Virus record (IMG/VR): IMGVR_UViG_3300025127_000041
Location: 1-58,157 of that record
Reading direction: 5' to 3' (one strand)
Length of the DNA: 58,157 bases
Origin: a virus
The notes below the pieces were generated by a model, which worked only from the letters and a program-made list of their open reading frames with translations, had not been told where the DNA came from and did no database searches. Every line of letters begins with the position of its first letter. The first letter of the stretch is position 1. Positions 1 to 58,157 of this stretch are shown piece by piece. A program made the translations under genes and the position numbers.

Positions 1-127
1 ACCAATCAATTACTATGCTCGCATAATAAATCATATTGCCTCACGCATGTGTGTGCAGACGCACACGTACACACATACGTGTGTACACGCACATGTGCGT
101 ACATGCGTACATGCGTACATGCGTACA
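1..127. repeat. Left copy of the 127-bp terminal direct repeat
   Basis: Bases 1-127 are identical to 58031-58157. The length of 127 is a common maximum k-mer in short-read assemblers, so the simplest reading is a circular contig with the overlap left on, not a packaged terminal repeat. The repeat contains alternating purine-pyrimidine DNA, a perfect 14-bp palindrome (ACGCACATGTGCGT, 87-100) and most of a GCGTACAT tandem array. Confidence 0.97.
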
Positions 128-151
128 CGTATAGGCAGGCAGGCAGGCAGG
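97..151. repeat. Short tandem repeats GCGTACAT and AGGC
   Basis: The unit GCGTACAT is repeated almost four times at 97-127, then the unit AGGC four and a half times at 133-151. TAGGCA (132-137) and TGCCTA (153-158) are inverted around the second array. The preceding stretch from about 50 is mostly alternating purine-pyrimidine. This lies in the non-coding region between the two divergent transcription arms. Its function is not known; an origin, packaging or regulatory site is possible. Confidence 0.85.
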
Positions 152-277
152 TTGCCTACACAAATATATCTAACTGATTGAACGTCAGACAATTAGGCAT
201 AGGGGTAGAGGTATCGTCAAACGACAACAGACTGAACGTCAAATAGTTAGCCAGAAAAAACGGCAAAAAATCCAGAA

Positions 278-302
278 CAAATCTTCGATTTGATTTTTTT
301 TT
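278..302 (+). terminator. Probable rho-independent terminator
   Basis: CAAATC (278-283), loop TTC, GATTTG (287-292), then A and nine T (294-302). The stem is short and AT-rich, so it would be a weak terminator. It precedes the first late promoter and could insulate the late arm from read-through across the circle junction. Confidence 0.5.
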
Positions 303-397
303 AGGGGGTGGGGGGTGCTTTCCCTTTTTAGGTAGTCATCGTCATATATACATATTGACCAATTGCTACACATATCTGACAAGCTAAAAAAAAGTCT

Positions 398-405
398 TAT
401 ATTTG
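398..405 (+). promoter_or_regulatory. Bacteroidota-type promoter (TATATTTG)
   Basis: TATATTTG followed by T matches the TAnnTTTG -7 element known from Bacteroidota. It lies 18 bases before the ATG at 424. The same extended motif TAnnTTTGT recurs before many other genes here, which supports it as a real promoter class. Confidence 0.65.
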
Positions 406-423
406 TATTATAATATTAAAGAC

Positions 424-813
424 ATGAAACATAAGATGGACAAGCCTAAGAAGCGACAGGTAATCAGAACCAACAAGGATGGCGTCAAGACCAAGCAGGT
501 ATTAAAGGATGGTGTAGTCAAGAAGACTGTCACACGAAGTAAAGGTGGGGTCGAGAAGGAGATAGAGCGAGGCAATAAGCGTATCGAGGTACAGAAGTAT
601 AAGGACGAGGGAGTAAAGAACAGAACTGTAATTGATATGGTAAAGAACTCTGCATTCAAAAACCTTCCACACTCTATGGTGAAAGAGGCAGCGAAGCCAG
701 AGAACAACATACTACCAGCCAACAAGATGGACAGAATGGAGCAGATGAAAAACCAGCGGATGATTAACATGCTAAACAGGGAGTCAAAAAAGCAACGAAA
801 AGAAAACAAATAG
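424..813 (+). CDS. Small highly basic protein, unknown
   Basis: A 129-residue protein very rich in Lys and Arg (for example KPKKRQV near the start and KKQRKENK at the end). I take ATG 424 as the start because an in-frame TTG at 403 lies inside the promoter motif. A second in-frame ATG lies at 436. It has no signal peptide and no membrane segment. Charge and position at the head of the late arm would fit a DNA-associated or virion protein, but no family is recognised. The next gene starts two bases after its stop. Confidence 0.75.
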   Translation: MKHKMDKPKKRQVIRTNKDGVKTKQVLKDGVVKKTVTRSKGGVEKEIERGNKRIEVQKYKDEGVKNRTVIDMVKNSAFKNLPHSMVKEAAKPENNILPANKMDRMEQMKNQRMINMLNRESKKQRKENK

Positions 814-815
814 AT

Positions 816-1028
816 ATGAACAAGTACCAAGACAAAGAGGCGTCGATGGACGACTACTCTCACGAGAGAAAGCTAAGGATAGACGGACGCTATGAGGCGG
901 CCCATGGAAAGATGGCAGACGCTAAGGAGGACTTCGATCACGCACACGCACTCAAGAAGGACGCACACTACGACGCAGAGTCACGCAAGCAGTTCAAGGG
1001 GCACATACACATGCTATACAAGCGATAG
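816..1028 (+). CDS. Small charged protein, unknown
   Basis: Seventy residues, rich in His, Asp, Lys and Glu (HERKLRIDGRYEAAHGKMADAKEDF), probably a helical hairpin. It starts two bases after the previous stop and is followed directly by the next ATG at 1029, so it is likely translated as part of one transcript. No family recognised. Confidence 0.7.
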   Translation: MNKYQDKEASMDDYSHERKLRIDGRYEAAHGKMADAKEDFDHAHALKKDAHYDAESRKQFKGHIHMLYKR

Positions 1029-1169
1029 ATGTGGCAACTGATTATAGAGAACAGGATCAGGTTTGGGATAAATGTGGGATTTGAGTTCTACGCACCAGAC
1101 GAGGACAACGATGATTATGAGTTTCACGTCAATTTATTAATAATAAAGATAAAGATATTATGGCTTTAA
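1029..1169 (+). CDS. Very small protein overlapping the next gene, unknown
   Basis: A 46-residue frame from ATG 1029, directly after the previous stop. The middle is acidic (APDEDNDDYEF) and the end is hydrophobic and basic (LLIIKIKILWL). Its last ten bases overlap the start of the following gene. The tight stop/start packing on both sides is the main evidence that it is real. Function unknown. Confidence 0.55.
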   Translation: MWQLIIENRIRFGINVGFEFYAPDEDNDDYEFHVNLLIIKIKILWL

Positions 1170-2299
1170 ATAATTACACAACGAGCAGCAGGTTTACTGA
1201 CAGGACTTCGCCTCCTCCAGTAAATGGTGAAGTTGTAGATTTACCTGAGGTGTCTGTTACGGAAAAGGGTGAGACAGCTAGAGAGAGAAATGATAGGAGG
1301 TACAGAGAGTACCAGGCTCAAGTTAACGAAAGAAATCGCCTAATGTCTGAGGAAGACAAAAGGGTTGCAATGAATCGTAGGGATATAGAAAACTATGACC
1401 GCAATGTTGAGGAATACAACATGTCAAATGAGGGGGCTGACTTTGAGAGAGATCAAAGAGCTAGAAAGGATTTTAGTATGTTTGCTGGCGGTGGTAAAAA
1501 GGTTGGTTCAGATGCATTGAAAATATACAACGAGCGTCAAAGAAAAGAAGGGAGACCTATCGCAACGAACCTGTACAGGCCTGCAGATTTTAAGGATGAC
1601 GCTGAGTTTCTTGAGGCACTTATTCCCAAAGGCACAAGAAGGGGATCAATATTTCTTTCTGACATTAGGAGGCCATCTAAATATATTCCAAAGAAATATG
1701 ATGAGGTTGATTTTCCAGAGATTGAATTTGACTTAGATAGAATGAAAGTAACACCTGCAGAATTAAATACACGCAGACAAAGGGCAGGTAATATAGAAAT
1801 TTCAGGTAAGACTGAGTATTCAGATCCTAGAATGCCATCACGCGGTAAGAGGGATGTATTTAAGGGAGATAGGATTAAGTATGCCAGTAAGGGTCAAAGA
1901 GATAATAATATAGGAAGCGATAGACGTCGTTTCAGACAAGAAGAGCGACTTGCAAAGGCAACCTACGGTCGTGGCTTAGAGCAAATGACTGAGGGTGAGC
2001 TTGACGAGAGAAAGGCGATCTTAAAAGAAAGAAAGCGTGATCAGATGAGGGGAGGTAACTTCTTAAAAAACCTAGCGGTAAATCAGGACGCAAGGAGAGA
2101 GATTAGGGATATAAACCGTGCTAAGAGATACAGCGACATGGTAGGTGGTGATGACACTTTTAGTATATCTGATCGTGTGAAGATGGGTAAGATAGGTAAA
2201 AGTGCCAAGCAAAAAGGTCCTAAATACTTCACCCCAGAAACAATGCAGGGTTTTAGGGATTCAACAGACAATCCACTAAATAGGAACAGAAGAGGTTAA
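1160..2299 (+). CDS. Charged, probably disordered protein, unknown
   Basis: 379 residues, rich in Arg, Glu, Asp and Lys with few hydrophobic stretches. A Pro-rich start (TSPPPVNGEVVDLPEV) leads into a long predicted coil (about 40-110). No catalytic motif is visible. It closes the first late transcript: a strong terminator follows 15 bases after the stop. A minor virion or DNA-associated role is possible, without direct evidence. Confidence 0.75.
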   Translation: MALNNYTTSSRFTDRTSPPPVNGEVVDLPEVSVTEKGETARERNDRRYREYQAQVNERNRLMSEEDKRVAMNRRDIENYDRNVEEYNMSNEGADFERDQRARKDFSMFAGGGKKVGSDALKIYNERQRKEGRPIATNLYRPADFKDDAEFLEALIPKGTRRGSIFLSDIRRPSKYIPKKYDEVDFPEIEFDLDRMKVTPAELNTRRQRAGNIEISGKTEYSDPRMPSRGKRDVFKGDRIKYASKGQRDNNIGSDRRRFRQEERLAKATYGRGLEQMTEGELDERKAILKERKRDQMRGGNFLKNLAVNQDARREIRDINRAKRYSDMVGGDDTFSISDRVKMGKIGKSAKQKGPKYFTPETMQGFRDSTDNPLNRNRRG

Positions 2300-2314
2300 A
2301 TAAATAAGCAAAAG

Positions 2315-2337
2315 CCCACCTAAACGGTGGGTTTTTT
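2315..2337 (+). terminator. Rho-independent terminator
   Basis: CCCACC (2315-2320), loop TAAAC, GGTGGG (2326-2331), then six T. The groEL promoter motif begins two bases after the T-tract, so the chaperonin operon is transcriptionally separated from the genes before it. Confidence 0.9.
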
Positions 2338-2338
2338 G

Positions 2339-2346
2339 TATATTTG
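2339..2346 (+). promoter_or_regulatory. Promoter of the groEL-groES operon
   Basis: TATATTTG followed by TA, directly behind the terminator and 19 bases before ATG 2366. The leader is AT-rich (ATTAAATCAA) without a Shine-Dalgarno site, as is usual for Bacteroidota. Confidence 0.7.
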
Positions 2347-2365
2347 TAAAAAATAATTAAATCAA

Positions 2366-3925
2366 ATGATAGTAAAACAGGTACACCTTGGCGACAGCGG
2401 CCAAGAGAAACTAAGGGCTGGAATCAAGAAAATTGCGGGAGCTGTAAAGAGCACACTAGGGGCTAGGGGACGTACTGTCCTTATAGAGTCAGAGAATCAT
2501 GTCGGTGGCATAACGGTCACAAAGGACGGTGTGACGGTCGCCAAGTCGATCAACCTATACGACCCGACCGAGAACCTGGCTGTGATGATGATGCGTCAGG
2601 CTGCCGAGAAGACTGCCACTATGGCTGGCGACGGGACGACTACATCTATCGTACTAGCGGAGGCGATCATAGACGCAGCGGAGATGTATATAAAGGATGG
2701 TGACAACGTGACCGAGGTCATCAGGGAGGTCAATTCCATAGCCGAGCGTATAGACACACACCTCAAGAAGAAGAGCAAGAAGGTTAGCGGTAGACGTCTC
2801 AGGGATGTCGCTACCATATCCGCAAACAACGACAGGAAGGTCGGTGATATGATTGCTGGAGCGTTTGAGGAGGTAGAGATGGTTACGGTTGAGAACAGTA
2901 TGAACTCTGATACCTATGTAGACATCATCAAGGGTATGCGTATCGAGCGTGGTTACACATCGAAGTACTTCGTGACTGACCAGAAGAAACAGGAATGTGT
3001 GATGGAGAACCCGTATGTATTGATCACGGACCACGAGATCAGTAACCTGGCAAACATAGAGAACATACTGAAGCCTATCGTGGCACAGGGCAAGCCCCTG
3101 TTGATCATAGGAGAGCTGAGTCAGAATGTGCTTAACACATTGAATGTCAATGCATTACAGGGTAAAATTAAGGTGTGTAACATACTCCCTCCAAACTTTG
3201 GGTACAGGCAGAAGGAACTCCTAGAAGATCTGGCGGTCGCACTTGGAGGTACATACTTCTCTGACGACACTGGGGACGACCTGTCTGTGATACAGTTGGG
3301 AGACCTGGGGCGTGCGGCAAAGATAGTCGTGCGTAAGGACATGACGGTTATTATGCATTCAGAGGAGATGGCTGACACGATAACTGACCATGTAGAGGTG
3401 TTGAAGAAGGTTGTTTGGACTACAGAGAGAAAGGAGGACAGGGACTTCCTTCAGGAGCGTATTGCTAACCTATCTGGCGGCATAGGTGTGATACATGTAG
3501 GTGCACTCACTGATATAGAGCAGAAAGAGAAGCGTGACAGGATCGACGATGCAGTCTGTGCAGTGCAGGCGGCTATCGAGGGTGGTATACTACCTGGAGG
3601 TGGTATAGCCTTGCTTAATTCTATGGATCTGGTTGATTCTGATTCTGTGGCGTCTAATATAGTTAAGCATGCACTGTTCGCACCATTTAATCAGATACTA
3701 GAGAACGCTGGTAGAGATGGAGCATTCACGGTAAAAGACTTAGGCAGGGATGGCGTTGGATACGATGTGAGGAATGATAAGGTGGGTGACATGATCAAGA
3801 TGGGAATAATAGACCCAGCTAATGTAACACGAAACGCACTAGAGAACGCTGTATCTGTTGCGACCACAATAATGAGCACGAGTTCAATAATAACAAACGT
3901 GAGAGACAATGGAGATACTAAATAA
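2366..3925 (+). CDS. groEL: Phage-encoded chaperonin GroEL (Hsp60)
   Basis: 519 residues aligning by eye over the whole GroEL length (usually about 545). ATP-site motifs are present: TVTKDGVTVAKSI (residues 50-62) and GDGTTT (88-93, Asp89 matching Asp87 of E. coli). RIDDA has Asp395 matching the catalytic Asp398, followed by AAIEGGILPGGGIAL. The C-terminal Gly-Gly-Met tail of bacterial GroEL is missing; the protein ends in a charged stretch. GroEL folds proteins inside a double-ring cavity in the cytosol. Its final 17 bases overlap the groES-like gene. Phage GroELs are known, for example in Pseudomonas phages EL and OBP, but remain uncommon. It probably folds a phage protein such as the capsid or a large tail protein. 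Confidence 0.96.
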   Translation: MIVKQVHLGDSGQEKLRAGIKKIAGAVKSTLGARGRTVLIESENHVGGITVTKDGVTVAKSINLYDPTENLAVMMMRQAAEKTATMAGDGTTTSIVLAEAIIDAAEMYIKDGDNVTEVIREVNSIAERIDTHLKKKSKKVSGRRLRDVATISANNDRKVGDMIAGAFEEVEMVTVENSMNSDTYVDIIKGMRIERGYTSKYFVTDQKKQECVMENPYVLITDHEISNLANIENILKPIVAQGKPLLIIGELSQNVLNTLNVNALQGKIKVCNILPPNFGYRQKELLEDLAVALGGTYFSDDTGDDLSVIQLGDLGRAAKIVVRKDMTVIMHSEEMADTITDHVEVLKKVVWTTERKEDRDFLQERIANLSGGIGVIHVGALTDIEQKEKRDRIDDAVCAVQAAIEGGILPGGGIALLNSMDLVDSDSVASNIVKHALFAPFNQILENAGRDGAFTVKDLGRDGVGYDVRNDKVGDMIKMGIIDPANVTRNALENAVSVATTIMSTSSIITNVRDNGDTK

Positions 3926-4166
3926 ATTTATTCTGGTCGAGAGGGTCTACGAGAAGAAGACTAGTTCAAGCGGACTTATAATGAGCGACGAGGACTCAAA
4001 CGATATGCGTTACCAGCGTGGTAATGTTAAGGATGTTGGATTTAATGTAAAAGGTATAGAGGGTGGAGACACCGTTATATTTGATAAGGTATCGGCACAC
4101 GATGTGTTGATAGGGGATGACAGGTTTACTATCATTCAAGAGAAGGACGTTGCCTGCGTTCTTTAA
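3909..4166 (+). CDS. groES: GroES-like co-chaperonin (Cpn10)
   Basis: 85 residues with the Cpn10 pattern: an N-terminal strand (ILNKFILVERVYEKKT), a mobile-loop region (about 15-36) with LIM in place of the GroEL-binding IVL, then RGNVKDVG, GDTVIFDK and a closing ILIxEKDV-like strand (FTIIQEKDVACVL). GroES caps the GroEL ring. Start ATG 3909 overlaps the groEL end by 17 bases, so the two are co-translated as one operon. The final 35 bases overlap the opposite-strand regulator gene. It is somewhat shorter than bacterial GroES (about 95) but retains all core elements. Confidence 0.87.
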   Translation: MEILNKFILVERVYEKKTSSSGLIMSDEDSNDMRYQRGNVKDVGFNVKGIEGGDTVIFDKVSAHDVLIGDDRFTIIQEKDVACVL

Positions 4167-4638
4167 GATCCCTATTGGCATCCTTCACCGCAATGGACAG
4201 AACCTTGTGTGAGAAGGGTGCCGTCCTTTTAAATATCTTATTTCTTCTAGGCGACTCAGGCAGTTCCTCAAAGCCTAGCATCTTCCTATAGATCGTAGAT
4301 ATCATCTTCTTACCTTTCTGTGATACCTCATATAGAAGTGCCTCTCCCCATCTCTTCTCTCTGAACTTTCTTATGAATCCATCCCTTAGTAGTCTATCAA
4401 ACCTGAACCTATCCCAGGACATATGGTTGGCATACCTGTCGAACTCCTTCCTGGAGAACAGGTGTTCTGAGTATAAGAACATCAGCATGTCTAAATCTGC
4501 AGATGACTTAAGGTCATAGTTTATGACGGCCCATCTTCGTATCACGCTCCAGTGCTTCATGAAGTCGTACTTAGCCTCTCGTGTAAAAAATATTTTATCC
4601 TCCCTTTTGGAGATTCTCTTCTTTACCTTTGGAATCAT
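4132..4638 (-). CDS. Winged-helix transcription regulator candidate
   Basis: 168 residues. Residues about 45-125 read as a MarR/PadR-like winged helix: LDMLMFLYSEHLFSRKEFD, then WDRFRFDRLLRDGFIRKF as recognition helix, and a wing RWGEALLYEVSQKGKKMI. Both termini are strongly basic. It is the only minus-strand gene in the first 43 kb. It is convergent with groES, overlapping its end by 35 bases, and divergent from the gene at 4676 across a 37-base region with promoter motifs on both strands. This suggests an autoregulated switch controlling the genes to the right and possibly chaperonin expression by antisense transcription. DNA binding is inferred. Confidence 0.75.
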   Translation of the reverse strand: MIPKVKKRISKREDKIFFTREAKYDFMKHWSVIRRWAVINYDLKSSADLDMLMFLYSEHLFSRKEFDRYANHMSWDRFRFDRLLRDGFIRKFREKRWGEALLYEVSQKGKKMISTIYRKMLGFEELPESPRRNKIFKRTAPFSHKVLSIAVKDANRDLKERRQRPSLE

Positions 4639-4643
4639 TTTAT

Positions 4644-4651
4644 TATATTTG
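4644..4651 (+). promoter_or_regulatory. Rightward promoter (TATATTTG) in the divergent region
   Basis: TATATTTG followed by T, 24 bases before ATG 4676. It lies in the 37-base gap shared with the leftward promoter at 4661-4668, so both polymerase sites overlap and one regulator could control both. Confidence 0.65.
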
Positions 4652-4660
4652 TATTTGTAA

Positions 4661-4668
4661 CAAAGATA
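4661..4668 (-). promoter_or_regulatory. Leftward promoter (TATCTTTG) of the winged-helix gene
   Basis: On the minus strand CAAAGATA reads TATCTTTG followed by T, 22 bases before the regulator ATG at 4638. It overlaps the rightward promoter region face to face. Confidence 0.6.
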
Positions 4669-4675
4669 CTTATAA

Positions 4676-5026
4676 ATGCCAAAAGACGCCTGTTATAAAA
4701 AAATAAAGAGACAGTACAAGGTATTCCCTTCGGCTAGAGCTTCACAGGCTATAGCCAAGTGTAGGAAGAAAAAGGGCAAGGTCACTAAGTCTTCCAAGGG
4801 TGCAAGCCTTAAGAGATGGGAGAAGGAGAAGTGGATAGACACACGTACTGGTAAGGCTTGTGGTGCGGGTAAGAAGAATGAGTACTGCAGACCGACTAAG
4901 AGGGTCTCATCCAAGACTCCAAAGACTAAGGGTGAGATGTCTAAGTCTGAGTTAGCTAGAAAGAAGTCAGAGAAGTCTAGGGTAGGAATGGGTAAACGTG
5001 TAAAACCATTAAAAAGAAAAAAATGA
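4676..5026 (+). CDS. Small Lys/Cys-rich protein, unknown
   Basis: 116 residues, strongly basic. The start (MPKDACYKKIKRQYKVFPSA) with a later AIAKCRKKKGK, and the middle RWEKEKWIDTRTGKACGAGK, resemble small uncharacterised proteins common in aquatic phages and large DNA viruses (possibly DUF5872-like; recalled pattern, not searched). Paired Cys residues may bind metal. First gene of a run of eight small basic genes (4676-6204) that overlap or nearly touch; such proteins may be virion-associated or condense DNA. Confidence 0.75.
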   Translation: MPKDACYKKIKRQYKVFPSARASQAIAKCRKKKGKVTKSSKGASLKRWEKEKWIDTRTGKACGAGKKNEYCRPTKRVSSKTPKTKGEMSKSELARKKSEKSRVGMGKRVKPLKRKK

Positions 5027-5151
5027 ATGTAAAGCAAATGAAAGACGTCGTCAAGCAGTTGAAGGGTGCCTCAAGGATGCACGCACAACAGGCGGCTAAG
5101 ATTGAGAAGATGATTAAGTCAATGAATGGTAAAACTAAAACTAAGAAATAA
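5023..5151 (+). CDS. Tiny basic helical protein, unknown
   Basis: 42 residues (MNVKQMKDVVKQLKGASRMH, ending KTKTKK), predicted as one or two amphipathic helices. It begins in an ATGA overlap with the previous stop and ends sharing one base with the next ATG. This coupling on both sides supports it despite its length. Confidence 0.65.
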   Translation: MNVKQMKDVVKQLKGASRMHAQQAAKIEKMIKSMNGKTKTKK

Positions 5152-5327
5152 TGCCGACAGTAAAGTACAAGTGTAAAGACACAGGAAAGATGAAGGAGAA
5201 AAAATTTCCTTACAATTCAGTAGGTAAGGCAAATGCAAGTTGGTTTGCAGGTCTAATGAACTCTCAAGGGAGAAACGCTACTCTTAAGAATAATCCTAAT
5301 AAGAAGATGACCGAGACGGGTTATTAA
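5151..5327 (+). CDS. Small basic protein, unknown
   Basis: 58 residues (MPTVKYKCKDTGKMKEKKFP at the start, ending NNPNKKMTETGY). The ATG shares its first base with the previous TAA. One Cys and a Lys-rich N-terminus; no family recognised. The pattern KYxCKDTGKxKxKxFPYN suggests a compact fold. Confidence 0.65.
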   Translation: MPTVKYKCKDTGKMKEKKFPYNSVGKANASWFAGLMNSQGRNATLKNNPNKKMTETGY

Positions 5328-5337
5328 AAAGATAGTT

Positions 5338-5484
5338 ATGAACAAGAAACAAATGGACTCAATACCTATGAAAAATAAAGATATCAAGGTGTTGACAAAG
5401 AGACAGCAGTATATAGCTCAACAGTCTGGAGACCCAAATAAAATTGAAGCCTCTGACTTTAAAAAGCTAAGAAAGAAGGGATAA
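5338..5484 (+). CDS. Tiny basic protein, unknown
   Basis: 48 residues from ATG 5338 (MNKKQMDSIPMKNKDIKVLT), Lys/Gln-rich and helical. Its TAA shares its last base with the ATG of the next gene. No function can be assigned. Confidence 0.6.
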   Translation: MNKKQMDSIPMKNKDIKVLTKRQQYIAQQSGDPNKIEASDFKKLRKKG

Positions 5485-5783
5485 TGTCAAAGAGGGTAGA
5501 CAAGAGCAGTATGCCTTGCAACAAACCCAGAGCATCAACCAGACCAGGTAAGAAGAAGATGGTCAAGGGTTGCGAGGGTGGCAAGGAGAAGATTATACAC
5601 TTCGGTGCGAAGGGTTATGGTCACAATTATTCTGCGGCTGCCCGTAAGTCTTTTAAGGCTAGACACAAGTGTGGCACTGCAAAGTCTAAACTTACTGCCA
5701 GGTATTGGGCCTGTAAAAACCTATGGGCTGGAAAGGGTGGATCTACAAAAAGTTCACCAAAGAGCAAGAGAGGTAAATATTAA
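5484..5783 (+). CDS. Small Cys/Lys-rich conserved phage protein
   Basis: 99 residues with ordered motifs: MPCNKPRxSxRPGKKKMVKGC (10-30), EKIIHFGAKGYGHNY, AARKSFKARHKCGTAKSKL and TARYWACKNLW (about 70-81). I recall the RKSFxARHxC...LTARYWxC pattern from many phage and giant-virus genomes, where it is uncharacterised. Four Cys and several His would fit metal binding. A frame at 5578-5790 is a shadow of this gene. Confidence 0.75.
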   Translation: MSKRVDKSSMPCNKPRASTRPGKKKMVKGCEGGKEKIIHFGAKGYGHNYSAAARKSFKARHKCGTAKSKLTARYWACKNLWAGKGGSTKSSPKSKRGKY

Positions 5784-5786
5784 AAG

Positions 5787-5957
5787 ATGATTAAGATAAA
5801 GAAACATAAGGGACTTGGAGACACGGTAGAGGCCGTGACTAAGATGACGGGCATTCAGCAGATAGTTAAGGCTGGATCAAAGGCATTTAATCAGCCTTGC
5901 GGATGTGATGACAGGAGAAAGAAACTAAACGAATTATTTCCGTATGGGAAAAAGTAA
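5787..5957 (+). CDS. Small protein with a CGC motif, unknown
   Basis: 56 residues. A basic start (MIKIKKHKGLGDTVEAVTKM) leads to NQPCGCDDRRKKLNELFPY. The CGCxxR(R/K)xxLNxxFP ending is a pattern I associate with small uncharacterised proteins of aquatic phages. It overlaps the next gene by 14 bases. Confidence 0.7.
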   Translation: MIKIKKHKGLGDTVEAVTKMTGIQQIVKAGSKAFNQPCGCDDRRKKLNELFPYGKK

Positions 5958-6204
5958 GACATCTAAGTACTACGAGGAGAATCCTGAGGCTGCTGAGAAG
6001 CGTCGTAAGTACCAGCGAAAGCTGAACAAGACCAAGAAGCAGAAGGACTACCGTGTGGAGCACACAAGAGAGAGGAGACGTCGTGGGATAGATGGCGAGG
6101 GAGGCAAGGATGTCAGTAAGAAAAAAAATGGTAAATTTGTACTTGAACATCCGTATAAGAACAGAGCACGAAATGGTGCCGACGGTAGGAGTACTAAAAA
6201 ATAA
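5944..6204 (+). CDS. Small basic protein, unknown conserved type
   Basis: 86 residues, about a third Lys or Arg. The start SKYYEENPEAAEKRRKYQRK is followed by a basic helix, and the end KDVSKKKNGKFVLEHPYKNRARNGADGRSTKK resembles small phage proteins with KYYxxNPEA...NRARxGxxGRS. Likely binds nucleic acid or sits in the virion (inference). Last of the run of very small basic genes. Confidence 0.75.
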   Translation: MGKSKTSKYYEENPEAAEKRRKYQRKLNKTKKQKDYRVEHTRERRRRGIDGEGGKDVSKKKNGKFVLEHPYKNRARNGADGRSTKK

Positions 6205-6209
6205 AAAAA

Positions 6210-6485
6210 ATGGGATACCAAAAATTACAAGCAAACAGAGCAGCGGCTGTAACGCCAAGCAACACAGTTAACATACCATACGTTGGAGATGCCGCTGGCG
6301 ATAAACTATGGGCTTGCGTGTTGTATGTGGGCAGCATAGCGGGAGGCACAGACCTAAAGGTATTGACAGCTGGAGGAGACGAGGTCACTTTCAAGGGGCT
6401 TACCGCAGGGACATTTATACCTGTTCAGGTCGTTAGAGTTTTCGCAACAGGCACAAATGTATCTGAGATAATAGCACTCTGGTAG
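6210..6485 (+). CDS. Small virion protein candidate
   Basis: 91 residues, beta-rich, with no charge clusters: DKLWACVLYVGSIAGGTDLKVLTAGGDEVTF, then FIPVQVVRVFATGTNVSEIIALW. The VLYVGxxGDLKVxTxGGDxVTF...PVQVxRVxATGTxxxxIIALW pattern is shared by many aquatic phage proteins placed beside tail fibres; I believe it to be structural (spike or decoration-like). It directly precedes the LamG gene array, separated by one base. Confidence 0.7.
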   Translation: MGYQKLQANRAAAVTPSNTVNIPYVGDAAGDKLWACVLYVGSIAGGTDLKVLTAGGDEVTFKGLTAGTFIPVQVVRVFATGTNVSEIIALW

Positions 6486-6486
6486 A

Positions 6487-7260
6487 ATGCCAATGCAGAT
6501 CTCCATATCTAACTCTATAGGAGGTAACCTCGGCTCAGGTGGGGGAGACACACCGTTTACAAACACTAAAAGTTTTTTTACAAGTAGTGACCCTATGGTT
6601 GAATTAGGGAGTAGCGACGGAATAGACTTTTTAAGCCTGTCAACAAAAGCAAGTTTTTCATTTTGGTTTAAGGCTAATACAACTGGTAATGCAACCATAC
6701 CACTTATAACAATGGTAGCAGGTAAATCATCTCAGTTAAGGGTACAGATAAATACTGACCTAACACAGAATAATTCAACTGTTCAACTTGGTATAAATAG
6801 CACGGGTATTGTTTCACACACAATAACTAATTTTAGCGATTGGTCGACATCTTGGCATCATATAATATATTCTTATGATAATACCTCAGGCAACGGTGAT
6901 TGCACAGTTTTTCTTGACGGTGTTAATCTAAATGTTTTGTCTATGGCGGGTGCTAATTTCCCTGATTCTTCTTCTTTTGCACAAGCAAAAATTGGAATAG
7001 GAACAGGTGCGTTAATTCCTGCATATTACACACAGATAGGTATATGGGATACTAACCTAACAAATAGTGAAATGACAGCAATTTATAATTCAGGATGTCC
7101 TTCTGATATATCTTCTTACTCACCTGAAGTATGGTTAAAAATGGATGATGCTGTAACACAGGGTTCAGGTGTATCAGTACCTAATAGCGGAAGTGCAAGC
7201 GGTACTTGGTCTATTGCGGGCTCTTTAGGAACTCATATTATAACTGATTCACCCTGCTAA
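6487..7260 (+). CDS. LamG-like adhesin, divergent copy
   Basis: 257 residues. A Gly-rich start, then a concanavalin A/LamG-like jelly roll (about 30-205): ASFSFWFKAN, WHHIIYSYDNTSGNGDCTVFLDG and the closing QIGIWDTNLTNSEMTAIYNSG. It lacks the N- and C-terminal blocks shared by the three later copies, and its C-terminus (SGTWSIAGSLGTHIITDSPC) differs. LamG folds bind glycans or proteins, so a receptor-binding role at the virion tail is likely. One base after the previous gene. Confidence 0.8.
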   Translation: MPMQISISNSIGGNLGSGGGDTPFTNTKSFFTSSDPMVELGSSDGIDFLSLSTKASFSFWFKANTTGNATIPLITMVAGKSSQLRVQINTDLTQNNSTVQLGINSTGIVSHTITNFSDWSTSWHHIIYSYDNTSGNGDCTVFLDGVNLNVLSMAGANFPDSSSFAQAKIGIGTGALIPAYYTQIGIWDTNLTNSEMTAIYNSGCPSDISSYSPEVWLKMDDAVTQGSGVSVPNSGSASGTWSIAGSLGTHIITDSPC

Positions 7261-7274
7261 AATGAACTAAAAAT

Positions 7275-8024
7275 ATGTCAAGCTACTACCGTTCTATATT
7301 AAACATACTAACAGTACCGTTCACGAATACTAAGAGTATATTACTTGATGGTGTGGATGATTATGTAGACTGTGGTAATCCTTCAAGTTTAAACTTTCAA
7401 CATACAGAACCTTTTTCTTTTAGTTTATGGTTTAAGAGAGATGCTAATAATATTTTTCACATACTATTATCTAAAATGAATCCATCAGGTAATCGTAGGG
7501 GTTACTTTTTAGGTATAAATTCAAGCAATGTTGTTGCAGTTATGTTAAGAACAGATACATCTTTTACATCACAAAACTTAACTTATAAAAGCACCAATAC
7601 TATAACAGATACTAATTGGCATCATATAGTTTTTACTTATGATGGTTTAACTGCACAAAGCAGTGGTAAAATTTATATTGACGGGGTAGCTGAAACAGTT
7701 GTTGCAACAGGTGGTGGTTCAATAACAAGTATAGAGTCATCTGCTACAACTCCTTTTTTAATGAGTGCGTTAAATACAACACCTTTATTACCTGCTAATG
7801 GTAATATTGACGAGGTTGGAATTTTTGGTTCAGAGTTATCAGCAAGTGATGTTACTGCGATATACAATAGTGGAGTGCCTAATGACCTTAGTTCATTGTC
7901 TCCTGTATCTTGGTGGCGTTGTGGTGATGGAGATACTTCTCCAACTCTGACAGATAACGGCAGTGGTGGCAATAATGGAACCATGACCAACTTTAGTACA
8001 TTCAGTACAGACGTACCAACATAA
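7275..8024 (+). CDS. LamG-like adhesin, paralogue A
   Basis: 249 residues: shared N-terminal block (SSYYRSILNILTVPFTNTKS then ILLDGVDD, residues 2-29), a LamG-like jelly roll with FSLWFKRD, WHHIVFTYDG and NGNIDEVGIFGSELSASDV, and a shared C-terminal block (CGDGDTSPTLTDNGSGGNN...FSTFSTDVPT, last 35 residues). The two ends are nearly the same in the genes at 8034 and 9151, whereas the middle differs. The termini probably anchor the protein and the middle contacts the receptor (inference). Confidence 0.82.
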   Translation: MSSYYRSILNILTVPFTNTKSILLDGVDDYVDCGNPSSLNFQHTEPFSFSLWFKRDANNIFHILLSKMNPSGNRRGYFLGINSSNVVAVMLRTDTSFTSQNLTYKSTNTITDTNWHHIVFTYDGLTAQSSGKIYIDGVAETVVATGGGSITSIESSATTPFLMSALNTTPLLPANGNIDEVGIFGSELSASDVTAIYNSGVPNDLSSLSPVSWWRCGDGDTSPTLTDNGSGGNNGTMTNFSTFSTDVPT

Positions 8025-8033
8025 ACTAAAGAT

Positions 8034-8705
8034 ATGTCAAACTACTACCGCTCCATATTAAACACTCTAACAGTACCGTTCACGAATACTAAGAGTATAT
8101 TGCTTGATGGAGTGGATGATGAAGTAACATTTAGTGATTTAACAAGTTCAGGCGTTTTTACTTTGTCTTTTTGGATGAAGCCAACAGTATTTAATTCTAA
8201 CAGTGGTAGCTTTGTAATGGGTAGTAGTGCTAATTCTCAAAACTTTATAAAACTACAAAGTGCAACTCAATTAAATTTTAAAATTGGTAATTCAGCTGCT
8301 ACATTTACTGAAAGCTCAAATGTTTTAGTATTAAATCAATGGCAGCACATAATGCTTGTTAGAGATGCTTCAAACAATGTTTTCGCCTATAGAAATGGTG
8401 CTGCTTTTGGTAGTTCAGTTGCGAAAACTACTACTCTTATAATTAATACCTTTAGTGAAATAGCAAGCTTTTTTACTTATAGTGGTGGTTTAGACGAGTT
8501 TGCTTTTTTTACTACTGACCAAACCGCCAACTTAACGGCAATATACAACGGAGGTCTACCTGCATCACTTGCATTATATAGCCCGCTAACTTGGTATAGA
8601 TGTGGTGATGGAGATACAGCTCCTACACTAACGGATAACGGAAGCGGTGGCAACAACGGAACGATGACAAACTTCAGTACGTTCTCAACTGACGTACCTA
8701 CATAA
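8034..8705 (+). CDS. LamG-like adhesin, paralogue B
   Basis: 223 residues. Same N-terminal (SNYYRSILNTLTVPFTNTKS) and C-terminal (CGDGDTAPTLTDNGSGG) blocks as paralogues A and C. The central jelly roll is shorter, with FTLSFWMKPT, WQHIMLVRDASNNVFAYRNG and GGLDEFAFFTTDQTANLTAIYNGG. The N-terminal block is conserved at DNA level; the C-terminal block differs mainly at synonymous positions. The next gene has its own promoter motif. Confidence 0.8.
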   Translation: MSNYYRSILNTLTVPFTNTKSILLDGVDDEVTFSDLTSSGVFTLSFWMKPTVFNSNSGSFVMGSSANSQNFIKLQSATQLNFKIGNSAATFTESSNVLVLNQWQHIMLVRDASNNVFAYRNGAAFGSSVAKTTTLIINTFSEIASFFTYSGGLDEFAFFTTDQTANLTAIYNGGLPASLALYSPLTWYRCGDGDTAPTLTDNGSGGNNGTMTNFSTFSTDVPT

Positions 8706-8715
8706 ATAAAATTAT

Positions 8716-8723
8716 TATCTTTG
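8716..8723 (+). promoter_or_regulatory. Promoter motif TATCTTTG inside the adhesin array
   Basis: TATCTTTG followed by TG, 16 bases before ATG 8740. It gives the last two adhesin-region genes (8740 and 9151) a start independent of the upstream copies. Confidence 0.6.
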
Positions 8724-8739
8724 TGTAAAACATAAAGAA

Positions 8740-9150
8740 ATGCCAACAATACCATATAACGAACAATTTGTCGGGATATCAGCCTCAGAGGATTTAATCG
8801 AAAGAGGATCAGCTCAGACAAACAGTGCAAGAACAATCTATACATACGCTGACATTCGAGGTCAAGCACAGTCCGCTGTAGCCATGGCAGGCGTAGTAAT
8901 CTCATTCACAGAGAATGAAATTTATAACACCTCAGGTGCAGCAGGAACGGGTAACATAACTAACAACCTTACGGATGCTAAGTTAGGAATCGTTCAGAAG
9001 CTATACCACCAAGAGGGGTCAGCTCCTTCAGTACCTGCGGGATGGGTTCTTATGGGCTCAGGTACATACAGTACAACAGCTCTTAATGTAATCTATGCTG
9101 AGTGGTGTGGAGGAACAAGAGTTGAGTATTGGATTGTACAGCCTGCATAG
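8740..9150 (+). CDS. Tail-fibre-region structural protein, unknown
   Basis: 136 residues, Thr/Ala/Gly-rich and beta-prone, no signal peptide (start MPTIPYNEQFVGISASEDLI; end YAEWCGGTRVEYWIVQPA). It sits between LamG copies with its own promoter, and its stop is directly followed by the ATG of the next adhesin. A virion or fibre-associated role is inferred from context only. Confidence 0.65.
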   Translation: MPTIPYNEQFVGISASEDLIERGSAQTNSARTIYTYADIRGQAQSAVAMAGVVISFTENEIYNTSGAAGTGNITNNLTDAKLGIVQKLYHQEGSAPSVPAGWVLMGSGTYSTTALNVIYAEWCGGTRVEYWIVQPA

Positions 9151-9897
9151 ATGTCAAGCTACTACCGTTCTATATTAAACATCCTAACAGTTCCATTCAC
9201 CAATACCAAGAGTATATTACTTGATGGTGTGGATGATTTTGTTACAATGGGAGATGTGTTAGACACATCAGATACAGCTGCAGATGCGTTGAGTCTTTCC
9301 TTATGGTTTAAAACAACTGATGGTTCTACTCAAGTTTTAGTCGGAAAACAAAATCCTAATTCACCATTTGAAGGTTATAGTATAGCCATAGTGAGCAGTA
9401 ATAAGATTTATTTCAACATTGGTAATTACACAGGGAATAAATACATACAATTAAGAAGTAGTGCAATTAGCAATTTATCCAATGGAAATTGGCATCACAT
9501 AGCAGTCACTTATGATGGCAGCAGAGCAGCAAGTGGAGTAAATATATACTTTGACAATAGCCCTTTAACTCTGACTATTGGCAACAATCAGCAGCCAGTT
9601 GGCACTCAAAATAGTCAAGACTTTATGATTGGGGCAAGGGGGACAAGTTCATCTAATGCATTGGAGTTTAATGGTAATATTGACGAGGTTGCATATTTTA
9701 CATCTGAACTATCAGCAAGTGATATTAATTCAATTTATGGCACAGGCGTTCCCAATGATATCAGTAGTTTAAATCCTGTTGGTTGGTGGAGATGTGGCGA
9801 TGGAGATACTTCCCCTACACTTACGGACAATGGCTCAGGAGGCAACAATGGTACAATGACTAACTTTTCAACTTTTAGCACAGATGTGCCTACTTAA
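9151..9897 (+). CDS. LamG-like adhesin, paralogue C
   Basis: 248 residues. N-terminal block almost identical in protein and DNA to paralogue A (7275), C-terminal block the same as A. The jelly roll has LSLSLWFKTTDGS, WHHIAVTYDGSRAASGVNIYFD and NGNIDEVAYFTSELSASDI. The central sheet edge differs strongly from A and B. Likely one of a set of alternative or co-assembled receptor-binding proteins. Confidence 0.82.
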   Translation: MSSYYRSILNILTVPFTNTKSILLDGVDDFVTMGDVLDTSDTAADALSLSLWFKTTDGSTQVLVGKQNPNSPFEGYSIAIVSSNKIYFNIGNYTGNKYIQLRSSAISNLSNGNWHHIAVTYDGSRAASGVNIYFDNSPLTLTIGNNQQPVGTQNSQDFMIGARGTSSSNALEFNGNIDEVAYFTSELSASDINSIYGTGVPNDISSLNPVGWWRCGDGDTSPTLTDNGSGGNNGTMTNFSTFSTDVPT

Positions 9898-9906
9898 AAA
9901 AAGTAT

Positions 9907-9914
9907 TATCTTTG
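9907..9914 (+). promoter_or_regulatory. Promoter motif TATCTTTG before the lysis region
   Basis: TATCTTTG followed by T, 16 bases before ATG 9931, with an A-rich leader AAAATAAAAAACT. It can drive the gene at 9931 and the lysis cassette behind it. Confidence 0.6.
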
Positions 9915-9930
9915 TTTAAAATAAAAAACT

Positions 9931-10191
9931 ATGAGCCTAAGAGTAGCAGACACATATACCACAGTATCAATAGATGACCTTCCAAAGATTGACTTTGCAC
10001 AGGTCGGAGAGACAAGCGAGAACACAATACGGAAATCACTTAATGATGCTGAGTTTGTTCTTAAGTATGATGCAGAGCCATCATTCATATCTGATGGAAC
10101 GGTAACACCTCTACAGACAATGACTCACGCACAATGCCTTACTCTCATGGATACATCTGAATGGACAGAGCCAATGCCCTTAATAGTATAA
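9931..10191 (+). CDS. Small conserved phage protein, unknown
   Basis: 86 residues (MSLRVADTYTTVSIDDLPKI, DFAQVGETSENTIRKSLN, ending HAQCLTLMDTSEWTEPMPLIV). The xDFxQVGETSxxTxRxSLxxxxFVxKY pattern is one I recall from aquatic phage genomes, without a known function. It lies between adhesins and the lysis cassette and is probably a minor structural protein. Confidence 0.65.
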   Translation: MSLRVADTYTTVSIDDLPKIDFAQVGETSENTIRKSLNDAEFVLKYDAEPSFISDGTVTPLQTMTHAQCLTLMDTSEWTEPMPLIV

Positions 10192-10193
10192 CC

Positions 10194-10517
10194 ATGGAAA
10201 TAACTGGAATGCAAATAGGATTTGACGCTATTGTATCATTAATATCAGCACTGATCGGTGCTGTTACAGTTTGGTATAGTCTCAAAAACAAAGTTGCTAT
10301 ACAGCAAGTTGTACTTGAAAATTTAACATCAGACATGGAGGAGTTGAAATCAGATAAGAAGGAAGCTCAGAACCAGTTGCATAAAAGAATTAACGACTTA
10401 AAAAATCAGGTTGAGTTCAACAGAGAAAAGAACGACGCCTCTCTTTCCGATCTAAAGATAGAGATGAGAGAGATGGAGCTTAGGATCATACAGGCGATCC
10501 AGACATTAAAAAAATGA
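10194..10517 (+). CDS. Membrane-anchored coiled-coil protein of the lysis cassette
   Basis: 107 residues from ATG 10194, two bases after the previous stop (an in-frame ATG at 10161 overlaps that gene and is less likely). A membrane helix (about 8-28, DAIVSLISALIGAVTVWYSL) is followed by a long charged coil (30-105) to the end. Such single-anchor coils in lysis cassettes can be holins, antiholins or spanin helpers. It overlaps the spanin start in ATGA. Confidence 0.7.
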   Translation: MEITGMQIGFDAIVSLISALIGAVTVWYSLKNKVAIQQVVLENLTSDMEELKSDKKEAQNQLHKRINDLKNQVEFNREKNDASLSDLKIEMREMELRIIQAIQTLKK

Positions 10518-10954
10518 ATCGATTTATATATATAGCAGTAATATCTCTGCTTATGTCCTGTACACCTCAGAGAAGGTTTACAAGACTTATAGAGAAACAT
10601 CCACACCTACTTACTACAGATACACTGTACGTTCATGACACCGTAGAGGTAATAGTGCCAGAGATTAGTGTAGATACGGTTGTAGAGATGTATGAGCTTC
10701 ATGATACTGTTTTTTTAGAGAAAGAACAGCTTAAGGTAAAGGTTTATATAGATAGAGAAAAAAAGGTATACATAGAGGGAAAGTGCGACACGGTAACTGT
10801 TAAAGAAGTTATAGAGAGAAAGATCCCTGTAAAGTACTACGAGAAGACACCTACATGGAGAAGGGTTCTTAATTGGTTTATGCTTATAATAGTAATAATT
10901 GCGATACTTTATATATCGTTTAGAATTTATAAATTTGTAAAAAAAAAGATATGA
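10514..10954 (+). CDS. Putative single-molecule spanin (u-spanin)
   Basis: 146 residues. The start MNRFIYIAVISLLMSC has a lipobox (LLMSC, Cys16), so the N-terminus should be lipidated and sent to the outer membrane. A periplasmic stretch rich in beta-strand Thr/Val pairs (DTLYVHDTVEVIVPEI, CDTVTVKEV) follows. A C-terminal membrane helix (about 119-138, WFMLIIVIIAILYISF) ends in a basic tail for the inner membrane. An outer-membrane lipoprotein joined to an inner-membrane anchor is the u-spanin plan known from phage T1 gp11. Spanins fuse the two membranes in the last lysis step. Confidence 0.75.
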   Translation: MNRFIYIAVISLLMSCTPQRRFTRLIEKHPHLLTTDTLYVHDTVEVIVPEISVDTVVEMYELHDTVFLEKEQLKVKVYIDREKKVYIEGKCDTVTVKEVIERKIPVKYYEKTPTWRRVLNWFMLIIVIIAILYISFRIYKFVKKKI

Positions 10955-11136
10955 AAAATAGATTATTTTCAAACTACATAACAACAATACTAGGTGTATT
11001 GGTTTTAGTTTTTTGCGGTGTGATGATATACACTGAGAAGGCTGACGTCGAGGAAATGTCAGGATGGTTAGCTGTGGGTCTTATGTTCCTTAGATCTAAA
11101 GACAGTCTTATAGCACTTCCTGCAAAAGAAAGATAA
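10951..11136 (+). CDS. Holin candidate
   Basis: 61 residues. A hydrophobic helix at about 9-27 (YITTILGVLVLVFCGVMIY) and a weaker one at about 38-48 (GWLAVGLMFL), then a charged end. Size, hydrophobicity and position between spanin and endolysin suit a holin, which opens the inner membrane to release the amidase. It starts in an ATGA overlap with the spanin and ends one base before the amidase. Confidence 0.6.
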   Translation: MKNRLFSNYITTILGVLVLVFCGVMIYTEKADVEEMSGWLAVGLMFLRSKDSLIALPAKER

Positions 11137-11137
11137 C

Positions 11138-11824
11138 ATGGAAAAGATAATCACATGTCCGCACTGCAATACGCAGTTCGACATGTCTATAAAGCCCACA
11201 AAGACAAGTTCAAAGTATCTATGGATATTTGACAATGGTCATGGTGGAGTCATAGACGGTGTCTATCAGACTATGGGTAAGAGATCTCCCGAATGGCCAG
11301 ATGGAAATGTTCTTTACGAGGGTGAGTTTAATAGAGCTATCGTAGATAGGCTGATGAAGATGTGTGACTCTAACGGTATAGATTCAGTTAATCTTGTAGA
11401 TACAAATGTAGATATAAGTCTAAGAGAGAGGGTAAACTCTGCAAACAAGATAGCAAAGTCGTCTGACAAGCCTTGTATATATGTAAGCATACATGCCAAT
11501 GGGTTTAGTGATGAGTCGGCAAATGGCTGGGAGGTGTTCACATCTCCAGGGGAGACAAAGTCAGATCGTATCGCAACTGTTTTGTATGAGAAGGCGAAGG
11601 CTGAGTTTCCAGAACGTAAGATGAGACCATCAACAGCTGATGGTGATCCTGACAAGGAAGCAAAGTTTACTGTACTAACAGACACATCTATGCCAGCTAT
11701 ACTTTCTGAAAACTTTTTCATGACCAACTACAGAGAGTGTCATGAGATACTAATGAGTGAGTCTGGAAGAGACAGGATTGCTAAAATACATTTTCAAATG
11801 ATTCAACAACTGGAAAATGGCTAA
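11138..11824 (+). CDS. Endolysin, N-acetylmuramoyl-L-alanine amidase (Amidase_3)
   Basis: 228 residues. Amidase_3 motifs are clear: FDNGHGG (His35), YEGEFNRAI (Glu61 or Glu63), YVSIHANG (His119) and the catalytic ILSENFFMTN (Glu191). These residues bind zinc and cleave the amide bond between MurNAc and L-Ala in peptidoglycan. The N-terminus holds CPHCNTQF, a CxxC element possibly from a zinc ribbon. No signal peptide, so release depends on the holin. The end overlaps the next small gene by eight bases. Confidence 0.92.
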   Translation: MEKIITCPHCNTQFDMSIKPTKTSSKYLWIFDNGHGGVIDGVYQTMGKRSPEWPDGNVLYEGEFNRAIVDRLMKMCDSNGIDSVNLVDTNVDISLRERVNSANKIAKSSDKPCIYVSIHANGFSDESANGWEVFTSPGETKSDRIATVLYEKAKAEFPERKMRPSTADGDPDKEAKFTVLTDTSMPAILSENFFMTNYRECHEILMSESGRDRIAKIHFQMIQQLENG

Positions 11825-11942
11825 CAACACGGCAACACTTCGAAAACCCAAGAAGAAACGAACAGGTATCCATAGCAAGAATAACTCAAGGTTAAAGAAA
11901 TCTGTTAATTACAAAAAGCCTTACAGAGGTCAAGGAAAATAA
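11817..11942 (+). CDS. Tiny basic protein, unknown
   Basis: 41 residues (KPKKKRTGIHSKNNSRLKKS, ending KKPYRGQGK), overlapping the amidase end by eight bases in another frame. I recall the ending KKPYRGQG from very short proteins of many aquatic phages. Probably binds nucleic acid; function unknown. A promoter motif follows eight bases after the stop. Confidence 0.6.
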   Translation: MANNTATLRKPKKKRTGIHSKNNSRLKKSVNYKKPYRGQGK

Positions 11943-11949
11943 AAATTAC

Positions 11950-11957
11950 TATATTTG
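11950..11957 (+). promoter_or_regulatory. Promoter motif TATATTTG before the packaging region
   Basis: TATATTTG followed by TA, 15 bases before ATG 11973. It starts the transcript that runs through the terminase and portal genes. Confidence 0.65.
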
Positions 11958-11972
11958 TACTAAATAACTGAC

Positions 11973-12224
11973 ATGGCAAAGATAGATTCATATTCAACAA
12001 CCACACCTACCGAGAACGATCTCTTGCTGGGATCTGATTCAGATGCTGCTAACGCTACAAAGAACTTTACTGTAGGATCCTTGCGTGACTACATGATAAC
12101 ATCTAGCGTACCAGCCACTGCGTCCTCAACAGGGACAGCTGGAACACTTGCCTATGATTCCAACTATCTATATGTTTGTGTAGCTACAAACACATGGAAG
12201 AGGGTTGCTATCGCCAGTTGGTAG
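11973..12224 (+). CDS. Small structural protein, fibre-like
   Basis: 83 residues. TPTENDLLLGSDSDAANATK and the ending AGTLAYDSNYLYVCVATNTW followed by KRVAIASW resemble the N- and C-terminal motifs of collar or fibre proteins in marine phages; here only a short form is present. The beta-prone, Thr/Ser-rich composition fits a virion protein. No enzyme motif. Confidence 0.65.
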   Translation: MAKIDSYSTTTPTENDLLLGSDSDAANATKNFTVGSLRDYMITSSVPATASSTGTAGTLAYDSNYLYVCVATNTWKRVAIASW

Positions 12225-12237
12225 TAAATAAAATTAA

Positions 12238-12474
12238 ATGAAAAAAATTGAAGAGGATGAGCTTGACAAATTAGTCGAGCTTAACAAGAATTACAGGGAC
12301 AATAAAAATCAGATAGCTGATATTGTGATCACTCTGGAGAGATTAAAAAATCAAAAGATAACATCGATAGCAAACCTAGAGATAGCAACCCATGACCTGG
12401 CTACCTATCAGAAAGAGATTGCGGAAAAGTATGGTGAGATCGACATAGACTTAAGGACAGGTGAATATAATTAG
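12238..12474 (+). CDS. Small coiled-coil protein, unknown
   Basis: 78 residues, Glu/Lys/Asn-rich, a predicted helical hairpin from residue 3 to 68 (prefoldin-like heptads such as LDKLVELNKNYRDNKNQIAD). It overlaps the following gene by 14 bases. An assembly chaperone or scaffold helper is possible near the head genes, without proof. Confidence 0.65.
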   Translation: MKKIEEDELDKLVELNKNYRDNKNQIADIVITLERLKNQKITSIANLEIATHDLATYQKEIAEKYGEIDIDLRTGEYN

Positions 12475-12679
12475 AAAGATATCTGTCGGTCCAGACTATA
12501 TGAAGTGTATGCACTACGTTGTTGGTCAGGAGGTTCTAAATAGAACTTACATAATAGAATCAATAATACAGGATCATACCGCTATATCTATATATATACG
12601 AAAGGATGATGAAATAGTTAAGTGGAAAGAGTTTAGTTCTACGATGCCTGTTTCTATAGAGTTTAAAATAGACTTCTGA
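12461..12679 (+). CDS. Small protein in the packaging region, unknown
   Basis: 72 residues from GTG 12461, overlapping the previous gene. The next in-frame ATG is at 12500 and would remove 13 residues including RKISVGPDY, which I recall as the start of related phage proteins, so GTG is preferred. Beta-rich (EVLNRTYIIESIIQDHTAIS). Its TGA overlaps the next ATG. Confidence 0.6.
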   Translation: MNIIRKISVGPDYMKCMHYVVGQEVLNRTYIIESIIQDHTAISIYIRKDDEIVKWKEFSSTMPVSIEFKIDF

Positions 12680-13236
12680 TGAAGTCTCCATACTGCTTCG
12701 TTATAAAACCTGTCGATGGAAGGCGTTATGATAACATACGTAGCTATGATGGAAAGGAGTTTATCATAAGTACGTCACAAGAGGATCACACCGTATCAAA
12801 TAGATTTGCAGAGGTTTTATCCATCCCTATATACTACGACGGACCTGTAAAGACAGGTGACATTGTTATAGTTCATCATAATGTGTTTAGGTATTATTAT
12901 GATATGCAAGGCAATCAAAAGAGTAGCTGGCATCACGTAATGAATGACATCTTTATAGTCGAGTCAAGTCAGTTATATCTTTATATGAGAGATGAGGTAT
13001 GGATGGCACCAGATCCTTTTTGCTTTGTTAGACCGATAGGGTCTGAGGACCATATGTTCACACAGCTAGGTAATCTTGAGCAGCTGTGGGGTGAGTTGGT
13101 ATTTAAGAATGATAAAATAGACTACGTCAATCAGGGAGATATAATATCATTCACACCAGACAGTGAGTACGAGTTCAGAATAGGTGAGGAGATACTTTAT
13201 AGAATGTACAATAGAAATATATGTCTAAAAAGGTAG
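12679..13236 (+). CDS. Tandem Cpn10-like domain protein (possible second co-chaperonin)
   Basis: 185 residues. Two halves each show a Cpn10-like order. First: PYCFVIKPVDGRR (4-16), a loop, FAEVLSIP, KTGDIVIVHHNVF (58-70), then DIFIVESSQLY (90-100). Second: DPFCFVRPI (112-120), GELVF (138-142), NQGDIISFTPDSEYEF (151-166), LYRMYNRNICL. The GD(I)VIxxxxxxx plus terminal DIxxV strands match GroES, but no GroEL-binding mobile loop is obvious. It may form a cap with seven sites from fewer chains, or be a structural relative in the head. The fold is inferred by eye. Confidence 0.6.
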   Translation: MKSPYCFVIKPVDGRRYDNIRSYDGKEFIISTSQEDHTVSNRFAEVLSIPIYYDGPVKTGDIVIVHHNVFRYYYDMQGNQKSSWHHVMNDIFIVESSQLYLYMRDEVWMAPDPFCFVRPIGSEDHMFTQLGNLEQLWGELVFKNDKIDYVNQGDIISFTPDSEYEFRIGEEILYRMYNRNICLKR

Positions 13237-13490
13237 AAATACTACAGGCTGCAAAGTTAGCTATAGATGAGTTAATCAAGGTTTTAAAGGAACCAATAAT
13301 AACCCATGCAGAAGATGATATAACTGCAGACAAAATGAAGAATGCAGCATCTGCTAAAAAATTAGCATTCGATGACGCCTTAGCTATGCTTCATAAGATC
13401 GAGGAAGAGGAGAGTGATAAGGAAGAGATAAAGGTTATCGATGCAGGCAAGAATGGTTTTGCTGAAGGAAGGGCAAAGAATGGAAAATAA
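13221..13490 (+). CDS. Possible small terminase subunit
   Basis: 89 residues, helical and acidic (MSKKVEILQAAKLAIDELIK; DITADKMKNAASAKKLAFDD; ALAMLHKIEEEESDKEE). Position directly before TerL is that of TerS, which recognises phage DNA for packaging, yet no helix-turn-helix is evident. It overlaps the genes on both sides (16 and 11 bases). The call rests on context. Confidence 0.5.
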   Translation: MSKKVEILQAAKLAIDELIKVLKEPIITHAEDDITADKMKNAASAKKLAFDDALAMLHKIEEEESDKEEIKVIDAGKNGFAEGRAKNGK

Positions 13491-15699
13491 TCTGTATAAA
13501 ATATCAAATGATTATATAAGTAAGAATGCCTTGATATCAAGAAACAGGGCAAAGAAATGGTTATATGGTTACGATGATAAGTACGATTTGGTTGTTATAT
13601 CTAAAGACGGAACAATAGGTGATATATATGAAATTAATGGACTTTATATAGCCTTACCTAAAGCTCCAAAAAATATAGACGTAAAAAACGATCGGTGGGT
13701 TGCTTCAGAATACCCAAAAGATTTGTCAAGGATAAGAACAATATTCGATTGGAACAGAAAGGATAATCTATTTAAATCAAAATATGTCGATTATATAGAG
13801 AGTGAGTTTGATAGAAGAGAAGAAGGACATTGGTTTAAAAACAATGGTAAACTCACATATATAACTGGATCTCACTATATGTACCTTCAATGGACAAAGA
13901 TTGATGTCGGTCGTCCTGACTTCAGAGAGTCCAATAGAATATTCTACATATTCTGGGAGGCATGCAAGGCAGATAAAAGGTCTTTTGGAATGTGCTACCT
14001 AAAAAACAGGCGTTCAGGCTTTTCTTTCATGGGGTCTGAGGAGTGTGCTAATATAGGAACCATATCAAGAGATTCAAGGATAGGTATACTGTCAAAGACT
14101 GGTAGTGATGCTAAGAAAATGTTTACGGACAAGGTCGTGCCAATTGTTAGAAATTATCCATTCTTTTTTAAACCTATACAGGACGGTATGGATAATCCTA
14201 AGACCGAACTTGCATTTAGGGTTCCTGCAAGTAAGATTACTCGCAAGAATATGGACGAGGAGAAAGACGATGAGATAGAGGGATTAGACACAACTATTGA
14301 CTGGAAGAACACCTCGGATAATAGTTATGACGGTGAAAAGCTATTACTACTTGTTCATGATGAAAGTGGTAAGTGGGAAAAACCAGAGAACATATTAAAT
14401 AATTGGCGTGTAACAAAGACATGTCTAAGGCTTGGTAGTAAGGTTATAGGTAAGTGTATGATGGGATCTACGTCAAACGCCCTTTCAAAGGGTGGTGGTA
14501 ATTTTAAGAAGTTGTACATGGATAGTGATCCTCGTGTAAGATCTGGCAACGGTCAAACAAGAAGTGGATTATATTCATTGTTCATACCTATGGAATGGAA
14601 TTATGAGGGATACATAGATAAGTATGGATGGCCTGTATTTGATGATCCTCAAAAACCAGTCGAGGGTGTTGATGGGGAAATGATATGTGATGGTGTGATA
14701 ACGTACTGGGATAATGAGGTTGCTGCACTAAAGTCAGATCCTGATGCATTAAACGAATATTACAGACAATTTCCTAGGACAGAGTCTCATGCATTCAGGG
14801 ATGAGTCTAGACAGTCAATATTTAACCTGACAAAGATATATCAGCAGATAGATTATAATGATAACCTGATTAAAGACAGAATACTTACGAGAGGATATTT
14901 TCATTGGAAGAACGGAGAGAAGGACACTACTGTCATATGGACTCCTGATAAAAAGGGTAGGTTTGTTGTATCATGGGTTCCTAGCTTTGAGCATAGAAAT
15001 AATATTATTAATCGTGGTGGCGTAAAATACCCAGGGAATGAGCATATGGGGTCATTTGGTTGTGACCCATATGACATATCTGGAGTTGTAGGGGGTAGTG
15101 GATCAAACGGTGCACTACACGGTTTAACAAAGTTTCACATGGAGGACGCACCCTCGAATGAGTTTTTTCTGGAGTACATAGCTAGGCCTAAGACGGCAGA
15201 GATATTCTTTGAAGACGTACTAATGGCGTGTGTGTTTTATGGAATGCCTATACTTGCAGAGAACAACAAGGCCAGGCTTTTATATCATTTTAAGAACAGG
15301 GGCTACAGAGGGTTTTCTATGAATAGACCAGACAAAAACAAAAAGAGGCTGTCTAAGACCGAGTTAGAGCTCGGTGGTATACCTAACACCAGTGAGGATG
15401 TGAAACAGGCTCACGCATCAGCTATAGAGTCCTACATAGAACAGTACGTTGGTTTTGATACAGAGGCTGTGTATAGAGACTCTGGAAATATTGGAAGTAT
15501 GTATTTTAATAGAACCCTAGAAGATTGGGCTAAGTTTGAGATAAATAATAGAACAAAATATGATGCATCTATAAGTTCAGGATTGGCAATTATGGCAAAT
15601 AAAAAGTATATCTCTGAGGTAGATAAAAAAGAATCAAAAATAAGTATTAAATTTGTAAGATATGATAATCGTGGAAATAGAAGCGAAATAATAAAATAA
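13480..15699 (+). CDS. terL: Terminase large subunit
   Basis: 739 residues from ATG 13480, which overlaps the previous stop by 11 bases; an in-frame ATG at 13441 would overlap by 50. The ATPase domain has a Walker-A-like LKNRRSGFSF (about 174-183, Gly and Ser kept but not the classical GKT) and Walker B LLLLVHDES (Asp294, Glu295). The C-terminal RNase-H-like nuclease has FGCDPYD (Asp about 529) and PILAENN. TerL pumps DNA into the prohead and cuts it. Length and motifs resemble the TerL of crAss-like and related Bacteroidota phages. Confidence 0.88.
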   Translation: MENNLYKISNDYISKNALISRNRAKKWLYGYDDKYDLVVISKDGTIGDIYEINGLYIALPKAPKNIDVKNDRWVASEYPKDLSRIRTIFDWNRKDNLFKSKYVDYIESEFDRREEGHWFKNNGKLTYITGSHYMYLQWTKIDVGRPDFRESNRIFYIFWEACKADKRSFGMCYLKNRRSGFSFMGSEECANIGTISRDSRIGILSKTGSDAKKMFTDKVVPIVRNYPFFFKPIQDGMDNPKTELAFRVPASKITRKNMDEEKDDEIEGLDTTIDWKNTSDNSYDGEKLLLLVHDESGKWEKPENILNNWRVTKTCLRLGSKVIGKCMMGSTSNALSKGGGNFKKLYMDSDPRVRSGNGQTRSGLYSLFIPMEWNYEGYIDKYGWPVFDDPQKPVEGVDGEMICDGVITYWDNEVAALKSDPDALNEYYRQFPRTESHAFRDESRQSIFNLTKIYQQIDYNDNLIKDRILTRGYFHWKNGEKDTTVIWTPDKKGRFVVSWVPSFEHRNNIINRGGVKYPGNEHMGSFGCDPYDISGVVGGSGSNGALHGLTKFHMEDAPSNEFFLEYIARPKTAEIFFEDVLMACVFYGMPILAENNKARLLYHFKNRGYRGFSMNRPDKNKKRLSKTELELGGIPNTSEDVKQAHASAIESYIEQYVGFDTEAVYRDSGNIGSMYFNRTLEDWAKFEINNRTKYDASISSGLAIMANKKYISEVDKKESKISIKFVRYDNRGNRSEIIK

Positions 15700-18128
15700 T
15701 GGAGAAACCTTCAGTAATAATTAACCAATTACCCTTCCCGAACCAGATGGCCTCTGACGAAGAAAAGTCTTCGGAGAAGTATGGACTAAGTGTAGCTAAA
15801 GCTATAGAGGGAGAGTGGTTCAAAAGAAAGGGAAGTTCCTGTAGGTTTTATGACCAGTGGGGAGAGTACCATAGACTAAGGCTTTATGCTAGAGGAGAGC
15901 AGCCTATACAGAAGTACAAGGATGAATTAGCTATCAATGGTGATATGTCTATGTTGAACCTAGACTGGAGCCCTATTCCTATAATACCCAAATTTGTAGA
16001 TATCGTTGTCAACGGTATGAATGATAGACTTTACAAAGTAAGGGCCGAAGCTCAAGACGTAATGTCTGCCGAAAAAAAGAATCAGTTTCAGGAGTCTATA
16101 GAGAAGGACATGGTAGCTAAGGATTTCTTAGATATGACAAAGAAGGAGTTCGGTATCAATGCATTTAACATGGATCCGAATGAATTACCTGCTGACGATC
16201 AGGAGCTGTCACTCTACATGCAGATAAATTACAAGCCTGGTATAGAGATAGCCGAAGAGGTAGCTATAGACACCATCTTTAAAATGAATAAGTTCGACGA
16301 GACCAAAAAGAACTTTGACTACGATGTAACAACCATAGGTGTGGGTGTGATGAAGCATGAGTTTCTTGTTAACGATGGTGTCAATGTAGAGTATGTCGAT
16401 CCAGCTAACTGGATACACAGCTATACAGAGAAGGAAGACTTCTCAGATTGCTACTACTTCGGGGAGGTTAAGCAGGTACACTATACTGAGTTATTAAAGA
16501 TAAATCCAGATCTTACAGATGAACAGCTGACTGAGATAAAAAATTACAGCTCTCAATACACCAACTACTTCCCTATAATTAGAAATTATCAAGATGATGC
16601 ATTCTTGAATGAGGTTGTTACACTTATGTACTTCAATTACAAAACTAGTAAAAGGTTTGTTTGGAAGAAAAAGATATTGGAGAATGGAGGAGAAAGAGTT
16701 ATAAGAAAGGGAGATACATTTAACCCACCAACAGGTGATGGTGTTCCTTTTGAAATAATTGAGGCACCAAAAGATGTCTGGTATGATGGAATACTTGTAT
16801 GCGGATCTAACATACTTCTTAAGTGGGAGATGGCTAGAAATATGATTAGACCTAAATCTGCATCTCAGAGTGCTATGCCAAATTATGTTGCACATGCTCC
16901 CAGATTATACAAAGGAAATGTAGAGTCTTTAGTTCGAAGGATGATCCCTTTTGCTGATCAAATTCAATTGACTCATCTAAAGTTACAGCAGGTAATGTCA
17001 AGGGTTGTTCCTGACGGTGTATTTATAGATGCTGACGGTATTAATGAGGTTGATTTAGGTACAGGTGCGGCATATAATCCTGAGGATGCATTGAAGCTAT
17101 ACTTTCAGACTGGTAGTGTTATTGGTAGAAGTTACACTCAAGAAGGTGATTTCAACAATGCACGAGTTCCAATACAGGAGTTAAACTCAAACAGTGGTCA
17201 GTCTAAAATGTCTGCACTTATTGCAAACTACAACCATTATTTGAATATGATCAGAGATGTTACAGGAATCAACTCAGCAAGAGATGGATCAAGTCCAAAT
17301 CCTGATGCATTGGTCGGTGTTCAAAAACTTGCAGCACTAAGCTCTAACACGGCAACAAGGCATATATTAAACGCAGGTCTTTATGCGACTAGAAAACTTG
17401 CTGAATGCATATCTCTTAGAGTTGCAGACATACTTGAGTATGCGGATTTTAGAGAAGAGTTTGCGATGCAGATAGGCAAGTATAATGTAGCTATACTTGA
17501 TGAGATAAAAGAGCTTTATTTATACGACTTTGGTATTTTTATAGAGGTGGCACCAGATGAAGAAGAGCAGCAGATGTTAGAGAACAACATAAATATTGCA
17601 CTTCAACAACAGACTATAGATCTTGAGGACGCTATTGATATTAGAAGCATGAACAATATAAAGTTGGCTAATGAAATGCTTAAGGTAAAGAGACGTAGAC
17701 GTATGGAGCAAAAACAAAAAGAGCTTCAAAAACAACAGCAAATGAAATTACAGTCAGATCTACAGCTACAGCAATCTGCAACTCAACAGAAGTCCCAACT
17801 GATACAGCTTGAAGCACAAGCAAAGGCTCAGGTTAAAGAGTCAGAGATGCAGTTTGAGATAGAGAAGATGAATGCAGAGGTAGAGGCGAAGAGATATCTG
17901 ATGGACCTAGAGTTCCAGTACAATATGCAGCTTAAAGGTATAGAGGCAGATTCATTGATGAATAGAGAAGATAAAAGAGAGAAGGCTAAATCAGAAAGAA
18001 TAAGTCAACAAAATACTGAGCAATCTAAATTAATAAATCAGAGAAAAAACAATCTACCGCCTCAAAATTTTGAAAGCACTGAGGATACATTAGATGGTTT
18101 TGACCTTCAGTCTTTTGGTCCTAAATAG
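15699..18128 (+). CDS. Portal protein
   Basis: 809 residues, starting in an overlap with the TerL stop. The N-terminal half has portal-type stretches (YDQWGEYHRLRLYARGEQPIQKY then a WSPIPIIPKFVDIVVNGM helix, and VEYVDPANWIHSYTEKEDFS). The C-terminal part from about 650 is a Gln/Lys/Glu-rich coiled coil (QKQKELQKQQQMKLQSDLQL) ending in a low-complexity tail. The portal forms the dodecameric DNA gate at the capsid vertex. Long Gln-rich tails are seen in portals of podoviruses of this group. Confidence 0.85.
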   Translation: MEKPSVIINQLPFPNQMASDEEKSSEKYGLSVAKAIEGEWFKRKGSSCRFYDQWGEYHRLRLYARGEQPIQKYKDELAINGDMSMLNLDWSPIPIIPKFVDIVVNGMNDRLYKVRAEAQDVMSAEKKNQFQESIEKDMVAKDFLDMTKKEFGINAFNMDPNELPADDQELSLYMQINYKPGIEIAEEVAIDTIFKMNKFDETKKNFDYDVTTIGVGVMKHEFLVNDGVNVEYVDPANWIHSYTEKEDFSDCYYFGEVKQVHYTELLKINPDLTDEQLTEIKNYSSQYTNYFPIIRNYQDDAFLNEVVTLMYFNYKTSKRFVWKKKILENGGERVIRKGDTFNPPTGDGVPFEIIEAPKDVWYDGILVCGSNILLKWEMARNMIRPKSASQSAMPNYVAHAPRLYKGNVESLVRRMIPFADQIQLTHLKLQQVMSRVVPDGVFIDADGINEVDLGTGAAYNPEDALKLYFQTGSVIGRSYTQEGDFNNARVPIQELNSNSGQSKMSALIANYNHYLNMIRDVTGINSARDGSSPNPDALVGVQKLAALSSNTATRHILNAGLYATRKLAECISLRVADILEYADFREEFAMQIGKYNVAILDEIKELYLYDFGIFIEVAPDEEEQQMLENNINIALQQQTIDLEDAIDIRSMNNIKLANEMLKVKRRRRMEQKQKELQKQQQMKLQSDLQLQQSATQQKSQLIQLEAQAKAQVKESEMQFEIEKMNAEVEAKRYLMDLEFQYNMQLKGIEADSLMNREDKREKAKSERISQQNTEQSKLINQRKNNLPPQNFESTEDTLDGFDLQSFGPK

Positions 18129-18145
18129 GATATAAAAATATTAAT

Positions 18146-18153
18146 TAACTTTG
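18146..18153 (+). promoter_or_regulatory. Promoter motif TAACTTTG before scaffold and capsid
   Basis: TAACTTTG followed by TG, 22 bases before ATG 18176, in the 47-base gap after the portal gene. The leader AATAAAATTTAATAAA is typical of strongly translated Bacteroidota genes and would support high capsid expression. Confidence 0.6.
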
Positions 18154-18175
18154 TGGATAAATAAAATTTAATAAA

Positions 18176-19315
18176 ATGGCAGAAGAATTTAAAGTAAGGG
18201 CCGTTGACTTTGAAGAAAAGTCGGCACAAGAGATCGAGAGAGATCTTTTAGCTAAGGCAGAGAATGAAAATAACCAGGCTGAAGTAGCTACTGAAAACAC
18301 TGATAGTCAAGATACTAAAGAAGTGCAACAGGATACTACAGAGGTGCAACAAGATACTGAGCCGCAGGGCGAAGTGAAAGAGTCGTCTTTAAGTGACGAT
18401 GACGTTCTTTCATATATTGGAAATAGATACGACAGGGAGATAAATTCCTTAGATGAGTTGTTTGAACAGCGTGACGCAAACGAAGAACTACCTGAGGATG
18501 TATCAGCATTCCTGAAGTATAAAAAAGAAACAGGTCGAGGTATCGCAGACTTTGTTAAGATCAATAAGGATTATGACAATGTTAACGACGACCAGCTACT
18601 ACTTGACTACTACTTAGAACAAAACAAAGGACTAGATCCTGAGGATGTAACATTTGAGATAGAGGACAAGTTTTCTTATGACGCAGATCTCGATGAAGAG
18701 AGAGAAGTAAAATCTAAGAAGGTAGCGAAGAAAAAAGAGCTTGTTAAAGCTAGAGAATATTTCAATTCTTTAAAAGAGCAGTACAAGGTTCCACTTGAGT
18801 CAAGGGAGTCCTTTGTTCCTGAGGAGGAGAGAGAGAGCTTCAATAGCTACAAGAAACAAAAAGAGCAGCGATTGCAAAACGAGAAGACGCTTGCTGAGAG
18901 GGCTAAAAAATTTACAAGTAAGACGAGTGAATTATTCTCTGAGAACTTCGAAGGTTTCGGGTTCAACGTATCAGAAGATAACAAGGTTGTCTACAAGCCA
19001 GCTGATAGCAAGACCTTACTCAACGAACAGTCTGACCTTAATAACTTTGTTAATAAGTTTACAGGTGAGGATGGATCGATTGAGGACTATGAGGGATTTC
19101 ATCGTTCTATAGCAGTGGCCTCAAACCCTGAAAAGTTTGCCAAGTACTTCTATGAGAAAGGAATGGCAGATGCGGTAGACGGAGTGGCTAAGGAGTCTAA
19201 AAATATTGACATGACTCGTCAGTCCACAAAGGTTACTCCTAAGGAGGGTGTACAGGTCAGATCTATAGATGCAAGTCGAGGCAATAGATTAATTATTAAA
19301 AAACGTAAAAATTAG
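18176..19315 (+). CDS. Head scaffolding-like protein
   Basis: 379 residues, acidic at the start (QDTKEVQQDTTEVQQDTEPQ) with a repeated VQQDT motif, then helical charged sequence with coiled coil at about 175-255, and a basic C-terminus (NRLIIKKRKN). Acidic helical proteins with a basic end directly before the major capsid gene are typical scaffolds, which shape the prohead and bind the capsid through the basic tail. No protease domain seen. The major capsid gene follows after five bases. Confidence 0.7.
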   Translation: MAEEFKVRAVDFEEKSAQEIERDLLAKAENENNQAEVATENTDSQDTKEVQQDTTEVQQDTEPQGEVKESSLSDDDVLSYIGNRYDREINSLDELFEQRDANEELPEDVSAFLKYKKETGRGIADFVKINKDYDNVNDDQLLLDYYLEQNKGLDPEDVTFEIEDKFSYDADLDEEREVKSKKVAKKKELVKAREYFNSLKEQYKVPLESRESFVPEEERESFNSYKKQKEQRLQNEKTLAERAKKFTSKTSELFSENFEGFGFNVSEDNKVVYKPADSKTLLNEQSDLNNFVNKFTGEDGSIEDYEGFHRSIAVASNPEKFAKYFYEKGMADAVDGVAKESKNIDMTRQSTKVTPKEGVQVRSIDASRGNRLIIKKRKN

Positions 19316-19320
19316 AAAAA

Positions 19321-20754
19321 ATGGCTGGATCATTACAGGCCACTCCAGGTGTAGCAATTACACCGAGTTCGGTCAAGGCAACATTGCCTACAAATTACAT
19401 CACCAATTTCGACTTCTTGACACAGTATCTTCCAGATACTTACGAAGCTGAATTTGAGCGATATGGAAACAGATCAATCTCATCATTCTTGAGAATGGTC
19501 GGTGCAGAACTTCCTACTAACTCTGACTTAATCAAGTGGGCAGAGCAAGGACGTTTACACACAAAATACGAAGCGATGACTTTCGCTGCATTTGGTGCTC
19601 CTGCTGCAGGACAGCAAGTGTTTACTATGGCGGGTGCTCCTGGAACAGGAATGGTATTTAGAAAAAACCAAACAGTATTCTTATCATCAGATCAAGCGTC
19701 AGCTGAGTCTGCAAAGGGTGTTATTGTTGCTGTTACTGGTGGAACTTTTACCGTAGCATACTACACGGATTTCGCTGCAAGTCCTTTTACAGCTGCAACT
19801 ACTTCTGTAACAGCATTCGTTTACGGATCTGAATTTAAGAAAGGTTCCGCAGGGATGGAAGGTTCGTTAGAGGCTGAAGATTCAATCTTCTCTTGCAAGC
19901 CAATTATCATCAAGGACAACTACGAGGTGTCTGGATCTGATATGGCTCAAGTAGGATGGGTTGAGGTTACAACTGAAAACGGTGCAACTGGATATCTATG
20001 GTACTTAAAGTCAGAGCACGAGACTCGTCTACGATTTGACGATTACTTAGAGATGGCTATGGTTGAGGGTGTTCCTGCAGAAGGTACATCTGGAGCTGAA
20101 GCTTACTTATCTACAAATGCAGGTGCTGCTGGAGTAGATGCTGGAAACGCAGGTACTGAAGGTATGTTTGACACTATCGAGAATAGAGGTAACGTATGGT
20201 CAGGTGGTAACCCAGCTGCATTGGCAGACTTTGATACAATCGTACAACGTCTTGACAAGCAGGGTGCTATCGCTGAGAACGTATTGTTCTTAAACCGTCA
20301 GTTCTCTTTCGATATTGACGACATGCTAGCAGCTCAAAACTCTTACGGAGCAGGTGGTACATCTTACGGATTGTTTGACAATTCAGAGGAGATGGCACTT
20401 AACCTTGGATTCTCTGGATTCAAGAGAGGTTATGAGTTCTACAAGACTGACTGGAAATACTTAAACGATGCTACGCTTCGTGGAGGTTTGACAGGAGGTG
20501 CTGTAAACGGTGTTCTTGTACCAGCTGGTACTACATCAGTGTACGATCAAGTTCTTGGTAAGAACGCTAAACGTCCATTCTTACATGTACGTTACAGAGC
20601 TTCTGAGGCTGAGGATCGTCGATACAAAACTTGGATGACAGGTTCTGCAGGTGGAGCTATGACTAGCGACATCGATAAGATGCAGGTTAACTTCTTGTCA
20701 GAAAGAGCACTTTGTGTTATGGGAGCTAATAACTTCGTATTGTTCAAAGGATAA
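19321..20754 (+). CDS. Major capsid protein
   Basis: 477 residues, Ala/Gly/Thr-rich with balanced charge, placed after scaffold and followed by a strong terminator. Typical stretches: NYITNFDFLTQYLPDTYEAEF near the N-terminus, EDSIFSCKPIIIKDNYEVSG, and PFLHVRYRASEAEDRRYKTW near the end. I infer an HK97 fold from order, length and similarity of pattern to crAss-like capsid proteins. Codons differ from the neighbours in favouring common forms, as expected for the most abundant protein. It is a likely client of the phage chaperonin. Confidence 0.88.
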   Translation: MAGSLQATPGVAITPSSVKATLPTNYITNFDFLTQYLPDTYEAEFERYGNRSISSFLRMVGAELPTNSDLIKWAEQGRLHTKYEAMTFAAFGAPAAGQQVFTMAGAPGTGMVFRKNQTVFLSSDQASAESAKGVIVAVTGGTFTVAYYTDFAASPFTAATTSVTAFVYGSEFKKGSAGMEGSLEAEDSIFSCKPIIIKDNYEVSGSDMAQVGWVEVTTENGATGYLWYLKSEHETRLRFDDYLEMAMVEGVPAEGTSGAEAYLSTNAGAAGVDAGNAGTEGMFDTIENRGNVWSGGNPAALADFDTIVQRLDKQGAIAENVLFLNRQFSFDIDDMLAAQNSYGAGGTSYGLFDNSEEMALNLGFSGFKRGYEFYKTDWKYLNDATLRGGLTGGAVNGVLVPAGTTSVYDQVLGKNAKRPFLHVRYRASEAEDRRYKTWMTGSAGGAMTSDIDKMQVNFLSERALCVMGANNFVLFKG

Positions 20755-20771
20755 TACAGGACTATTTATAT

Positions 20772-20797
20772 ACCAGGGGTTTCGGCCCCTGGTTTTT
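20772..20797 (+). terminator. Rho-independent terminator after the capsid gene
   Basis: ACCAGGGG (20772-20779), loop TTTCGG, CCCCTGGT (20786-20793), then a T run. A strong GC stem 17 bases after the capsid stop. Confidence 0.92.
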
Positions 20798-20822
20798 ATT
20801 GTAAAAATTAAATTAAAATAAA

Positions 20823-21584
20823 ATGAAAAAGAAAAAATCAATACTCGAACCTAAGGATAGAGTATATCTATTAAAGGGAAACAAGGAACCTCTTGCCTAC
20901 TTCATAGCGTCGAGAGACACACCAAGAAACAGACTGCTTTACTACGACGAGGAGAATAACACAAATAGACCTCTTAGGTACGCACGTAACGCAAACTCAC
21001 CATTTCAGGATGAGCAGGATAGCAATGTTATTTTAGAGCCAATAGTTTTTGAGGATGGAATATTAAGAGTTCCGAAAACTAACCCAGTGCTTCAAGAGTT
21101 TCTACATTATCATCCTAATAACGGTGCAGAGTTCTATGAATTTGACGAAGAGCAGGATGCTCAGGAACATGTTGATTTCATGTACAGCGAACTTGACGCT
21201 CAGGTTGCAGCTAGGGATTTGGATTGGAACACTATGGAGGCTGTAGCTAACGTACTTCTAGGAGGAAAAGTATCCTCTATGACTGTAGCTGAGGTAAAAA
21301 GAGACATGATGCTTTATGCAAAGAGATATCCTCAAGACTTCATGGATGCGGTTAACGACCCATCTCTGCGTGTGAATAACATAGCGGCCAGAGCTTTATC
21401 TGACGGCTACCTGTCATTCAGAAACAACAAGAAGGAGATATTCTACAATCTAAAGGAAAACAAGAAGAAGTTAATGACGATACCATTCGGAGAGGATCCG
21501 TTGTATGCATTGTCATCTTATCTGCAGTCTAATGACGGACTGGAACTGTTCAAGTTCCTGGATGAAAAGATATCTGATAATTAG
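20823..21584 (+). CDS. Conserved head-region protein, unknown
   Basis: 253 residues. FIASRDTPRNRLLYYDEENN, RPLRYARNANSPFQDEQDSN, VILEPIVFEDGILRVPKTNP and the ending IPFGEDPLYALSSYLQSNDG are conserved in my memory of the gene next to the capsid in Bacteroidota podoviruses; I know no function. Mixed alpha/beta, soluble. It may be a head-completion or minor capsid protein. A promoter motif begins at the base after its stop. Confidence 0.7.
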   Translation: MKKKKSILEPKDRVYLLKGNKEPLAYFIASRDTPRNRLLYYDEENNTNRPLRYARNANSPFQDEQDSNVILEPIVFEDGILRVPKTNPVLQEFLHYHPNNGAEFYEFDEEQDAQEHVDFMYSELDAQVAARDLDWNTMEAVANVLLGGKVSSMTVAEVKRDMMLYAKRYPQDFMDAVNDPSLRVNNIAARALSDGYLSFRNNKKEIFYNLKENKKKLMTIPFGEDPLYALSSYLQSNDGLELFKFLDEKISDN

Positions 21585-21592
21585 TATATTTG
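21585..21592 (+). promoter_or_regulatory. Promoter motif TATATTTG
   Basis: TATATTTG followed by TGG begins at the base after the previous stop codon, 31 bases before ATG 21624. Together with the terminator at 21932-21961 it makes the next gene a single-gene transcript. Confidence 0.65.
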
Positions 21593-21623
21593 TGGTATTA
21601 TTAACCCATTAAATTTTTTAACA

Positions 21624-21908
21624 ATGGCAAAGTTTTTATCTATCCCTGTAACAAGTGAAGGGAATCAATTAGTTTCTGCTGATAATATTAAACTTATCGA
21701 ACAAGCAAGCAACACTACAGTTACTATTGCTTATGGTGGTGCTGCTGCACAAGATGTTATTACAATAACTCATGCTACACAATCAAGTGGTCATCAAATG
21801 AGAGATGACATTCAAAATGCAGTTGTTCATGCACATCAGTCTCTATGGCATAATGTTGTAACAACGGTAGTGCCTTCAAAGGCAGTAAGTGGAATCGCTA
21901 TTGCGTAA
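21624..21908 (+). CDS. Small head-decoration-like protein
   Basis: 94 residues (MAKFLSIPVTSEGNQLVSAD, TTVTIAYGGAAAQDVITITH, ending VVPSKAVSGIAIA). Beta-rich, uncharged, with its own promoter and terminator and a good A/T leader, hence probably made in large amounts. Size and location after the capsid suit a decoration or cement protein; no direct evidence. Confidence 0.65.
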   Translation: MAKFLSIPVTSEGNQLVSADNIKLIEQASNTTVTIAYGGAAAQDVITITHATQSSGHQMRDDIQNAVVHAHQSLWHNVVTTVVPSKAVSGIAIA

Positions 21909-21931
21909 GAGTAATATCACGTAATTCATTA

Positions 21932-21961
21932 AAGGCACTTTTTAATCGAAGTGCCTTTTTT
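21932..21961 (+). terminator. Rho-independent terminator
   Basis: AAGGCACTT (21932-21940), loop TTTAATCG, AAGTGCCTT (21949-21957), then T. Nine-base-pair stem, 23 bases after the stop. Confidence 0.92.
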
Positions 21962-21965
21962 TATT

Positions 21966-21973
21966 TATCTTTG
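21966..21973 (+). promoter_or_regulatory. Promoter motif TATCTTTG for the neck/tail genes
   Basis: TATCTTTG followed by T, four bases after the terminator, 14 bases before ATG 21988. It probably drives the long neck and tail transcript. Confidence 0.65.
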
Positions 21974-21987
21974 TTAAAACTAGATAG

Positions 21988-22686
21988 ATGATAAATCAAG
22001 TAAGAAATACTGTACTGTCTATAATCAGCAAGGAGAACAGGGGATACATAACGCCCCTTGAGTTCAACCTGTTTGCAAAGCAGGCACAGCTTGAAGTTTT
22101 CGAACAGTACATATACTCATACAGTACATCGATAGTCAAGCAGAATGCTAGGCTACATGGTGAGGGTTACTCAGATATACCCAGAAAAATATCGGACGTC
22201 ATAGATACCTTTTATAAGCTGGCGGCCCTTACATATACAGGTTCTGAGTTTACACCTCCCACGGACTATTATTTTATAGATAAGCTCATATACAACAACT
22301 CAGTAGAGGTTGAGAAGGTAAGTCAGAACAAGGTTCTAAGTCTAGTGTCTTCAAACCTAACGACACCTACAGTGGCATACCCAGTATACACACTGGACGA
22401 CAATGGCTTCATTGTATACCCCACTAGTATAATATCTAATATGTCGATTGGGTATATAAGGTATCCTGTCGATCCCAAGTGGACATACATAGCAACCAGT
22501 CTAACAGATTCAGATCCTTTGTTTAACGAGTCTGCTGCAGACTATCAAGACTTCGAGTTACCTAAAAGTGACTTCGTTAATCTTGTATTAAAAATATTAC
22601 AGTACGCTGGTGTTTCAATTAGAGAGGCAGAGGTTGTTCAGGCCGCTAAGTCTGAAGAACTTCAGGACGCACAACAAAAACAATAG
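21988..22686 (+). CDS. Neck/ring protein
   Basis: 232 residues. A helical start (MINQVRNTVLSIISKENRGY, LEFNLFAKQAQLEVFEQYIY), a beta part with PTDYYFIDKLIYNN and VYTLDDNGFIVYPTSIISNM, then a C-terminal helix. Order and composition match the first head-tail connector (ring) protein of crAss-like and related podoviruses, which sits under the portal. Two bases before the next gene. Confidence 0.7.
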   Translation: MINQVRNTVLSIISKENRGYITPLEFNLFAKQAQLEVFEQYIYSYSTSIVKQNARLHGEGYSDIPRKISDVIDTFYKLAALTYTGSEFTPPTDYYFIDKLIYNNSVEVEKVSQNKVLSLVSSNLTTPTVAYPVYTLDDNGFIVYPTSIISNMSIGYIRYPVDPKWTYIATSLTDSDPLFNESAADYQDFELPKSDFVNLVLKILQYAGVSIREAEVVQAAKSEELQDAQQKQ

Positions 22687-22688
22687 AT

Positions 22689-23597
22689 ATGGCATATATA
22701 ACTAACTACCAATACTACACAAATGGAGGCGTCATACCTACAGACCTCAACCACGGAGAATACCAGTACGTATCTCTGGCTGATATCGTGAGAAACTTTA
22801 TGCTTATGTATGTGGGCAATGACAAGATCGTAAACAACGTGGATCGTTATGCGATATTATTCCACGCAAAGAGAGCGATACAGGAGCTTAACTATGACGC
22901 ACTTAGAAATATAAAGGTGATAGAACAGGAGATGGGCGATCAACTTAAGATGGTCATGCCTCCTGACTACGTAAACTATGTACGTATATCAGTTCTAAGT
23001 GGAAATGTACTATTCCCATTGACAGAAAACAGACAGCCTATTTCCGCTGTGGGATATCTTCAGGATAATAACCTGGATATACTTTTTGATTCCGCAGGCG
23101 AGATTGTCACTGGAGATTCAAAGGTAGACATACTTAGACAGCAGAAAAGCCTATACGTGGGAGGAGGTATATATCACGGATGTCACGGATACAACTACGA
23201 GGGTGACTGGTACTTTGGTTACAGGATGGGTGGTAGATACGGACTAGACACTGCAGAAGCAAACAACAACCCAAGGTTCTCAATAAACAAGGCGGCTGGT
23301 GTGATAGACTTCTCCTCAGGTATAGAGAACAAGCATATAGTTCTTGAGTATGTGTCTGACGGCATGGAGAACGGAGATGACAGTAAGATTACCATTAACA
23401 AGATGGCTGAGGAATATTTATATAACTACATAAAGTTCGCTCTTCTAAACAACAAGACAGGTGTTCAGGAGTACATCATAAACAGGGCTAGAAGAGATAA
23501 GACGGCCACTTTAAGAAATGCAAAAATTAGACTAAGTAATCTACATCCATCCAGGCTATTGATGAGCCTTAGAGGTAGAGATAAATGGATTAAATAA
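22689..23597 (+). CDS. Tail-tube/ring protein
   Basis: 302 residues. AILFHAKRAIQELNYDALRN and the ending RNAKIRLSNLHPSRLLMSLR are typical of the T7 gp11-like tubular protein of podovirus tails: a helical platform at both ends and a beta middle (VMPPDYVNYVRISVLSGNVL). It joins the neck to the tail and follows the ring gene after two bases. Confidence 0.72.
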   Translation: MAYITNYQYYTNGGVIPTDLNHGEYQYVSLADIVRNFMLMYVGNDKIVNNVDRYAILFHAKRAIQELNYDALRNIKVIEQEMGDQLKMVMPPDYVNYVRISVLSGNVLFPLTENRQPISAVGYLQDNNLDILFDSAGEIVTGDSKVDILRQQKSLYVGGGIYHGCHGYNYEGDWYFGYRMGGRYGLDTAEANNNPRFSINKAAGVIDFSSGIENKHIVLEYVSDGMENGDDSKITINKMAEEYLYNYIKFALLNNKTGVQEYIINRARRDKTATLRNAKIRLSNLHPSRLLMSLRGRDKWIK

Positions 23598-23599
23598 GT

Positions 23600-26500
23600 A
23601 TGGAGCTAAAGAAGACATTCCTAGCAGGAAAGATGAACAAAGATCTTGACCAAAGACTCCTGTCTGGTGGTCAGTACTCTGATGCATTGAATATAACTAT
23701 AGACACGTCTGAGGGATCTAATATTGGATCTGTTTCAAACTCACTAGGTAACACACTTAAGGGAGATATAACAACGATACTAAACTCATACACACCAGCG
23801 ATAGGATCTACAAATGCCAGGACTATAGGTGCAGTAGAGTACGAGGCATTGAACCTGATATACTGGTTTGTAGCGGCAGATGAGTATGACGCAATATTTG
23901 AGTACAACGAGATAGACAACACTATAGCACAGATTCTTATATGTACAAAGACTGGTGGTAATCCAAGTAAGCTTAACTTCAATCATCAGTACTTGATTAC
24001 AGGGGTTAATTATCTACCTGGGCACAAGGATGACGGTGCACTACTGTTTTGGACGGACAACTATAATCCACCCAGGAAGATAAACATAGCAAGGGCTAAA
24101 GGGTATTCGGTGGATGACAGTCGTATTGATAACGACATAGATGTAATAATTAGACCGCCATTACATGCACCAGCCATATACCCAAGCAAGGGGCTTACTC
24201 AATCAAATAACATGGATGAGAGGTTTCTTTACTTCTCGTACAGGTATAAATATGTGGATAACGAGTACAGTTCAATGTCACCATTTTCAGGTGTTGCATT
24301 TAAACCTGGTGAATATCAAGTAGATCCTCTTAACGGTGACAATGCCGCCATGGTTAATGAGTATAACGAGTGTAGGATTGTATTTGAAACTGGTAATCAG
24401 TTTGTTCAAGAGATACAACTACTTGCGTATGACACAAGAAGTCTTAATGTCAAAATAGTAAAGTCTATAGACAAAGAGGAGGAGCAGCTTAATGATAATG
24501 CTGTTGGTAGCTACACTTTTAACAATAACAAGATATACGCACCACTACCAGCCGATCAGGTTACTAGGCTGTTTGACAATGTACCTCTTCTGGCTAAGTC
24601 TCAAGAAATAATAGGTAACAGGTTGATATATGGTAACTACACTCAGTTTCAGGACGTTGATGAGGTTTTATTTAGCGTCACATATTCATCTACAGACACC
24701 GCTAAAAATACCCCAATAAGTACATTTAGGACAGATAGGGATTATGAGGTAGGAATTATATATGGTGATGACTACGGACGTATGACTACGGCATTAATAA
24801 GTAATGACAACTCGGTATATATACCGCCCTCTGTTTCTGACAAGGGTAATAGTCTAAAGGTAAGAATAGAAAACACAGCTCCTGTTTGGGCTACAAATTA
24901 TAGGTTGGTTGTAAAGCAATCGAAGAAGAATTACTACAACATCTTTCCATTATGGTACTATGTAGATGGTCCATTTAGATACTTTAGAATAAACGAGTTT
25001 GACAGAGATAAATTTAAGGTTGGTGATTATGTAATATTTAAATCATCAGGTACGGGACCGACGTATTCCAATAAAGAGTATAAGATACTTGAGTTTGAGT
25101 TAAAGCCAGATGGATTTGAAGATATATCACAAGCTGAGGCGGGGCTTTATTTTAAAATAAAGGTAGACTCACCCAATCTATTTACAGACAATGATAAGTT
25201 CCAGGCAATTTGGCAGCATACTGGGACAAGTCGACCTGTAAACCCCTCAATTTATGCCAACCCTGACGAAAAATATGCAAAACTACCTGTCGCTATATTT
25301 GGGAATAGTTATATTGACCCTCACACTCCATACTATGGGTCAAACGATGCCAACTCTATGTCGGTATCAGACGCTCAGTTTATTTCAGCGTCAGAATTAC
25401 CAGGCTCGTCAGCTACATGGGCAGCTGGTCACGCAGACATGAGGATCACTGTAGAGATAGATAGTGTGACAGCAACAGATGTTACATTTAAATACACAAA
25501 AGATATAGATGAAGGTACATATATAGAAGAAAACGTATCTATATCTAGTCCTCATTTTCTTATGAGTCCTACATCAACCTCTTCCTTACCGATCTGCAGA
25601 ATTGCCTTTAATCAAAACTCGGCATATAGCGTGGGTGATAAATGGAAGATTCTTTGCAGGAGTAATAAAAGCTTCGGTATAGCGGCTAATTATTTTCAAT
25701 CGCCTGGGGAAGACGCTGGTGCGGTTCCTACATTTTTAACTGATATATCAGATGAAGGTGATGGAAAATACGGTGGCGGTGCCGTTGGAATTGTAACTCG
25801 AAATTCTTCAGATGCAAATGTTAATAAAGAGATAGAGATACAGGCGTTAGCCAAAATTAAAATTCACATCCTACAAGATAGGAATCCGTCAGGTGAAAAT
25901 TCAGTTAATACACCTCAAGCTGAACAGGTTTTTGTATCAGATAGAAAGTATGATAACATAGAGGAGTGGTTTGTAGAATCTGGAGCATATAAGGATTTTG
26001 TTCAGTTTAACAGAAGCGGGGACGACGTAGGTGCAACAGGTGTATGTTTTAGAAGGGCTAGATATGCTGTAGATGGTTTTACTGGAGTAACTCAGCAAGA
26101 TGTTGAACTCACTCAGGAAAGAAGTGATTTTGTTGACATCACACGGTACTCATCTGCTTATCCGACACTTCCAACTGAGGACTATCCTGTCAGGATGATT
26201 ATAAAAGGATTTGGTAAAAGTAAACAATATGGTTTATTAGACCCTCAATTTGGTGAATCCGCTGCCAGAAATAGTATTAGAGTAAGATTTAGAATAGAGC
26301 AGTTAGACAATCCATTGGCTTGTGAGACGGAGCCTCTGGATCAGGATTTGGAGATATATCACGAGGTAACAGACTCTAAAGATATAGTAAACAACCTTCA
26401 TCAGGTAGGATGGAAGTATGCAGATTTTACACATGCCAACACTGTATTTCCAGACATTACATCTATAGTCGATAAGACAGTTCTAGGACCTGCCTATACA

Positions 26501-27769
26501 GGACAGGTATCGGTACCTAACCCTGCAAGCACAGACAGCCCTCACAATTTTTCAGTAGGTCAGAGCGTATATGTATATGGGGGTACATCAAACGTAACTG
26601 ATGGATATTACACTATAACATACATACCAAACCAGTACTCTATAGTTATAGACCTATCATGGCCTGGTAGTGGATCTCCAGATGTCAATCAACGTGTCTA
26701 TCATCAGGACTGGGAGGCAGATCAATCTACCACTCAGGCCGCTACCATTGAGATCAATCAGACGTCCGCACTCAACAGTCAGTTCAACGCATTTGCCTTT
26801 GGTAACGGTGTGGAGTCTGATAGAATAAAGGATGACTTTAACGCTGCCTCTATGAAGTTTAGCCCAAGGGTTACAAGTATTATAGAGGACTACGAGAACG
26901 AGCGTAAGGAGGCCTCATTGACATACAGCGGAGTGTTTAGGGGAGATACATCTATCAATAGATTGAACGAGTTTAATCTATCTCTGGCAAACTTTAAGGA
27001 TCTCGATAGAGAGTTCGGTCCCATTCAAAAGCTATATGCAAGAGACACAGATGTATTTGTTCTTCATCAGGACAAGATAAACAAGGTGTTGTATGGTAAG
27101 AATGTATTGTTCGATGCCGTAGGTGGCGGACAGGTCGCCTCTATACCTGAGGTATTAGGGAACGAGATGCCATATCCTGTTGAGTACGGGATAAGTAACA
27201 ACCCAGAGAGCTTTGCCACAAATGCTGGTAATATGTACTTCACAGACTCAAGACGTGGATGTGTTGTAGGGATAGAGAAAAATGCTGTAAATGAGATATC
27301 TTCACTAGGTATGACTGACTATTTTAGGGACGAGCTTAAGGACAATCCAGAGACGCAAAAGTTAGGGGCATATGATCCTTATTCTAACAGGTATACATTG
27401 TCTACAAATAATACTAGAAGATCATCACCATGTGAATTGACTATTCGACCGTCTACACTTAGTGTTGAGAATAATTCTGGCGGTGTTTCTATGTTTATGT
27501 TTAACATATCTACAGCTCTGTCATGGGCGATCACATTGGTTGACACAGGATCAGGTACATCTTGGGTTAGCTTATCAAGCACGTCAGGATATGGAGCTCA
27601 AAATATTTACGCAAATGTTGCAAATAACTTCTCAGGTTCCACAAGAACTATTAACTTTGTTGTAACATACTGCACCAGCGTGACACAGACATTTACTTTA
27701 ACGCAGGCCAAAGGTGGTAAGGGTACAGTTAGACCTATTATAATAAATAAACCAGAGGATAAAAAATGA
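23600..27769 (+). CDS. Large tail stabilisation-type protein with C-terminal BACON domain
   Basis: 1389 residues. The start MELKKTFLAGKMNKDLDQRL and SDALNITIDTSEGSNIGSVS matches the xFxxGxMNKDLDERL...DALNIxxxTSEGSxVGxVxN signature I know from stabilisation proteins of Bacteroidota and marine podoviruses. The body is beta-rich with propeller-like repeats. Residues about 1277-1372 form a BACON domain: CELTIRPSTLSVENNSGGVS, LSWAITL, GTSWVSLSSTSG, TRTINFVVTYC, TQTFTLTQAKG. BACON folds occur in Bacteroidota surface proteins and may hold the phage at the cell or in mucus. It ends in an ATGA overlap with the fibre gene. Confidence 0.8.
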   Translation: MELKKTFLAGKMNKDLDQRLLSGGQYSDALNITIDTSEGSNIGSVSNSLGNTLKGDITTILNSYTPAIGSTNARTIGAVEYEALNLIYWFVAADEYDAIFEYNEIDNTIAQILICTKTGGNPSKLNFNHQYLITGVNYLPGHKDDGALLFWTDNYNPPRKINIARAKGYSVDDSRIDNDIDVIIRPPLHAPAIYPSKGLTQSNNMDERFLYFSYRYKYVDNEYSSMSPFSGVAFKPGEYQVDPLNGDNAAMVNEYNECRIVFETGNQFVQEIQLLAYDTRSLNVKIVKSIDKEEEQLNDNAVGSYTFNNNKIYAPLPADQVTRLFDNVPLLAKSQEIIGNRLIYGNYTQFQDVDEVLFSVTYSSTDTAKNTPISTFRTDRDYEVGIIYGDDYGRMTTALISNDNSVYIPPSVSDKGNSLKVRIENTAPVWATNYRLVVKQSKKNYYNIFPLWYYVDGPFRYFRINEFDRDKFKVGDYVIFKSSGTGPTYSNKEYKILEFELKPDGFEDISQAEAGLYFKIKVDSPNLFTDNDKFQAIWQHTGTSRPVNPSIYANPDEKYAKLPVAIFGNSYIDPHTPYYGSNDANSMSVSDAQFISASELPGSSATWAAGHADMRITVEIDSVTATDVTFKYTKDIDEGTYIEENVSISSPHFLMSPTSTSSLPICRIAFNQNSAYSVGDKWKILCRSNKSFGIAANYFQSPGEDAGAVPTFLTDISDEGDGKYGGGAVGIVTRNSSDANVNKEIEIQALAKIKIHILQDRNPSGENSVNTPQAEQVFVSDRKYDNIEEWFVESGAYKDFVQFNRSGDDVGATGVCFRRARYAVDGFTGVTQQDVELTQERSDFVDITRYSSAYPTLPTEDYPVRMIIKGFGKSKQYGLLDPQFGESAARNSIRVRFRIEQLDNPLACETEPLDQDLEIYHEVTDSKDIVNNLHQVGWKYADFTHANTVFPDITSIVDKTVLGPAYTGQVSVPNPASTDSPHNFSVGQSVYVYGGTSNVTDGYYTITYIPNQYSIVIDLSWPGSGSPDVNQRVYHQDWEADQSTTQAATIEINQTSALNSQFNAFAFGNGVESDRIKDDFNAASMKFSPRVTSIIEDYENERKEASLTYSGVFRGDTSINRLNEFNLSLANFKDLDREFGPIQKLYARDTDVFVLHQDKINKVLYGKNVLFDAVGGGQVASIPEVLGNEMPYPVEYGISNNPESFATNAGNMYFTDSRRGCVVGIEKNAVNEISSLGMTDYFRDELKDNPETQKLGAYDPYSNRYTLSTNNTRRSSPCELTIRPSTLSVENNSGGVSMFMFNISTALSWAITLVDTGSGTSWVSLSSTSGYGAQNIYANVANNFSGSTRTINFVVTYCTSVTQTFTLTQAKGGKGTVRPIIINKPEDKK

Positions 27770-30312
27770 AACTAAATCAATCTTATCAATACACAGGAAG
27801 TAATGAGTTCACGTTTGATAATGTATTACTCGGAGCAACAGGTATAGCGTTATTTGATACTAAGACTGGTATTGGTGGGATAGATTTTATACCTAATCAT
27901 GGCTCTACTGTTACATTAAAGGCAGGTGATCCATCTACAGAGTACTTTGATTTTTCACCAAGTCTTCATAATAAGATATACTACCTGGTTACAAATCAGG
28001 AGTATTCTGAGTCCGACAAGGCCACTATAAAGTCTTTAGGTACAGCTGTAAGCGTTCATTTTAACGGTACTGATTATCAGGGTGATTTTGTTTTTCAGAA
28101 TCCTAATGATTTTGAGTTTCTTTATCTGATGTGGGACTATGAGGATTCTATAGGGACAGGTACAGCTTCCTTTAAAGGTATAGCAAGGTCTAGGTCTATA
28201 AAGCTTGATCTAGGAACAAACATAGGGGTGGCTGGTATAAATTACCAGGCGGTAGATATACCTGTGAGATTTCAGATACAGAACAATAATACAGTTATAG
28301 AAGACTCTGGATATGTGGGACTCAATTCTATTGCTAACTTTAACGCACTTAGAGCTGCAGGTGTGAGTCTTAGCGATATAAAGCTTCAAACCCCTTATGA
28401 CGGTACGGTAAACAACGGTACAGGTTCATTAAGGTTTGATAAAATTTCAGAATCTGATGACTCAAGAGTTATAGTTGACTCACCTATAGCTAATTCTGTA
28501 TGGATAGTTAATAGAGTTATGCCTAGCCTGACTTCATTTTATATTGACACGACAAACGGTACAGAGGCAAACGTATGTACTCAGTGCCCAACAGCCAATT
28601 ACTATCACAATGGAACATCTGCACTTCCTGAACCAGGAGACAGGATATATACAAACTCTACAGGATCTTTAGTTTATGATGGAGGTAATGCTCTTCACAT
28701 GATAGACACGGTGATATGTACTGTCCCTAGTTCTACAGGAAAGAGCTATATAGGTGTAGATTCAAATGGGAACGTGCTTACAAAAGAGCCATGTGATTGC
28801 CCTGAGTTTGCTGTGCCTTTTATATATCAAGAGGATATGGTTTTTAGATCTTTAAATGATATCAACATACCTATAAGTGTTCATGGTAACCCTAGCTCAT
28901 TCACGCTTGTTACAACATGCATTCAGTATTCGCTACAGGGAGGATCAGAATCAACACTGTTTACATTCACCGACTGTGAATCAAACACTCAAACTATAAC
29001 TATTGGATTTGATTCTAACGCTATAGTTTGTGCTACTACAGTCCCTACTGTGGTTCGTGGTGATGGTAGTGTTACAAATATGGGTAGATGTATTAGTCAT
29101 ATATTTCCACAAGGTCTTACCTTTGATGAATCTATAGGTGCGGTGACAGGAAGGTCTCAAAAAGAGATATCGTTTTCTTTTACTATAAATGCAACAAACT
29201 GTTTTGGAACCAGTGCTAATAAAACGATAAATGTAGAGATAACCTCACCTTCGGATAGAAAGCCATTTCGTATGGATGTAAATAACTTTACAACGGAGTC
29301 GTCTCCAGCATGTGCTATCACGCCTTCCTTAAGCACCATGTATTTTGATGGACCTAACCCTGTTCCTACACTTAGGGATAGGATTTACTGGTTTACCAAC
29401 GACAATGGATTTCAAACATTTACAGGTGGTGATAAATGGTATTACGTGGATAACTCTCAGGAGGTAATACAGATAGATGACAACGGTTTTGTATCTGACG
29501 TGTATGCATGTCCAGGCACAACAACCACTACGACTACAACTACTACGACTACCGTGCCAGCTGTAGGTAACTACTACACGGCAAAACTTTGTGCAGATCC
29601 CACAACTATAGTGACACTACTTGACGCCACATCTGTAGCTATAGTAGTTGGAAATGTCGTCAAGACAGCTGACGGAAACTGCTGGGAGATAACGGGTACA
29701 ACCACAGGTTCATACCCATATTACTTAATAGAAAATCCCGTCGTAATATATGCAGACTGCACGACTTGTACTGGAACAACTACAACCACAACAACTACAA
29801 CAACTACTACAGCACCCGTCATCAGCTCATTCAATATGGATTCATCTGCCCAAACAACAGATTTTGCTGCATGTTCACTTACGCCCTCTCTTTCGACATT
29901 CTACCACAACGGTAGTGGCTCAATTCCTGCCGTTAACGACTTCGTTTACACGGATGCCTTAGGAGCAAATTTATTTGACGGTGTATTTAAGTGGTACTAT
30001 GTGGACGACGGAGGTACAGCCTACACCATAAATATATCATCGACTGGTCAAGTACTGTATGTAAGGGCGTGTGCAGGAGTTACGACTACAACAACCACAA
30101 CAACGCTTACCAAAACCTACTACACTTATAAAGACTGTAATGATGGTATTATTGCTGGTAAATTATATTTCTTTGGACCAAAGATCCTTGCATCAGACAC
30201 TGCTGTAAAAGCCTCAGATGGAAACTGCTACAAGATATTTAATGTAGACTCAGCTGGAGGGCCAGAGTTAGAGGTATTGTTTGTATATAATTCGTGTTAC
30301 GATTGCCAGTAG
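27766..30312 (+). CDS. Modular tail fibre with poly-Thr linkers
   Basis: 848 residues. The N-terminal part (1-270) is beta-rich; about 270-340 is an early A-like module; about 340-500 includes a putative-Ig stretch (GLTFDESIGAVTGR...KTINVEITSP). From about 500 the protein alternates two Cys-bearing modules: A (FRMDVNNF...AITPSLSTMYFDG...KWYYVD...YACPG), T12, B (YYTAKLC...DGNCWEI...YADCTTC), T12, A again, T8, B again. Linkers lie at 29518-29553, 29776-29811 and 30082-30105. The Thr runs are written in mixed ACN codons. Likely a receptor-binding fibre with flexible or glycosylated hinges. Confidence 0.75.
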   Translation: MKLNQSYQYTGSNEFTFDNVLLGATGIALFDTKTGIGGIDFIPNHGSTVTLKAGDPSTEYFDFSPSLHNKIYYLVTNQEYSESDKATIKSLGTAVSVHFNGTDYQGDFVFQNPNDFEFLYLMWDYEDSIGTGTASFKGIARSRSIKLDLGTNIGVAGINYQAVDIPVRFQIQNNNTVIEDSGYVGLNSIANFNALRAAGVSLSDIKLQTPYDGTVNNGTGSLRFDKISESDDSRVIVDSPIANSVWIVNRVMPSLTSFYIDTTNGTEANVCTQCPTANYYHNGTSALPEPGDRIYTNSTGSLVYDGGNALHMIDTVICTVPSSTGKSYIGVDSNGNVLTKEPCDCPEFAVPFIYQEDMVFRSLNDINIPISVHGNPSSFTLVTTCIQYSLQGGSESTLFTFTDCESNTQTITIGFDSNAIVCATTVPTVVRGDGSVTNMGRCISHIFPQGLTFDESIGAVTGRSQKEISFSFTINATNCFGTSANKTINVEITSPSDRKPFRMDVNNFTTESSPACAITPSLSTMYFDGPNPVPTLRDRIYWFTNDNGFQTFTGGDKWYYVDNSQEVIQIDDNGFVSDVYACPGTTTTTTTTTTTTVPAVGNYYTAKLCADPTTIVTLLDATSVAIVVGNVVKTADGNCWEITGTTTGSYPYYLIENPVVIYADCTTCTGTTTTTTTTTTTTAPVISSFNMDSSAQTTDFAACSLTPSLSTFYHNGSGSIPAVNDFVYTDALGANLFDGVFKWYYVDDGGTAYTINISSTGQVLYVRACAGVTTTTTTTTLTKTYYTYKDCNDGIIAGKLYFFGPKILASDTAVKASDGNCYKIFNVDSAGGPELEVLFVYNSCYDCQ
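29518..30105 (+). repeat. ACN trinucleotide tracts encoding three poly-Thr linkers
   Basis: Runs of 12, 12 and 8 Thr codons at 29518-29553, 29776-29811 and 30082-30105. Length changes by slippage would stay in frame, so the linkers can vary among relatives without breaking the gene. Confidence 0.9.
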
Positions 30313-31223
30313 AGTATAACTTAAGGTTTATATCAGCACAGCCTGCTACAGATTACTATGCATGGCAGGTAGAGGTATATATAAACAACTTTCTATCTAT
30401 GGGTTACAGTGACATCGATGTGGTGTCAGGTTTCCAGGATATGATACCAGACTCATGGGGTAAGCTTGTTTCGAGATACGGAGATAGGGTTAACTTTTAC
30501 TTCTACGAGGACACCTTAGGTAGTGTAAGGTATATACCTTCGATACAGGCACATATACTAAAGAAACACTTCGATGAGAATCCAAGCTCTGATGCGTTCT
30601 TCTTTCATGACTCTGACTTTATATTCACAAAGAGGCTAGACTTCAAACCATTCCTACAGGATCACAACTGGTACTTCTCAGACACGATTAGCTATATAGG
30701 GTACGAATACATAATGAGCAAGGGCGAGGAAGTTCTAGACGCCATGTGTGATATTGTAGGTATATCCAAGGATATAGTAAGAAAAAATCAAGATAACAGT
30801 GGTGGTGCACAGAAGCTTATGAAGAACCTAACATCTCAGTACTGGGCCAAGGTTGAGAGTGACAGTATAAGGCTGTACGAGAAGATGATCACCATGCAGC
30901 ATGTGCGTAAGCCTGAGGATCCTTATGGAATACAGTCATGGACGGCAAGCATGTGGGCAGAGCTTTGGAATGGTTGGCTGGCAGGACACAATGTAATAGT
31001 TCCCAAAGAGTTTGATTTTTGTTGGGCTACATGCCCATCATCCAGGTGGGATGAGGTGTACTTCTTTCACAATGCAGGGGTTCCAAACAACACACAGGGA
31101 ATGTTCTATAAGCCCGACTATGCATATAAACTACCTTATAATGAGGATCTAGATATATCCCCTGAGAGATGCTCCTATCACTACTACAACGAGATGAAGG
31201 CGGTCGACAGTTGTTTGCTTTAA
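30294..31223 (+). CDS. Putative GT-A-type glycosyltransferase
   Basis: 309 residues if read from GTG 30294 (TTG 30303 is the alternative; no ATG is near). It overlaps the fibre end by 19 bases. The start LRFISAQPATDYYAWQVEVY, then DAFFFHDSDFIF (Asp106-Ser-Asp108) gives a DxD-like motif where GT-A enzymes bind the sugar-nucleotide metal. Later WFSDTISY-like and WNGWLAGHNVIVPKEF stretches follow. Beside a fibre with poly-Thr linkers, it could glycosylate that fibre, or alter host surface sugars. Fold and substrate are inferred. Confidence 0.62.
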   Translation: MLRLPVEYNLRFISAQPATDYYAWQVEVYINNFLSMGYSDIDVVSGFQDMIPDSWGKLVSRYGDRVNFYFYEDTLGSVRYIPSIQAHILKKHFDENPSSDAFFFHDSDFIFTKRLDFKPFLQDHNWYFSDTISYIGYEYIMSKGEEVLDAMCDIVGISKDIVRKNQDNSGGAQKLMKNLTSQYWAKVESDSIRLYEKMITMQHVRKPEDPYGIQSWTASMWAELWNGWLAGHNVIVPKEFDFCWATCPSSRWDEVYFFHNAGVPNNTQGMFYKPDYAYKLPYNEDLDISPERCSYHYYNEMKAVDSCLL

Positions 31224-31228
31224 TTTTG
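31221..31228 (+). promoter_or_regulatory. Promoter motif TAATTTTG
   Basis: TAATTTTG followed by T overlaps the previous stop codon (TAA 31221-31223), 13 bases before ATG 31242. It is a weaker match than the others. Confidence 0.45.
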
Positions 31229-31241
31229 TTAAATTTGTATT

Positions 31242-32006
31242 ATGGCAACTATAACGTACTCCACATGGACGAAAGGATGGACATCCTTCTGGTCCTATGT
31301 GCCCGACTGGATGATCGGTCTGAACAGCAGCTTCTACACCTTCACAGAGGGTAAGCTGTACAAGCACAACGACAACACCACAAGAAATAACTTCTATGGC
31401 GTTCAATACCCTTCAACGGTGACCACGGTATTTAATGATGAGCCGATGCAGATGAAGGTCTTTAAGACGATATCAGAGGATTCAAACAAGCCATGGAAGG
31501 CGACCATAGATACAGAGCTAAACACCGCAGAGATGGATGTAACGTACTTTGTACAAAAGGAGGAAGAGTGGTTCGCATACATAAGAAGAGTGGACAACAC
31601 GATAGACCTTAAGGCTGTATCTACACAGGGTATTGGTAACGCTACAAGTATAGACAGCTCTACTGCAAGTGCGGTAGTGGTAACATTTGGATTTGATTTA
31701 AACAAGTCTATAAGTATAGGCGATGAGCTATACAAGATGGGTGTCACGGGTACCAACCCTCCAATATCTGACGGGACGATGGTTCTTATAGGGACTATAA
31801 CTGGCCTTACAGCTACAACTATAACTGTAAACACAACAGCTGGAGTTATTCCTTTGACTACTGATTTTTTGATAGGCGTAAAGAACAGCCAGGTCGAGTC
31901 ATATGGAAGCAGAGGTTTCTTTATGTCTGTAAAGCTTGAGAACAACGACACCACTCAGGTGGAAATGTTTTCTATAGCCAGTTCAGTATTCAAAAGTTTT
32001 CCGTAA
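31242..32006 (+). CDS. Conserved structural protein, tail region
   Basis: 254 residues. WTKGWTSFWSYVPDWMIGLN followed by SSFYTFTEGKLYKHN and FYGVQYPSTVTTVFNDEP is a signature I recall from phages of flavobacteria and from crAss-like phages, where the protein counts among virion genes. Beta-rich throughout, no membrane segment. Probably a tail or fibre-base protein. Confidence 0.7.
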   Translation: MATITYSTWTKGWTSFWSYVPDWMIGLNSSFYTFTEGKLYKHNDNTTRNNFYGVQYPSTVTTVFNDEPMQMKVFKTISEDSNKPWKATIDTELNTAEMDVTYFVQKEEEWFAYIRRVDNTIDLKAVSTQGIGNATSIDSSTASAVVVTFGFDLNKSISIGDELYKMGVTGTNPPISDGTMVLIGTITGLTATTITVNTTAGVIPLTTDFLIGVKNSQVESYGSRGFFMSVKLENNDTTQVEMFSIASSVFKSFP

Positions 32007-32011
32007 ATTTG
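32004..32011 (+). promoter_or_regulatory. Possible promoter motif TAAATTTG
   Basis: TAAATTTG followed by T overlaps the previous stop codon, only four bases before ATG 32016. If used, the transcript would be nearly leaderless, so it may be chance. Confidence 0.3.
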
Positions 32012-32015
32012 TTAA

Positions 32016-32417
32016 ATGGAAGTTAGGTTCTTAACATCTGATGATTATGAGACGTTATCGTCATGGTGGAAGGACTGGAGATGGACACCCCCTCCTAAGG
32101 ACATGCTGCCAGAGAATGGTCTGGGAGGCGTCATGATCCACAAGGATGGGAAAGAAATTTGTGCTGGTTTTGTATACTTCACAAACTCATCGGCCGCTTG
32201 GCTGGAGTTTATAGTGTCAAACTTTCACTACAGGGAGGACGATAGGCAGGAGGCTATAAGGTTTCTGATCAACGTACTCACTGAGCTTATTAAGGACAAG
32301 GGTTCTTATAAATATATTTACACCTCTCTAAAGAGCAAGAGCTTGATAGACAGGTACGGGGAGTGTGGCTTTAAGATGGGTAGCACGAACTGTAACGAAA
32401 TGATAAAGGTATTATAA
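32016..32417 (+). CDS. GNAT-like protein
   Basis: 133 residues. The order MEVRFLTSDDYETLSSWW, GGVMIHKDGKEICAGFVYF, AAWLEFIVSNFHYREDDRQE, AIRFLINVLTEL, YIYTSLKSKSLIDRYGECGF follows the GNAT fold: a central sheet with a helix after the strand-4 bulge and the final Y..CGF helix. The usual R/QxxGxG/A coenzyme A loop is not clear, so catalysis is uncertain. Similar genes recur in the tail region of podoviruses. Confidence 0.6.
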   Translation: MEVRFLTSDDYETLSSWWKDWRWTPPPKDMLPENGLGGVMIHKDGKEICAGFVYFTNSSAAWLEFIVSNFHYREDDRQEAIRFLINVLTELIKDKGSYKYIYTSLKSKSLIDRYGECGFKMGSTNCNEMIKVL

Positions 32418-32418
32418 T

Positions 32419-33045
32419 ATGGCAGCAGTAACATCAACAATAGTGGCACTTGGAGGCGTAGGCTTAAGTGCTGCACAGGCCATAAAGGCAAACAAGCAAG
32501 AAAAAGCGGCAAATAGAGAGGCCGTAAAGGCAGAGGCCGCTATGCGTAATGTAAAGGAAGAAAACATGTTCAAGCAACAGCAGGTTCCTACGCTTGGCTA
32601 TGATTTAGCACAAGAGTCTCAGGCACAGAGAGATATATCTACAATATCAGCACTTCAAGGAGCTGGTGCTGCAGGTGTTATCGGTGGGATAGGAAAGGTA
32701 GCACAGGCTGGTGCAGCGGCAGACCTACAGCTTGCGGCACAAGCAGAGCAGGCTCAGTTCAAGAGAGATACACTTCAGTCTCAGGCAGCTCAAGGTATCG
32801 AGCAGAGACGTGCTGGTAGAGAGTTCGGAATAGAGGGCAACAGGCTGGCAGGTGCCCAGGCAGCAGCACAGGCGGCACAGGCTCAGAAGAATCAAGCCTT
32901 TGAGGGAATGTTTAGCGGTTTGCTTGGTGCGGCAGGATCGGCACAGCTTGCAGGTCAGGCAATGGGAATGGAAGGTAATTATCTTGACAACCTTCAAAGC
33001 ATACAACAAACAAATCTACTTGCCGCTGCAGGTACTAAATCATAA
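32419..33045 (+). CDS. Ala/Gln-rich internal virion protein
   Basis: 208 residues. A hydrophobic start (AAVTSTIVALGGVGLSAAQA), then helices rich in Ala, Gln and Gly with one hydrophobic stretch at about 75-95 (LQGAGAAGVIGGIGKVAQAG). This composition resembles T7 gp14 and P22-type ejection proteins, which leave the virion and line a channel across the periplasm. It precedes two further large virion proteins, as in the T7 gp14-15-16 order. Confidence 0.65.
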   Translation: MAAVTSTIVALGGVGLSAAQAIKANKQEKAANREAVKAEAAMRNVKEENMFKQQQVPTLGYDLAQESQAQRDISTISALQGAGAAGVIGGIGKVAQAGAAADLQLAAQAEQAQFKRDTLQSQAAQGIEQRRAGREFGIEGNRLAGAQAAAQAAQAQKNQAFEGMFSGLLGAAGSAQLAGQAMGMEGNYLDNLQSIQQTNLLAAAGTKS

Positions 33046-33047
33046 TT

Positions 33048-34619
33048 ATGTCAGAGAAAAGTTATATAGGTTACAGGGCACAATTAGGACCAGACTGGGG
33101 TAAGTTAACGTCAGAATTTGCACAGGGACTTTTAGATATCAGCGGACGAAGGGCCGCACAGAATATTTATTTCGACAGGGTAACAAAGGAAAATATTGAT
33201 TTTGTAAGAGAGAATGATGAATTTAGCGACCAGACACTTAATGACTTTGTTATGGGTGGAGCTACACAAGGGGTAAATAATCTATATGAAATAAATAAGT
33301 TAGTAAAATCTGGTAAATTAAATCATAATGAATATAGAATGTTTAACAACAGGTCTAACGAATCATTTAAGGCAGTAGCAGATGCAGCTAAAAACATAGA
33401 TGCAAATCTAAAAGAAATGAAGGACAGGCAGTTGATAGACGAGAATGGTATGCCAAAAGGATCTGTCATAGAGGAGAAGATGATGGAGTATCAGGCAGGA
33501 TTCTTAGATCTAAAAAACAGAACTCTATATCAAGACCCAAAGACTGGTCAGTTTTATTACGGTAAGTTAAATAGCGTTACAGGACAGGTAGAAGACCTGC
33601 AAGATCCTCAATCATTACTGAAGCCGATTAATCAAAGAGATAATTATTTTGATGCGTTTGGATTTGTAGAGAAAAGAAGTGATGCTTTAGGCAAGTTCAA
33701 AATAGCTGAGGTCAAGGACGTAGTTACAGGTAAAGACAAAAAAGGAAACGATATAGTTGTAAAAAAATATATAACGGAAGAAGGTAAAGAATTAAACCCA
33801 AGTCTAAATAAAGCCATAGCTGATACTCAGGAATATATATCTAGAGACGAAAGACTGGCATTTCAAACCCTTAAACAGATAGATGGCAGATATGAGCTAT
33901 TCTTTGACGATGATGACTATCGTAATCAGATGGACGAACAGATTGGTATAGAGAACAAGATAAGATATCAGGAAGGTCGTCCGCCAATGTCTGAAGATGA
34001 GTTAATAGATTTTGAGGAGAATCAACGTAGATTTATGGTTCCTTTCGAGCCTAACGCAGCTCAGGTAAGACAGCCCAGATTAAATAGAGAGCAGAATGAT
34101 GTTCTTCTTCAGGGTATAGAGGATATGTATAAATCAAACCTAAGCTATACCAGAATAGATCCTAAACCTACAACAACTAAAAAACCTGGAGGGGACAGGT
34201 CAAGTAAAAATAAGAAAGTCAATTATGATTTGTATGAGAGACTTTACAACGCTATAAAAGAAAAAGATTCAGACACCCTTAATCTTAGAAGTTTAGATAA
34301 AGATTTAAGGTTTGAAGTTTTAGAAGATGAATCTATAAACGTATATGACATGTCTGAAAATCTAGAAGGAGATCCGAAAGACGAATTAGTTTTTGAAAAT
34401 AAATCATTGTCCGATTTATTACAGTATTTCTATGGTAAGTCTGGAGCTACTGGTGGGGTTAAACCAGAGGCAACATACAATGCAGAGAGAGATGCATTCT
34501 ACAAGGCAAACCCAGGAAAAGAAGTTATAGCGATGGAGCAGACGGACGAGGTGATAGAAGAGCAGCAGCCACGTAGAAGTATATTTGATAGAATATTAGG
34601 AAGAAACAACCAAGCGTAA
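33048..34619 (+). CDS. Internal virion/cargo protein, unknown
   Basis: 523 residues, mostly helical and charged, with no signal peptide. The start MSEKSYIGYRAQLGPDWGKL is followed by long helices (LNDFVMGGATQGVNNLYEIN and others). The C-terminus carries PRRSIFDRILGRNNQA. It lies between the ejection-protein candidate and the giant protein, one base from the latter, so a role in the ejected core is likely. Confidence 0.62.
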   Translation: MSEKSYIGYRAQLGPDWGKLTSEFAQGLLDISGRRAAQNIYFDRVTKENIDFVRENDEFSDQTLNDFVMGGATQGVNNLYEINKLVKSGKLNHNEYRMFNNRSNESFKAVADAAKNIDANLKEMKDRQLIDENGMPKGSVIEEKMMEYQAGFLDLKNRTLYQDPKTGQFYYGKLNSVTGQVEDLQDPQSLLKPINQRDNYFDAFGFVEKRSDALGKFKIAEVKDVVTGKDKKGNDIVVKKYITEEGKELNPSLNKAIADTQEYISRDERLAFQTLKQIDGRYELFFDDDDYRNQMDEQIGIENKIRYQEGRPPMSEDELIDFEENQRRFMVPFEPNAAQVRQPRLNREQNDVLLQGIEDMYKSNLSYTRIDPKPTTTKKPGGDRSSKNKKVNYDLYERLYNAIKEKDSDTLNLRSLDKDLRFEVLEDESINVYDMSENLEGDPKDELVFENKSLSDLLQYFYGKSGATGGVKPEATYNAERDAFYKANPGKEVIAMEQTDEVIEEQQPRRSIFDRILGRNNQA

Positions 34620-34620
34620 C

Positions 34621-37600
34621 ATGGCGGAAGATAATCCAATAGAAGGCTTAGATACCACTCAATCGGCATTTCAGCCAGTTGTTGATACAATGAATCAGGA
34701 TATCCTTGAGGATCTTAGTAGAACTACCACTACGACTACGATGTATATATCGGGTGACACATCTCAGTTTAACAAGCCAGAAGAACCAGAGCAATTAGAA
34801 GATCCTTATGGTATACGTGAGGCTGTAAATATATTTAGGGTTAGACAGTCTGATGCTGGAGAGTCGCCATCTGTTGGAGATATAAAAAAATTATTTCCAG
34901 AATCTAGTGCACAAGAAAGGCTACAGATAGAGTCCGCTTACCCAGATCTTTTTAAGGAGGATGCATCTTATAATAAGGTTTTAGATACAGAGTATCAGAA
35001 GGGTATCGAAAAAGGAATGTCTAGCTCACAAATACTAGATGACCTCGTAAAAAAACAAACAGGAACAAAGATAGGATTGATTGCTAGAAGGCCAGACCTG
35101 TTTAACGAGCAGACAATAAAAGAAGAAGAAACCAAGTTACGATTAGACACAAAGGAATTTCAGGAAAAGGAAAACAAAATAAAATCTTTAAAGGACGAGC
35201 GTGAGAACGCAAGTTTCAATAGAAAAAGAGGCATAGATATAGAGCTGGCTAAGTTGGAGGGTGATATAGAGATCTTAAGCAAGATGGCTAAAGATACTGA
35301 CTATAAGAAAGATAAGGCACTCTTTGATCTGGGTAGAAAAATTAGCGTGGATACACAAGACTTGTCAGAGGCAGACCTTGAGTCTATATCTAAAAAACTA
35401 GATCCAAACTATGTTGTACCCATATTAAACAACCCACAAGAGAAGAGTGTGTTTGAGATGACCAACACACTTGTGGGATCAACAGGCGGTCTAGAGATAG
35501 CTGATGATGACTTTATAGAGGTATACAAGAAGGGCAACTATGATCCTGAAAAGCATTCTCAGTACGACGAAAAACTATCTCAGGTAATAAATGGGTTTGT
35601 ATCTGAGGAGCTTCCTGTAGATATACATCAATCGTTCTATGATAGAAACAATATTTCTAAGAATGATTTAGTTCTAAGAAATAAGATGATAATCAGAAAT
35701 GTTCCAGACTTTAATCAGGGTAAGATATACTCGATAGAAGAGATGGAAGAGCTTGAAAAAAGGGCTGAGGAGAACTTAATAAATAATTATGGAGATATTG
35801 AGTTCGATGAATTAAAGATTATACTTGGTGACGACATAACACCTAAAGACGTATACAACAGAAGCCTTAGGTCCAGTATGTATACTAATTCAAAATTAAA
35901 CGATGCGATTGTTGTTGATGATGAAGAAGCAACACTAGAAAATTTACAGACACTGTTCCCTGAGTCGACAAGTTTGTTTAGGTTTGACACCAGAACAGAT
36001 GGAAAGAACTCTATCATTATAAGGACATTTGTAGCTGGAGAAGAGTTAAATTCAACTGAGATAAATTTAGATGAAGAAAACGAACCACTTAGAAAGATAA
36101 GAGACTTCATGTCTGGAGCAATGCCGCCTGCAAACGTGCAGAGAAAGATTATGGAGGTCGCTGATGGACAGGGTGAATTTATAAAAGAAGACGGAAGTAT
36201 AGATAAAGTTAAATTATCACTATACACTACAAAATATCCAGAAATATTTGGAGATGTTGACGCATATACAGCTGATGATTTATTAACTACCTGGGAGAAG
36301 TCTCCGTTTATGATTGACAAAGCTGACATAAGAAGAAACATAAGATACCAGGAATCACTTGTTAATAATTACACTGCAGAAGGAAGAAAGGATGTAGATC
36401 TAGAACAACTTCAATTATTAGATACACAGGCTGCATTGGCTGATCAGATTCATCAAGAAAAATTAATACAGAAAGGGGGCGGTTTAGCTGGTCTTAGCGT
36501 GTACAGTTACCTAGAACCTGTTGCCAGAATTGTAGAATTTTTTGATGATCAGGCAACAAATGTTCAGGGACTTTTTGGTTATGTGGATAGTTTAAGTGAT
36601 GAAGAGTATAAAAGTTTGAGAGCTAAAGGCCTTAGTGATGAAGACATAATAAGAACTGAAAAGGCCTATATAAAGGAAAAGACAGAGGCTAGTCTCAACA
36701 GAATAGTAAGTGGATTTAGCGGGGAGACACAGCAGAGTATAGCGGAGCAAGGTTTTCTTGCTGAAGCTTTTGCTACCGCAATACAATCTTTAACCACAAT
36801 GGCTGTAGGTCTAGGTGCAAAAATACCTACAATAACTGCGTTTGGAATTAGATCTCAGGTATCATTAGAGAATGAGCTTAAAGATACCGATCTGTCTGAC
36901 ACTGAAAAGTTTGCAATAACATTACCTATGGCTGTACTTGAAGGTGTTCTTGAGGAATGGGGGTTACAAAAAATATTTAAACCTGGGGTTACTGCTTCTA
37001 AAAAACTAATACTATCTAAAGCATTACCTAAGATAAAAAAAGGAGCAACTCCTGCACAGATAAAAAAATCTATACAAAGAGCTATTGAAGAGCTTTCAGG
37101 TGGGACGATAGAAAAGATAGGTAGGGCTGGTATTTATGAAGGTATGACAGAGTTTGGACAGACGGCTTCAGAGATAAATCTAAAGACACTTGCAAACAGT
37201 ATAAGCGAAAAAGATTTATTTAAGGACGTCCCTAACATGTTTACTCCTGAAGGTTTTATAGATGGAGTAAATCAAATAGGTAAAGCTACCGCTATGGGAT
37301 TTGTTGTGGGTTCTGGAATAAACACAGCCTCACAAGCAAAAAGTCTAGCTAATGGATTTAAAAAGTCAGACAACGATGTATCTATGGATGAAGCCTTTGA
37401 TATGATCACAAGCAATGATAGACGTGAAATATTTTTTGACAGGCTAGACCTAAGAGTACTGGCTGGGGAAATAACAGATGTTGATGCTAGAACCATAAAA
37501 GAAAATATTGATAAGGCTTACCCTTTAATGATGCAGATACCTGCTACATTTAGTAGTAATCAAAAAGAAGAAGCATACAACTTACTACTTGAAAAGCAGG

Positions 37601-40600
37601 AGCTAGAACAAGAGGTTAAAGATAAAAACAAAAACCTTGTGGTCGAACAGACCGAAAGAATAAATGAGATAGATAGACAGTTAGAATTAATAAGTAAAGG
37701 AGAATTAAAAGATGCCGTTCAAGAGTCAGAAACAAAGGAGGAAGTGTTACCAGATGAACAGCCCGAAATGGGACTGCAAGATGTGGGACAAGGAGACACC
37801 CAAGAACAAGAAGCTACCGAAGTACAGCAAAAAGAATTAGTAGATGATGATGTAGTCACGGAAGAGTATGTCAAAGAGTTAGAGGATATAAAGCAAAGTG
37901 ATCCTGAACAATACTGGAGTGTAGACAGTGTAAGCTTGGAAGATGCCAAGGAAGGTACGGTTATATCGGTAGAGGGAGGAAAGGGTATTGTCGGTCCTGA
38001 CGGTGACATAAAAGGTGTATTCAAATCTAAAGATTCTAAAGCTGAAAAGGTGGCAGATAAGATCTTGGAGGAAGCTGTTAAAAATGGGGGTACTAAGTTA
38101 GATAACTTTGACAACTATCTGACTCGTATATATAAACGAAATGGATTTAGGGTTGCAAGTAGAACACCCTTTAATGAGGAGTTTGCTCCTGATGGATGGA
38201 ACAAAGAAAAACATGGAACTCCCGACGTGGTTGCGATGGTTTACGATCCTGAATCTAAGTTGGATATAGAGGAAAAAACATTTGATAATCCTGAAACTGG
38301 GTATGATGAAATGATCGCATACAGAGATTCATTTATTGAAGCTCCCGCAGCAGAGCAGGTTACTGAAGATGTGGTAGAAGACATAACTCCTGAGTTTGCA
38401 GAAAATATAAAAAACATAGAGAAGCAGGCGGAAAACGCTAGAAGGGCTATATCTAAAGTATTGCCAGGTGTAGAGATAATCACACACTCTACAGAGGAAT
38501 CATACAGGAAGGCCACTGGTGAGACGGACAGTAAGAAGCAGGCCACTCGTGGTGAGTATAACCCTAATACAAAGACTATACACATCAATCAATCTAAAGC
38601 TAACAACAGAACGGTAGGTCACGAGGTATTTCATGCCGTGCTTTTAGAGAAGGTTAAAACAGATAACGCAGCAAAGGATCTTACAGATCGTATGATAAAG
38701 TCTGTTTCTAAAAACCTTGAGGGCATGCCTGAGGTCAAGGAGGCCTTGGATGAATTTGCTGCCAACTATGACCAGAACATACAGAACGAGGAAAAGCTCG
38801 CAGAGCTGGTAGGTATACTGGCAGGTAACTATGCACAGATGAACAAACCTAGTCAAAGTCTGATTAAGAGGTTTCTAGATCGACTGGCCAAGATGTTTGG
38901 ACTGAAGCCATTCACTGACGGTGAGGTGGTCGATGTTCTAAATGCAATAGCTGGTAAGGTTGCACTCGGTGAGGAGATCAGTGATGTGGACCTAAAGGTT
39001 ATTCCTTCACCAACCGATTCAAAAGGAAATTTAAAAACGCCATCAAAAAAATCACAGAATAATCTTAAGAAGAGAAAACAAAATATAATAGATGGAGTTA
39101 AGGATCAAGTTGTATCTGGAGAAATTGTTAGCACATCTTTACCAAATAAAGATGATGTTCATTCTAGTAAAGAATATGTAGTAGGTATATCTTCACTTGA
39201 AAAAATAGCTAATACAGATAAAAGAGCTAAGGATCAATATATTAAGATTGCTAAAGAGGCAGCTTCATACGGAATATCTAAAACTAAAGATGTAAATAAT
39301 TTTGAAGATGCTAAGAAAGTTATATCTGAGTTTAAGCAAGTTGTGAAGTCAAATTTAAAATGGCTTCATGACTCAGTAGATAAAGATGTTAGAGATATAT
39401 CTAAGTTATGGTATGACGGAGCTAATAAAATATCTAATGATTTAGCAAATGAATATGGGTATACAACAGAGCAAGTTTCTGGAGTAATGGCTGTACTAAG
39501 TCCTCAGATGGACTGGTTTAGAAATTTATCTTTAGGAGAAAGAGTTATTGATATATATAAAAATAATCAAGACTCATTGTTTGATGATAAAATGATAGAA
39601 TTCGTTGAAACAAAAACAACTGGTACTGGTAAAAATAAAAAACCTCTTTTTAAAAATAAAGAAGAAATAATATCAAGAGTAAAAAATAAAAAATTATCCG
39701 AACTAAATGCTAAAGATCAATCATATTTTATAAGAGTTTATGATGAAGTATATAATTCTAGAAACTATAATAACATAACTCCTAACGGAGAAATAAATGG
39801 ACTTGTTAGAACTAAAAGTGGTAACCCTGGTAAGGTTGGCTGGGGAGATTTTTCTACTATTGAAAAAGCTATATCTATACTGAATGATGGATCAGTAAAA
39901 AACATTTCTACAAATTTAGGTAATCAACATAAAGTAAGAAATTTCTTTAATAACATATCAAATCCTAATGATAAAAATGCAGTTACTATTGATACTCATG
40001 CTGTTGCAGCTGCATTATTAAAACCTTTATCAGGTAAATCAAAACAAGTAACTTATAATTTTGGAGGTGCATCAGCTGTATCTACTGGTATGACTGGAAC
40101 ATATCCCGTCTATGCAGATGCTTATAGAGAATTAGCTAATGAATTAGGTATTCTTCCTAGAGAAGTTCAAAGTATAACATGGGAAGCGGGTAGAGGTTTG
40201 TTTAAGGCTGTATTTAAATCTAACAAAAGCAATGAAGAAAAAATAAATAATGTTTGGAATCAATATGAGTCTGGAAGTATATCATTAAAACAAGCTCAAT
40301 CAAAAATAGACAAGTTAGCAGGAGGTATAAGCACGCCTGTATGGTATGAATATTTAGCTGATGAGAATGTTGAATCACTAGATAAAAACTCAGCAGCTTT
40401 AGATCAAGCGGCTTTAGACGAAGAGGTATCTATAGATGATCAGGTCACAACCCCATCCAAGCGTAAGCAGAAGGACGAAGGTCCTGTAGAGCCAAGGATT
40501 GACATCAGAAATCTGAAGAAGAAGTCTGATAAGAAGATCAAGGAGATAAACAAGGGTAAGGGCCCGATACTTAGAAGACTAAGAAGATCACTGTTCGACA

Positions 40601-43410
40601 GACAGAACGACATAAAGAGAGTCATAAAGGACTTTGTACCTAACCCTAAAAAGGTAAGTAAGATCATAAACAGGATAGTAACAAAGGCTGGTGCGTCTGG
40701 ATACGCAAACGAACTATTCAAACAACAGGACAAAAAAATATTTGGAGGTTTAGAAGCAGACCAGATAGAAAACCTTGAACTCATAATATACGCAAGACGT
40801 ATAGTTGCAATCAATGAAAACAGACGTGAAAGAGGGATGAATCCATACAAAGGTATGGATGGACTTAATGAACAGGATGCTCTTCAAAACTTAGAAAAGT
40901 TTGAGAAGGATCTAGGCAAAAAAGAGTTTGATGATTTATCAAAAAGAGCAGACGAATACTTTGAGGCATTCAAGAATAATCTTAAGATGCTTAGAGATTC
41001 TGGACGTATAACAGAAGAGACTTATGAAAACCTTAAGGATGTGGAGTACTCTCCTATAAAGACTCTAAAGTATATCATACCTCAGGACACAATGACTGAC
41101 GAGGATATAAATAATGCTGTGTCTACACTTGGTGTAAATAAGAAGGATATAATGAAGCTTTCAGACATGAACGAGAATGAAATACTATTCGATGCAAGAT
41201 TCCTTCTTATGATGAATACTAATATAGTTGTAAGAAGATCATTTGAAAATAAAATGCTGAATGAGTTTGCTCAAGGATATGAATCAATAGACAAGGAAGG
41301 CAAGAAAGCTCTATCAGACTTTATAATTGAGGGTCCTGTAAAGAAGGTACCTCCTGGTTTCAGAAAGGTTGAATACTTTCAAGATGGTGTTAAGAATGAG
41401 ATGGTTATGAGGGAGGATTATGCTAGGCAGCTTTTAGACATCAAGAATCAAAATAATTTTCTAAAAGGTTTTGGAACGATAAGTGGTTCAAATATACTTA
41501 GGTTCTTTGCGACAGGTGGTAACCCATTGTTTATAATCGGTAACACTGCAGTTGACTTCGCAAACATAGCATTCTTTTCAGACGTATATTCATCCATAAA
41601 ACCACTTGCAACAGTTCAGTTGGCATATGATTTTGTAAAAAACTTTTTAAGAAAAACTGGAAGTACAAATAATTACAACAAAATTAAGATGGAGTTTATG
41701 GAGCACGGAGGTGCTATGGACTACCTATCTACAGACGGTCTTAGAATGGTTCAGGAAATGAGGCTAAAAAATAGAATACTTAACAAATTTCAAAAAGGTT
41801 TAGCCGCATATGCTAGATTTATGTCATACCTTGGAGAGACTGGTGAGATGTCATTCAGATTAGCTGTATATGAAAGGGTTAAGAATGCAGAGATTAAGAA
41901 GTTCGAGAAAAAAAATGATAGATCTCCAAATCAGCAGGAGATGGATGACATAATGTTTGAGGCAGCTGCACAGTCCAGAGAGACTATTGACTTCTCACAG
42001 GGAGGTACCTGGGTTAAGCAGATGGATCAGGCACTGCCATACTTTAACGCTGCAATGCAAGGTCTTAGAAGACCGTTGGATTTTGCAAGAAAAAACCCTG
42101 TGGGGTTCACGTCAAATGTGATTCAATATGCGGTAATGGCTGCAGGTATGACTGCGACTTCATTAGGAACACTTTTAAGATCAATTGGAGACGATGAGGA
42201 GGAAAAGAAAAAGTTGCAGGATATATTGGATTCAATATCTGAATATGAAAAGGCTAACTACCATATAATATTTACAGGAAATAAGGATAAGGATGGTAAC
42301 TATCAATATGTAAGAATTAAAAAACTTCCACTAATATCAATACTTGGAACAGCTACGGAGCAGTACACAACAAAGTATCTTTTGAAGTCTCAAGGCATTG
42401 ATTATGAAATAGATGAAAGTTCAATTAAAAAGGCTATTGAGCTGTCTGCACCATTAGATATAGTTGGACCTATTACAGGAGACGAGTCTGTGGGTCAGGC
42501 AATTGGAGGTATTGTAAAAAGAAACCCACTTGCTGCAGCTTGGCTTACATACACATACAACGAGGATACATTTACAGGTGAGAAGGTGTTTTATGAACCT
42601 AGAGACAAAAAAATCAAGCCATATGCAGAGGGTCTTTACGATGAAAGAGTTAATGATATATACAAGATAGTTGCACCTGCACTTGATATGTCTCCAAAAA
42701 GAGCCCAGGCGGCTGTAGAAAAACTTATAACAAGTGAAAGCACGAATCCTAGTATATCTATATTTTACGCTCTTACAAACGGATTATTTGATACAGAAGC
42801 AGATGCCTTCAAAGAAAACGCTGATACATTTAATAACGGCATGGGGCATTTTCTTGATGTGGTCAGTAAAAAAATGGTTAGGCATACCAATCCAAACCTA
42901 TTGAGATATAAAGATAAGGATAAAACAGATGAGCTTGAGGAAAGAATAGACACAGATAAATACCTTCAAGATATAAAAATAAAAAAAGAAATAGATAAAA
43001 ATATAAATACAAAAATATTACTAGAAGGAAAATCCAGAACGGATAAATATAAAACAGAATATAAAAAAGTGGATGATTTGCTTGATCGTTACAAACTTAC
43101 AACAAATGAAAAGAAAAAATATCAATCTTATGCTAAGACAAAAGATCTAAAAGGTAAAGAGGTATTTAAAGAGCTTAGAGATATTATTTATGAAAAATCT
43201 CCAGAGATGATAGCGGCAAGATTGTATAAAAGGTATGGTAATAATCTAGATGAGGATGAGAGAAAAGAATTAAGTAAAGCATTTAAGATCTCAAAAGTAA
43301 ATGATATTATATACAAAAAAGGTTATCAGTTATTTTACAAAAAGTATTACCTAAATAAGTCTCAAAAAGAGATAGATAAGTTTGAAGAATCTTTCGGTAA
43401 GATACGATAA
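34621..43410 (+). CDS. Giant polyvalent virion protein with metallopeptidase motif
   Basis: 2929 residues. From N to C: charged helical region (1-640); hydrophobic segment (about 710-740, LAEAFATAIQSLTTMAVGLG); acidic Glu-rich linker (about 1025-1075); a polyvalent-protein block at about 1095-1240 (IYKRNGFRVASRTPFNEEF, PDVVAMVYDP); zinc-peptidase motif HEVFH at 1334-1338; an AT-rich insert at about 1460-1935 with VMAVLSPQMDW and VTIDTHAVAAAL; then an LPD38-like tail (about 2290-2530) with ATGGNPLFIIGNTAVDFANI and ETIDFSQGG. Such giants are probably ejected with the DNA and act in the host early. Largest gene, 15 % of the genome. Confidence 0.82.
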   Translation: MAEDNPIEGLDTTQSAFQPVVDTMNQDILEDLSRTTTTTTMYISGDTSQFNKPEEPEQLEDPYGIREAVNIFRVRQSDAGESPSVGDIKKLFPESSAQERLQIESAYPDLFKEDASYNKVLDTEYQKGIEKGMSSSQILDDLVKKQTGTKIGLIARRPDLFNEQTIKEEETKLRLDTKEFQEKENKIKSLKDERENASFNRKRGIDIELAKLEGDIEILSKMAKDTDYKKDKALFDLGRKISVDTQDLSEADLESISKKLDPNYVVPILNNPQEKSVFEMTNTLVGSTGGLEIADDDFIEVYKKGNYDPEKHSQYDEKLSQVINGFVSEELPVDIHQSFYDRNNISKNDLVLRNKMIIRNVPDFNQGKIYSIEEMEELEKRAEENLINNYGDIEFDELKIILGDDITPKDVYNRSLRSSMYTNSKLNDAIVVDDEEATLENLQTLFPESTSLFRFDTRTDGKNSIIIRTFVAGEELNSTEINLDEENEPLRKIRDFMSGAMPPANVQRKIMEVADGQGEFIKEDGSIDKVKLSLYTTKYPEIFGDVDAYTADDLLTTWEKSPFMIDKADIRRNIRYQESLVNNYTAEGRKDVDLEQLQLLDTQAALADQIHQEKLIQKGGGLAGLSVYSYLEPVARIVEFFDDQATNVQGLFGYVDSLSDEEYKSLRAKGLSDEDIIRTEKAYIKEKTEASLNRIVSGFSGETQQSIAEQGFLAEAFATAIQSLTTMAVGLGAKIPTITAFGIRSQVSLENELKDTDLSDTEKFAITLPMAVLEGVLEEWGLQKIFKPGVTASKKLILSKALPKIKKGATPAQIKKSIQRAIEELSGGTIEKIGRAGIYEGMTEFGQTASEINLKTLANSISEKDLFKDVPNMFTPEGFIDGVNQIGKATAMGFVVGSGINTASQAKSLANGFKKSDNDVSMDEAFDMITSNDRREIFFDRLDLRVLAGEITDVDARTIKENIDKAYPLMMQIPATFSSNQKEEAYNLLLEKQELEQEVKDKNKNLVVEQTERINEIDRQLELISKGELKDAVQESETKEEVLPDEQPEMGLQDVGQGDTQEQEATEVQQKELVDDDVVTEEYVKELEDIKQSDPEQYWSVDSVSLEDAKEGTVISVEGGKGIVGPDGDIKGVFKSKDSKAEKVADKILEEAVKNGGTKLDNFDNYLTRIYKRNGFRVASRTPFNEEFAPDGWNKEKHGTPDVVAMVYDPESKLDIEEKTFDNPETGYDEMIAYRDSFIEAPAAEQVTEDVVEDITPEFAENIKNIEKQAENARRAISKVLPGVEIITHSTEESYRKATGETDSKKQATRGEYNPNTKTIHINQSKANNRTVGHEVFHAVLLEKVKTDNAAKDLTDRMIKSVSKNLEGMPEVKEALDEFAANYDQNIQNEEKLAELVGILAGNYAQMNKPSQSLIKRFLDRLAKMFGLKPFTDGEVVDVLNAIAGKVALGEEISDVDLKVIPSPTDSKGNLKTPSKKSQNNLKKRKQNIIDGVKDQVVSGEIVSTSLPNKDDVHSSKEYVVGISSLEKIANTDKRAKDQYIKIAKEAASYGISKTKDVNNFEDAKKVISEFKQVVKSNLKWLHDSVDKDVRDISKLWYDGANKISNDLANEYGYTTEQVSGVMAVLSPQMDWFRNLSLGERVIDIYKNNQDSLFDDKMIEFVETKTTGTGKNKKPLFKNKEEIISRVKNKKLSELNAKDQSYFIRVYDEVYNSRNYNNITPNGEINGLVRTKSGNPGKVGWGDFSTIEKAISILNDGSVKNISTNLGNQHKVRNFFNNISNPNDKNAVTIDTHAVAAALLKPLSGKSKQVTYNFGGASAVSTGMTGTYPVYADAYRELANELGILPREVQSITWEAGRGLFKAVFKSNKSNEEKINNVWNQYESGSISLKQAQSKIDKLAGGISTPVWYEYLADENVESLDKNSAALDQAALDEEVSIDDQVTTPSKRKQKDEGPVEPRIDIRNLKKKSDKKIKEINKGKGPILRRLRRSLFDRQNDIKRVIKDFVPNPKKVSKIINRIVTKAGASGYANELFKQQDKKIFGGLEADQIENLELIIYARRIVAINENRRERGMNPYKGMDGLNEQDALQNLEKFEKDLGKKEFDDLSKRADEYFEAFKNNLKMLRDSGRITEETYENLKDVEYSPIKTLKYIIPQDTMTDEDINNAVSTLGVNKKDIMKLSDMNENEILFDARFLLMMNTNIVVRRSFENKMLNEFAQGYESIDKEGKKALSDFIIEGPVKKVPPGFRKVEYFQDGVKNEMVMREDYARQLLDIKNQNNFLKGFGTISGSNILRFFATGGNPLFIIGNTAVDFANIAFFSDVYSSIKPLATVQLAYDFVKNFLRKTGSTNNYNKIKMEFMEHGGAMDYLSTDGLRMVQEMRLKNRILNKFQKGLAAYARFMSYLGETGEMSFRLAVYERVKNAEIKKFEKKNDRSPNQQEMDDIMFEAAAQSRETIDFSQGGTWVKQMDQALPYFNAAMQGLRRPLDFARKNPVGFTSNVIQYAVMAAGMTATSLGTLLRSIGDDEEEKKKLQDILDSISEYEKANYHIIFTGNKDKDGNYQYVRIKKLPLISILGTATEQYTTKYLLKSQGIDYEIDESSIKKAIELSAPLDIVGPITGDESVGQAIGGIVKRNPLAAAWLTYTYNEDTFTGEKVFYEPRDKKIKPYAEGLYDERVNDIYKIVAPALDMSPKRAQAAVEKLITSESTNPSISIFYALTNGLFDTEADAFKENADTFNNGMGHFLDVVSKKMVRHTNPNLLRYKDKDKTDELEERIDTDKYLQDIKIKKEIDKNINTKILLEGKSRTDKYKTEYKKVDDLLDRYKLTTNEKKKYQSYAKTKDLKGKEVFKELRDIIYEKSPEMIAARLYKRYGNNLDEDERKELSKAFKISKVNDIIYKKGYQLFYKKYYLNKSQKEIDKFEESFGKIR
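39000..40435 (+). other. AT-rich inserted domain inside the giant protein gene
   Basis: GC content drops abruptly: 14 of 60 bases in 39601-39660, against 29 of 60 in 38761-38820 and 22 of 60 in 40501-40560. Codons become A/T-ending (AAA, AAT, TTA, TCT). The encoded stretch (residues about 1460-1935) has motifs of its own (AVLSPQMDWFRN, KVRNFFNNI, VTIDTHAVAAAL). The boundaries are sharp and in frame, pointing to recent acquisition of a whole domain. Confidence 0.75.
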
Positions 43411-44520
43411 CTAAAAAAGGTGAGTAAGTCTAGCTACCTGACCATGCTCAGGGTTATGAATAAACGCCTCTACCGCCTTAGGTGCATGCTGAAACCCGTT
43501 CCTGTGATGCCATGAATCTACACCTGAGGGACTTCTAAGAGTCTCCACGCATACAGAGAACACATCCTTGGATGTCTTGTGATGAATATGATGGCCGTAT
43601 ATATACCTGTGCCTGCAATCGTTCCAGTTTTCTGACGCCTCGTGTGCCATAAGCATCGGAAGGTCTTGAGATTTTGCACCGTCCATATGTGTACTTCCAA
43701 TAAGATTCTTTCCATATACGGTGTATTTTCTGTGAGACATATCATTATTAAACGTAATGTTTTTAGACTTACGGAACCATGACTCAATACATTGAAGCAG
43801 CATAAATCCACTCATATAGTCATGGTTACTTGGGTTGTATACCACCTCGACATCAGCGACCGACATCAAGGTCTCAATGATATCTACAAGCAATCTCTTA
43901 GCCGTCAAAAAATTTTCGTACCACATACCATCTGTATCCTGTGGAGTTTGAGATGTCGTCTGTCTCCTAGGATTATCAGTGTGAAGTACGTCATTACCAG
44001 CTATAAATATTATCTTGTCTATGTTCCATGACTCAGACTTTGATAAAATTCCATCAAGGCCTTCCTTTACCCTCTGTACAGCGATCTGACTGTTGTAGTC
44101 CTCACCAGTCTCAAAAGAAGAGCAAAGCTTTCCTATATGTATGTCAGCAGGATCAAAGACTAAGCAGTGAGGATCCTTTGTCTTCTTTCTTTTTATCTTC
44201 TTATACTTAGGGCTCCATTTAGAGATCTCGTCAGTAAGTTCAGATATAAATGATTCAGGATCAAACTCATCCTTGCCCGATACATTTATAGAGTAATGCT
44301 TACCCTTGTACCAGTAATGCTTGATTTTTTCTGGATCTATACCAACAGATTCGCATTCGTCATGAACACCTCTGTTGCTTATTATATTTCTTACACTCCA
44401 TCTTACGGAGTCAATATTTCTATTTAAATCAAACTCTTCATTAATAAGTCTTGAGATCTCTGTCTTGTTGGTGGTTTGATTGTCATAAAGATCTAGCACC
44501 CTTTGTCTATAAGCTTTCAT
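43411..44520 (-). CDS. Metallophosphoesterase with N-terminal helix-turn-helix-like domain
   Basis: 369 residues. Calcineurin-like motifs: DPADIHIG (Asp126, His128), IAGNDVLH (Asn176, Asp177), SNHD (Asn232, His233, Asp234; variant of GNHD), GSTHMDG (His279) and GHHIHH (309-314). The family includes SbcD/Mre11 nucleases. Residues 1-55 (KAYRQRVLDLYDNQTTNKTE...NIDSVRWSVRNII) look like a DNA-binding helix-turn-helix. A role in DNA processing is likely. Its stop touches the giant gene's stop, and its start overlaps the previous gene by 14 bases. Confidence 0.8.
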   Translation of the reverse strand: MKAYRQRVLDLYDNQTTNKTEISRLINEEFDLNRNIDSVRWSVRNIISNRGVHDECESVGIDPEKIKHYWYKGKHYSINVSGKDEFDPESFISELTDEISKWSPKYKKIKRKKTKDPHCLVFDPADIHIGKLCSSFETGEDYNSQIAVQRVKEGLDGILSKSESWNIDKIIFIAGNDVLHTDNPRRQTTSQTPQDTDGMWYENFLTAKRLLVDIIETLMSVADVEVVYNPSNHDYMSGFMLLQCIESWFRKSKNITFNNDMSHRKYTVYGKNLIGSTHMDGAKSQDLPMLMAHEASENWNDCRHRYIYGHHIHHKTSKDVFSVCVETLRSPSGVDSWHHRNGFQHAPKAVEAFIHNPEHGQVARLTHLF

Positions 44521-44701
44521 GTGATTTCTGTAGATCCTTTAGGATCTTAATTAAATTTTGAATATTATCCTGCAGCTCCAAGTTTTCCTCATCCATTAAA
44601 GATTCGTAGATTGAGTCAGTCATGCCATTGATTTCTAACATTATAGCGTTTACGTAGTTTACATGACTCATGTCGCCAAATATATTGATTTTAAATGTCA
44701 T
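44507..44701 (-). CDS. Small acidic protein, unknown
   Basis: 64 residues from ATG 44701 (MTFKINIFGDMSHVNYVNAI; ending ILKDLQKSHESL). This start overlaps the previous stop by 11 bases; an upstream ATG at 44749 would overlap by 59 and is less likely. Acidic and helical. No family recognised. Confidence 0.6.
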   Translation of the reverse strand: MTFKINIFGDMSHVNYVNAIMLEINGMTDSIYESLMDEENLELQDNIQNLIKILKDLQKSHESL

Positions 44702-44939
44702 AACAAAGTCCAGAGAGGTATTTTTTATTTGAGATAGAGTAATCAACATGGTAACTGTTGATATCTTTATCCTTGATAAACCTCTTTATGAACCTCTTGT
44801 TAAGTGGCATAAGGTTGTCGTCAAGAGCTATAGGTATTTGATTTATCGTCTTATCTATCTTAGGAAGTCTCGACCTCATAGATATAGGCCTAGCCTTTAG
44901 GTTTATATCTACGCAGTATACACCTCTAGTACCTTCCAT
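44691..44939 (-). CDS. Small basic protein, unknown
   Basis: 82 residues (MEGTRGVYCVDINLKARPIS, then KIDKTINQIPIALDDNLMPL). A basic middle repeat KRFIKRFIKDKDI. It overlaps its neighbours on both sides (11 and 14 bases). Unknown, in the replication operon. Confidence 0.62.
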   Translation of the reverse strand: MEGTRGVYCVDINLKARPISMRSRLPKIDKTINQIPIALDDNLMPLNKRFIKRFIKDKDINSYHVDYSISNKKYLSGLCYDI

Positions 44940-45294
44940 TTTCTATCCTTCTCTTTATAACCTTGAGCATACTCATGTCCTGACATCTCCTGATGTCGTC
45001 CATTATATCTCTCTTTGGTGGTATATACTTCTCGTAGTAGTCAAGAAAGACCTTATAGTCCTCGATGTCCTCTAGAAATAATGGATCCTGTATCTTCATC
45101 CACTGGTGATAATTGTTTATGGCGTGTATCACCGTGGCATGTGTACGATTAAATAAACTACCTATATAGTTGAGTGGGTATTCTTGTTCTCTTAATACAG
45201 CACATAAGAAGGCCCTTTTGTGAACCTTCTCTCTGTATCTGTGTTTTTTGTCTAAGCCATCCCTTTCAATGACGTGCAATATCTTGTCTATCAT
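44926..45294 (-). CDS. DnaA domain IV-like DNA-binding protein
   Basis: 122 residues from ATG 45294, one base after the previous stop (ATG 45330 would overlap by 35). The core EYPLNYIGSLFNRTHATVIH followed by AINNYHQWM matches DnaA domain IV (xPLxEIGxxFGRxHxTVxHA), the part that binds the DnaA box. The ATPase domain is absent. A phage protein reduced to this domain could mark an origin, compete with host DnaA, or regulate genes. Confidence 0.78.
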   Translation of the reverse strand: MIDKILHVIERDGLDKKHRYREKVHKRAFLCAVLREQEYPLNYIGSLFNRTHATVIHAINNYHQWMKIQDPLFLEDIEDYKVFLDYYEKYIPPKRDIMDDIRRCQDMSMLKVIKRRIENGRY

Positions 45295-45295
45295 A

Positions 45296-45490
45296 CTATT
45301 TATCTTGATTAATTTTTTCCATCTTTTCAAAGTTTCTACTAACCTCTACTTTGTACTTAATCATTGTCTCTGGATCTATCCATATCTCGTACATACCATT
45401 CTTAAAACTTTGATGTAGCTCTAACCTGTCCATCATAGCGTTTCTTTGATTCTCTCTGTACTGTGCAAATATTTGATTTTCTATACTCAT
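45296..45490 (-). CDS. Small protein, unknown
   Basis: 64 residues (MSIENQIFAQYRENQRNAMM, then MYEIWIDPETMIKYKVEVSR). Helix then beta hairpin. The start overlaps the previous stop in ATGA. No function assigned. Confidence 0.6.
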   Translation of the reverse strand: MSIENQIFAQYRENQRNAMMDRLELHQSFKNGMYEIWIDPETMIKYKVEVSRNFEKMEKINQDK

Positions 45491-45660
45491 TTTATTTTAT
45501 TTTGTTTGTTAATTAATATTCTAATTTCTCTACCCAAATCTGCATCGTTTGGATACATAATGCAAAGTTCTTCTATTGTTAATTTATTGTCTTTATCGTT
45601 AGGATCGTGCTTGTATACACTATCTTTTACCTGTCTTAGTTTATTTAAATTCTCCATCAT
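45487..45660 (-). CDS. Small protein, unknown
   Basis: 57 residues from ATG 45660 (a second ATG follows at 45657): MMENLNKLRQVKDSVYKHDP, LTIEELCIMYPNDADLGREI. The ATGA overlap with the next gene and a 20-base overlap with the previous one support it. Helical, unknown. Confidence 0.6.
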   Translation of the reverse strand: MMENLNKLRQVKDSVYKHDPNDKDNKLTIEELCIMYPNDADLGREIRILINKQNKIK

Positions 45661-45889
45661 ATATATATACTTTTACTCCGTGTTTCTTAATCTCTTTTAT
45701 TCTGTACTCCTGAAGTGGTCTAGGCTTCTTCCCAGGCATCTTGACCTCATAAAACTCAGCGTCTGAGTCCTTGGGTATCGCAATTAGATCAGGTATACCT
45801 GGCTTGTTTGTCACCGACAACTTAATAACATAATAACCCTTAGCCTCAAGCTCCTTTATTAATTTATATTGTATCTTTTGTTCATTCAT
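45641..45889 (-). CDS. VRR-NUC nuclease
   Basis: 82 residues. PD-(D/E)xK motifs of the VRR-NUC type: NKPGIPDLIAIP (Asp34), AEFYEVKMPGKKPRPLQ (Glu48, Lys50, Gln60). Stand-alone VRR-NUC proteins are common in phages and can act as structure-specific nucleases on branched DNA. It probably resolves replication or recombination intermediates before packaging. Full usual length for phage members. Confidence 0.85.
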   Translation of the reverse strand: MNEQKIQYKLIKELEAKGYYVIKLSVTNKPGIPDLIAIPKDSDAEFYEVKMPGKKPRPLQEYRIKEIKKHGVKVYIYDGEFK

Positions 45890-45904
45890 ATAAGTACTTA
45901 TATG

Positions 45905-46078
45905 TCATTCACAATCATCAAAGTCCATCTCGACTTGATTGATTAGTCTGTTCTCATAGAACTCTATCTGAGCTTGGACCTGTCTCTTCTGGTACTCTAT
46001 CTGCTTTAAGCTTATGTTTAAAGATGCGAGTGTCTCTTTAAGATTTATTAGATCTTTCTTAATCTTTTCCTTTTTCAT
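45905..46078 (-). CDS. Tiny coiled-coil protein, unknown
   Basis: 57 residues from ATG 46078, in a 20-base overlap with the end of the helicase gene. MKKEKIKKDLINLKETLASL then a long helix to an acidic end (VEMDFDDCE). One coiled coil. It may be a helicase partner; no evidence beyond position. Confidence 0.6.
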   Translation of the reverse strand: MKKEKIKKDLINLKETLASLNISLKQIEYQKRQVQAQIEFYENRLINQVEMDFDDCE

Positions 46079-47297
46079 AATCCTTCTTAAATATGTTTAT
46101 GGTGTAACTCTTTTTCTTCTTTACCGCTGTGTATATCTTATCCTCTATACCTCCCTCGCTGAATACCCAGTATACCTTGTTGAATGTCCTCTCCATTGTG
46201 GTCATCCTGTCCCTAGCCTGCCAGTAGCTGACGGCAGAGAAGTCTATGTTGTAGAAGACGATGTTCTCAGCATTCCTAAGGGATATCCCCTCACGACCAG
46301 AAACGATCTGAAGTGCGATAGACTTGTCGGTTGCGTCGAAGTAATCTAGGTCAGTCGTTATAGTGTCTCCAAAGACAGACTGAAGGCATTTCAATTCCTC
46401 CTTAAACTTGTAGAATATACCGATCTTTTTACCCTTAAACATGTCACGGATAAAGATAGCCTTGCTACGATCTATCGTCATGCTGTTGCCTGACTCAAAT
46501 TTAACGGTGCCACTATACAGTTGGTGTAGCTTCTGCATAAGCTTTGCAGGTGTCTCTCCGAGTATAACCTCCTCATCACCCTCAACCACTAGATCCTTAC
46601 TAAGCCTGTCGCATATCTGGTACGTCCTATCCTGCATCTTAACATACAGAACCTCTTCCTCTATCTCTGTAGAGAATCCAGCCTCCTTCTGAGTGTACGA
46701 GATCATATACGGAGACACAGCCCCCATAATCTTTTCCTCTATACCCCTGGAATAGTCATTTACCATGAAGCTGTTTATCTTTTTCTGAAATACATTTACA
46801 TAGTCGTGTGACCATGCGTAGAAGTTTTTGTAATGTCTGAACGGATTGTCGGGATGAACATAGAACTGGTGATACACCTGACTAAAAGACTCTGGTGTGA
46901 GTGTACCAGTCATCAGTATCATCTTAGCCCCATTGATCGATAGCATCTTCCTTATCTGCCTAGTCCTTATACTTGGCTTAGGAAATGCTGACATGGTGTG
47001 TGACTCATCACAAACCACCACATCAAACATTATGTCATCTATCTTGTGTATCGACTCGTAGTTCGTTATAGTAATATCAAACCCTGGATCCATCTCATTG
47101 TAGTCAGACCTTATTGACGATATAGCCTTCTTCTTTGTAAGAAATAATACCTTGGTAGCCCCGACAAGCCTACATATCTCTAAGGATGTGTAAGTCTTAC
47201 CGAGGCGTACCTCCATCGCAAGGCAAACTATATTAAGCCTGTTTAGTATGTCTGCACCTCTCTCCGATATGTCTACCTGATAATCTCTTAGTCTCAT
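46059..47297 (-). CDS. SF2 helicase, SNF2-like
   Basis: 412 residues. Motifs in order: MRLRDYQVD (Q-like), EVRLGKTYTS (Walker A variant, Lys34), DVVVCDESH (DExH, 97-100), LMTGTLTP (130-134), SGREGISLRNAENIV (motif V) and SYWQARDRMTT (motif VI). The order and QARDR resemble phage SNF2-type helicases that unwind or remodel DNA. The usual GxGKT is RLGKT, as in many phage members. It follows the primase-helicase gene by three bases and shares its transcript. Confidence 0.87.
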   Translation of the reverse strand: MRLRDYQVDISERGADILNRLNIVCLAMEVRLGKTYTSLEICRLVGATKVLFLTKKKAISSIRSDYNEMDPGFDITITNYESIHKIDDIMFDVVVCDESHTMSAFPKPSIRTRQIRKMLSINGAKMILMTGTLTPESFSQVYHQFYVHPDNPFRHYKNFYAWSHDYVNVFQKKINSFMVNDYSRGIEEKIMGAVSPYMISYTQKEAGFSTEIEEEVLYVKMQDRTYQICDRLSKDLVVEGDEEVILGETPAKLMQKLHQLYSGTVKFESGNSMTIDRSKAIFIRDMFKGKKIGIFYKFKEELKCLQSVFGDTITTDLDYFDATDKSIALQIVSGREGISLRNAENIVFYNIDFSAVSYWQARDRMTTMERTFNKVYWVFSEGGIEDKIYTAVKKKKSYTINIFKKDYEKGKD

Positions 47298-47300
47298 ATA

Positions 47301-49655
47301 TCAAAAGTTTAGCTTCACCTGTTCAGGCTCAAGTTCTATAAATTCTACCATCTTTCCATTAGACTTACGTGTAATGATCGGCTTGCTGTCGTACTTAAAC
47401 TTGCCGTAGCTGTCCAACCATTTGTAAAATCTGCTGTGGGACACCTTAAACTTACCGTATGGTCCGTAGTCAGGGTACTCCTCTATAAAGTTATTGAAGA
47501 GCTCCATACCTAAGAAGGATGTGCCTTTTTCTGTGTACACATTTTCACTGCTGTCAGCCCATTCCCAGAAGTCTGAGTTGGTCTCTGCGATAAAGTTCCT
47601 AACCTTAAGGTTCTTGAACTCACATACAACAAGACCTCTTTTCAAGTAAAGCTGTAGGTTGTCTATCATATAGTTATCAAACTTAGACCACTCCGAATCT
47701 GTCCACTCGCTGAATAACATGTGACCGAAGTCACTCTCAGGGGTAAAACTCTTAGTGTAGTACTGCTTGAACTCTAAGTCCCACTTACGTCTCTCGAAGC
47801 TGTTACCAGCACCCTTGATCGCATAGTTTGTTGTTATTACAATCTTTGGCGAGTACTCAAATGGAATATGTATCTCGTCCTTATTCTTCTTCTCAAGGGT
47901 AATACCCTCTGTGATTACAGAAAATAGTCTCTCAAAGTCAAAATTCTTTGCAACATCATCGAATACAAGTGTCTGCGTGTCTACCTGAACCCTTTGGTAC
48001 GGGAAAGACTTTTGAAAGGAGAATCCCTTTCCATCTATGATCACCATCTTCTTGATGTGACTGATAGACTTGACAAAGATACCCTTACCAGTACCGCCCT
48101 CAGGATTGTCTGAAATAATCTCGTCATTAAGTATCACTGCAGGGCAGTAGCTTGCAGGTTTATGTGAGTGCATCAGGTATCCCAATGTGCTCTCCATCGA
48201 CCTGGTGCTGTCAGACCTCTCTCCAGATATGTTCTTTATAAAGTATCTAAACTCAGAGTCATTAAAATCTGATTTTATAAAGTCCCTGCCTATCTTCTGC
48301 TTCTCCCAAACATGCCCCTTAAGGTTTTTGTAACTTATGGTCTCCACGCTATCCTTGGTCACCTTTACCGCACAATTCATGTAGTACAGGTAGGACTCCT
48401 CGGTATTGTCTACCATAAAGTTTGGCTCTATTCTTGAGACATAGTTTAAAAATGTCTCCTGAAAGAACTTAGTATTCAGTGCAAAAAAGTTATAGACCGA
48501 CATGTCATCAATCTCTAACAAAAAGTCAAGAACAAAGTCCTTGATCATCTCCTCGTTTACATCTGATATAGTGTTATCTACAACCCTTACAAATACAAAG
48601 TTATTGCTACCCACTGGGTAGTACTTGTAAAATCCATTGCCCTGAAGAAACAATCTAAACAGGTGTGGAACCAGGTCAATCTTACCCTTACTATTCTTAA
48701 TCCAAAATTCATTGAAGTCTACAGACTTAACCACCTCATCGACATCGACGTCAACATGATCTGCCTTTATCTCTTCAATGGGCACACCCATCTTTACTTT
48801 TTTCTCTATCTCTGAGGTTGTTTCTATATCCTCGTAAAACTTGGTGTTGTGACCTGAAATATTTTTATACGCACTCTTGACTATAGACATAATCTCTGAA
48901 GACTTCTGACCAGTAGAGTCGTAGGAGTTAAGTGTACTAAAGGCCTCGTCCTGGTTTATACCAAACTCATTCAGTGCGGATGCCAGAATAAAAAGGTTGT
49001 TGTTCTTCTGTCCCTGCACCATACCATAATTCTTATCCCACCATAAAGAAAGGCGTCTTATTATCTCGTTTGAGTCTGATATCCTTATACTTGACTTTAT
49101 GGGTGCCTTAAACTCTGGCTCTTTCTCCATATCCTCCCATACCATAGACATCTCATTAACAAAAATATCTGGATCATAACTCTCGTAACATACCCTGGAT
49201 ACATTCTTGCATGAGGTATCAAATTCCTTGCAGTTGTGGTAACTCTCAAGGGCCTTAAAATACTTCTTGTGGTTCTTTGCGTTAAATGGTATGCGTACTA
49301 GGACCTTTAGGCCATCTCCAGAGGGAGATGTAAATAAGGAATAAGTGTAAGGGTCTTCCATAAGTTCAGACCTTTTATTACTCAATGCCTGATCATCCTT
49401 GAATCCATCAAAGTCTAGACAGATTATACCACTATGTTCTATTATATCACTGTCTCGTCTAGAGTTGAATGTTCCTGAGAAGCAGATAGCAGGAAGTCGT
49501 TTCTTTAACTCATTCCTACTACCCTTCTCGTCCTCCAACCTAATCTGCTCTATCAGATCCTTTGAAGAGCCGTTACGTATCCTCTCAATCGCCCGATCAA
49601 GTTCAATATGGTACGGCTTATCAGTATCGTTTATTGTTTTGAAATATGTTATCAT
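47301..49655 (-). CDS. Primase-polymerase fused to SF3 helicase
   Basis: 784 residues. The N-terminus has an archaeo-eukaryotic primase core of BT4734/VirE-N type: IICLDFDGF (Asp81, Asp83) and YSLFTSPSGDGLKVLVRI (105-121). A helical linker follows (about 200-330). The C-terminal SF3/D5-like helicase has NPEGGTGKGIF (Walker A, about 515), TLVFDDVAK (Walker B, about 560) and KIVITTNYAIKGAG with ERRKWDLEF. Such fusions prime and unwind at phage origins. It is the sole replication enzyme core visible here. A terminator on the minus strand precedes it. Confidence 0.85.
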   Translation of the reverse strand: MITYFKTINDTDKPYHIELDRAIERIRNGSSKDLIEQIRLEDEKGSRNELKKRLPAICFSGTFNSRRDSDIIEHSGIICLDFDGFKDDQALSNKRSELMEDPYTYSLFTSPSGDGLKVLVRIPFNAKNHKKYFKALESYHNCKEFDTSCKNVSRVCYESYDPDIFVNEMSMVWEDMEKEPEFKAPIKSSIRISDSNEIIRRLSLWWDKNYGMVQGQKNNNLFILASALNEFGINQDEAFSTLNSYDSTGQKSSEIMSIVKSAYKNISGHNTKFYEDIETTSEIEKKVKMGVPIEEIKADHVDVDVDEVVKSVDFNEFWIKNSKGKIDLVPHLFRLFLQGNGFYKYYPVGSNNFVFVRVVDNTISDVNEEMIKDFVLDFLLEIDDMSVYNFFALNTKFFQETFLNYVSRIEPNFMVDNTEESYLYYMNCAVKVTKDSVETISYKNLKGHVWEKQKIGRDFIKSDFNDSEFRYFIKNISGERSDSTRSMESTLGYLMHSHKPASYCPAVILNDEIISDNPEGGTGKGIFVKSISHIKKMVIIDGKGFSFQKSFPYQRVQVDTQTLVFDDVAKNFDFERLFSVITEGITLEKKNKDEIHIPFEYSPKIVITTNYAIKGAGNSFERRKWDLEFKQYYTKSFTPESDFGHMLFSEWTDSEWSKFDNYMIDNLQLYLKRGLVVCEFKNLKVRNFIAETNSDFWEWADSSENVYTEKGTSFLGMELFNNFIEEYPDYGPYGKFKVSHSRFYKWLDSYGKFKYDSKPIITRKSNGKMVEFIELEPEQVKLNF

Positions 49656-49681
49656 CCTTGCGTAGGGTATTAAATTAGATT

Positions 49682-49714
49682 AAAAAAAACACCGAGCCCC
49701 ATACAGTCGGTGTT
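49682..49714 (-). terminator. Rho-independent terminator, leftward
   Basis: Read on the minus strand: AACACCGA, loop of 11, TCGGTGTT, then T8. It lies between the stop of the OB-fold gene (49792) and the start of the primase-helicase (49655). It should limit read-through into the helicase genes, so these are probably driven by partial read-through or an unseen promoter. Confidence 0.85.
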
Positions 49715-49791
49715 ATGGGTTTTTACTGAGTATGGTCAGCTAACCAAATAGAACCCTAACTATTCTTCACTCATCATGAAAACATCATGTC

Positions 49792-50106
49792 TTAGAAGGG
49801 CATTTGCTCCTGTGGTTCAGAGGCTTTAACCTCGATCCTCCAGGCCTCAAGCGTGTTGAAGTACTTGACATCCCCCTGGGGTGACGTCCACTCACGTCCA
49901 CGTATATTGAACGCTACCTCTACCTCTTGCCCCTCTCCTATGGTGTCGACAAGACTAACCTTGTCCTGCACCAACTGAAAGGAAATGCTTTGTGGGTACT
50001 TGTCTGCCTGATCGTTCAGGACAAACATTCTTTTTTTGAACTTGTCGTTCACTTGTTCTGTGTCGAAAATCTTTTCAACGACACCTGTCATTTTAAATTG
50101 ATCCAT
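49792..50106 (-). CDS. DUF3127-type OB-fold protein, likely ssDNA-binding
   Basis: 104 residues. The pattern MTGVVEKI...FKKRMFVLNDQADKYPQSIS, LVQDKVSLVD and VEVAFNIRGREW...YFNTLEAWRI matches DUF3127, an OB-fold family common in Bacteroidota and their phages. It ends EPQEQMPF, like the acidic C-terminal tip with Pro-Phe that SSB proteins use to bind partners. It probably coats single-stranded DNA at the fork. One base separates it from the nuclease gene. Confidence 0.85.
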   Translation of the reverse strand: MDQFKMTGVVEKIFDTEQVNDKFKKRMFVLNDQADKYPQSISFQLVQDKVSLVDTIGEGQEVEVAFNIRGREWTSPQGDVKYFNTLEAWRIEVKASEPQEQMPF

Positions 50107-50874
50107 TTATTTGTTTTTATTATTTAAAAATTTTACGTATTCATCTGCATAGACAACAGCCGCATTAAGTCTTGCGTCCATGTGTGCTATGTCTTCCTCT
50201 GTCAGTGTCACCTTCACAATAGTGGCACGTAGATGATCCTCAAGTGAGTCCATATAGTGCAGGCTGTCGTTCTCGTGATCTGGCATAAGTTCCTCTGGCG
50301 TGGTTGTCAGTATGTATGCGATCTCACCATCCGACCATATCTCTCCAGTATTCTTTGTGAGCATGTACAGATACATCTTTACCTGCCACTCGTACTTTGA
50401 ATTGCTTGGTGGTCTCTTGGGGAAAGTCTTCTTTGACCAGCTTGACTTGATGTCTATCACCTTTCTACCCCTTTCGTCAACGATGTCAGGGTGACCCGTG
50501 CATACACCGTGTGACAGTGAGTGATGCTTATCAAACTCCTCACACTTGTGATGGTTGGTAAAAAAGATTCTGTTGTATATATCTATCGAATCGCCCTCCA
50601 CATCAGTACCCTTAGTCATCTCCCTGGTTCTTATACTGTCCTTGTACTCATATATCTGCTCGTCTATAGACTGTTCGATAAGTGTCTTTGCACCCTCACC
50701 GAGAGTGACTGGTGCATTTTGCTTATCCGTTAGTTCAGCGAGCTTCTTCAACTGATTTTCCGTAAGCTTACCCTTCTTGGCCAGTAGGCCGTCGAGTGTC
50801 TCCGTCTGCTTGACCGTCAGGCCGTCTGTCCCAGTGAACAGAGCCGAGCAGTTACTTGCTCTTACCTTCAGCAT
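50107..50874 (-). CDS. PD-(D/E)xK nuclease
   Basis: 255 residues. A helical N-terminal half (20-110), then the nuclease core: GHPDIVDERGRKVIDIKSSW with Asp130 and Asp141-Ile-Lys143, and YEWQVKMYLYM (a YxxQxxxY-type helix as in RecB/Cas4-like enzymes). Lys143 and the two acids form the metal site. It could act as an exonuclease in recombination or host DNA breakdown. It overlaps the previous gene by 23 bases and is next to the OB-fold gene, suggesting a recombination pair. Confidence 0.82.
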   Translation of the reverse strand: MLKVRASNCSALFTGTDGLTVKQTETLDGLLAKKGKLTENQLKKLAELTDKQNAPVTLGEGAKTLIEQSIDEQIYEYKDSIRTREMTKGTDVEGDSIDIYNRIFFTNHHKCEEFDKHHSLSHGVCTGHPDIVDERGRKVIDIKSSWSKKTFPKRPPSNSKYEWQVKMYLYMLTKNTGEIWSDGEIAYILTTTPEELMPDHENDSLHYMDSLEDHLRATIVKVTLTEEDIAHMDARLNAAVVYADEYVKFLNNKNK

Positions 50875-51343
50875 CCTGCAAGGTTTTAAGTTGTGAATCA
50901 GTCAGGTCAAATGAGGCAGATATCTTCTTGACGGTCGATCGTCCGTTAGATAATGACTCCTTGGCCTTCTCCATCATATCGTCAGTGAGTAGCTTCTTGG
51001 TCTTCTTTGGCAGTGGCCTGGTACTGAAACGCAGTGCCTCTACCATACCCTGAGGTGACTTGACCTTCTCTGTCCCTAGGACGATCTGCTTACCGATATA
51101 CTGATTGAAGTCGAAGGTGTCGAAGAACTTTTCCAACCTCTTAAAGTTTGATCGGTTACATATCATTGGCTTGTCGAACTCCTTGAGCTGAAGGAATACT
51201 TTCTCTTCCTTTCCAAACTCACTAACGAAGTCTCCCTGATAGATCTTTTCTATCGTCACCATACGTGGCTCATACTTTCCATTGACCTCCAAGTCCCATG
51301 AGCCGAGGTACTTGTTGTCTTTCATTAAATTTCTCCAGTGCAT
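50852..51343 (-). CDS. Conserved early protein, possible OB-like fold
   Basis: 163 residues from ATG 51343; ATG 51325 is a good alternative because GGAG lies before it. YLGSWDLEVNGKYEPRMVTI, EKVFLQLKEFDKPMICNRSN and YIGKQIVLGTEKVKSP form a beta barrel-like block (1-115), followed by a helical hairpin. I recall this type beside recombination nucleases in Bacteroidota phages. A role in ssDNA handling is inferred. Confidence 0.65.
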   Translation of the reverse strand: MHWRNLMKDNKYLGSWDLEVNGKYEPRMVTIEKIYQGDFVSEFGKEEKVFLQLKEFDKPMICNRSNFKRLEKFFDTFDFNQYIGKQIVLGTEKVKSPQGMVEALRFSTRPLPKKTKKLLTDDMMEKAKESLSNGRSTVKKISASFDLTDSQLKTLQDAEGKSK

Positions 51344-51369
51344 ATTAAATTAAATTAGGGTTTACAATA

Positions 51370-51771
51370 TTACGAATATTTTGTTAATAAGTTACGGTAT
51401 TTGTTGATTTTTTTTTGCACATCTATGCGACTTTCCCGTAGTTGCTCGATCATACGCTCATTTCTTGAGCTTATGTATCGTCTCATTATATCGTTTATTC
51501 TGTTCAGTTTCTGGTTGTGTACCATTACGTTTAACTGGCAGCATCCTTTCATCCATCCCTCGTTGACAAATATTGGGTATATCTCGTCCCATCTGTTGTC
51601 TTCTGTGATTGGCTCGTACTTGTCGTTGCGTGTCATCACGTTGTGTAACTCAATTCGTCCATCCTTGTGGAACTTTTCTATTTTTACACCCATGTCGACA
51701 TACCAGTCGCTATACTCTGTCCAGTACATCTGCTTGGTCTGGTCGCTTACCAGGTCGTCCCAGGCCTTCAT
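51370..51771 (-). CDS. Unknown early protein
   Basis: 133 residues. MKAWDDLVSDQTKQMYWTEY, then a beta part with RIELHNVMTRN and a C-terminal helical hairpin rich in Arg/Lys (RRYISSRNERMIEQLRESRI). Its ATG overlaps the end of the secreted-protein gene (ATGA). No family recognised. Confidence 0.62.
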   Translation of the reverse strand: MKAWDDLVSDQTKQMYWTEYSDWYVDMGVKIEKFHKDGRIELHNVMTRNDKYEPITEDNRWDEIYPIFVNEGWMKGCCQLNVMVHNQKLNRINDIMRRYISSRNERMIEQLRESRIDVQKKINKYRNLLTKYS

Positions 51772-52157
51772 AGTCTTCTGTATACTAGGTCATACGTATA
51801 TCCGTCATAGTCATCATAACTGAATAGGTATGTGTCTTTATCTTTTATCTCTCTCAGTACTACGTCATACTCGTCCTTATACTCTATAGCATAGAGTATG
51901 TATACGTGATTTTTTCTGTCACTCTCAAAGTATCTGAACATCAAAACCCTTGAGTCTTTATCCACACTAAACCCATTCATATTTACCTCATAGAAGTCAT
52001 ACACATGTAGGCATATTTCTATGGCTTCGGACTTGTCGTATGCCCTGCATAGATACTCTGCATCCCCCATGTATGTAAAACCTTTTGGGACATTAAATGG
52101 TTGTGCGATTAAATTAGTGCTGAACATCAGCACCATAATTAAAATTAGATTTTTCAT
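51768..52157 (-). CDS. Small exported protein
   Basis: 129 residues with a clear signal peptide (MKNLILIMVLMFSTNLIAQP; cleavage likely after Ala18), then a beta-rich acidic domain with many Tyr and Asp (LFSYDDYDGYTYDLVYRRL at the end). No lipobox Cys, no later membrane segment, so periplasmic. An exported product in the early arm is unusual and could block superinfection or alter the envelope. The leader has the early-gene motif ACAAAAACAAATACA. Confidence 0.72.
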   Translation of the reverse strand: MKNLILIMVLMFSTNLIAQPFNVPKGFTYMGDAEYLCRAYDKSEAIEICLHVYDFYEVNMNGFSVDKDSRVLMFRYFESDRKNHVYILYAIEYKDEYDVVLREIKDKDTYLFSYDDYDGYTYDLVYRRL

Positions 52158-52178
52158 TGTATTTGTTTTTGTATTAAA

Positions 52179-52364
52179 TTAATTTGGTTCTAAGTCCTTT
52201 ATGAGTATCTGAACGATACTCTCCTCTATGTATAACAACTCTGCCGTTTCGAAGAAGAAGTTGAAGTAGTTCAACGCCATCTCCTCATCCTCGCAGTGTA
52301 TCTTTGTCAGTGACTCCTCTCCGTTCATCGTGAATTTAATCACGAAAGCTTTTCCGTTTATCAT
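52179..52364 (-). CDS. Small acidic protein, unknown
   Basis: 61 residues from ATG 52364 (a TTG nine bases earlier is unlikely). MINGKAFVIKFTMNGEESLT, then an acidic helix (CEDEEMALNYFNFFFETAEL) and a beta strand. ATGA overlap with the previous stop. Unknown. Confidence 0.62.
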   Translation of the reverse strand: MINGKAFVIKFTMNGEESLTKIHCEDEEMALNYFNFFFETAELLYIEESIVQILIKDLEPN

Positions 52365-52495
52365 AACCTGCAAATGTATAAAATGTTACGTCCCTTACCA
52401 AACTTTCTGAGTGCGTCTTGGTAACTTAACGCCTTGATCGTCTTGCCAGTGCATAGGTTGTGACCTATCATGTAGCATATGTGAAAGCTAGTCAT
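52361..52495 (-). CDS. Tiny protein, unknown
   Basis: 44 residues from ATG 52495 (MTSFHICYMIGHNLCTGKTI, then KALSYQDALRKFGKGRNILY). It overlaps the zinc-ribbon gene by eight bases and the next gene by four, supporting translation. No function known. Confidence 0.55.
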   Translation of the reverse strand: MTSFHICYMIGHNLCTGKTIKALSYQDALRKFGKGRNILYICRL

Positions 52496-52643
52496 AGTTC
52501 ACCTCCTCATCTATCGAAATCAAGTGTAACTGTCCTCTGTCTTTACACTTGTGACATTTCTTGTATGTCTGTATGTGATTAAACTTATAAGTATAATCAC
52601 AATCATCACATCGGTATGTGTATATTTTTCTTTCTTTACTCAT
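52488..52643 (-). CDS. Small zinc-ribbon protein
   Basis: 51 residues from ATG 52643: YRCDDCDYTYKFNHIQTYKK then CHKCKDRGQL. Two CxxC knuckles 15 residues apart predict a zinc ribbon. Such small proteins often bind nucleic acid or act as transcription cofactors. It overlaps its neighbours by eight bases on each side. Confidence 0.68.
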   Translation of the reverse strand: MSKERKIYTYRCDDCDYTYKFNHIQTYKKCHKCKDRGQLHLISIDEEVNYD

Positions 52644-52848
52644 TTTCTTTGTTTTTTTTTAGATGTTGAACTATATCTTCCTCACAAGATGTAAATGTTT
52701 TAACTGTAACATTATAAATCTTTTTGAGATCATGTATAGCTCTTACACCACGATTCATGTAATGTAAATCTGTAGTGTAAACTTTTCTTTTTTCTAATGT
52801 ATTAGTATCAGGGCATCTGGCTTCTATGATCCTCAATGTTCTACTCAT
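52636..52848 (-). CDS. Small protein, unknown
   Basis: 70 residues (MSRTLRIIEARCPDTNTLEK, VYTTDLHYMNRGVRAIHDLK). It reads as a compact beta-alpha fold with a basic tail. Overlaps both neighbours by eight bases. Confidence 0.6.
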   Translation of the reverse strand: MSRTLRIIEARCPDTNTLEKRKVYTTDLHYMNRGVRAIHDLKKIYNVTVKTFTSCEEDIVQHLKKNKENE

Positions 52849-52987
52849 TTCTCTTTTGCTTTTTGTTTTTAATTAAAAGTTTTTTTAATTGATATATGTC
52901 ACTATGCACCTTGGCATCATACAATAGATTGCCCTTCAGTGTACTCTTTAATGCCCTAATCTCTGCCTTTATATCTTTTTCCATCAT
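52841..52987 (-). CDS. Tiny basic helical protein, unknown
   Basis: 48 residues from ATG 52987 (a second ATG follows at 52984): MMEKDIKAEIRALKSTLKGN, ending KKLLIKNKKQKRNE. ATGA overlap with the previous gene. Unknown. Confidence 0.55.
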   Translation of the reverse strand: MMEKDIKAEIRALKSTLKGNLLYDAKVHSDIYQLKKLLIKNKKQKRNE

Positions 52988-53172
52988 CTTAAGTATATGT
53001 TTATGTATCTCGTTATCTTTACATCATCCCCTCCATATCTCTCCATTAGTTCGTCAGTTCGATTGCCCATCAGGATGATGTGCCTCCTTGATATCTGTAC
53101 CCTATAGAAGTGATCGATATCTATACCCCTGACTCGGCATACATGGTCGAGGTATCTCATCATCACCCTCAT
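52984..53172 (-). CDS. Small basic protein, unknown
   Basis: 62 residues (MRVMMRYLDHVCRVRGIDID, HFYRVQISRRHIILMGNRTD), Arg-rich. Joined by ATGA overlaps on both sides. Unknown. Confidence 0.58.
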   Translation of the reverse strand: MRVMMRYLDHVCRVRGIDIDHFYRVQISRRHIILMGNRTDELMERYGGDDVKITRYINIYLR

Positions 53173-53381
53173 CTCGTTAGGGTTTTTGCTATCTCACTTA
53201 TCTTGGACTCCAGGATGACTATCTGTCTGTCATGCCGTAAGACAGATCGCCTGTCCTTTTCCTTCAAATCTACGCAATCTTCTGGATACATGTCTATGTT
53301 CTCATCTAGTATGTCAATCTGATTGTTAAGGGACTCTATCCTCTCTACTATCTCAAGTAGTTTCTCTATCTTTTTTTTCAT
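53169..53381 (-). CDS. Small coiled-coil protein, unknown
   Basis: 70 residues, predicted helical hairpin (MKKKIEKLLEIVERIESLNN; RQIVILESKISEIAKTLTR). ATGA overlap with the next gene. Unknown. Confidence 0.6.
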   Translation of the reverse strand: MKKKIEKLLEIVERIESLNNQIDILDENIDMYPEDCVDLKEKDRRSVLRHDRQIVILESKISEIAKTLTR

Positions 53382-53383
53382 AT

Positions 53384-53644
53384 CTATTTATTAATTATTA
53401 ATTCTATCTCTTGCATAAGTATATCGTCAGTCATGTTATGTCTTCCCTCTACATGCATCAGGTTGTGAGGTCTCAGGTGCGTGAACTCATGTTCCTCGTA
53501 CTCTATCTCGTCATTCAGTCCATTGAACGATACTTCAACGCTCTCTACCCTTACCTCATGCTCCACCTCTGCCTCGTATACCGATTGACCGACATATATA
53601 ACTATGTTTCTCTCGTCTGTGTATTCTATCTCTATCTTTTTCAT
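53384..53644 (-). CDS. Small acidic protein, unknown
   Basis: 86 residues, Glu-rich and beta-prone (MKKIEIEYTDERNIVIYVGQ; YEAEVEHEVRVESVEVSFNG). Acidic beta proteins of this size may mimic DNA (inference). No family recognised. Confidence 0.6.
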   Translation of the reverse strand: MKKIEIEYTDERNIVIYVGQSVYEAEVEHEVRVESVEVSFNGLNDEIEYEEHEFTHLRPHNLMHVEGRHNMTDDILMQEIELIINK

Positions 53645-53662
53645 TTGATTTTGTTTTAATTC

Positions 53663-54121
53663 TTAACAGTAATATTGATTTCTCAAATTTTCATTCTCGC
53701 CCTCGTAAAACTCTTTACATAGTATGTATCCCTCTCCGTATTGGTCTGTCCCAATCTCAACATCTTCTGAATTCAGCACAAGTCTCATGGTGTGGTAGTA
53801 CCATCCACCCTCCTCATGACCACCGAAGTGTTGCTCTCTTATGTATATAGACTCGATTTTTTTAGACTCATGTGTCACCTCGTAAAGTCTTTTGATTGTT
53901 TCAAGGTCTGACTCATCGAACTCTATCTCTACCGATACATTCATCTCTGTCTTTGGTTGAAACTTTTTCGACTCGTAGTACTTATCGAAGAAGTCCTTGT
54001 CGTCTGTCAGGTACACATCATCCGAGTATAACTCATCTATCGTGTACGCTACTTTCTCCCTGTCGTATTCGTCACAATCGAATGGTACGAATTGGAATCT
54101 TTTTAACTGATATCTTTTCAT
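53663..54121 (-). CDS. Acidic early protein, unknown
   Basis: 152 residues, strongly acidic (YTIDELYSDDVYLTDDKDFF; EYDREKVAYT). The second half is a beta sheet with HFGGHEEGGWYYHTMRLVLN and ends in YYC. It could counter a host defence, as many acidic early proteins do, but nothing specific is visible. Confidence 0.62.
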   Translation of the reverse strand: MKRYQLKRFQFVPFDCDEYDREKVAYTIDELYSDDVYLTDDKDFFDKYYESKKFQPKTEMNVSVEIEFDESDLETIKRLYEVTHESKKIESIYIREQHFGGHEEGGWYYHTMRLVLNSEDVEIGTDQYGEGYILCKEFYEGENENLRNQYYC

Positions 54122-54123
54122 CT

Positions 54124-54342
54124 CTATAAATTTTTAAGGTTAATAAATTTCCCGTTGAATCTGATTCTTATGTCAGACATCTTAATCTCTCTTTCCTCGT
54201 CATCCGATAGCATCTCAAGTAGGTTGTCCTTCATCTCCTTCTTCGTCATTGAATATGACATCATGTTGTTGCCGTCTGTCATGTCGTAGTCGTAGAAGAA
54301 TCCAGTTGGACTCTCCTTTATGTTGATCATTAATTTTTTCAT
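54124..54342 (-). CDS. Small protein, unknown
   Basis: 72 residues (MKKLMINIKESPTGFFYDYD; MTKKEMKDNLLEMLSDDEER). A beta hairpin, acidic helix and strand; an ATGA-type overlap joins it to the gene upstream. Confidence 0.6.
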   Translation of the reverse strand: MKKLMINIKESPTGFFYDYDMTDGNNMMSYSMTKKEMKDNLLEMLSDDEEREIKMSDIRIRFNGKFINLKNL

Positions 54343-54533
54343 GTGTTCAATTTTAATTCGTTAAACGTAATCTCTATGTCTGTAGGTATCTTCTGCTCAA
54401 CACCATATTCGTCTGTACCTATCACAAGGGTAAACATATAGTTGCCCTTTGTGTCGTACATGTCCTTCTCCTTGCAGTCGGTCAGTACTATAACCTCTTT
54501 GTCTAAAAGTGTCTCAAAAATTCTCATCTCCAT
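54339..54533 (-). CDS. Small protein, unknown
   Basis: 64 residues (MEMRIFETLLDKEVIVLTDC; YMFTLVIGTDEYGVEQKIPT). Two ATGs lie six bases apart at the start. Mostly beta. Unknown. Confidence 0.58.
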   Translation of the reverse strand: MEMRIFETLLDKEVIVLTDCKEKDMYDTKGNYMFTLVIGTDEYGVEQKIPTDIEITFNELKLNT

Positions 54534-54553
54534 AAATTTAATTGGTTAGTAAA

Positions 54554-54709
54554 TTACTTGTACCAGATCTCGTCCAATACATAGTTCTTGTCTCGCATCA
54601 TCTTCCTGATGAACGCATTTAAGTGTTGTTTATTGTTCAGTTGCTTTGTTATGTACCATGACCTACCGTCAGGTAGTCTGAACTTTATCTCTGCTATAAT
54701 TGTATCCAT
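54554..54709 (-). CDS. Small basic protein, unknown
   Basis: 51 residues from ATG 54709 (MDTIIAEIKFRLPDGRSWYI, ending DKNYVLDEIWYK). An alpha/beta mini-fold. It is the first gene left of the candidate origin region, so its leader overlaps those repeats. Confidence 0.58.
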   Translation of the reverse strand: MDTIIAEIKFRLPDGRSWYITKQLNNKQHLNAFIRKMMRDKNYVLDEIWYK

Positions 54710-54752
54710 AATGTGTTGATTGATGTTGGTTTTTGTTGAAAGGTGTTAAGAA

Positions 54753-54778
54753 ATGTTGGTTTTTTTTTGAACCAACAT
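54753..54778. repeat. Inverted repeat ATGTTGGTT / AACCAACAT
   Basis: Nine-base-pair perfect arms (54753-54761 and 54770-54778) with an eight-base T-rich loop. A similar pair with eight-base arms lies at 54974-54981 and 54992-54999. Confidence 0.85.
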
Positions 54779-54949
54779 CTCTGTACCCCTTGTTATTACT
54801 ATGTTTCTTTAATGAAATGTTAGAATGTTAGTTTTTTTCCTTCTGTGAGAAAAAAATAAAATATATATATATATAGTACTATTATGGGGAGATATAATTT
54901 CTCCACGATTTGTAATATTTCTAACATTCCAACATTATTGTCTGTAACC

Positions 54950-55040
54950 GATTGATTGTCAGTCAGTTAGACGATGTTGGTCTGTTTTAAAACCAACATG
55001 GCGTAACATTCTATCGGCTAATTGATTGATTGTCAGGCAG
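54950..55040. repeat. 17-bp direct repeats in the candidate origin
   Basis: GATTGATTGTCAG(T/G)CAG at 54950-54966 and 55024-55040, one mismatch, 74 bases apart, both followed by a degenerate ATGTT copy. Confidence 0.8.
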
Positions 55041-55051
55041 GTATGTTAACA

Positions 55052-55510
55052 TTATTGGTTTTTATGGTTTCTAACTAACTCGTCTATCTTCATCTCCAGG
55101 TAGGTCGCCTTCTGCGTCATAGTTCCTGCACCCTGACCTTTCGGTAGGTCTATGTCATTGCCTGACTTGAAGTCGTGTATCGCCTTCTGATTGTTACGCA
55201 GACCTTTTACAACTGCATTGCGTAGGTCTAAGGTTACGTTTGTGATGTCGAGGTATAGTTTACCCTTCTCAAACCATCCTCCAAGATGATTGTCTATTGA
55301 GTATAACTCTACACCCTTTTCTTTTATGTATTGCCTTACTGCATCTTCGACATCTGATATAGTGAACCCACCATTCAGTGTGTTGTGTATCTTCTCGTGT
55401 CCGAAGATCGAGTATGCGTATCCCTTGAACTCATGCTCTCCTGATACAAGGTTGAATGTTGCACCACCATTCTCAAGTAATGCTCTGCTGAATTGTTTTA
55501 AGTTTTTCAT
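55052..55510 (-). CDS. Conserved early protein, unknown
   Basis: 152 residues. FSRALLENGGATFNLVSGEH, then FKGYAYSIFGHEKI, a Gly/Trp stretch YSIDNHLGGWFEKGKLYLDI and a C-terminal helix. I recall the ALLENGGATxN...GYxVS and GGWxExGxxYLD patterns from early genes of Bacteroidota phages and mobile elements; the role is unknown. Its leader carries the shared early-gene motif. The candidate origin lies directly behind its stop. Confidence 0.65.
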   Translation of the reverse strand: MKNLKQFSRALLENGGATFNLVSGEHEFKGYAYSIFGHEKIHNTLNGGFTISDVEDAVRQYIKEKGVELYSIDNHLGGWFEKGKLYLDITNVTLDLRNAVVKGLRNNQKAIHDFKSGNDIDLPKGQGAGTMTQKATYLEMKIDELVRNHKNQ

Positions 55511-55512
55511 CT

Positions 55513-55650
55513 CTATTTGTTTTCTTTGGTTAGTAATAATTGTATCTTGTATTTCATCCTCAATAGGAAGTATCCGATACGACTTTCATCATCTCGAAGT
55601 AGGTTGTACTTGTCTGATGCTATTAGTTTTTTTAAATAACGTGTCTTCAT
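55513..55650 (-). CDS. Tiny basic protein, unknown
   Basis: 45 residues from ATG 55650 (MKTRYLKKLIASDKYNLLRD, ending LLLTKENK). Its stop lies inside the leader of the next gene. The leader AACCCACAAAAATAAATC resembles that of its neighbours. Confidence 0.55.
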   Translation of the reverse strand: MKTRYLKKLIASDKYNLLRDDESRIGYFLLRMKYKIQLLLTKENK

Positions 55651-55653
55651 GAT

Positions 55654-56109
55654 TTATTTTTGTGGGTTATTAATTAATTCTACATCTTGTAATTGCTTTC
55701 CAAATTCGTGTGAATGTAATGCTCTCTTGTATGTCATTGTCTTGTACTTATCAGGTCTACGTAATGACTTTAATACATTCAATGCAGTAGTTCCGTTAGG
55801 CATCTCGTATTCAATCAGGAAGCCATTCTTACTTGTCGCTACCACAACACCATCTCTGACTCCTTGATTTCTGTAAACATCTACCTGCAACCCTATACTT
55901 TTATTGTTCTGTATTGCCTTATATCTATCCACGATTCTGTATAGCTTTTTTAAGAATGATTCATCTACATTTGATACCTCTAAGATTTCTCCAAAGCTAT
56001 CGTCCATATCTCCTACCTTATCCAGGTAAGATGCAAGACTATTTAAGTCTCTTACTGTTGCTACGTAGTTCTTATTGATACGTAGGTATACATGTTCTAT
56101 CTTATTCAT
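55654..56109 (-). CDS. Early protein, unknown
   Basis: 151 residues (MNKIEHVYLRINKNYVATVR, then FLKKLYRIVDRYKAIQNNKS). Helical N-terminal half, beta C-terminal half with GVVVATSKNGFLIEYEMPNG. No motif recognised. Leader ATTAAAACAAATAGAA before ATG. Confidence 0.62.
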   Translation of the reverse strand: MNKIEHVYLRINKNYVATVRDLNSLASYLDKVGDMDDSFGEILEVSNVDESFLKKLYRIVDRYKAIQNNKSIGLQVDVYRNQGVRDGVVVATSKNGFLIEYEMPNGTTALNVLKSLRRPDKYKTMTYKRALHSHEFGKQLQDVELINNPQK

Positions 56110-56120
56110 TTCTATTTGTT

Positions 56121-56246
56121 TTAATGTGTTATTACTAATTCGTCTTTGTCCGTTCCATGTGCTACGGAATTATATGCCACCAATGTTATCATAATTGATA
56201 TGATTATCATTGTTACTACACTCATTACTTTTTCTGCTCTTGCCAT
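56121..56246 (-). CDS. Tiny single-pass membrane protein
   Basis: 41 residues from ATG 56246: MARAEKVMSVVTMIIISIMI with a membrane helix at about 7-27, then a short polar tail (GTDKDELVITH). The conserved early leader CCAATAAAAACAAATA lies directly before the ATG, which supports translation. It might be a superinfection or host-membrane factor. Confidence 0.6.
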   Translation of the reverse strand: MARAEKVMSVVTMIIISIMITLVAYNSVAHGTDKDELVITH

Positions 56247-56258
56247 GATTATTTGTTT

Positions 56259-56537
56259 TTATTGGTTATTGTATTCGTAATCGTTTATAATTCTCATCAG
56301 CCCTATGATACCCTTGTCATTACCTATCTTCATATCCCATTCCTCTGAATCTTGGTGGTGTATTGAATGACCGATCTTATCCAATGTGGATAGATGACCA
56401 TTCATCTCTATCTGAATCAAGTCGTGTAGGGTTACGGTAAAGAATTCCTCTATACTATCTATGAATACCATTGATAACTTTTTCTTTTTAGATATCTCAT
56501 CCATTTTTATTGCTAAATTTTTTAATGCTTCGTTCAT
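56259..56537 (-). CDS. Early protein, unknown
   Basis: 92 residues (MNEALKNLAIKMDEISKKKK, then MVFIDSIEEFFTVTLHDLIQ). Mixed helix and strand; ends NDYEYNNQ. Leader CCAATAAAAACAAATA before ATG. Confidence 0.62.
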   Translation of the reverse strand: MNEALKNLAIKMDEISKKKKLSMVFIDSIEEFFTVTLHDLIQIEMNGHLSTLDKIGHSIHHQDSEEWDMKIGNDKGIIGLMRIINDYEYNNQ

Positions 56538-56539
56538 GA

Positions 56540-56719
56540 TTATTTGTTTTTATTGGTTATTAATTTTCTTAATATGTCATTGGTTAAATTCATCTCTGTT
56601 TCTGCATAGTATTCTTCATCTACAAAGTCTTCAGATTCCTCTACATATTTATCTAACATTGGATTTAATACATCCTCTAAAAAAGATAATTCTTCGTTTG
56701 TTAATTCTATCTTGTTCAT
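56540..56719 (-). CDS. Small acidic protein, unknown
   Basis: 59 residues from ATG 56719 (MNKIELTNEELSFLEDVLNP), acidic helical. An in-frame ATG at 56749 would add ten residues read through a run of nine C on the coding strand; I prefer 56719, because the A-rich leader lies just before it and the upstream ATG sits in a hairpin. Confidence 0.6.
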   Translation of the reverse strand: MNKIELTNEELSFLEDVLNPMLDKYVEESEDFVDEEYYAETEMNLTNDILRKLITNKNK

Positions 56720-56724
56720 CTCTA

Positions 56725-56765
56725 TTTTTATTGGGGGGGGGACTTTCATCCCCCATTGGTTATTA
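56725..56765 (-). promoter_or_regulatory. Leader hairpin with a nine-base homopolymer
   Basis: On the coding strand GGGGG (56750-56754), loop ATGAAAGT, then C9 (56733-56741) form a strong hairpin. It splits the otherwise shared early leader: AACCAAT lies before it and AATAAAAATAG after it. The neighbouring leaders have these two parts adjoining. Confidence 0.6.
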
Positions 56766-56767
56766 AT

Positions 56768-57085
56768 TTATCTCTCTAAATTTCTATAGTTTACTGATTC
56801 TCTTAGTATTAAAACGCAGTACTTTCCTTTATACTTTGGGTTTTGAGAATTGGGATTATAGTTTAATTTATTTCCATTACTTAAAATAATTTGTCTTCCG
56901 TTTCTTGCAAAGTCTACTATGGTAACCTTGTACATATCGCAGTAGTTGTAATAAGTGCATTCGATAGGGTTAATAAGTAGTTCGGCTCTTGCAAGTGTGC
57001 GTTCTTCTTTAGACAAACCATTTAATCGATTAAATAATTCGCTTTGTAATTTTGCTTCTAATTCTCTTTTGTTTAATCTTTTCAT
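56768..57085 (-). CDS. First early-arm protein, unknown
   Basis: 105 residues. A basic helical start (MKRLNKRELEAKLQSELFNR, LSKEERTLARAEL) and a beta second half (GRQIILSNGNKLNY, KGKYCVLILRESVNY). It is the first gene of the leftward early arm and would be expressed first. Leader CCAATAAAAACAAACA before ATG. Confidence 0.65.
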   Translation of the reverse strand: MKRLNKRELEAKLQSELFNRLNGLSKEERTLARAELLINPIECTYYNYCDMYKVTIVDFARNGRQIILSNGNKLNYNPNSQNPKYKGKYCVLILRESVNYRNLER

Positions 57086-57107
57086 GATGTTTGTTTTTAT
57101 TGGTTAG
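57086..57107 (-). promoter_or_regulatory. Shared early-gene leader motif
   Basis: On the minus strand AACCAATAAAAACAAA followed by CATC and ATG. Nearly the same sequence precedes the starts at 56537 and 56246, and looser forms precede those at 56109, 55650, 55510, 52157 and 50106. It probably serves as the ribosome-binding leader in place of a Shine-Dalgarno site. Confidence 0.6.
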
Positions 57108-57151
57108 TGGTCGGTAGGGGAATCGAACCCCTACTCCCAACCGTTCCGACC
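57108..57151 (-). ncRNA. tRNA-like acceptor/T-arm element
   Basis: Read on the minus strand: GGTCGG, a 12-base linker containing GGTTGGGAG, TAGGGG, loop TTCGATT, CCCCTA, CCGACC, then A. The T loop and T stem are canonical, and a six-base acceptor-like stem stacks on it; the anticodon arm is missing. An alternative 80-base fold (57108-57187) uses GGTAGGT as 5' acceptor strand with one mismatch and gives an anticodon arm CTTAA-ATGTAGA-TTAGG with GUA (Tyr), but the D arm is poor. It may be a divergent tRNA-Tyr or a tRNA-like structure. It lies 22 bases before the first early gene. Confidence 0.45.
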
Positions 57152-57218
57152 TAATCTACATTTAAGGGTTTTACAATCCCACCTACCCTCAAAGGACTAT
57201 GTTTAAAGTGTTAGCACA

Positions 57219-57226
57219 CAAATGTA
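57219..57226 (-). promoter_or_regulatory. Possible early leftward promoter
   Basis: The minus strand reads TACATTTG followed by T, fitting the extended TAnnTTTGT consensus. It would start a transcript through the tRNA-like element and into the early arm. Only one such match is found near the start of this arm. Confidence 0.4.
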
Positions 57227-57622
57227 AATTTTGATGTTTTCGGTTACATTGACTCACGAACGTCTTTGGTTTTACCTTCAGCAATTGCTCAAGTTAAAGA
57301 CTTGTGTTCGGCTAGTCGTCAGCCACCTGCTATGTATGGTTAGTACTCGCAGTTCCGATATTAATACCCTCGAAGGGGGAGTGGAACTTTTTGCTTCGCC
57401 CTCTAGGGGTTACTAGAAACGTGTTATCCTATCACGTGATTTCTTTAGTAGCGTGGGCATATGCCCCATGTCCTTTCATCTCATTCGCTATGGCTTGTCG
57501 CCTCGTTGTAAATCTCAACAGTTGCTCGTTTGCATCTGGAATCAAATCTCGTAATACTTAATCGTTCTCACAAGGCTTTTTTGGTCGGTGTTTGAAGATT
57601 ACATGAAAACACATAGACCGAT

Positions 57623-57664
57623 CTAAGTAGTAATACGTAGGGGGTACTAAGTAGTTATACGTAG
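57623..57664. repeat. 18-bp direct repeat pair
   Basis: CTAAGTAG(T)AATACGTAG-type copies at 57623-57640 and 57647-57664 differ by one base and are 24 bases apart. Such spacing, near two helical turns, suits a dimeric DNA-binding protein. Confidence 0.8.
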
Positions 57665-58030
57665 CGTGACACTTTTGTGTGACATTATTTTGCTTTGTAA
57701 TCCATTGTAAATCAAGTACTTATAATTAATTTCTTATTAACAAGTATTTATTATGTTTTTTATTAGGTATCGCTTCGGCATATGCTATTCTCTTTCTCTT
57801 AATGTGTAAGTGAAATAGAATATATGTCGCTTCAGATAGACATATCGGAATATCGGCTCTACAGCCCCCGTCATTACTGGATTTTTTTATATCTCTGATT
57901 TTTAATGGTATGATACTAGCGAGATGTTAAAGCCTCTTAAATCGCTTCTAAATGCCCTCTATGAACATTTCGTCATTTTATCAACATTTACTATGCATGC
58001 ATATATTATGCACGCATAACAAATCGATCG

Positions 58031-58157
58031 ACCAATCAATTACTATGCTCGCATAATAAATCATATTGCCTCACGCATGTGTGTGCAGACGCACACGTAC
58101 ACACATACGTGTGTACACGCACATGTGCGTACATGCGTACATGCGTACATGCGTACA
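58031..58157. repeat. Right copy of the 127-bp terminal direct repeat
   Basis: Exact copy of bases 1-127. Removing it leaves a 58,030-bp circle in which the non-coding region at the right end runs directly into the one at the left end. Confidence 0.97.

Follow-up and report, generated by a model that had tools for sequence, protein, structure and literature searches.

A complete and divergent groEL–groES pair of a phage family, with an altered lid-docking groove and ring contact

Why would a phage encode both the ring and the lid of a chaperonin, and on which proteins would they act? The locus that raises this question lies in a virus record that we analysed over its whole length of 58,157 bases (hereafter, the window). 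On its plus strand, groEL (2366–3925; 519 residues; Pfam PF00118, Cpn60_TCP1, E = 3.4e-60) overlaps at its 3′ end by 17 bases with groES (3909–4166, also plus strand; 85 residues; PF00166, Cpn10, E = 4.1e-11). Both Pfam matches are far above the cut-off, and the phage GroEL covers positions 1–488 of the 490 in the PF00118 profile, so that its Cpn60 domain is full length. An earlier note on this DNA had proposed a complete groEL–groES operon behind its own terminator and promoter, and both claims were borne out. A GC hairpin followed by a T-run, resembling an intrinsic terminator (2310–2336, plus strand; 11 pairs in a consensus scan), ends the upstream gene (1160–2299), and a comparable hairpin and T-run are visible in many of the relatives' upstream regions. 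Next to it stands TATATTTGTA (2339–2348, plus strand), which fits TAnnTTTG, the consensus of the Bacteroidota-type −7 box. The window holds four copies of this exact 10-mer versus 0.4 expected, and of 50 distinct upstream regions, that of the window among them, 47 have a TAnnTTTG box no more than 60 bases from the start of groEL, compared to 3.1 expected from shuffles; these relatives are not independent, yet the sequence around the kept box varies widely. No −33 element was identified with the −7 box upstream of groEL. From the promoter type and the relatives, we infer a host of Bacteroidota type.

The catalytic core of the phage GroEL is intact. Residue alignment confirmed the ATP site and catalytic Asp395 read earlier from the sequence, with the ATP loop at D89-G-T-T-T (D87 in E. 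coli) and D395 equivalent to E. coli D398, and the equivalents of E. coli D52, D87 and D398 are invariant in 59 of 59 phage pairs. The Gly-Gly-Met tail is indeed lost, the phage protein ending in ...VRDNGDTK. The earlier note had missed the substitutions L234E and V263N, a drifted ring interface, a short GroES roof and a second GroES-like protein encoded elsewhere in the window. In the groove, the L234 position (E. coli numbering) is Glu in 58 of the 59 distinct phage pairs, where bacteria have Leu, Met, Val or Ile, and the V263 position is Asn in 52 of them, where bacteria have Val; F204, L237 and L259 are kept, the first two largely so across the phage pairs. The groove for lid and client (L234, L237, V263 and V264) is thus only partly hydrophobic in the phage GroEL, and a hydrophobic groove is a usual, not a required, feature of the family. 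Judged from the alignment, these changes would alter the function expected of the protein, not its membership of the group I chaperonins. Acidic or polar substitutions in the E. coli GroEL groove impair binding of both clients and lid; our literature search on L234E mutants found no paper. In E. coli GroEL, the GroES tripeptide is contacted by L234, L237 and V264 (PMC3514286).

The lid is a Cpn10 fold with a mobile loop, as indicated by the PF00166 match and by an AlphaFold2 model (pLDDT 80.5) whose significant Foldseek matches are all Cpn10 (best, 1.7e-5). The mobile loop reads SGLIM, with Leu-Ile-Met as the lid tripeptide. This tripeptide had been taken as a sign of a private pair, which does not hold up, as the sampled bacterial loops include GIII, GIVL, GLII and GIYI and Met is known at these loop positions; LIM is ordinary variation. 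In 59 of 59 phage pairs the roof loop has eight residues; in Bacteroidota it mostly has 12, in E. coli 17. The predicted structure is devoid of roof strands. Some bacterial GroES proteins (Campylobacterota, Nitrospirota) also have an eight-residue roof loop, so a short roof alone is no proof of specialisation, and the idea that roof loss is unique to the phages was weakened by these phyla and by the 12 residues already found in Bacteroidota.

We consider it likely that this is a phage-owned group I chaperonin which, during infection, folds virion proteins of ~50–60 kDa, the major capsid protein being the most likely one, probably as a private pair and maybe as a single ring. The operon's own promoter would give both subunits from one overlapping message; GroEL, an ATP-driven ring, would capture the client, and the short-roofed phage GroES would dock through its Leu-Ile-Met loop, closing the ring into a cage that ATP hydrolysis would reset. 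Such a cage would run on standard ATP machinery but differ in its groove for docking, its tail-less floor, its roof and the contact between rings; of the two parts that would intrude on it, the tail of GroEL is gone, and GroES has only a short roof. Together, the changed groove, lost tail, short roof and unconserved ring contact suggest that the pair is probably private, with little cross-talk with host GroES.

The suggested client is a 51.3-kDa virion structural protein (19321–20754, plus strand; phrog_13704, 3.1e-103, annotated as 'head and packaging, virion structural protein'), which its size and its position after terminase and portal mark as the probable major capsid protein. A sequence search of this candidate against the PDB gave no match. 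Its size and the parallel with Gp31 and gp23 make it the probable client as well; nothing else links the operon to the capsid gene. T4 Gp31 is without roof loops, and the 56-kDa capsid protein gp23 cannot fold without it (PMC6318259). Like the phage GroES, Gp31 has a short roof (10 versus 8 residues) and a comparable mobile loop (ESGLII versus SSGLIM); unlike the system in the window, it is a lid only, uses the host GroEL and has no close sequence relation to the phage protein. With its own groEL adjoining it, the phage groES does not show the Gp31-type combination of a lengthened mobile loop with reliance on host GroEL, and its product would work like Gp31 without being a member of the Gp31 type. 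Of the clients suggested earlier, the capsid remains the likelier candidate; the 2929-residue protein (34621–43410) was rejected as an enclosed client on size, since at 331 kDa it is too big, and the capsid-sized 51-kDa protein fits better. The 2929-residue protein has matches to DUF7178 (PF23802), a family without an assigned function.

The pair might instead have no dedicated client, and supplement or replace host GroEL and GroES for many host and phage proteins in a general takeover or as a buffer against stress. The fully intact catalytic core, the retention of F204, L237 and L259, and the promoter box present in nearly all relatives, which allows the operon to be expressed independently of the structural genes, would all suit such a role, but L234E and V263N fall in the groove for hydrophobic clients and lid, which one would expect a general chaperonin to retain; we regard this explanation as unlikely.

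A dedicated folding cage, our preferred reading, might consist of one ring or two. Positions at the inter-ring contact that are conserved in bacteria rank near the bottom for conservation in the phage clade (no random draw out of 20,000 was as low). As to seven-membered rings, which are usually paired, these unconserved residues are suggestive only, and the lost interface residues could be replaced by other contacts; with the other changes, they indicate that the chaperonin may work as a single ring. A weakened lid lets an engineered single-ring GroEL cycle (PMC5575113), which by analogy suggests that the phage system may have a single ring to which its lid docks weakly. Phage chaperonin pairs are already known; what merits testing is the change at the lid-docking site and at the contact between rings.

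The giant-phage chaperonins (EL gp146, OBP and AR9) resemble the window GroEL in being phage-encoded rings of GroEL type; to our knowledge, they have no GroES partner, and the AR9 protein shares with the window GroEL only 22% identity over three quarters of its length. That the GroEL studied here is, like EL gp146, a holdase or anti-aggregation ring that makes only partial use of GroES is distinctly improbable. The phage EL chaperonin blocks aggregation without encapsulation and alternates between a single and a double ring (PMC7185714), and the inter-ring residues have drifted in the window clade as well; however, its relationship to that clade is distant, and groES in the clade is always present, mostly overlapping groEL and co-inherited with it.

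The second GroES-like protein (12679–13236, plus strand; 185 residues) lies directly 5′ of the terminase large subunit gene, which is downstream of it in 80 of 80 fetched relatives. It matches phrog_13932 (3.3e-17), annotated as 'co-chaperonin GroES', and was found in 20 of the 23 records searched, including elemovirus and Calle_2. Its C-terminal half matches the GroES profile (E = 1.3e-6); the sequence-profile search gave no GroES support for the N-terminal half, and comparison of the two halves gave no significant sequence match. In its structural model (pLDDT 81.7), the best Foldseek match, over the full length, is the Cpn20 subunit 7ekq_R (2.4e-5), and the predicted structure also matches the annotated Cpn10 of Cellulophaga phage phi18:3. 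The protein is accordingly predicted to be a tandem, two-domain GroES like plant Cpn20. It resembles chloroplast and algal Cpn20 in this full-length predicted fold, but shares only 11% identity with it and is GroES-like by profile in the C-terminal half only, making it a putative co-chaperonin. A 'chaperonin cpn10' is among the core proteins of Pervagoviridae (PMC8776804). The position of this GroES-like protein beside the terminase suggests that lid-like proteins may play a broader part in assembling phage heads. A bolder and quite tentative version of the single-ring idea, which we would not expect to hold in full, is that the chaperonin is naturally single-ring, that L234E and V263N weaken docking enough for the lid to cycle with no second ring, and that it has two lids, the short-roofed GroES and the tandem Cpn20-like protein, the latter for head assembly or packaging.

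How long the phages have held the pair can be read from its divergence. The closest bacterial GroELs among the matches listed are 38–43% identical to the window protein, with mostly Bacteroidota at the top, and in the tree the window GroEL falls within an all-phage clade (SH-aLRT 99), outside cellular Bacteroidota. When the longest branches were removed, a weakly supported branch (94) separated the phage clade plus Bacteroidota from the remaining sequences, which is consistent with an old acquisition from Bacteroidota but no proof of it. GroEL and GroES distance matrices are correlated (r = 0.88; 0 of 2000 permutations), and dN/dS is ~0.06–0.08 for groEL and 0.05–0.12 for groES where computable, indicating strong purifying selection on both. 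Moreover, gene order in bacterial loci is the opposite of that in the phage clade, groES preceding groEL in 76 of 80 and following it in none. That the operon was recently captured from a host and plays no special part in the phage, a reading favoured only by the membership of both proteins in the ordinary GroEL and GroES families, is very unlikely in view of the identity to the bacterial matches listed, the tree and the gene order, the phylogeny giving no near-identical placement inside one recent host clade such as a simple captured operon would have. By these comparisons, the pair appears long held, altered and common to the whole phage family, having diverged as a unit from cellular systems.

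One scan of IMG/VR yielded 75 GroEL relatives, most with 63–93% identity and a few down to 35%, and both genes are present, groEL first, in ~70 IMG/VR contigs. In every related locus with room for it, groES lies directly 3′ of groEL, mostly overlapping it, except in the most distant one (L069; 35%), which has no GroES in its 43.9-kb record and no Bacteroidota-type box upstream. Whole-record searches found Cpn10 in 31 of 32 records. As groEL is present in all 10 of the related records above 60 kb that were checked, it would be a core gene of the phage family, not cargo.

Among annotated phage records, 259 of 50,697 encode a GroEL relative, many of these being near-identical isolates. The isolated elemoviruses (Flavobacterium phages; NC_055853) and the Manatee Spring phage (MW202828) resemble the window in having groEL followed by groES, ~60-kb genomes and a second GroES-like protein beside the terminase, their GroELs being 39% and 48% identical, respectively, to that of the window. 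The elemovirus differs in having Leu at 234 and the ATP loop DSTTC (groEL at 8001–9563 of NC_055853), where DGTTT is nearly universal. In immutovirus, Calle_2 and DAC19, groES precedes groEL. Both GroEL and GroES homologues were also noted in some phages in the part of a 2020 paper (PMC7185714) that cites the virioplankton chaperonins of Marine et al. (2017), a likeness to the window. Chaperonin pairs in phages are thus uncommon but already known, and their rarity had been overstated. Of the earlier interpretation, the complete, divergent and co-inherited pair stands, and the rarity, the LIM loop and the 2929-residue client fall away. A further candidate, a groES–groEL locus labelled 'Acinetobacter phage MD-2021a' (CAKLQH020000021.1; L088), was rejected as a phage locus on account of its bacterial housekeeping surroundings; pckG, groS–groL and dgkA around the match make it look like bacterial DNA in a phage collection.

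As a complete, long-diverged pair in a core genome, this chaperonin offers a natural test of what GroEL and GroES cannot do without. Should a working cage be possible with Glu where the lid docks and with a drifted ring interface, this would bear directly on single-ring cycling, and the pair could serve as a tool for folding capsid-sized proteins.

Two further observations concern the window at large. A 1389-residue virion protein (23600–27769) has a match to PF25731 (1.3e-12), the Crassvirus muzzle protein family, a hint that this ~60-kb phage family and crAss-like phages may have tail parts in common. Positions 40–160, at the record's left end, are of low complexity, with alternating ACGTGTGT/ACATGCGT and GGCA repeats.

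Follow-up and report, generated by a model that had tools for sequence, protein, structure and literature searches.

An exchangeable cassette with a predicted HhH-GPD glycosylase fold in a giant polyvalent-type phage protein

Phages and conjugative elements encode polyvalent proteins (Iyer et al. 2017), very long, multi-domain polypeptides that are presumed to be delivered with the DNA and that carry a zincin metallopeptidase, for which a role in processing has been proposed (PMC5512222). The sections of that paper used here include ART-PolyVal, LPD23 and GNAT among the modules of such proteins, and contain neither the words 'glycosylase', 'linker' or 'crass' nor a joint motif. The cargo proteins gp45-gp50 of the phi-crAss001 virion follow the muzzle protein gp44 in number; they are very large, are encoded after the muzzle gene and, in the part of the account used here, include RNA polymerase-associated proteins (PMC10172136). 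Shuffling of fragments between otherwise different phage proteins has been described as domain mosaicism, in a text whose sections used here make no mention of 'polyvalent', 'ejection' or 'linker' (PMC10684548). The giant phage protein described below resembles polyvalent proteins in length, in its multiple domains, in its zincin and in its presumed delivery, and its relatives carry the same ART-PolyVal, LPD23 and GNAT modules. It is likened to the phi-crAss001 cargo by size and gene order. In contrast to polymorphic toxins, where the toxin domain is C-terminal, the exchanged cassette is internal and is followed by a conserved body of ~950 residues, which sets the protein apart from that class.

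The window, that is, the whole stretch of 58,157 bases that was analysed (IMG/VR virus record IMGVR_UViG_3300025127_000041), contains the giant gene at 34621-43410, which encodes 2929 residues and, like all window features given here, lies on the plus strand. It is the last gene of the structural operon, downstream of the terminase large subunit (phrog_6681) and portal (phrog_6547) genes (13441-18128) and of two crAss muzzle-type genes, one for a muzzle-like protein (23600-27769, PF25731) and one for a protein with the muzzle C-terminal domain (31242-32006, PF25729). Both muzzle matches exceed the Pfam cut-off and suggest that the phage belongs to Crassvirales or their near relatives. The giant itself unites several disparate domains in one polypeptide: a zincin-type metallopeptidase module (residues 1251-1459, 38371-38997, with HEVFH at 38620-38634), a DUF7178 domain of predicted HhH-GPD fold and a conserved C-terminal body (40561-43410). 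With a profile built from five giants, the zincin module is found in 21 of the 25 giants whose 5' side is intact. The C-terminal body is related to LPD38 through its homologues, since three of seven virus-record bodies score 25.5-28.7 bits with the LPD38 profile (cut-off 27); the body of the window has no LPD38 match, and none of the domain families named for polyvalent proteins was found in the window's own giant. Residues ~1984-2717 are homologous to gp120/gp121 of Cellulophaga phage phi46:3, of which gp120, lying under the match, is annotated 'virion structural protein', and to a protein of Maribacter phage Panino. Judged from its sequence, the giant is a polyvalent-type protein, and gene order and homology together suggest that it is most likely packaged and ejected with the DNA.

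Within the giant gene, GC content falls from 48.3% (38761-38820) to 23.3% (39601-39660) and returns to 36.7% (40501-40560), exactly as reported by the initial annotation, which had described an AT-rich insertion without loss of frame. Indeed, no stop codon interrupts 34621-43410, so that the single 2929-residue reading frame stays open across the AT-rich stretch, ruling out a frame error or a distinct gene as the cause of the low GC. In a scan of the whole 58,157-base window with 1435-nucleotide windows at steps of 50 bases, 39001-40435 is the GC minimum (29.9%, against a mean of 38.9% and a standard deviation of 3.1). The corresponding module has 28.7-30.3% GC and 12.1-14.1% GC3 in all five carriers measured (the window, L006, L115, L111 and L110; L labels denote the loci and records compared), whatever flanks it, while the C-terminal bodies of the same five have 26.7-47.3% GC3 and other cargo modules have GC values of their own, up to 45.7%. 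Thus, the AT dip is a property of the cassette. A second AT-rich dip, of 24-26% GC, is present at ~42900-43350, where the gene encodes the C-terminal tail of the giant, and low GC per se is therefore not unique to 39001-40435.

The AT-rich stretch is an exchangeable cassette that is replaced in close relatives and shared horizontally with distant ones. At the DNA level, blastn delimits a block common to distant relatives at 38974-40471, which is 94.9% identical in L006 and 92.5% identical, up to 40424, in L013 (the same contig as L115). The right break with L006 is exact, the sequences being near-identical through CGTAAGCAG (codons CGT AAG CAG, 40462-40470; residues 1948-1950, Arg-Lys-Gln) and unrelated beyond. 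The left break falls where the zincin tail ends, within ~38974-39000. It precedes the left joint tripeptide, again RKQ (residues 1485-1487, AGA AAA CAA, 39073-39081), by ~25 residues and is thus not located at RKQ here. A wider, second IMG/VR search with the C-terminal part of the giant returned 35 loci. The domain is absent from L001-L005, the closest long loci, which are 83-86% identical over ~residues 1944-2929: L004 and L005, uninterrupted across the site, carry other sequence in the cassette's place, as does L001, which starts in the zincin tail, whereas L002 and L003 are cut, yet have other sequence directly before the C-terminal body. Conversely, the domain is 95% and 93% identical in L006 and L013, whose C-terminal bodies are 74.0% and 47.2% identical to that of the window. 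Third-position identity to the window, counted where a conserved residue has four-fold degenerate codons, is 88.2% (L006) and 85.6% (L115) in the cassette, far above the 44.5% and 42.2% of the C-terminal body, a mark of recent transfer.

Cargo also differs between records that are otherwise nearly the same, such as L110, L111, L121 and L124 (C-terminal body DNA ~97% identical) or L115 and L116 (97.3%); such carriers form a natural set for studying the exchange of injected effectors. By Pfam, DUF7178 is present in six of the 31 giant-bearing records counted (of 36, with L106, L109, L122, L130 and L131 left out), several of which are cut, so that its absence from those is no proof. On a tree of the C-terminal bodies, also from 31 of the 36 records (L106, L109, L130, L131 and L133 dropped), the six carriers need six minimal changes among 24 rows. 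The initial annotation had suspected recent exchangeable cargo and had proposed an alignment of homologues; the comparison bears this out, in that the domain is replaced at the same place, is missing from many relatives and retains high synonymous identity to distant ones. The cargo zones of the relatives hold ART-PolyVal, LPD23 and GNAT modules together with several modules that have no Pfam match; ART-PolyVal occupies the same slot in five of the 31 records, and LPD23 is found in a module of L105. We note that a second, peptidase-like module with an HE[IV]QH motif recurs at differing positions of the array in L104, L105, L006, L108, L116 (where it occurs twice) and L133, and carries LPD23 in the one copy scanned.

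The initial annotation described the stretch as vaguely recalling DUF7178 or a helix-hairpin-helix DNA glycosylase. The former assignment holds: the cassette matches Pfam DUF7178 (PF23802) with 94.1 bits (cut-off 27, E 1.4e-26 for the whole protein) in two halves, each over the cut-off, covering profile positions 21-84 (39361-39552) and 95-188 (39856-40188) and separated by an insert of ~100 residues (39553-39855). The glycosylase resemblance holds as a fold and fails as a match to the HhH-GPD sequence profile (PF00730), which has no hit in the giant at E<=1. An AlphaFold2 model from 51 sequences has a pLDDT of 88.9, and a model of the core (334 residues, 60 sequences) reaches 94.6. When this core was compared by VIA-align with 228 Foldseek candidates, the first 49 of 50 rows were HhH-GPD-fold proteins, with Z from 10.4 to 3.8, and the next, unrelated, row had a Z of 2.7. 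The best row is the Ogg of M. jannaschii (3knt, Z 10.4, rmsd 3.7, 181 aligned), followed by 3fhg (9.9), 3n0u (9.8), AGOG (7.6), DUF2419 (7.4), OGG1 (~7), AlkA (6.1), a MutY homologue (5.7) and PUGT of phage PaMx11 (3.8); the 49 rows also include 1xg7, by title a 'conserved hypothetical protein'. DUF2419, PUGT and 1xg7 we take to have the HhH-GPD fold. With the longer model, these three kinds and glycosylases fill the first 11 VIA-align rows. The Foldseek search that had been suggested thus supplied candidates that VIA-align superposes as a glycosylase fold, although its own scores against the PDB are weak (best for the core 1xqo, E 0.057; nothing relevant on top for the longer model). From these models, the DUF7178 cassette is predicted to have the HhH-GPD (DNA N-glycosylase) fold, which provides the family with a predicted fold.

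At the sequence level, a PDB search with the DUF7178 profile gave no match, and one with the single domain gave one chance-level row (E 0.76). Profile comparison by hhalign found no link to Nth/MutY-type proteins (probability 0.2%), represented by proteins from 11 genomes (a motif filter yielded a protein at 10 of 30 loci), or to a single Ogg2-type protein (probability 0.1%, E 0.45), with which a single local alignment covers a C-terminal stretch at 32% identity over 34 columns. In its predicted fold (Z 9.8-10.4) and its G...K...D-x-H order, the cassette resembles the Ogg-type 8-oxoguanine DNA glycosylase/lyases (3knt, 3fhg, 3n0u), but it differs from them in lacking significant sequence similarity and in carrying the insert.

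HhH-GPD glycosylases make general use of a Lys and an Asp in catalysis. In DUF7178 the order G...K...(V/I)DTH is comparable to that of Nth and Ogg2 sequences, with a spacing of 20 between Lys1771 (39931-39933) and Asp1791 (first residue of Asp-Thr-His, 39991-39999), against 18-19 in the Nth and Ogg2 sequences compared; at the Ogg Lys position, the 3knt sequence has Gln and that of 3fhf has Lys. Lys1771 is invariant in both the 51 and the 60 aligned sequences, the Asp-Thr-His triplet is invariant as well (Asp1791 in the 60), and so, in the 60, are the Ser, Pro, Asp and Trp of LSPQMDW (residues 1626-1632, 39496-39516). This motif and IDTH (from residue 1790) are present, in keeping with the motifs named by the initial annotation. 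Based on motif order, we infer that Lys1771 and Asp1791 are equivalent to the glycosylase Lys and Asp, and fold and invariance together make them the candidate catalytic pair, which can be tested by experiment. Given an HhH-GPD fold with an invariant Lys and Asp, the cassette probably breaks an N-glycosidic bond.

DUF7178 occurs in at least 594 IMG/VR stretches, and a literature search on the family returned no paper. Stand-alone phage members such as gp86 of Mycobacterium phage Pocahontas (annotated 'glycosylase') belong to the same Pfam family; unlike them, the domain of the window lies inside a 2929-residue protein and is split by the insert. Roseobacter phage CRP-738 encodes an 835-residue DUF7178 protein, gp40, between its portal and coat protein genes (L018 7690-10197), a SAR116 genome holds a DUF7178 stretch (L150 8001-9016) with stop codons in the given frame, and an otherwise different giant of 3838 residues from a Prosthecobacter MAG (L147) combines LPD38, ART-PolyVal and DUF7178. 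Maribacter phage Panino has both a relative of the C-terminal body (L016 6328-11817), annotated 'tRNA methyltransferase' and with no Pfam match found, and a stand-alone DUF7178 gene elsewhere (L020 1861-2478).

Cassettes of the giants meet at a recurring tripeptide that is kept at the protein level. Neither this joint motif nor the crAss-type setting had been noticed in the initial annotation. In the cargo zone, defined as the 900 residues before the C-terminal body and surveyed in 30 of 36 giants after near-duplicates were dropped, RKQ is the top-ranked tripeptide, with 29 distinct contexts against 3.6 expected (p 10^-16.3; next tripeptide p 10^-3.5). Elsewhere in the giants it is found twice in the C-terminal body (3.8 expected) and nine times in the N-terminal part (4.4 expected), and it is absent from the other window ORFs scanned (12,633 residues). 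The modules between joints have recurring lengths, of 446, 453, 460 and 460 residues for DUF7178, but 577 in L110, and of 212-213 in four instances of another family. The 51 RKQ copies of the zones use 12 codon spellings, which differ even within one gene, and thus it is the peptide that is kept. In the clade of L110 the joints read KRSQ, a motif picked after inspection that occurs five times in the zones of four records (two of the five copies being homologous) and nowhere else in those records; L108 and L110 have no RKQ to the left of the module. RKQ does not mark DUF7178 giants in general, since the large DUF7178 ORFs of other phages (29 of 35 after removal of redundancy, with L025, of the window's own kind, excluded beforehand) contain 13 copies against 12.2 expected. 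Likewise, R[FY][SQ] as an equivalent joint upstream of DUF7178 elsewhere is not significant (4 of 56 rows, p 0.075; 61 of 80 sequences were non-redundant, of which four lacked the anchor and one was too short); three of these four rows, like L025 with its RSQ, have the motif 103-105 residues ahead of the anchor.

We suggest, with a probability of roughly 0.68, that the AT-rich stretch is best explained as an exchangeable HhH-GPD-fold N-glycosidase cassette of a polyvalent-type protein that is ejected with the phage DNA. The phage would package the giant and eject it into the cell with its DNA, where the DUF7178 cassette would break the N-glycosidic bond of a base in DNA, a nucleotide or RNA early in infection. 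The exchange slot lies behind the zincin peptidase and ahead of the conserved C-terminal body; there phages swap the whole cassette for ADP-ribosyltransferase, acetyltransferase, second-peptidase or unknown modules, and the joints (RKQ or KRSQ) may be cut by the zincin or by another protease. Polyvalent-type cassette proteins are a known kind, and the literature searched yielded no description of a glycosylase-fold cargo or a joint motif; for the RKQ joints, the search covered polyvalent-protein modules, linkers and crAss virions. A glycosylase-fold enzyme would thereby be added to the set of polyvalent cargo.

Were the pattern merely the ordinary, old mosaicism of polyvalent proteins, the AT dip would mark nothing recent, and the low GC3 of the domain in all carriers measured indeed means that low GC does not date its arrival; we consider this very improbable, because third-position identity to two distant phages is twice that of the C-terminal body and cargo differs between nearly identical records. 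A protein of glycosylase fold need not be a DNA glycosylase, and the cassette could instead be an enzyme acting on a small substrate or RNA, as DUF2419 does on queuosine monophosphate, or a base-modifying transferase akin to gp46/PUGT of phage PaMx11. Both of these proteins are in the same VIA-align list (Z 7.4 and 3.8), true DNA glycosylases have no sequence-level link to the domain, and the ~100-residue insert lies inside it; yet the top three matches are all Ogg-type 8-oxoguanine glycosylases, and the window proteins scanned with Pfam include no hypermodification genes, so we give this alternative somewhat less than an even chance. That the cassette is an effector proper, toxin-like or anti-defence, excising bases from the nucleic acid of the host or of rival phages, is in keeping with the rapid turnover of the slot, with the predicted role of polyvalent proteins as conflict effectors in the part of that work used here (PMC5512222) and with the use of DNA glycosylases by bacteria as antiviral defence, as described in the part of the report drawn upon (PMC11078745). 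We nevertheless regard it as rather unlikely, as 38 of 67 complete DUF7178 ORFs in IMG/VR loci have just 472-833 residues; the family therefore extends beyond giant cargo proteins, and it may act in the DNA metabolism of the phage itself. The cassette may thus function in attack, in counter-defence or in the phage's own nucleic-acid metabolism.

For the joints, we infer from the sequences that the giant is possibly cut at RKQ, by the zincin or by another protease, which would turn the 2017 proposal of zincin processing into a sequence-level prediction. Among the 25 giants with an intact 5' side, RKQ or KRSQ is present in the zone of 19 of the 21 that have the zincin (the zones of the remaining two contain RRQ or RQQ) and of none of the four that lack it; on the tree, however, this co-occurrence amounts to one independent contrast, and the association is therefore a lead only. 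Alternatively, the joints may be inert linkers, or stretches of DNA homology through which cassettes recombine, without any protease. Unrelated modules end in a common stretch of ~24-30 bp that runs to the end of CGTAAGCAG (in the window, L002 and L003, and in L103, L104 and L105), which could help recombination, and in L003 a 164-residue module is flanked by two copies of a ~40-base block around RKQ (residues ~295 and ~462 of the giant fragment), such as recombination between joints could leave. Both observations, together with the single contrast, favour this alternative; the 12 codon spellings, the replacement of RKQ by KRSQ in one clade and the distribution of joints with the zincin speak against it, and we see it as a plausible reading that falls a little short of even odds. 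More tentative still is the extension of the cleavage idea, in which the giant would be a cargo polyprotein whose plug-in effectors are bounded by lineage-specific cleavage signals (RKQ, KRSQ) that the zincin of the giant itself would read, and are freed as separate enzymes after entry. If this were so, effectors would be exchangeable between distant phages without a change of carrier.

Elsewhere in the window, we note a GroEL-type chaperonin gene (2366-3925, phrog_5725, E 2.3e-129), as well as three clustered ORFs with Laminin_G_3/ConA-lectin domains (7275-9897), which are followed by an amidase (11138-11824).
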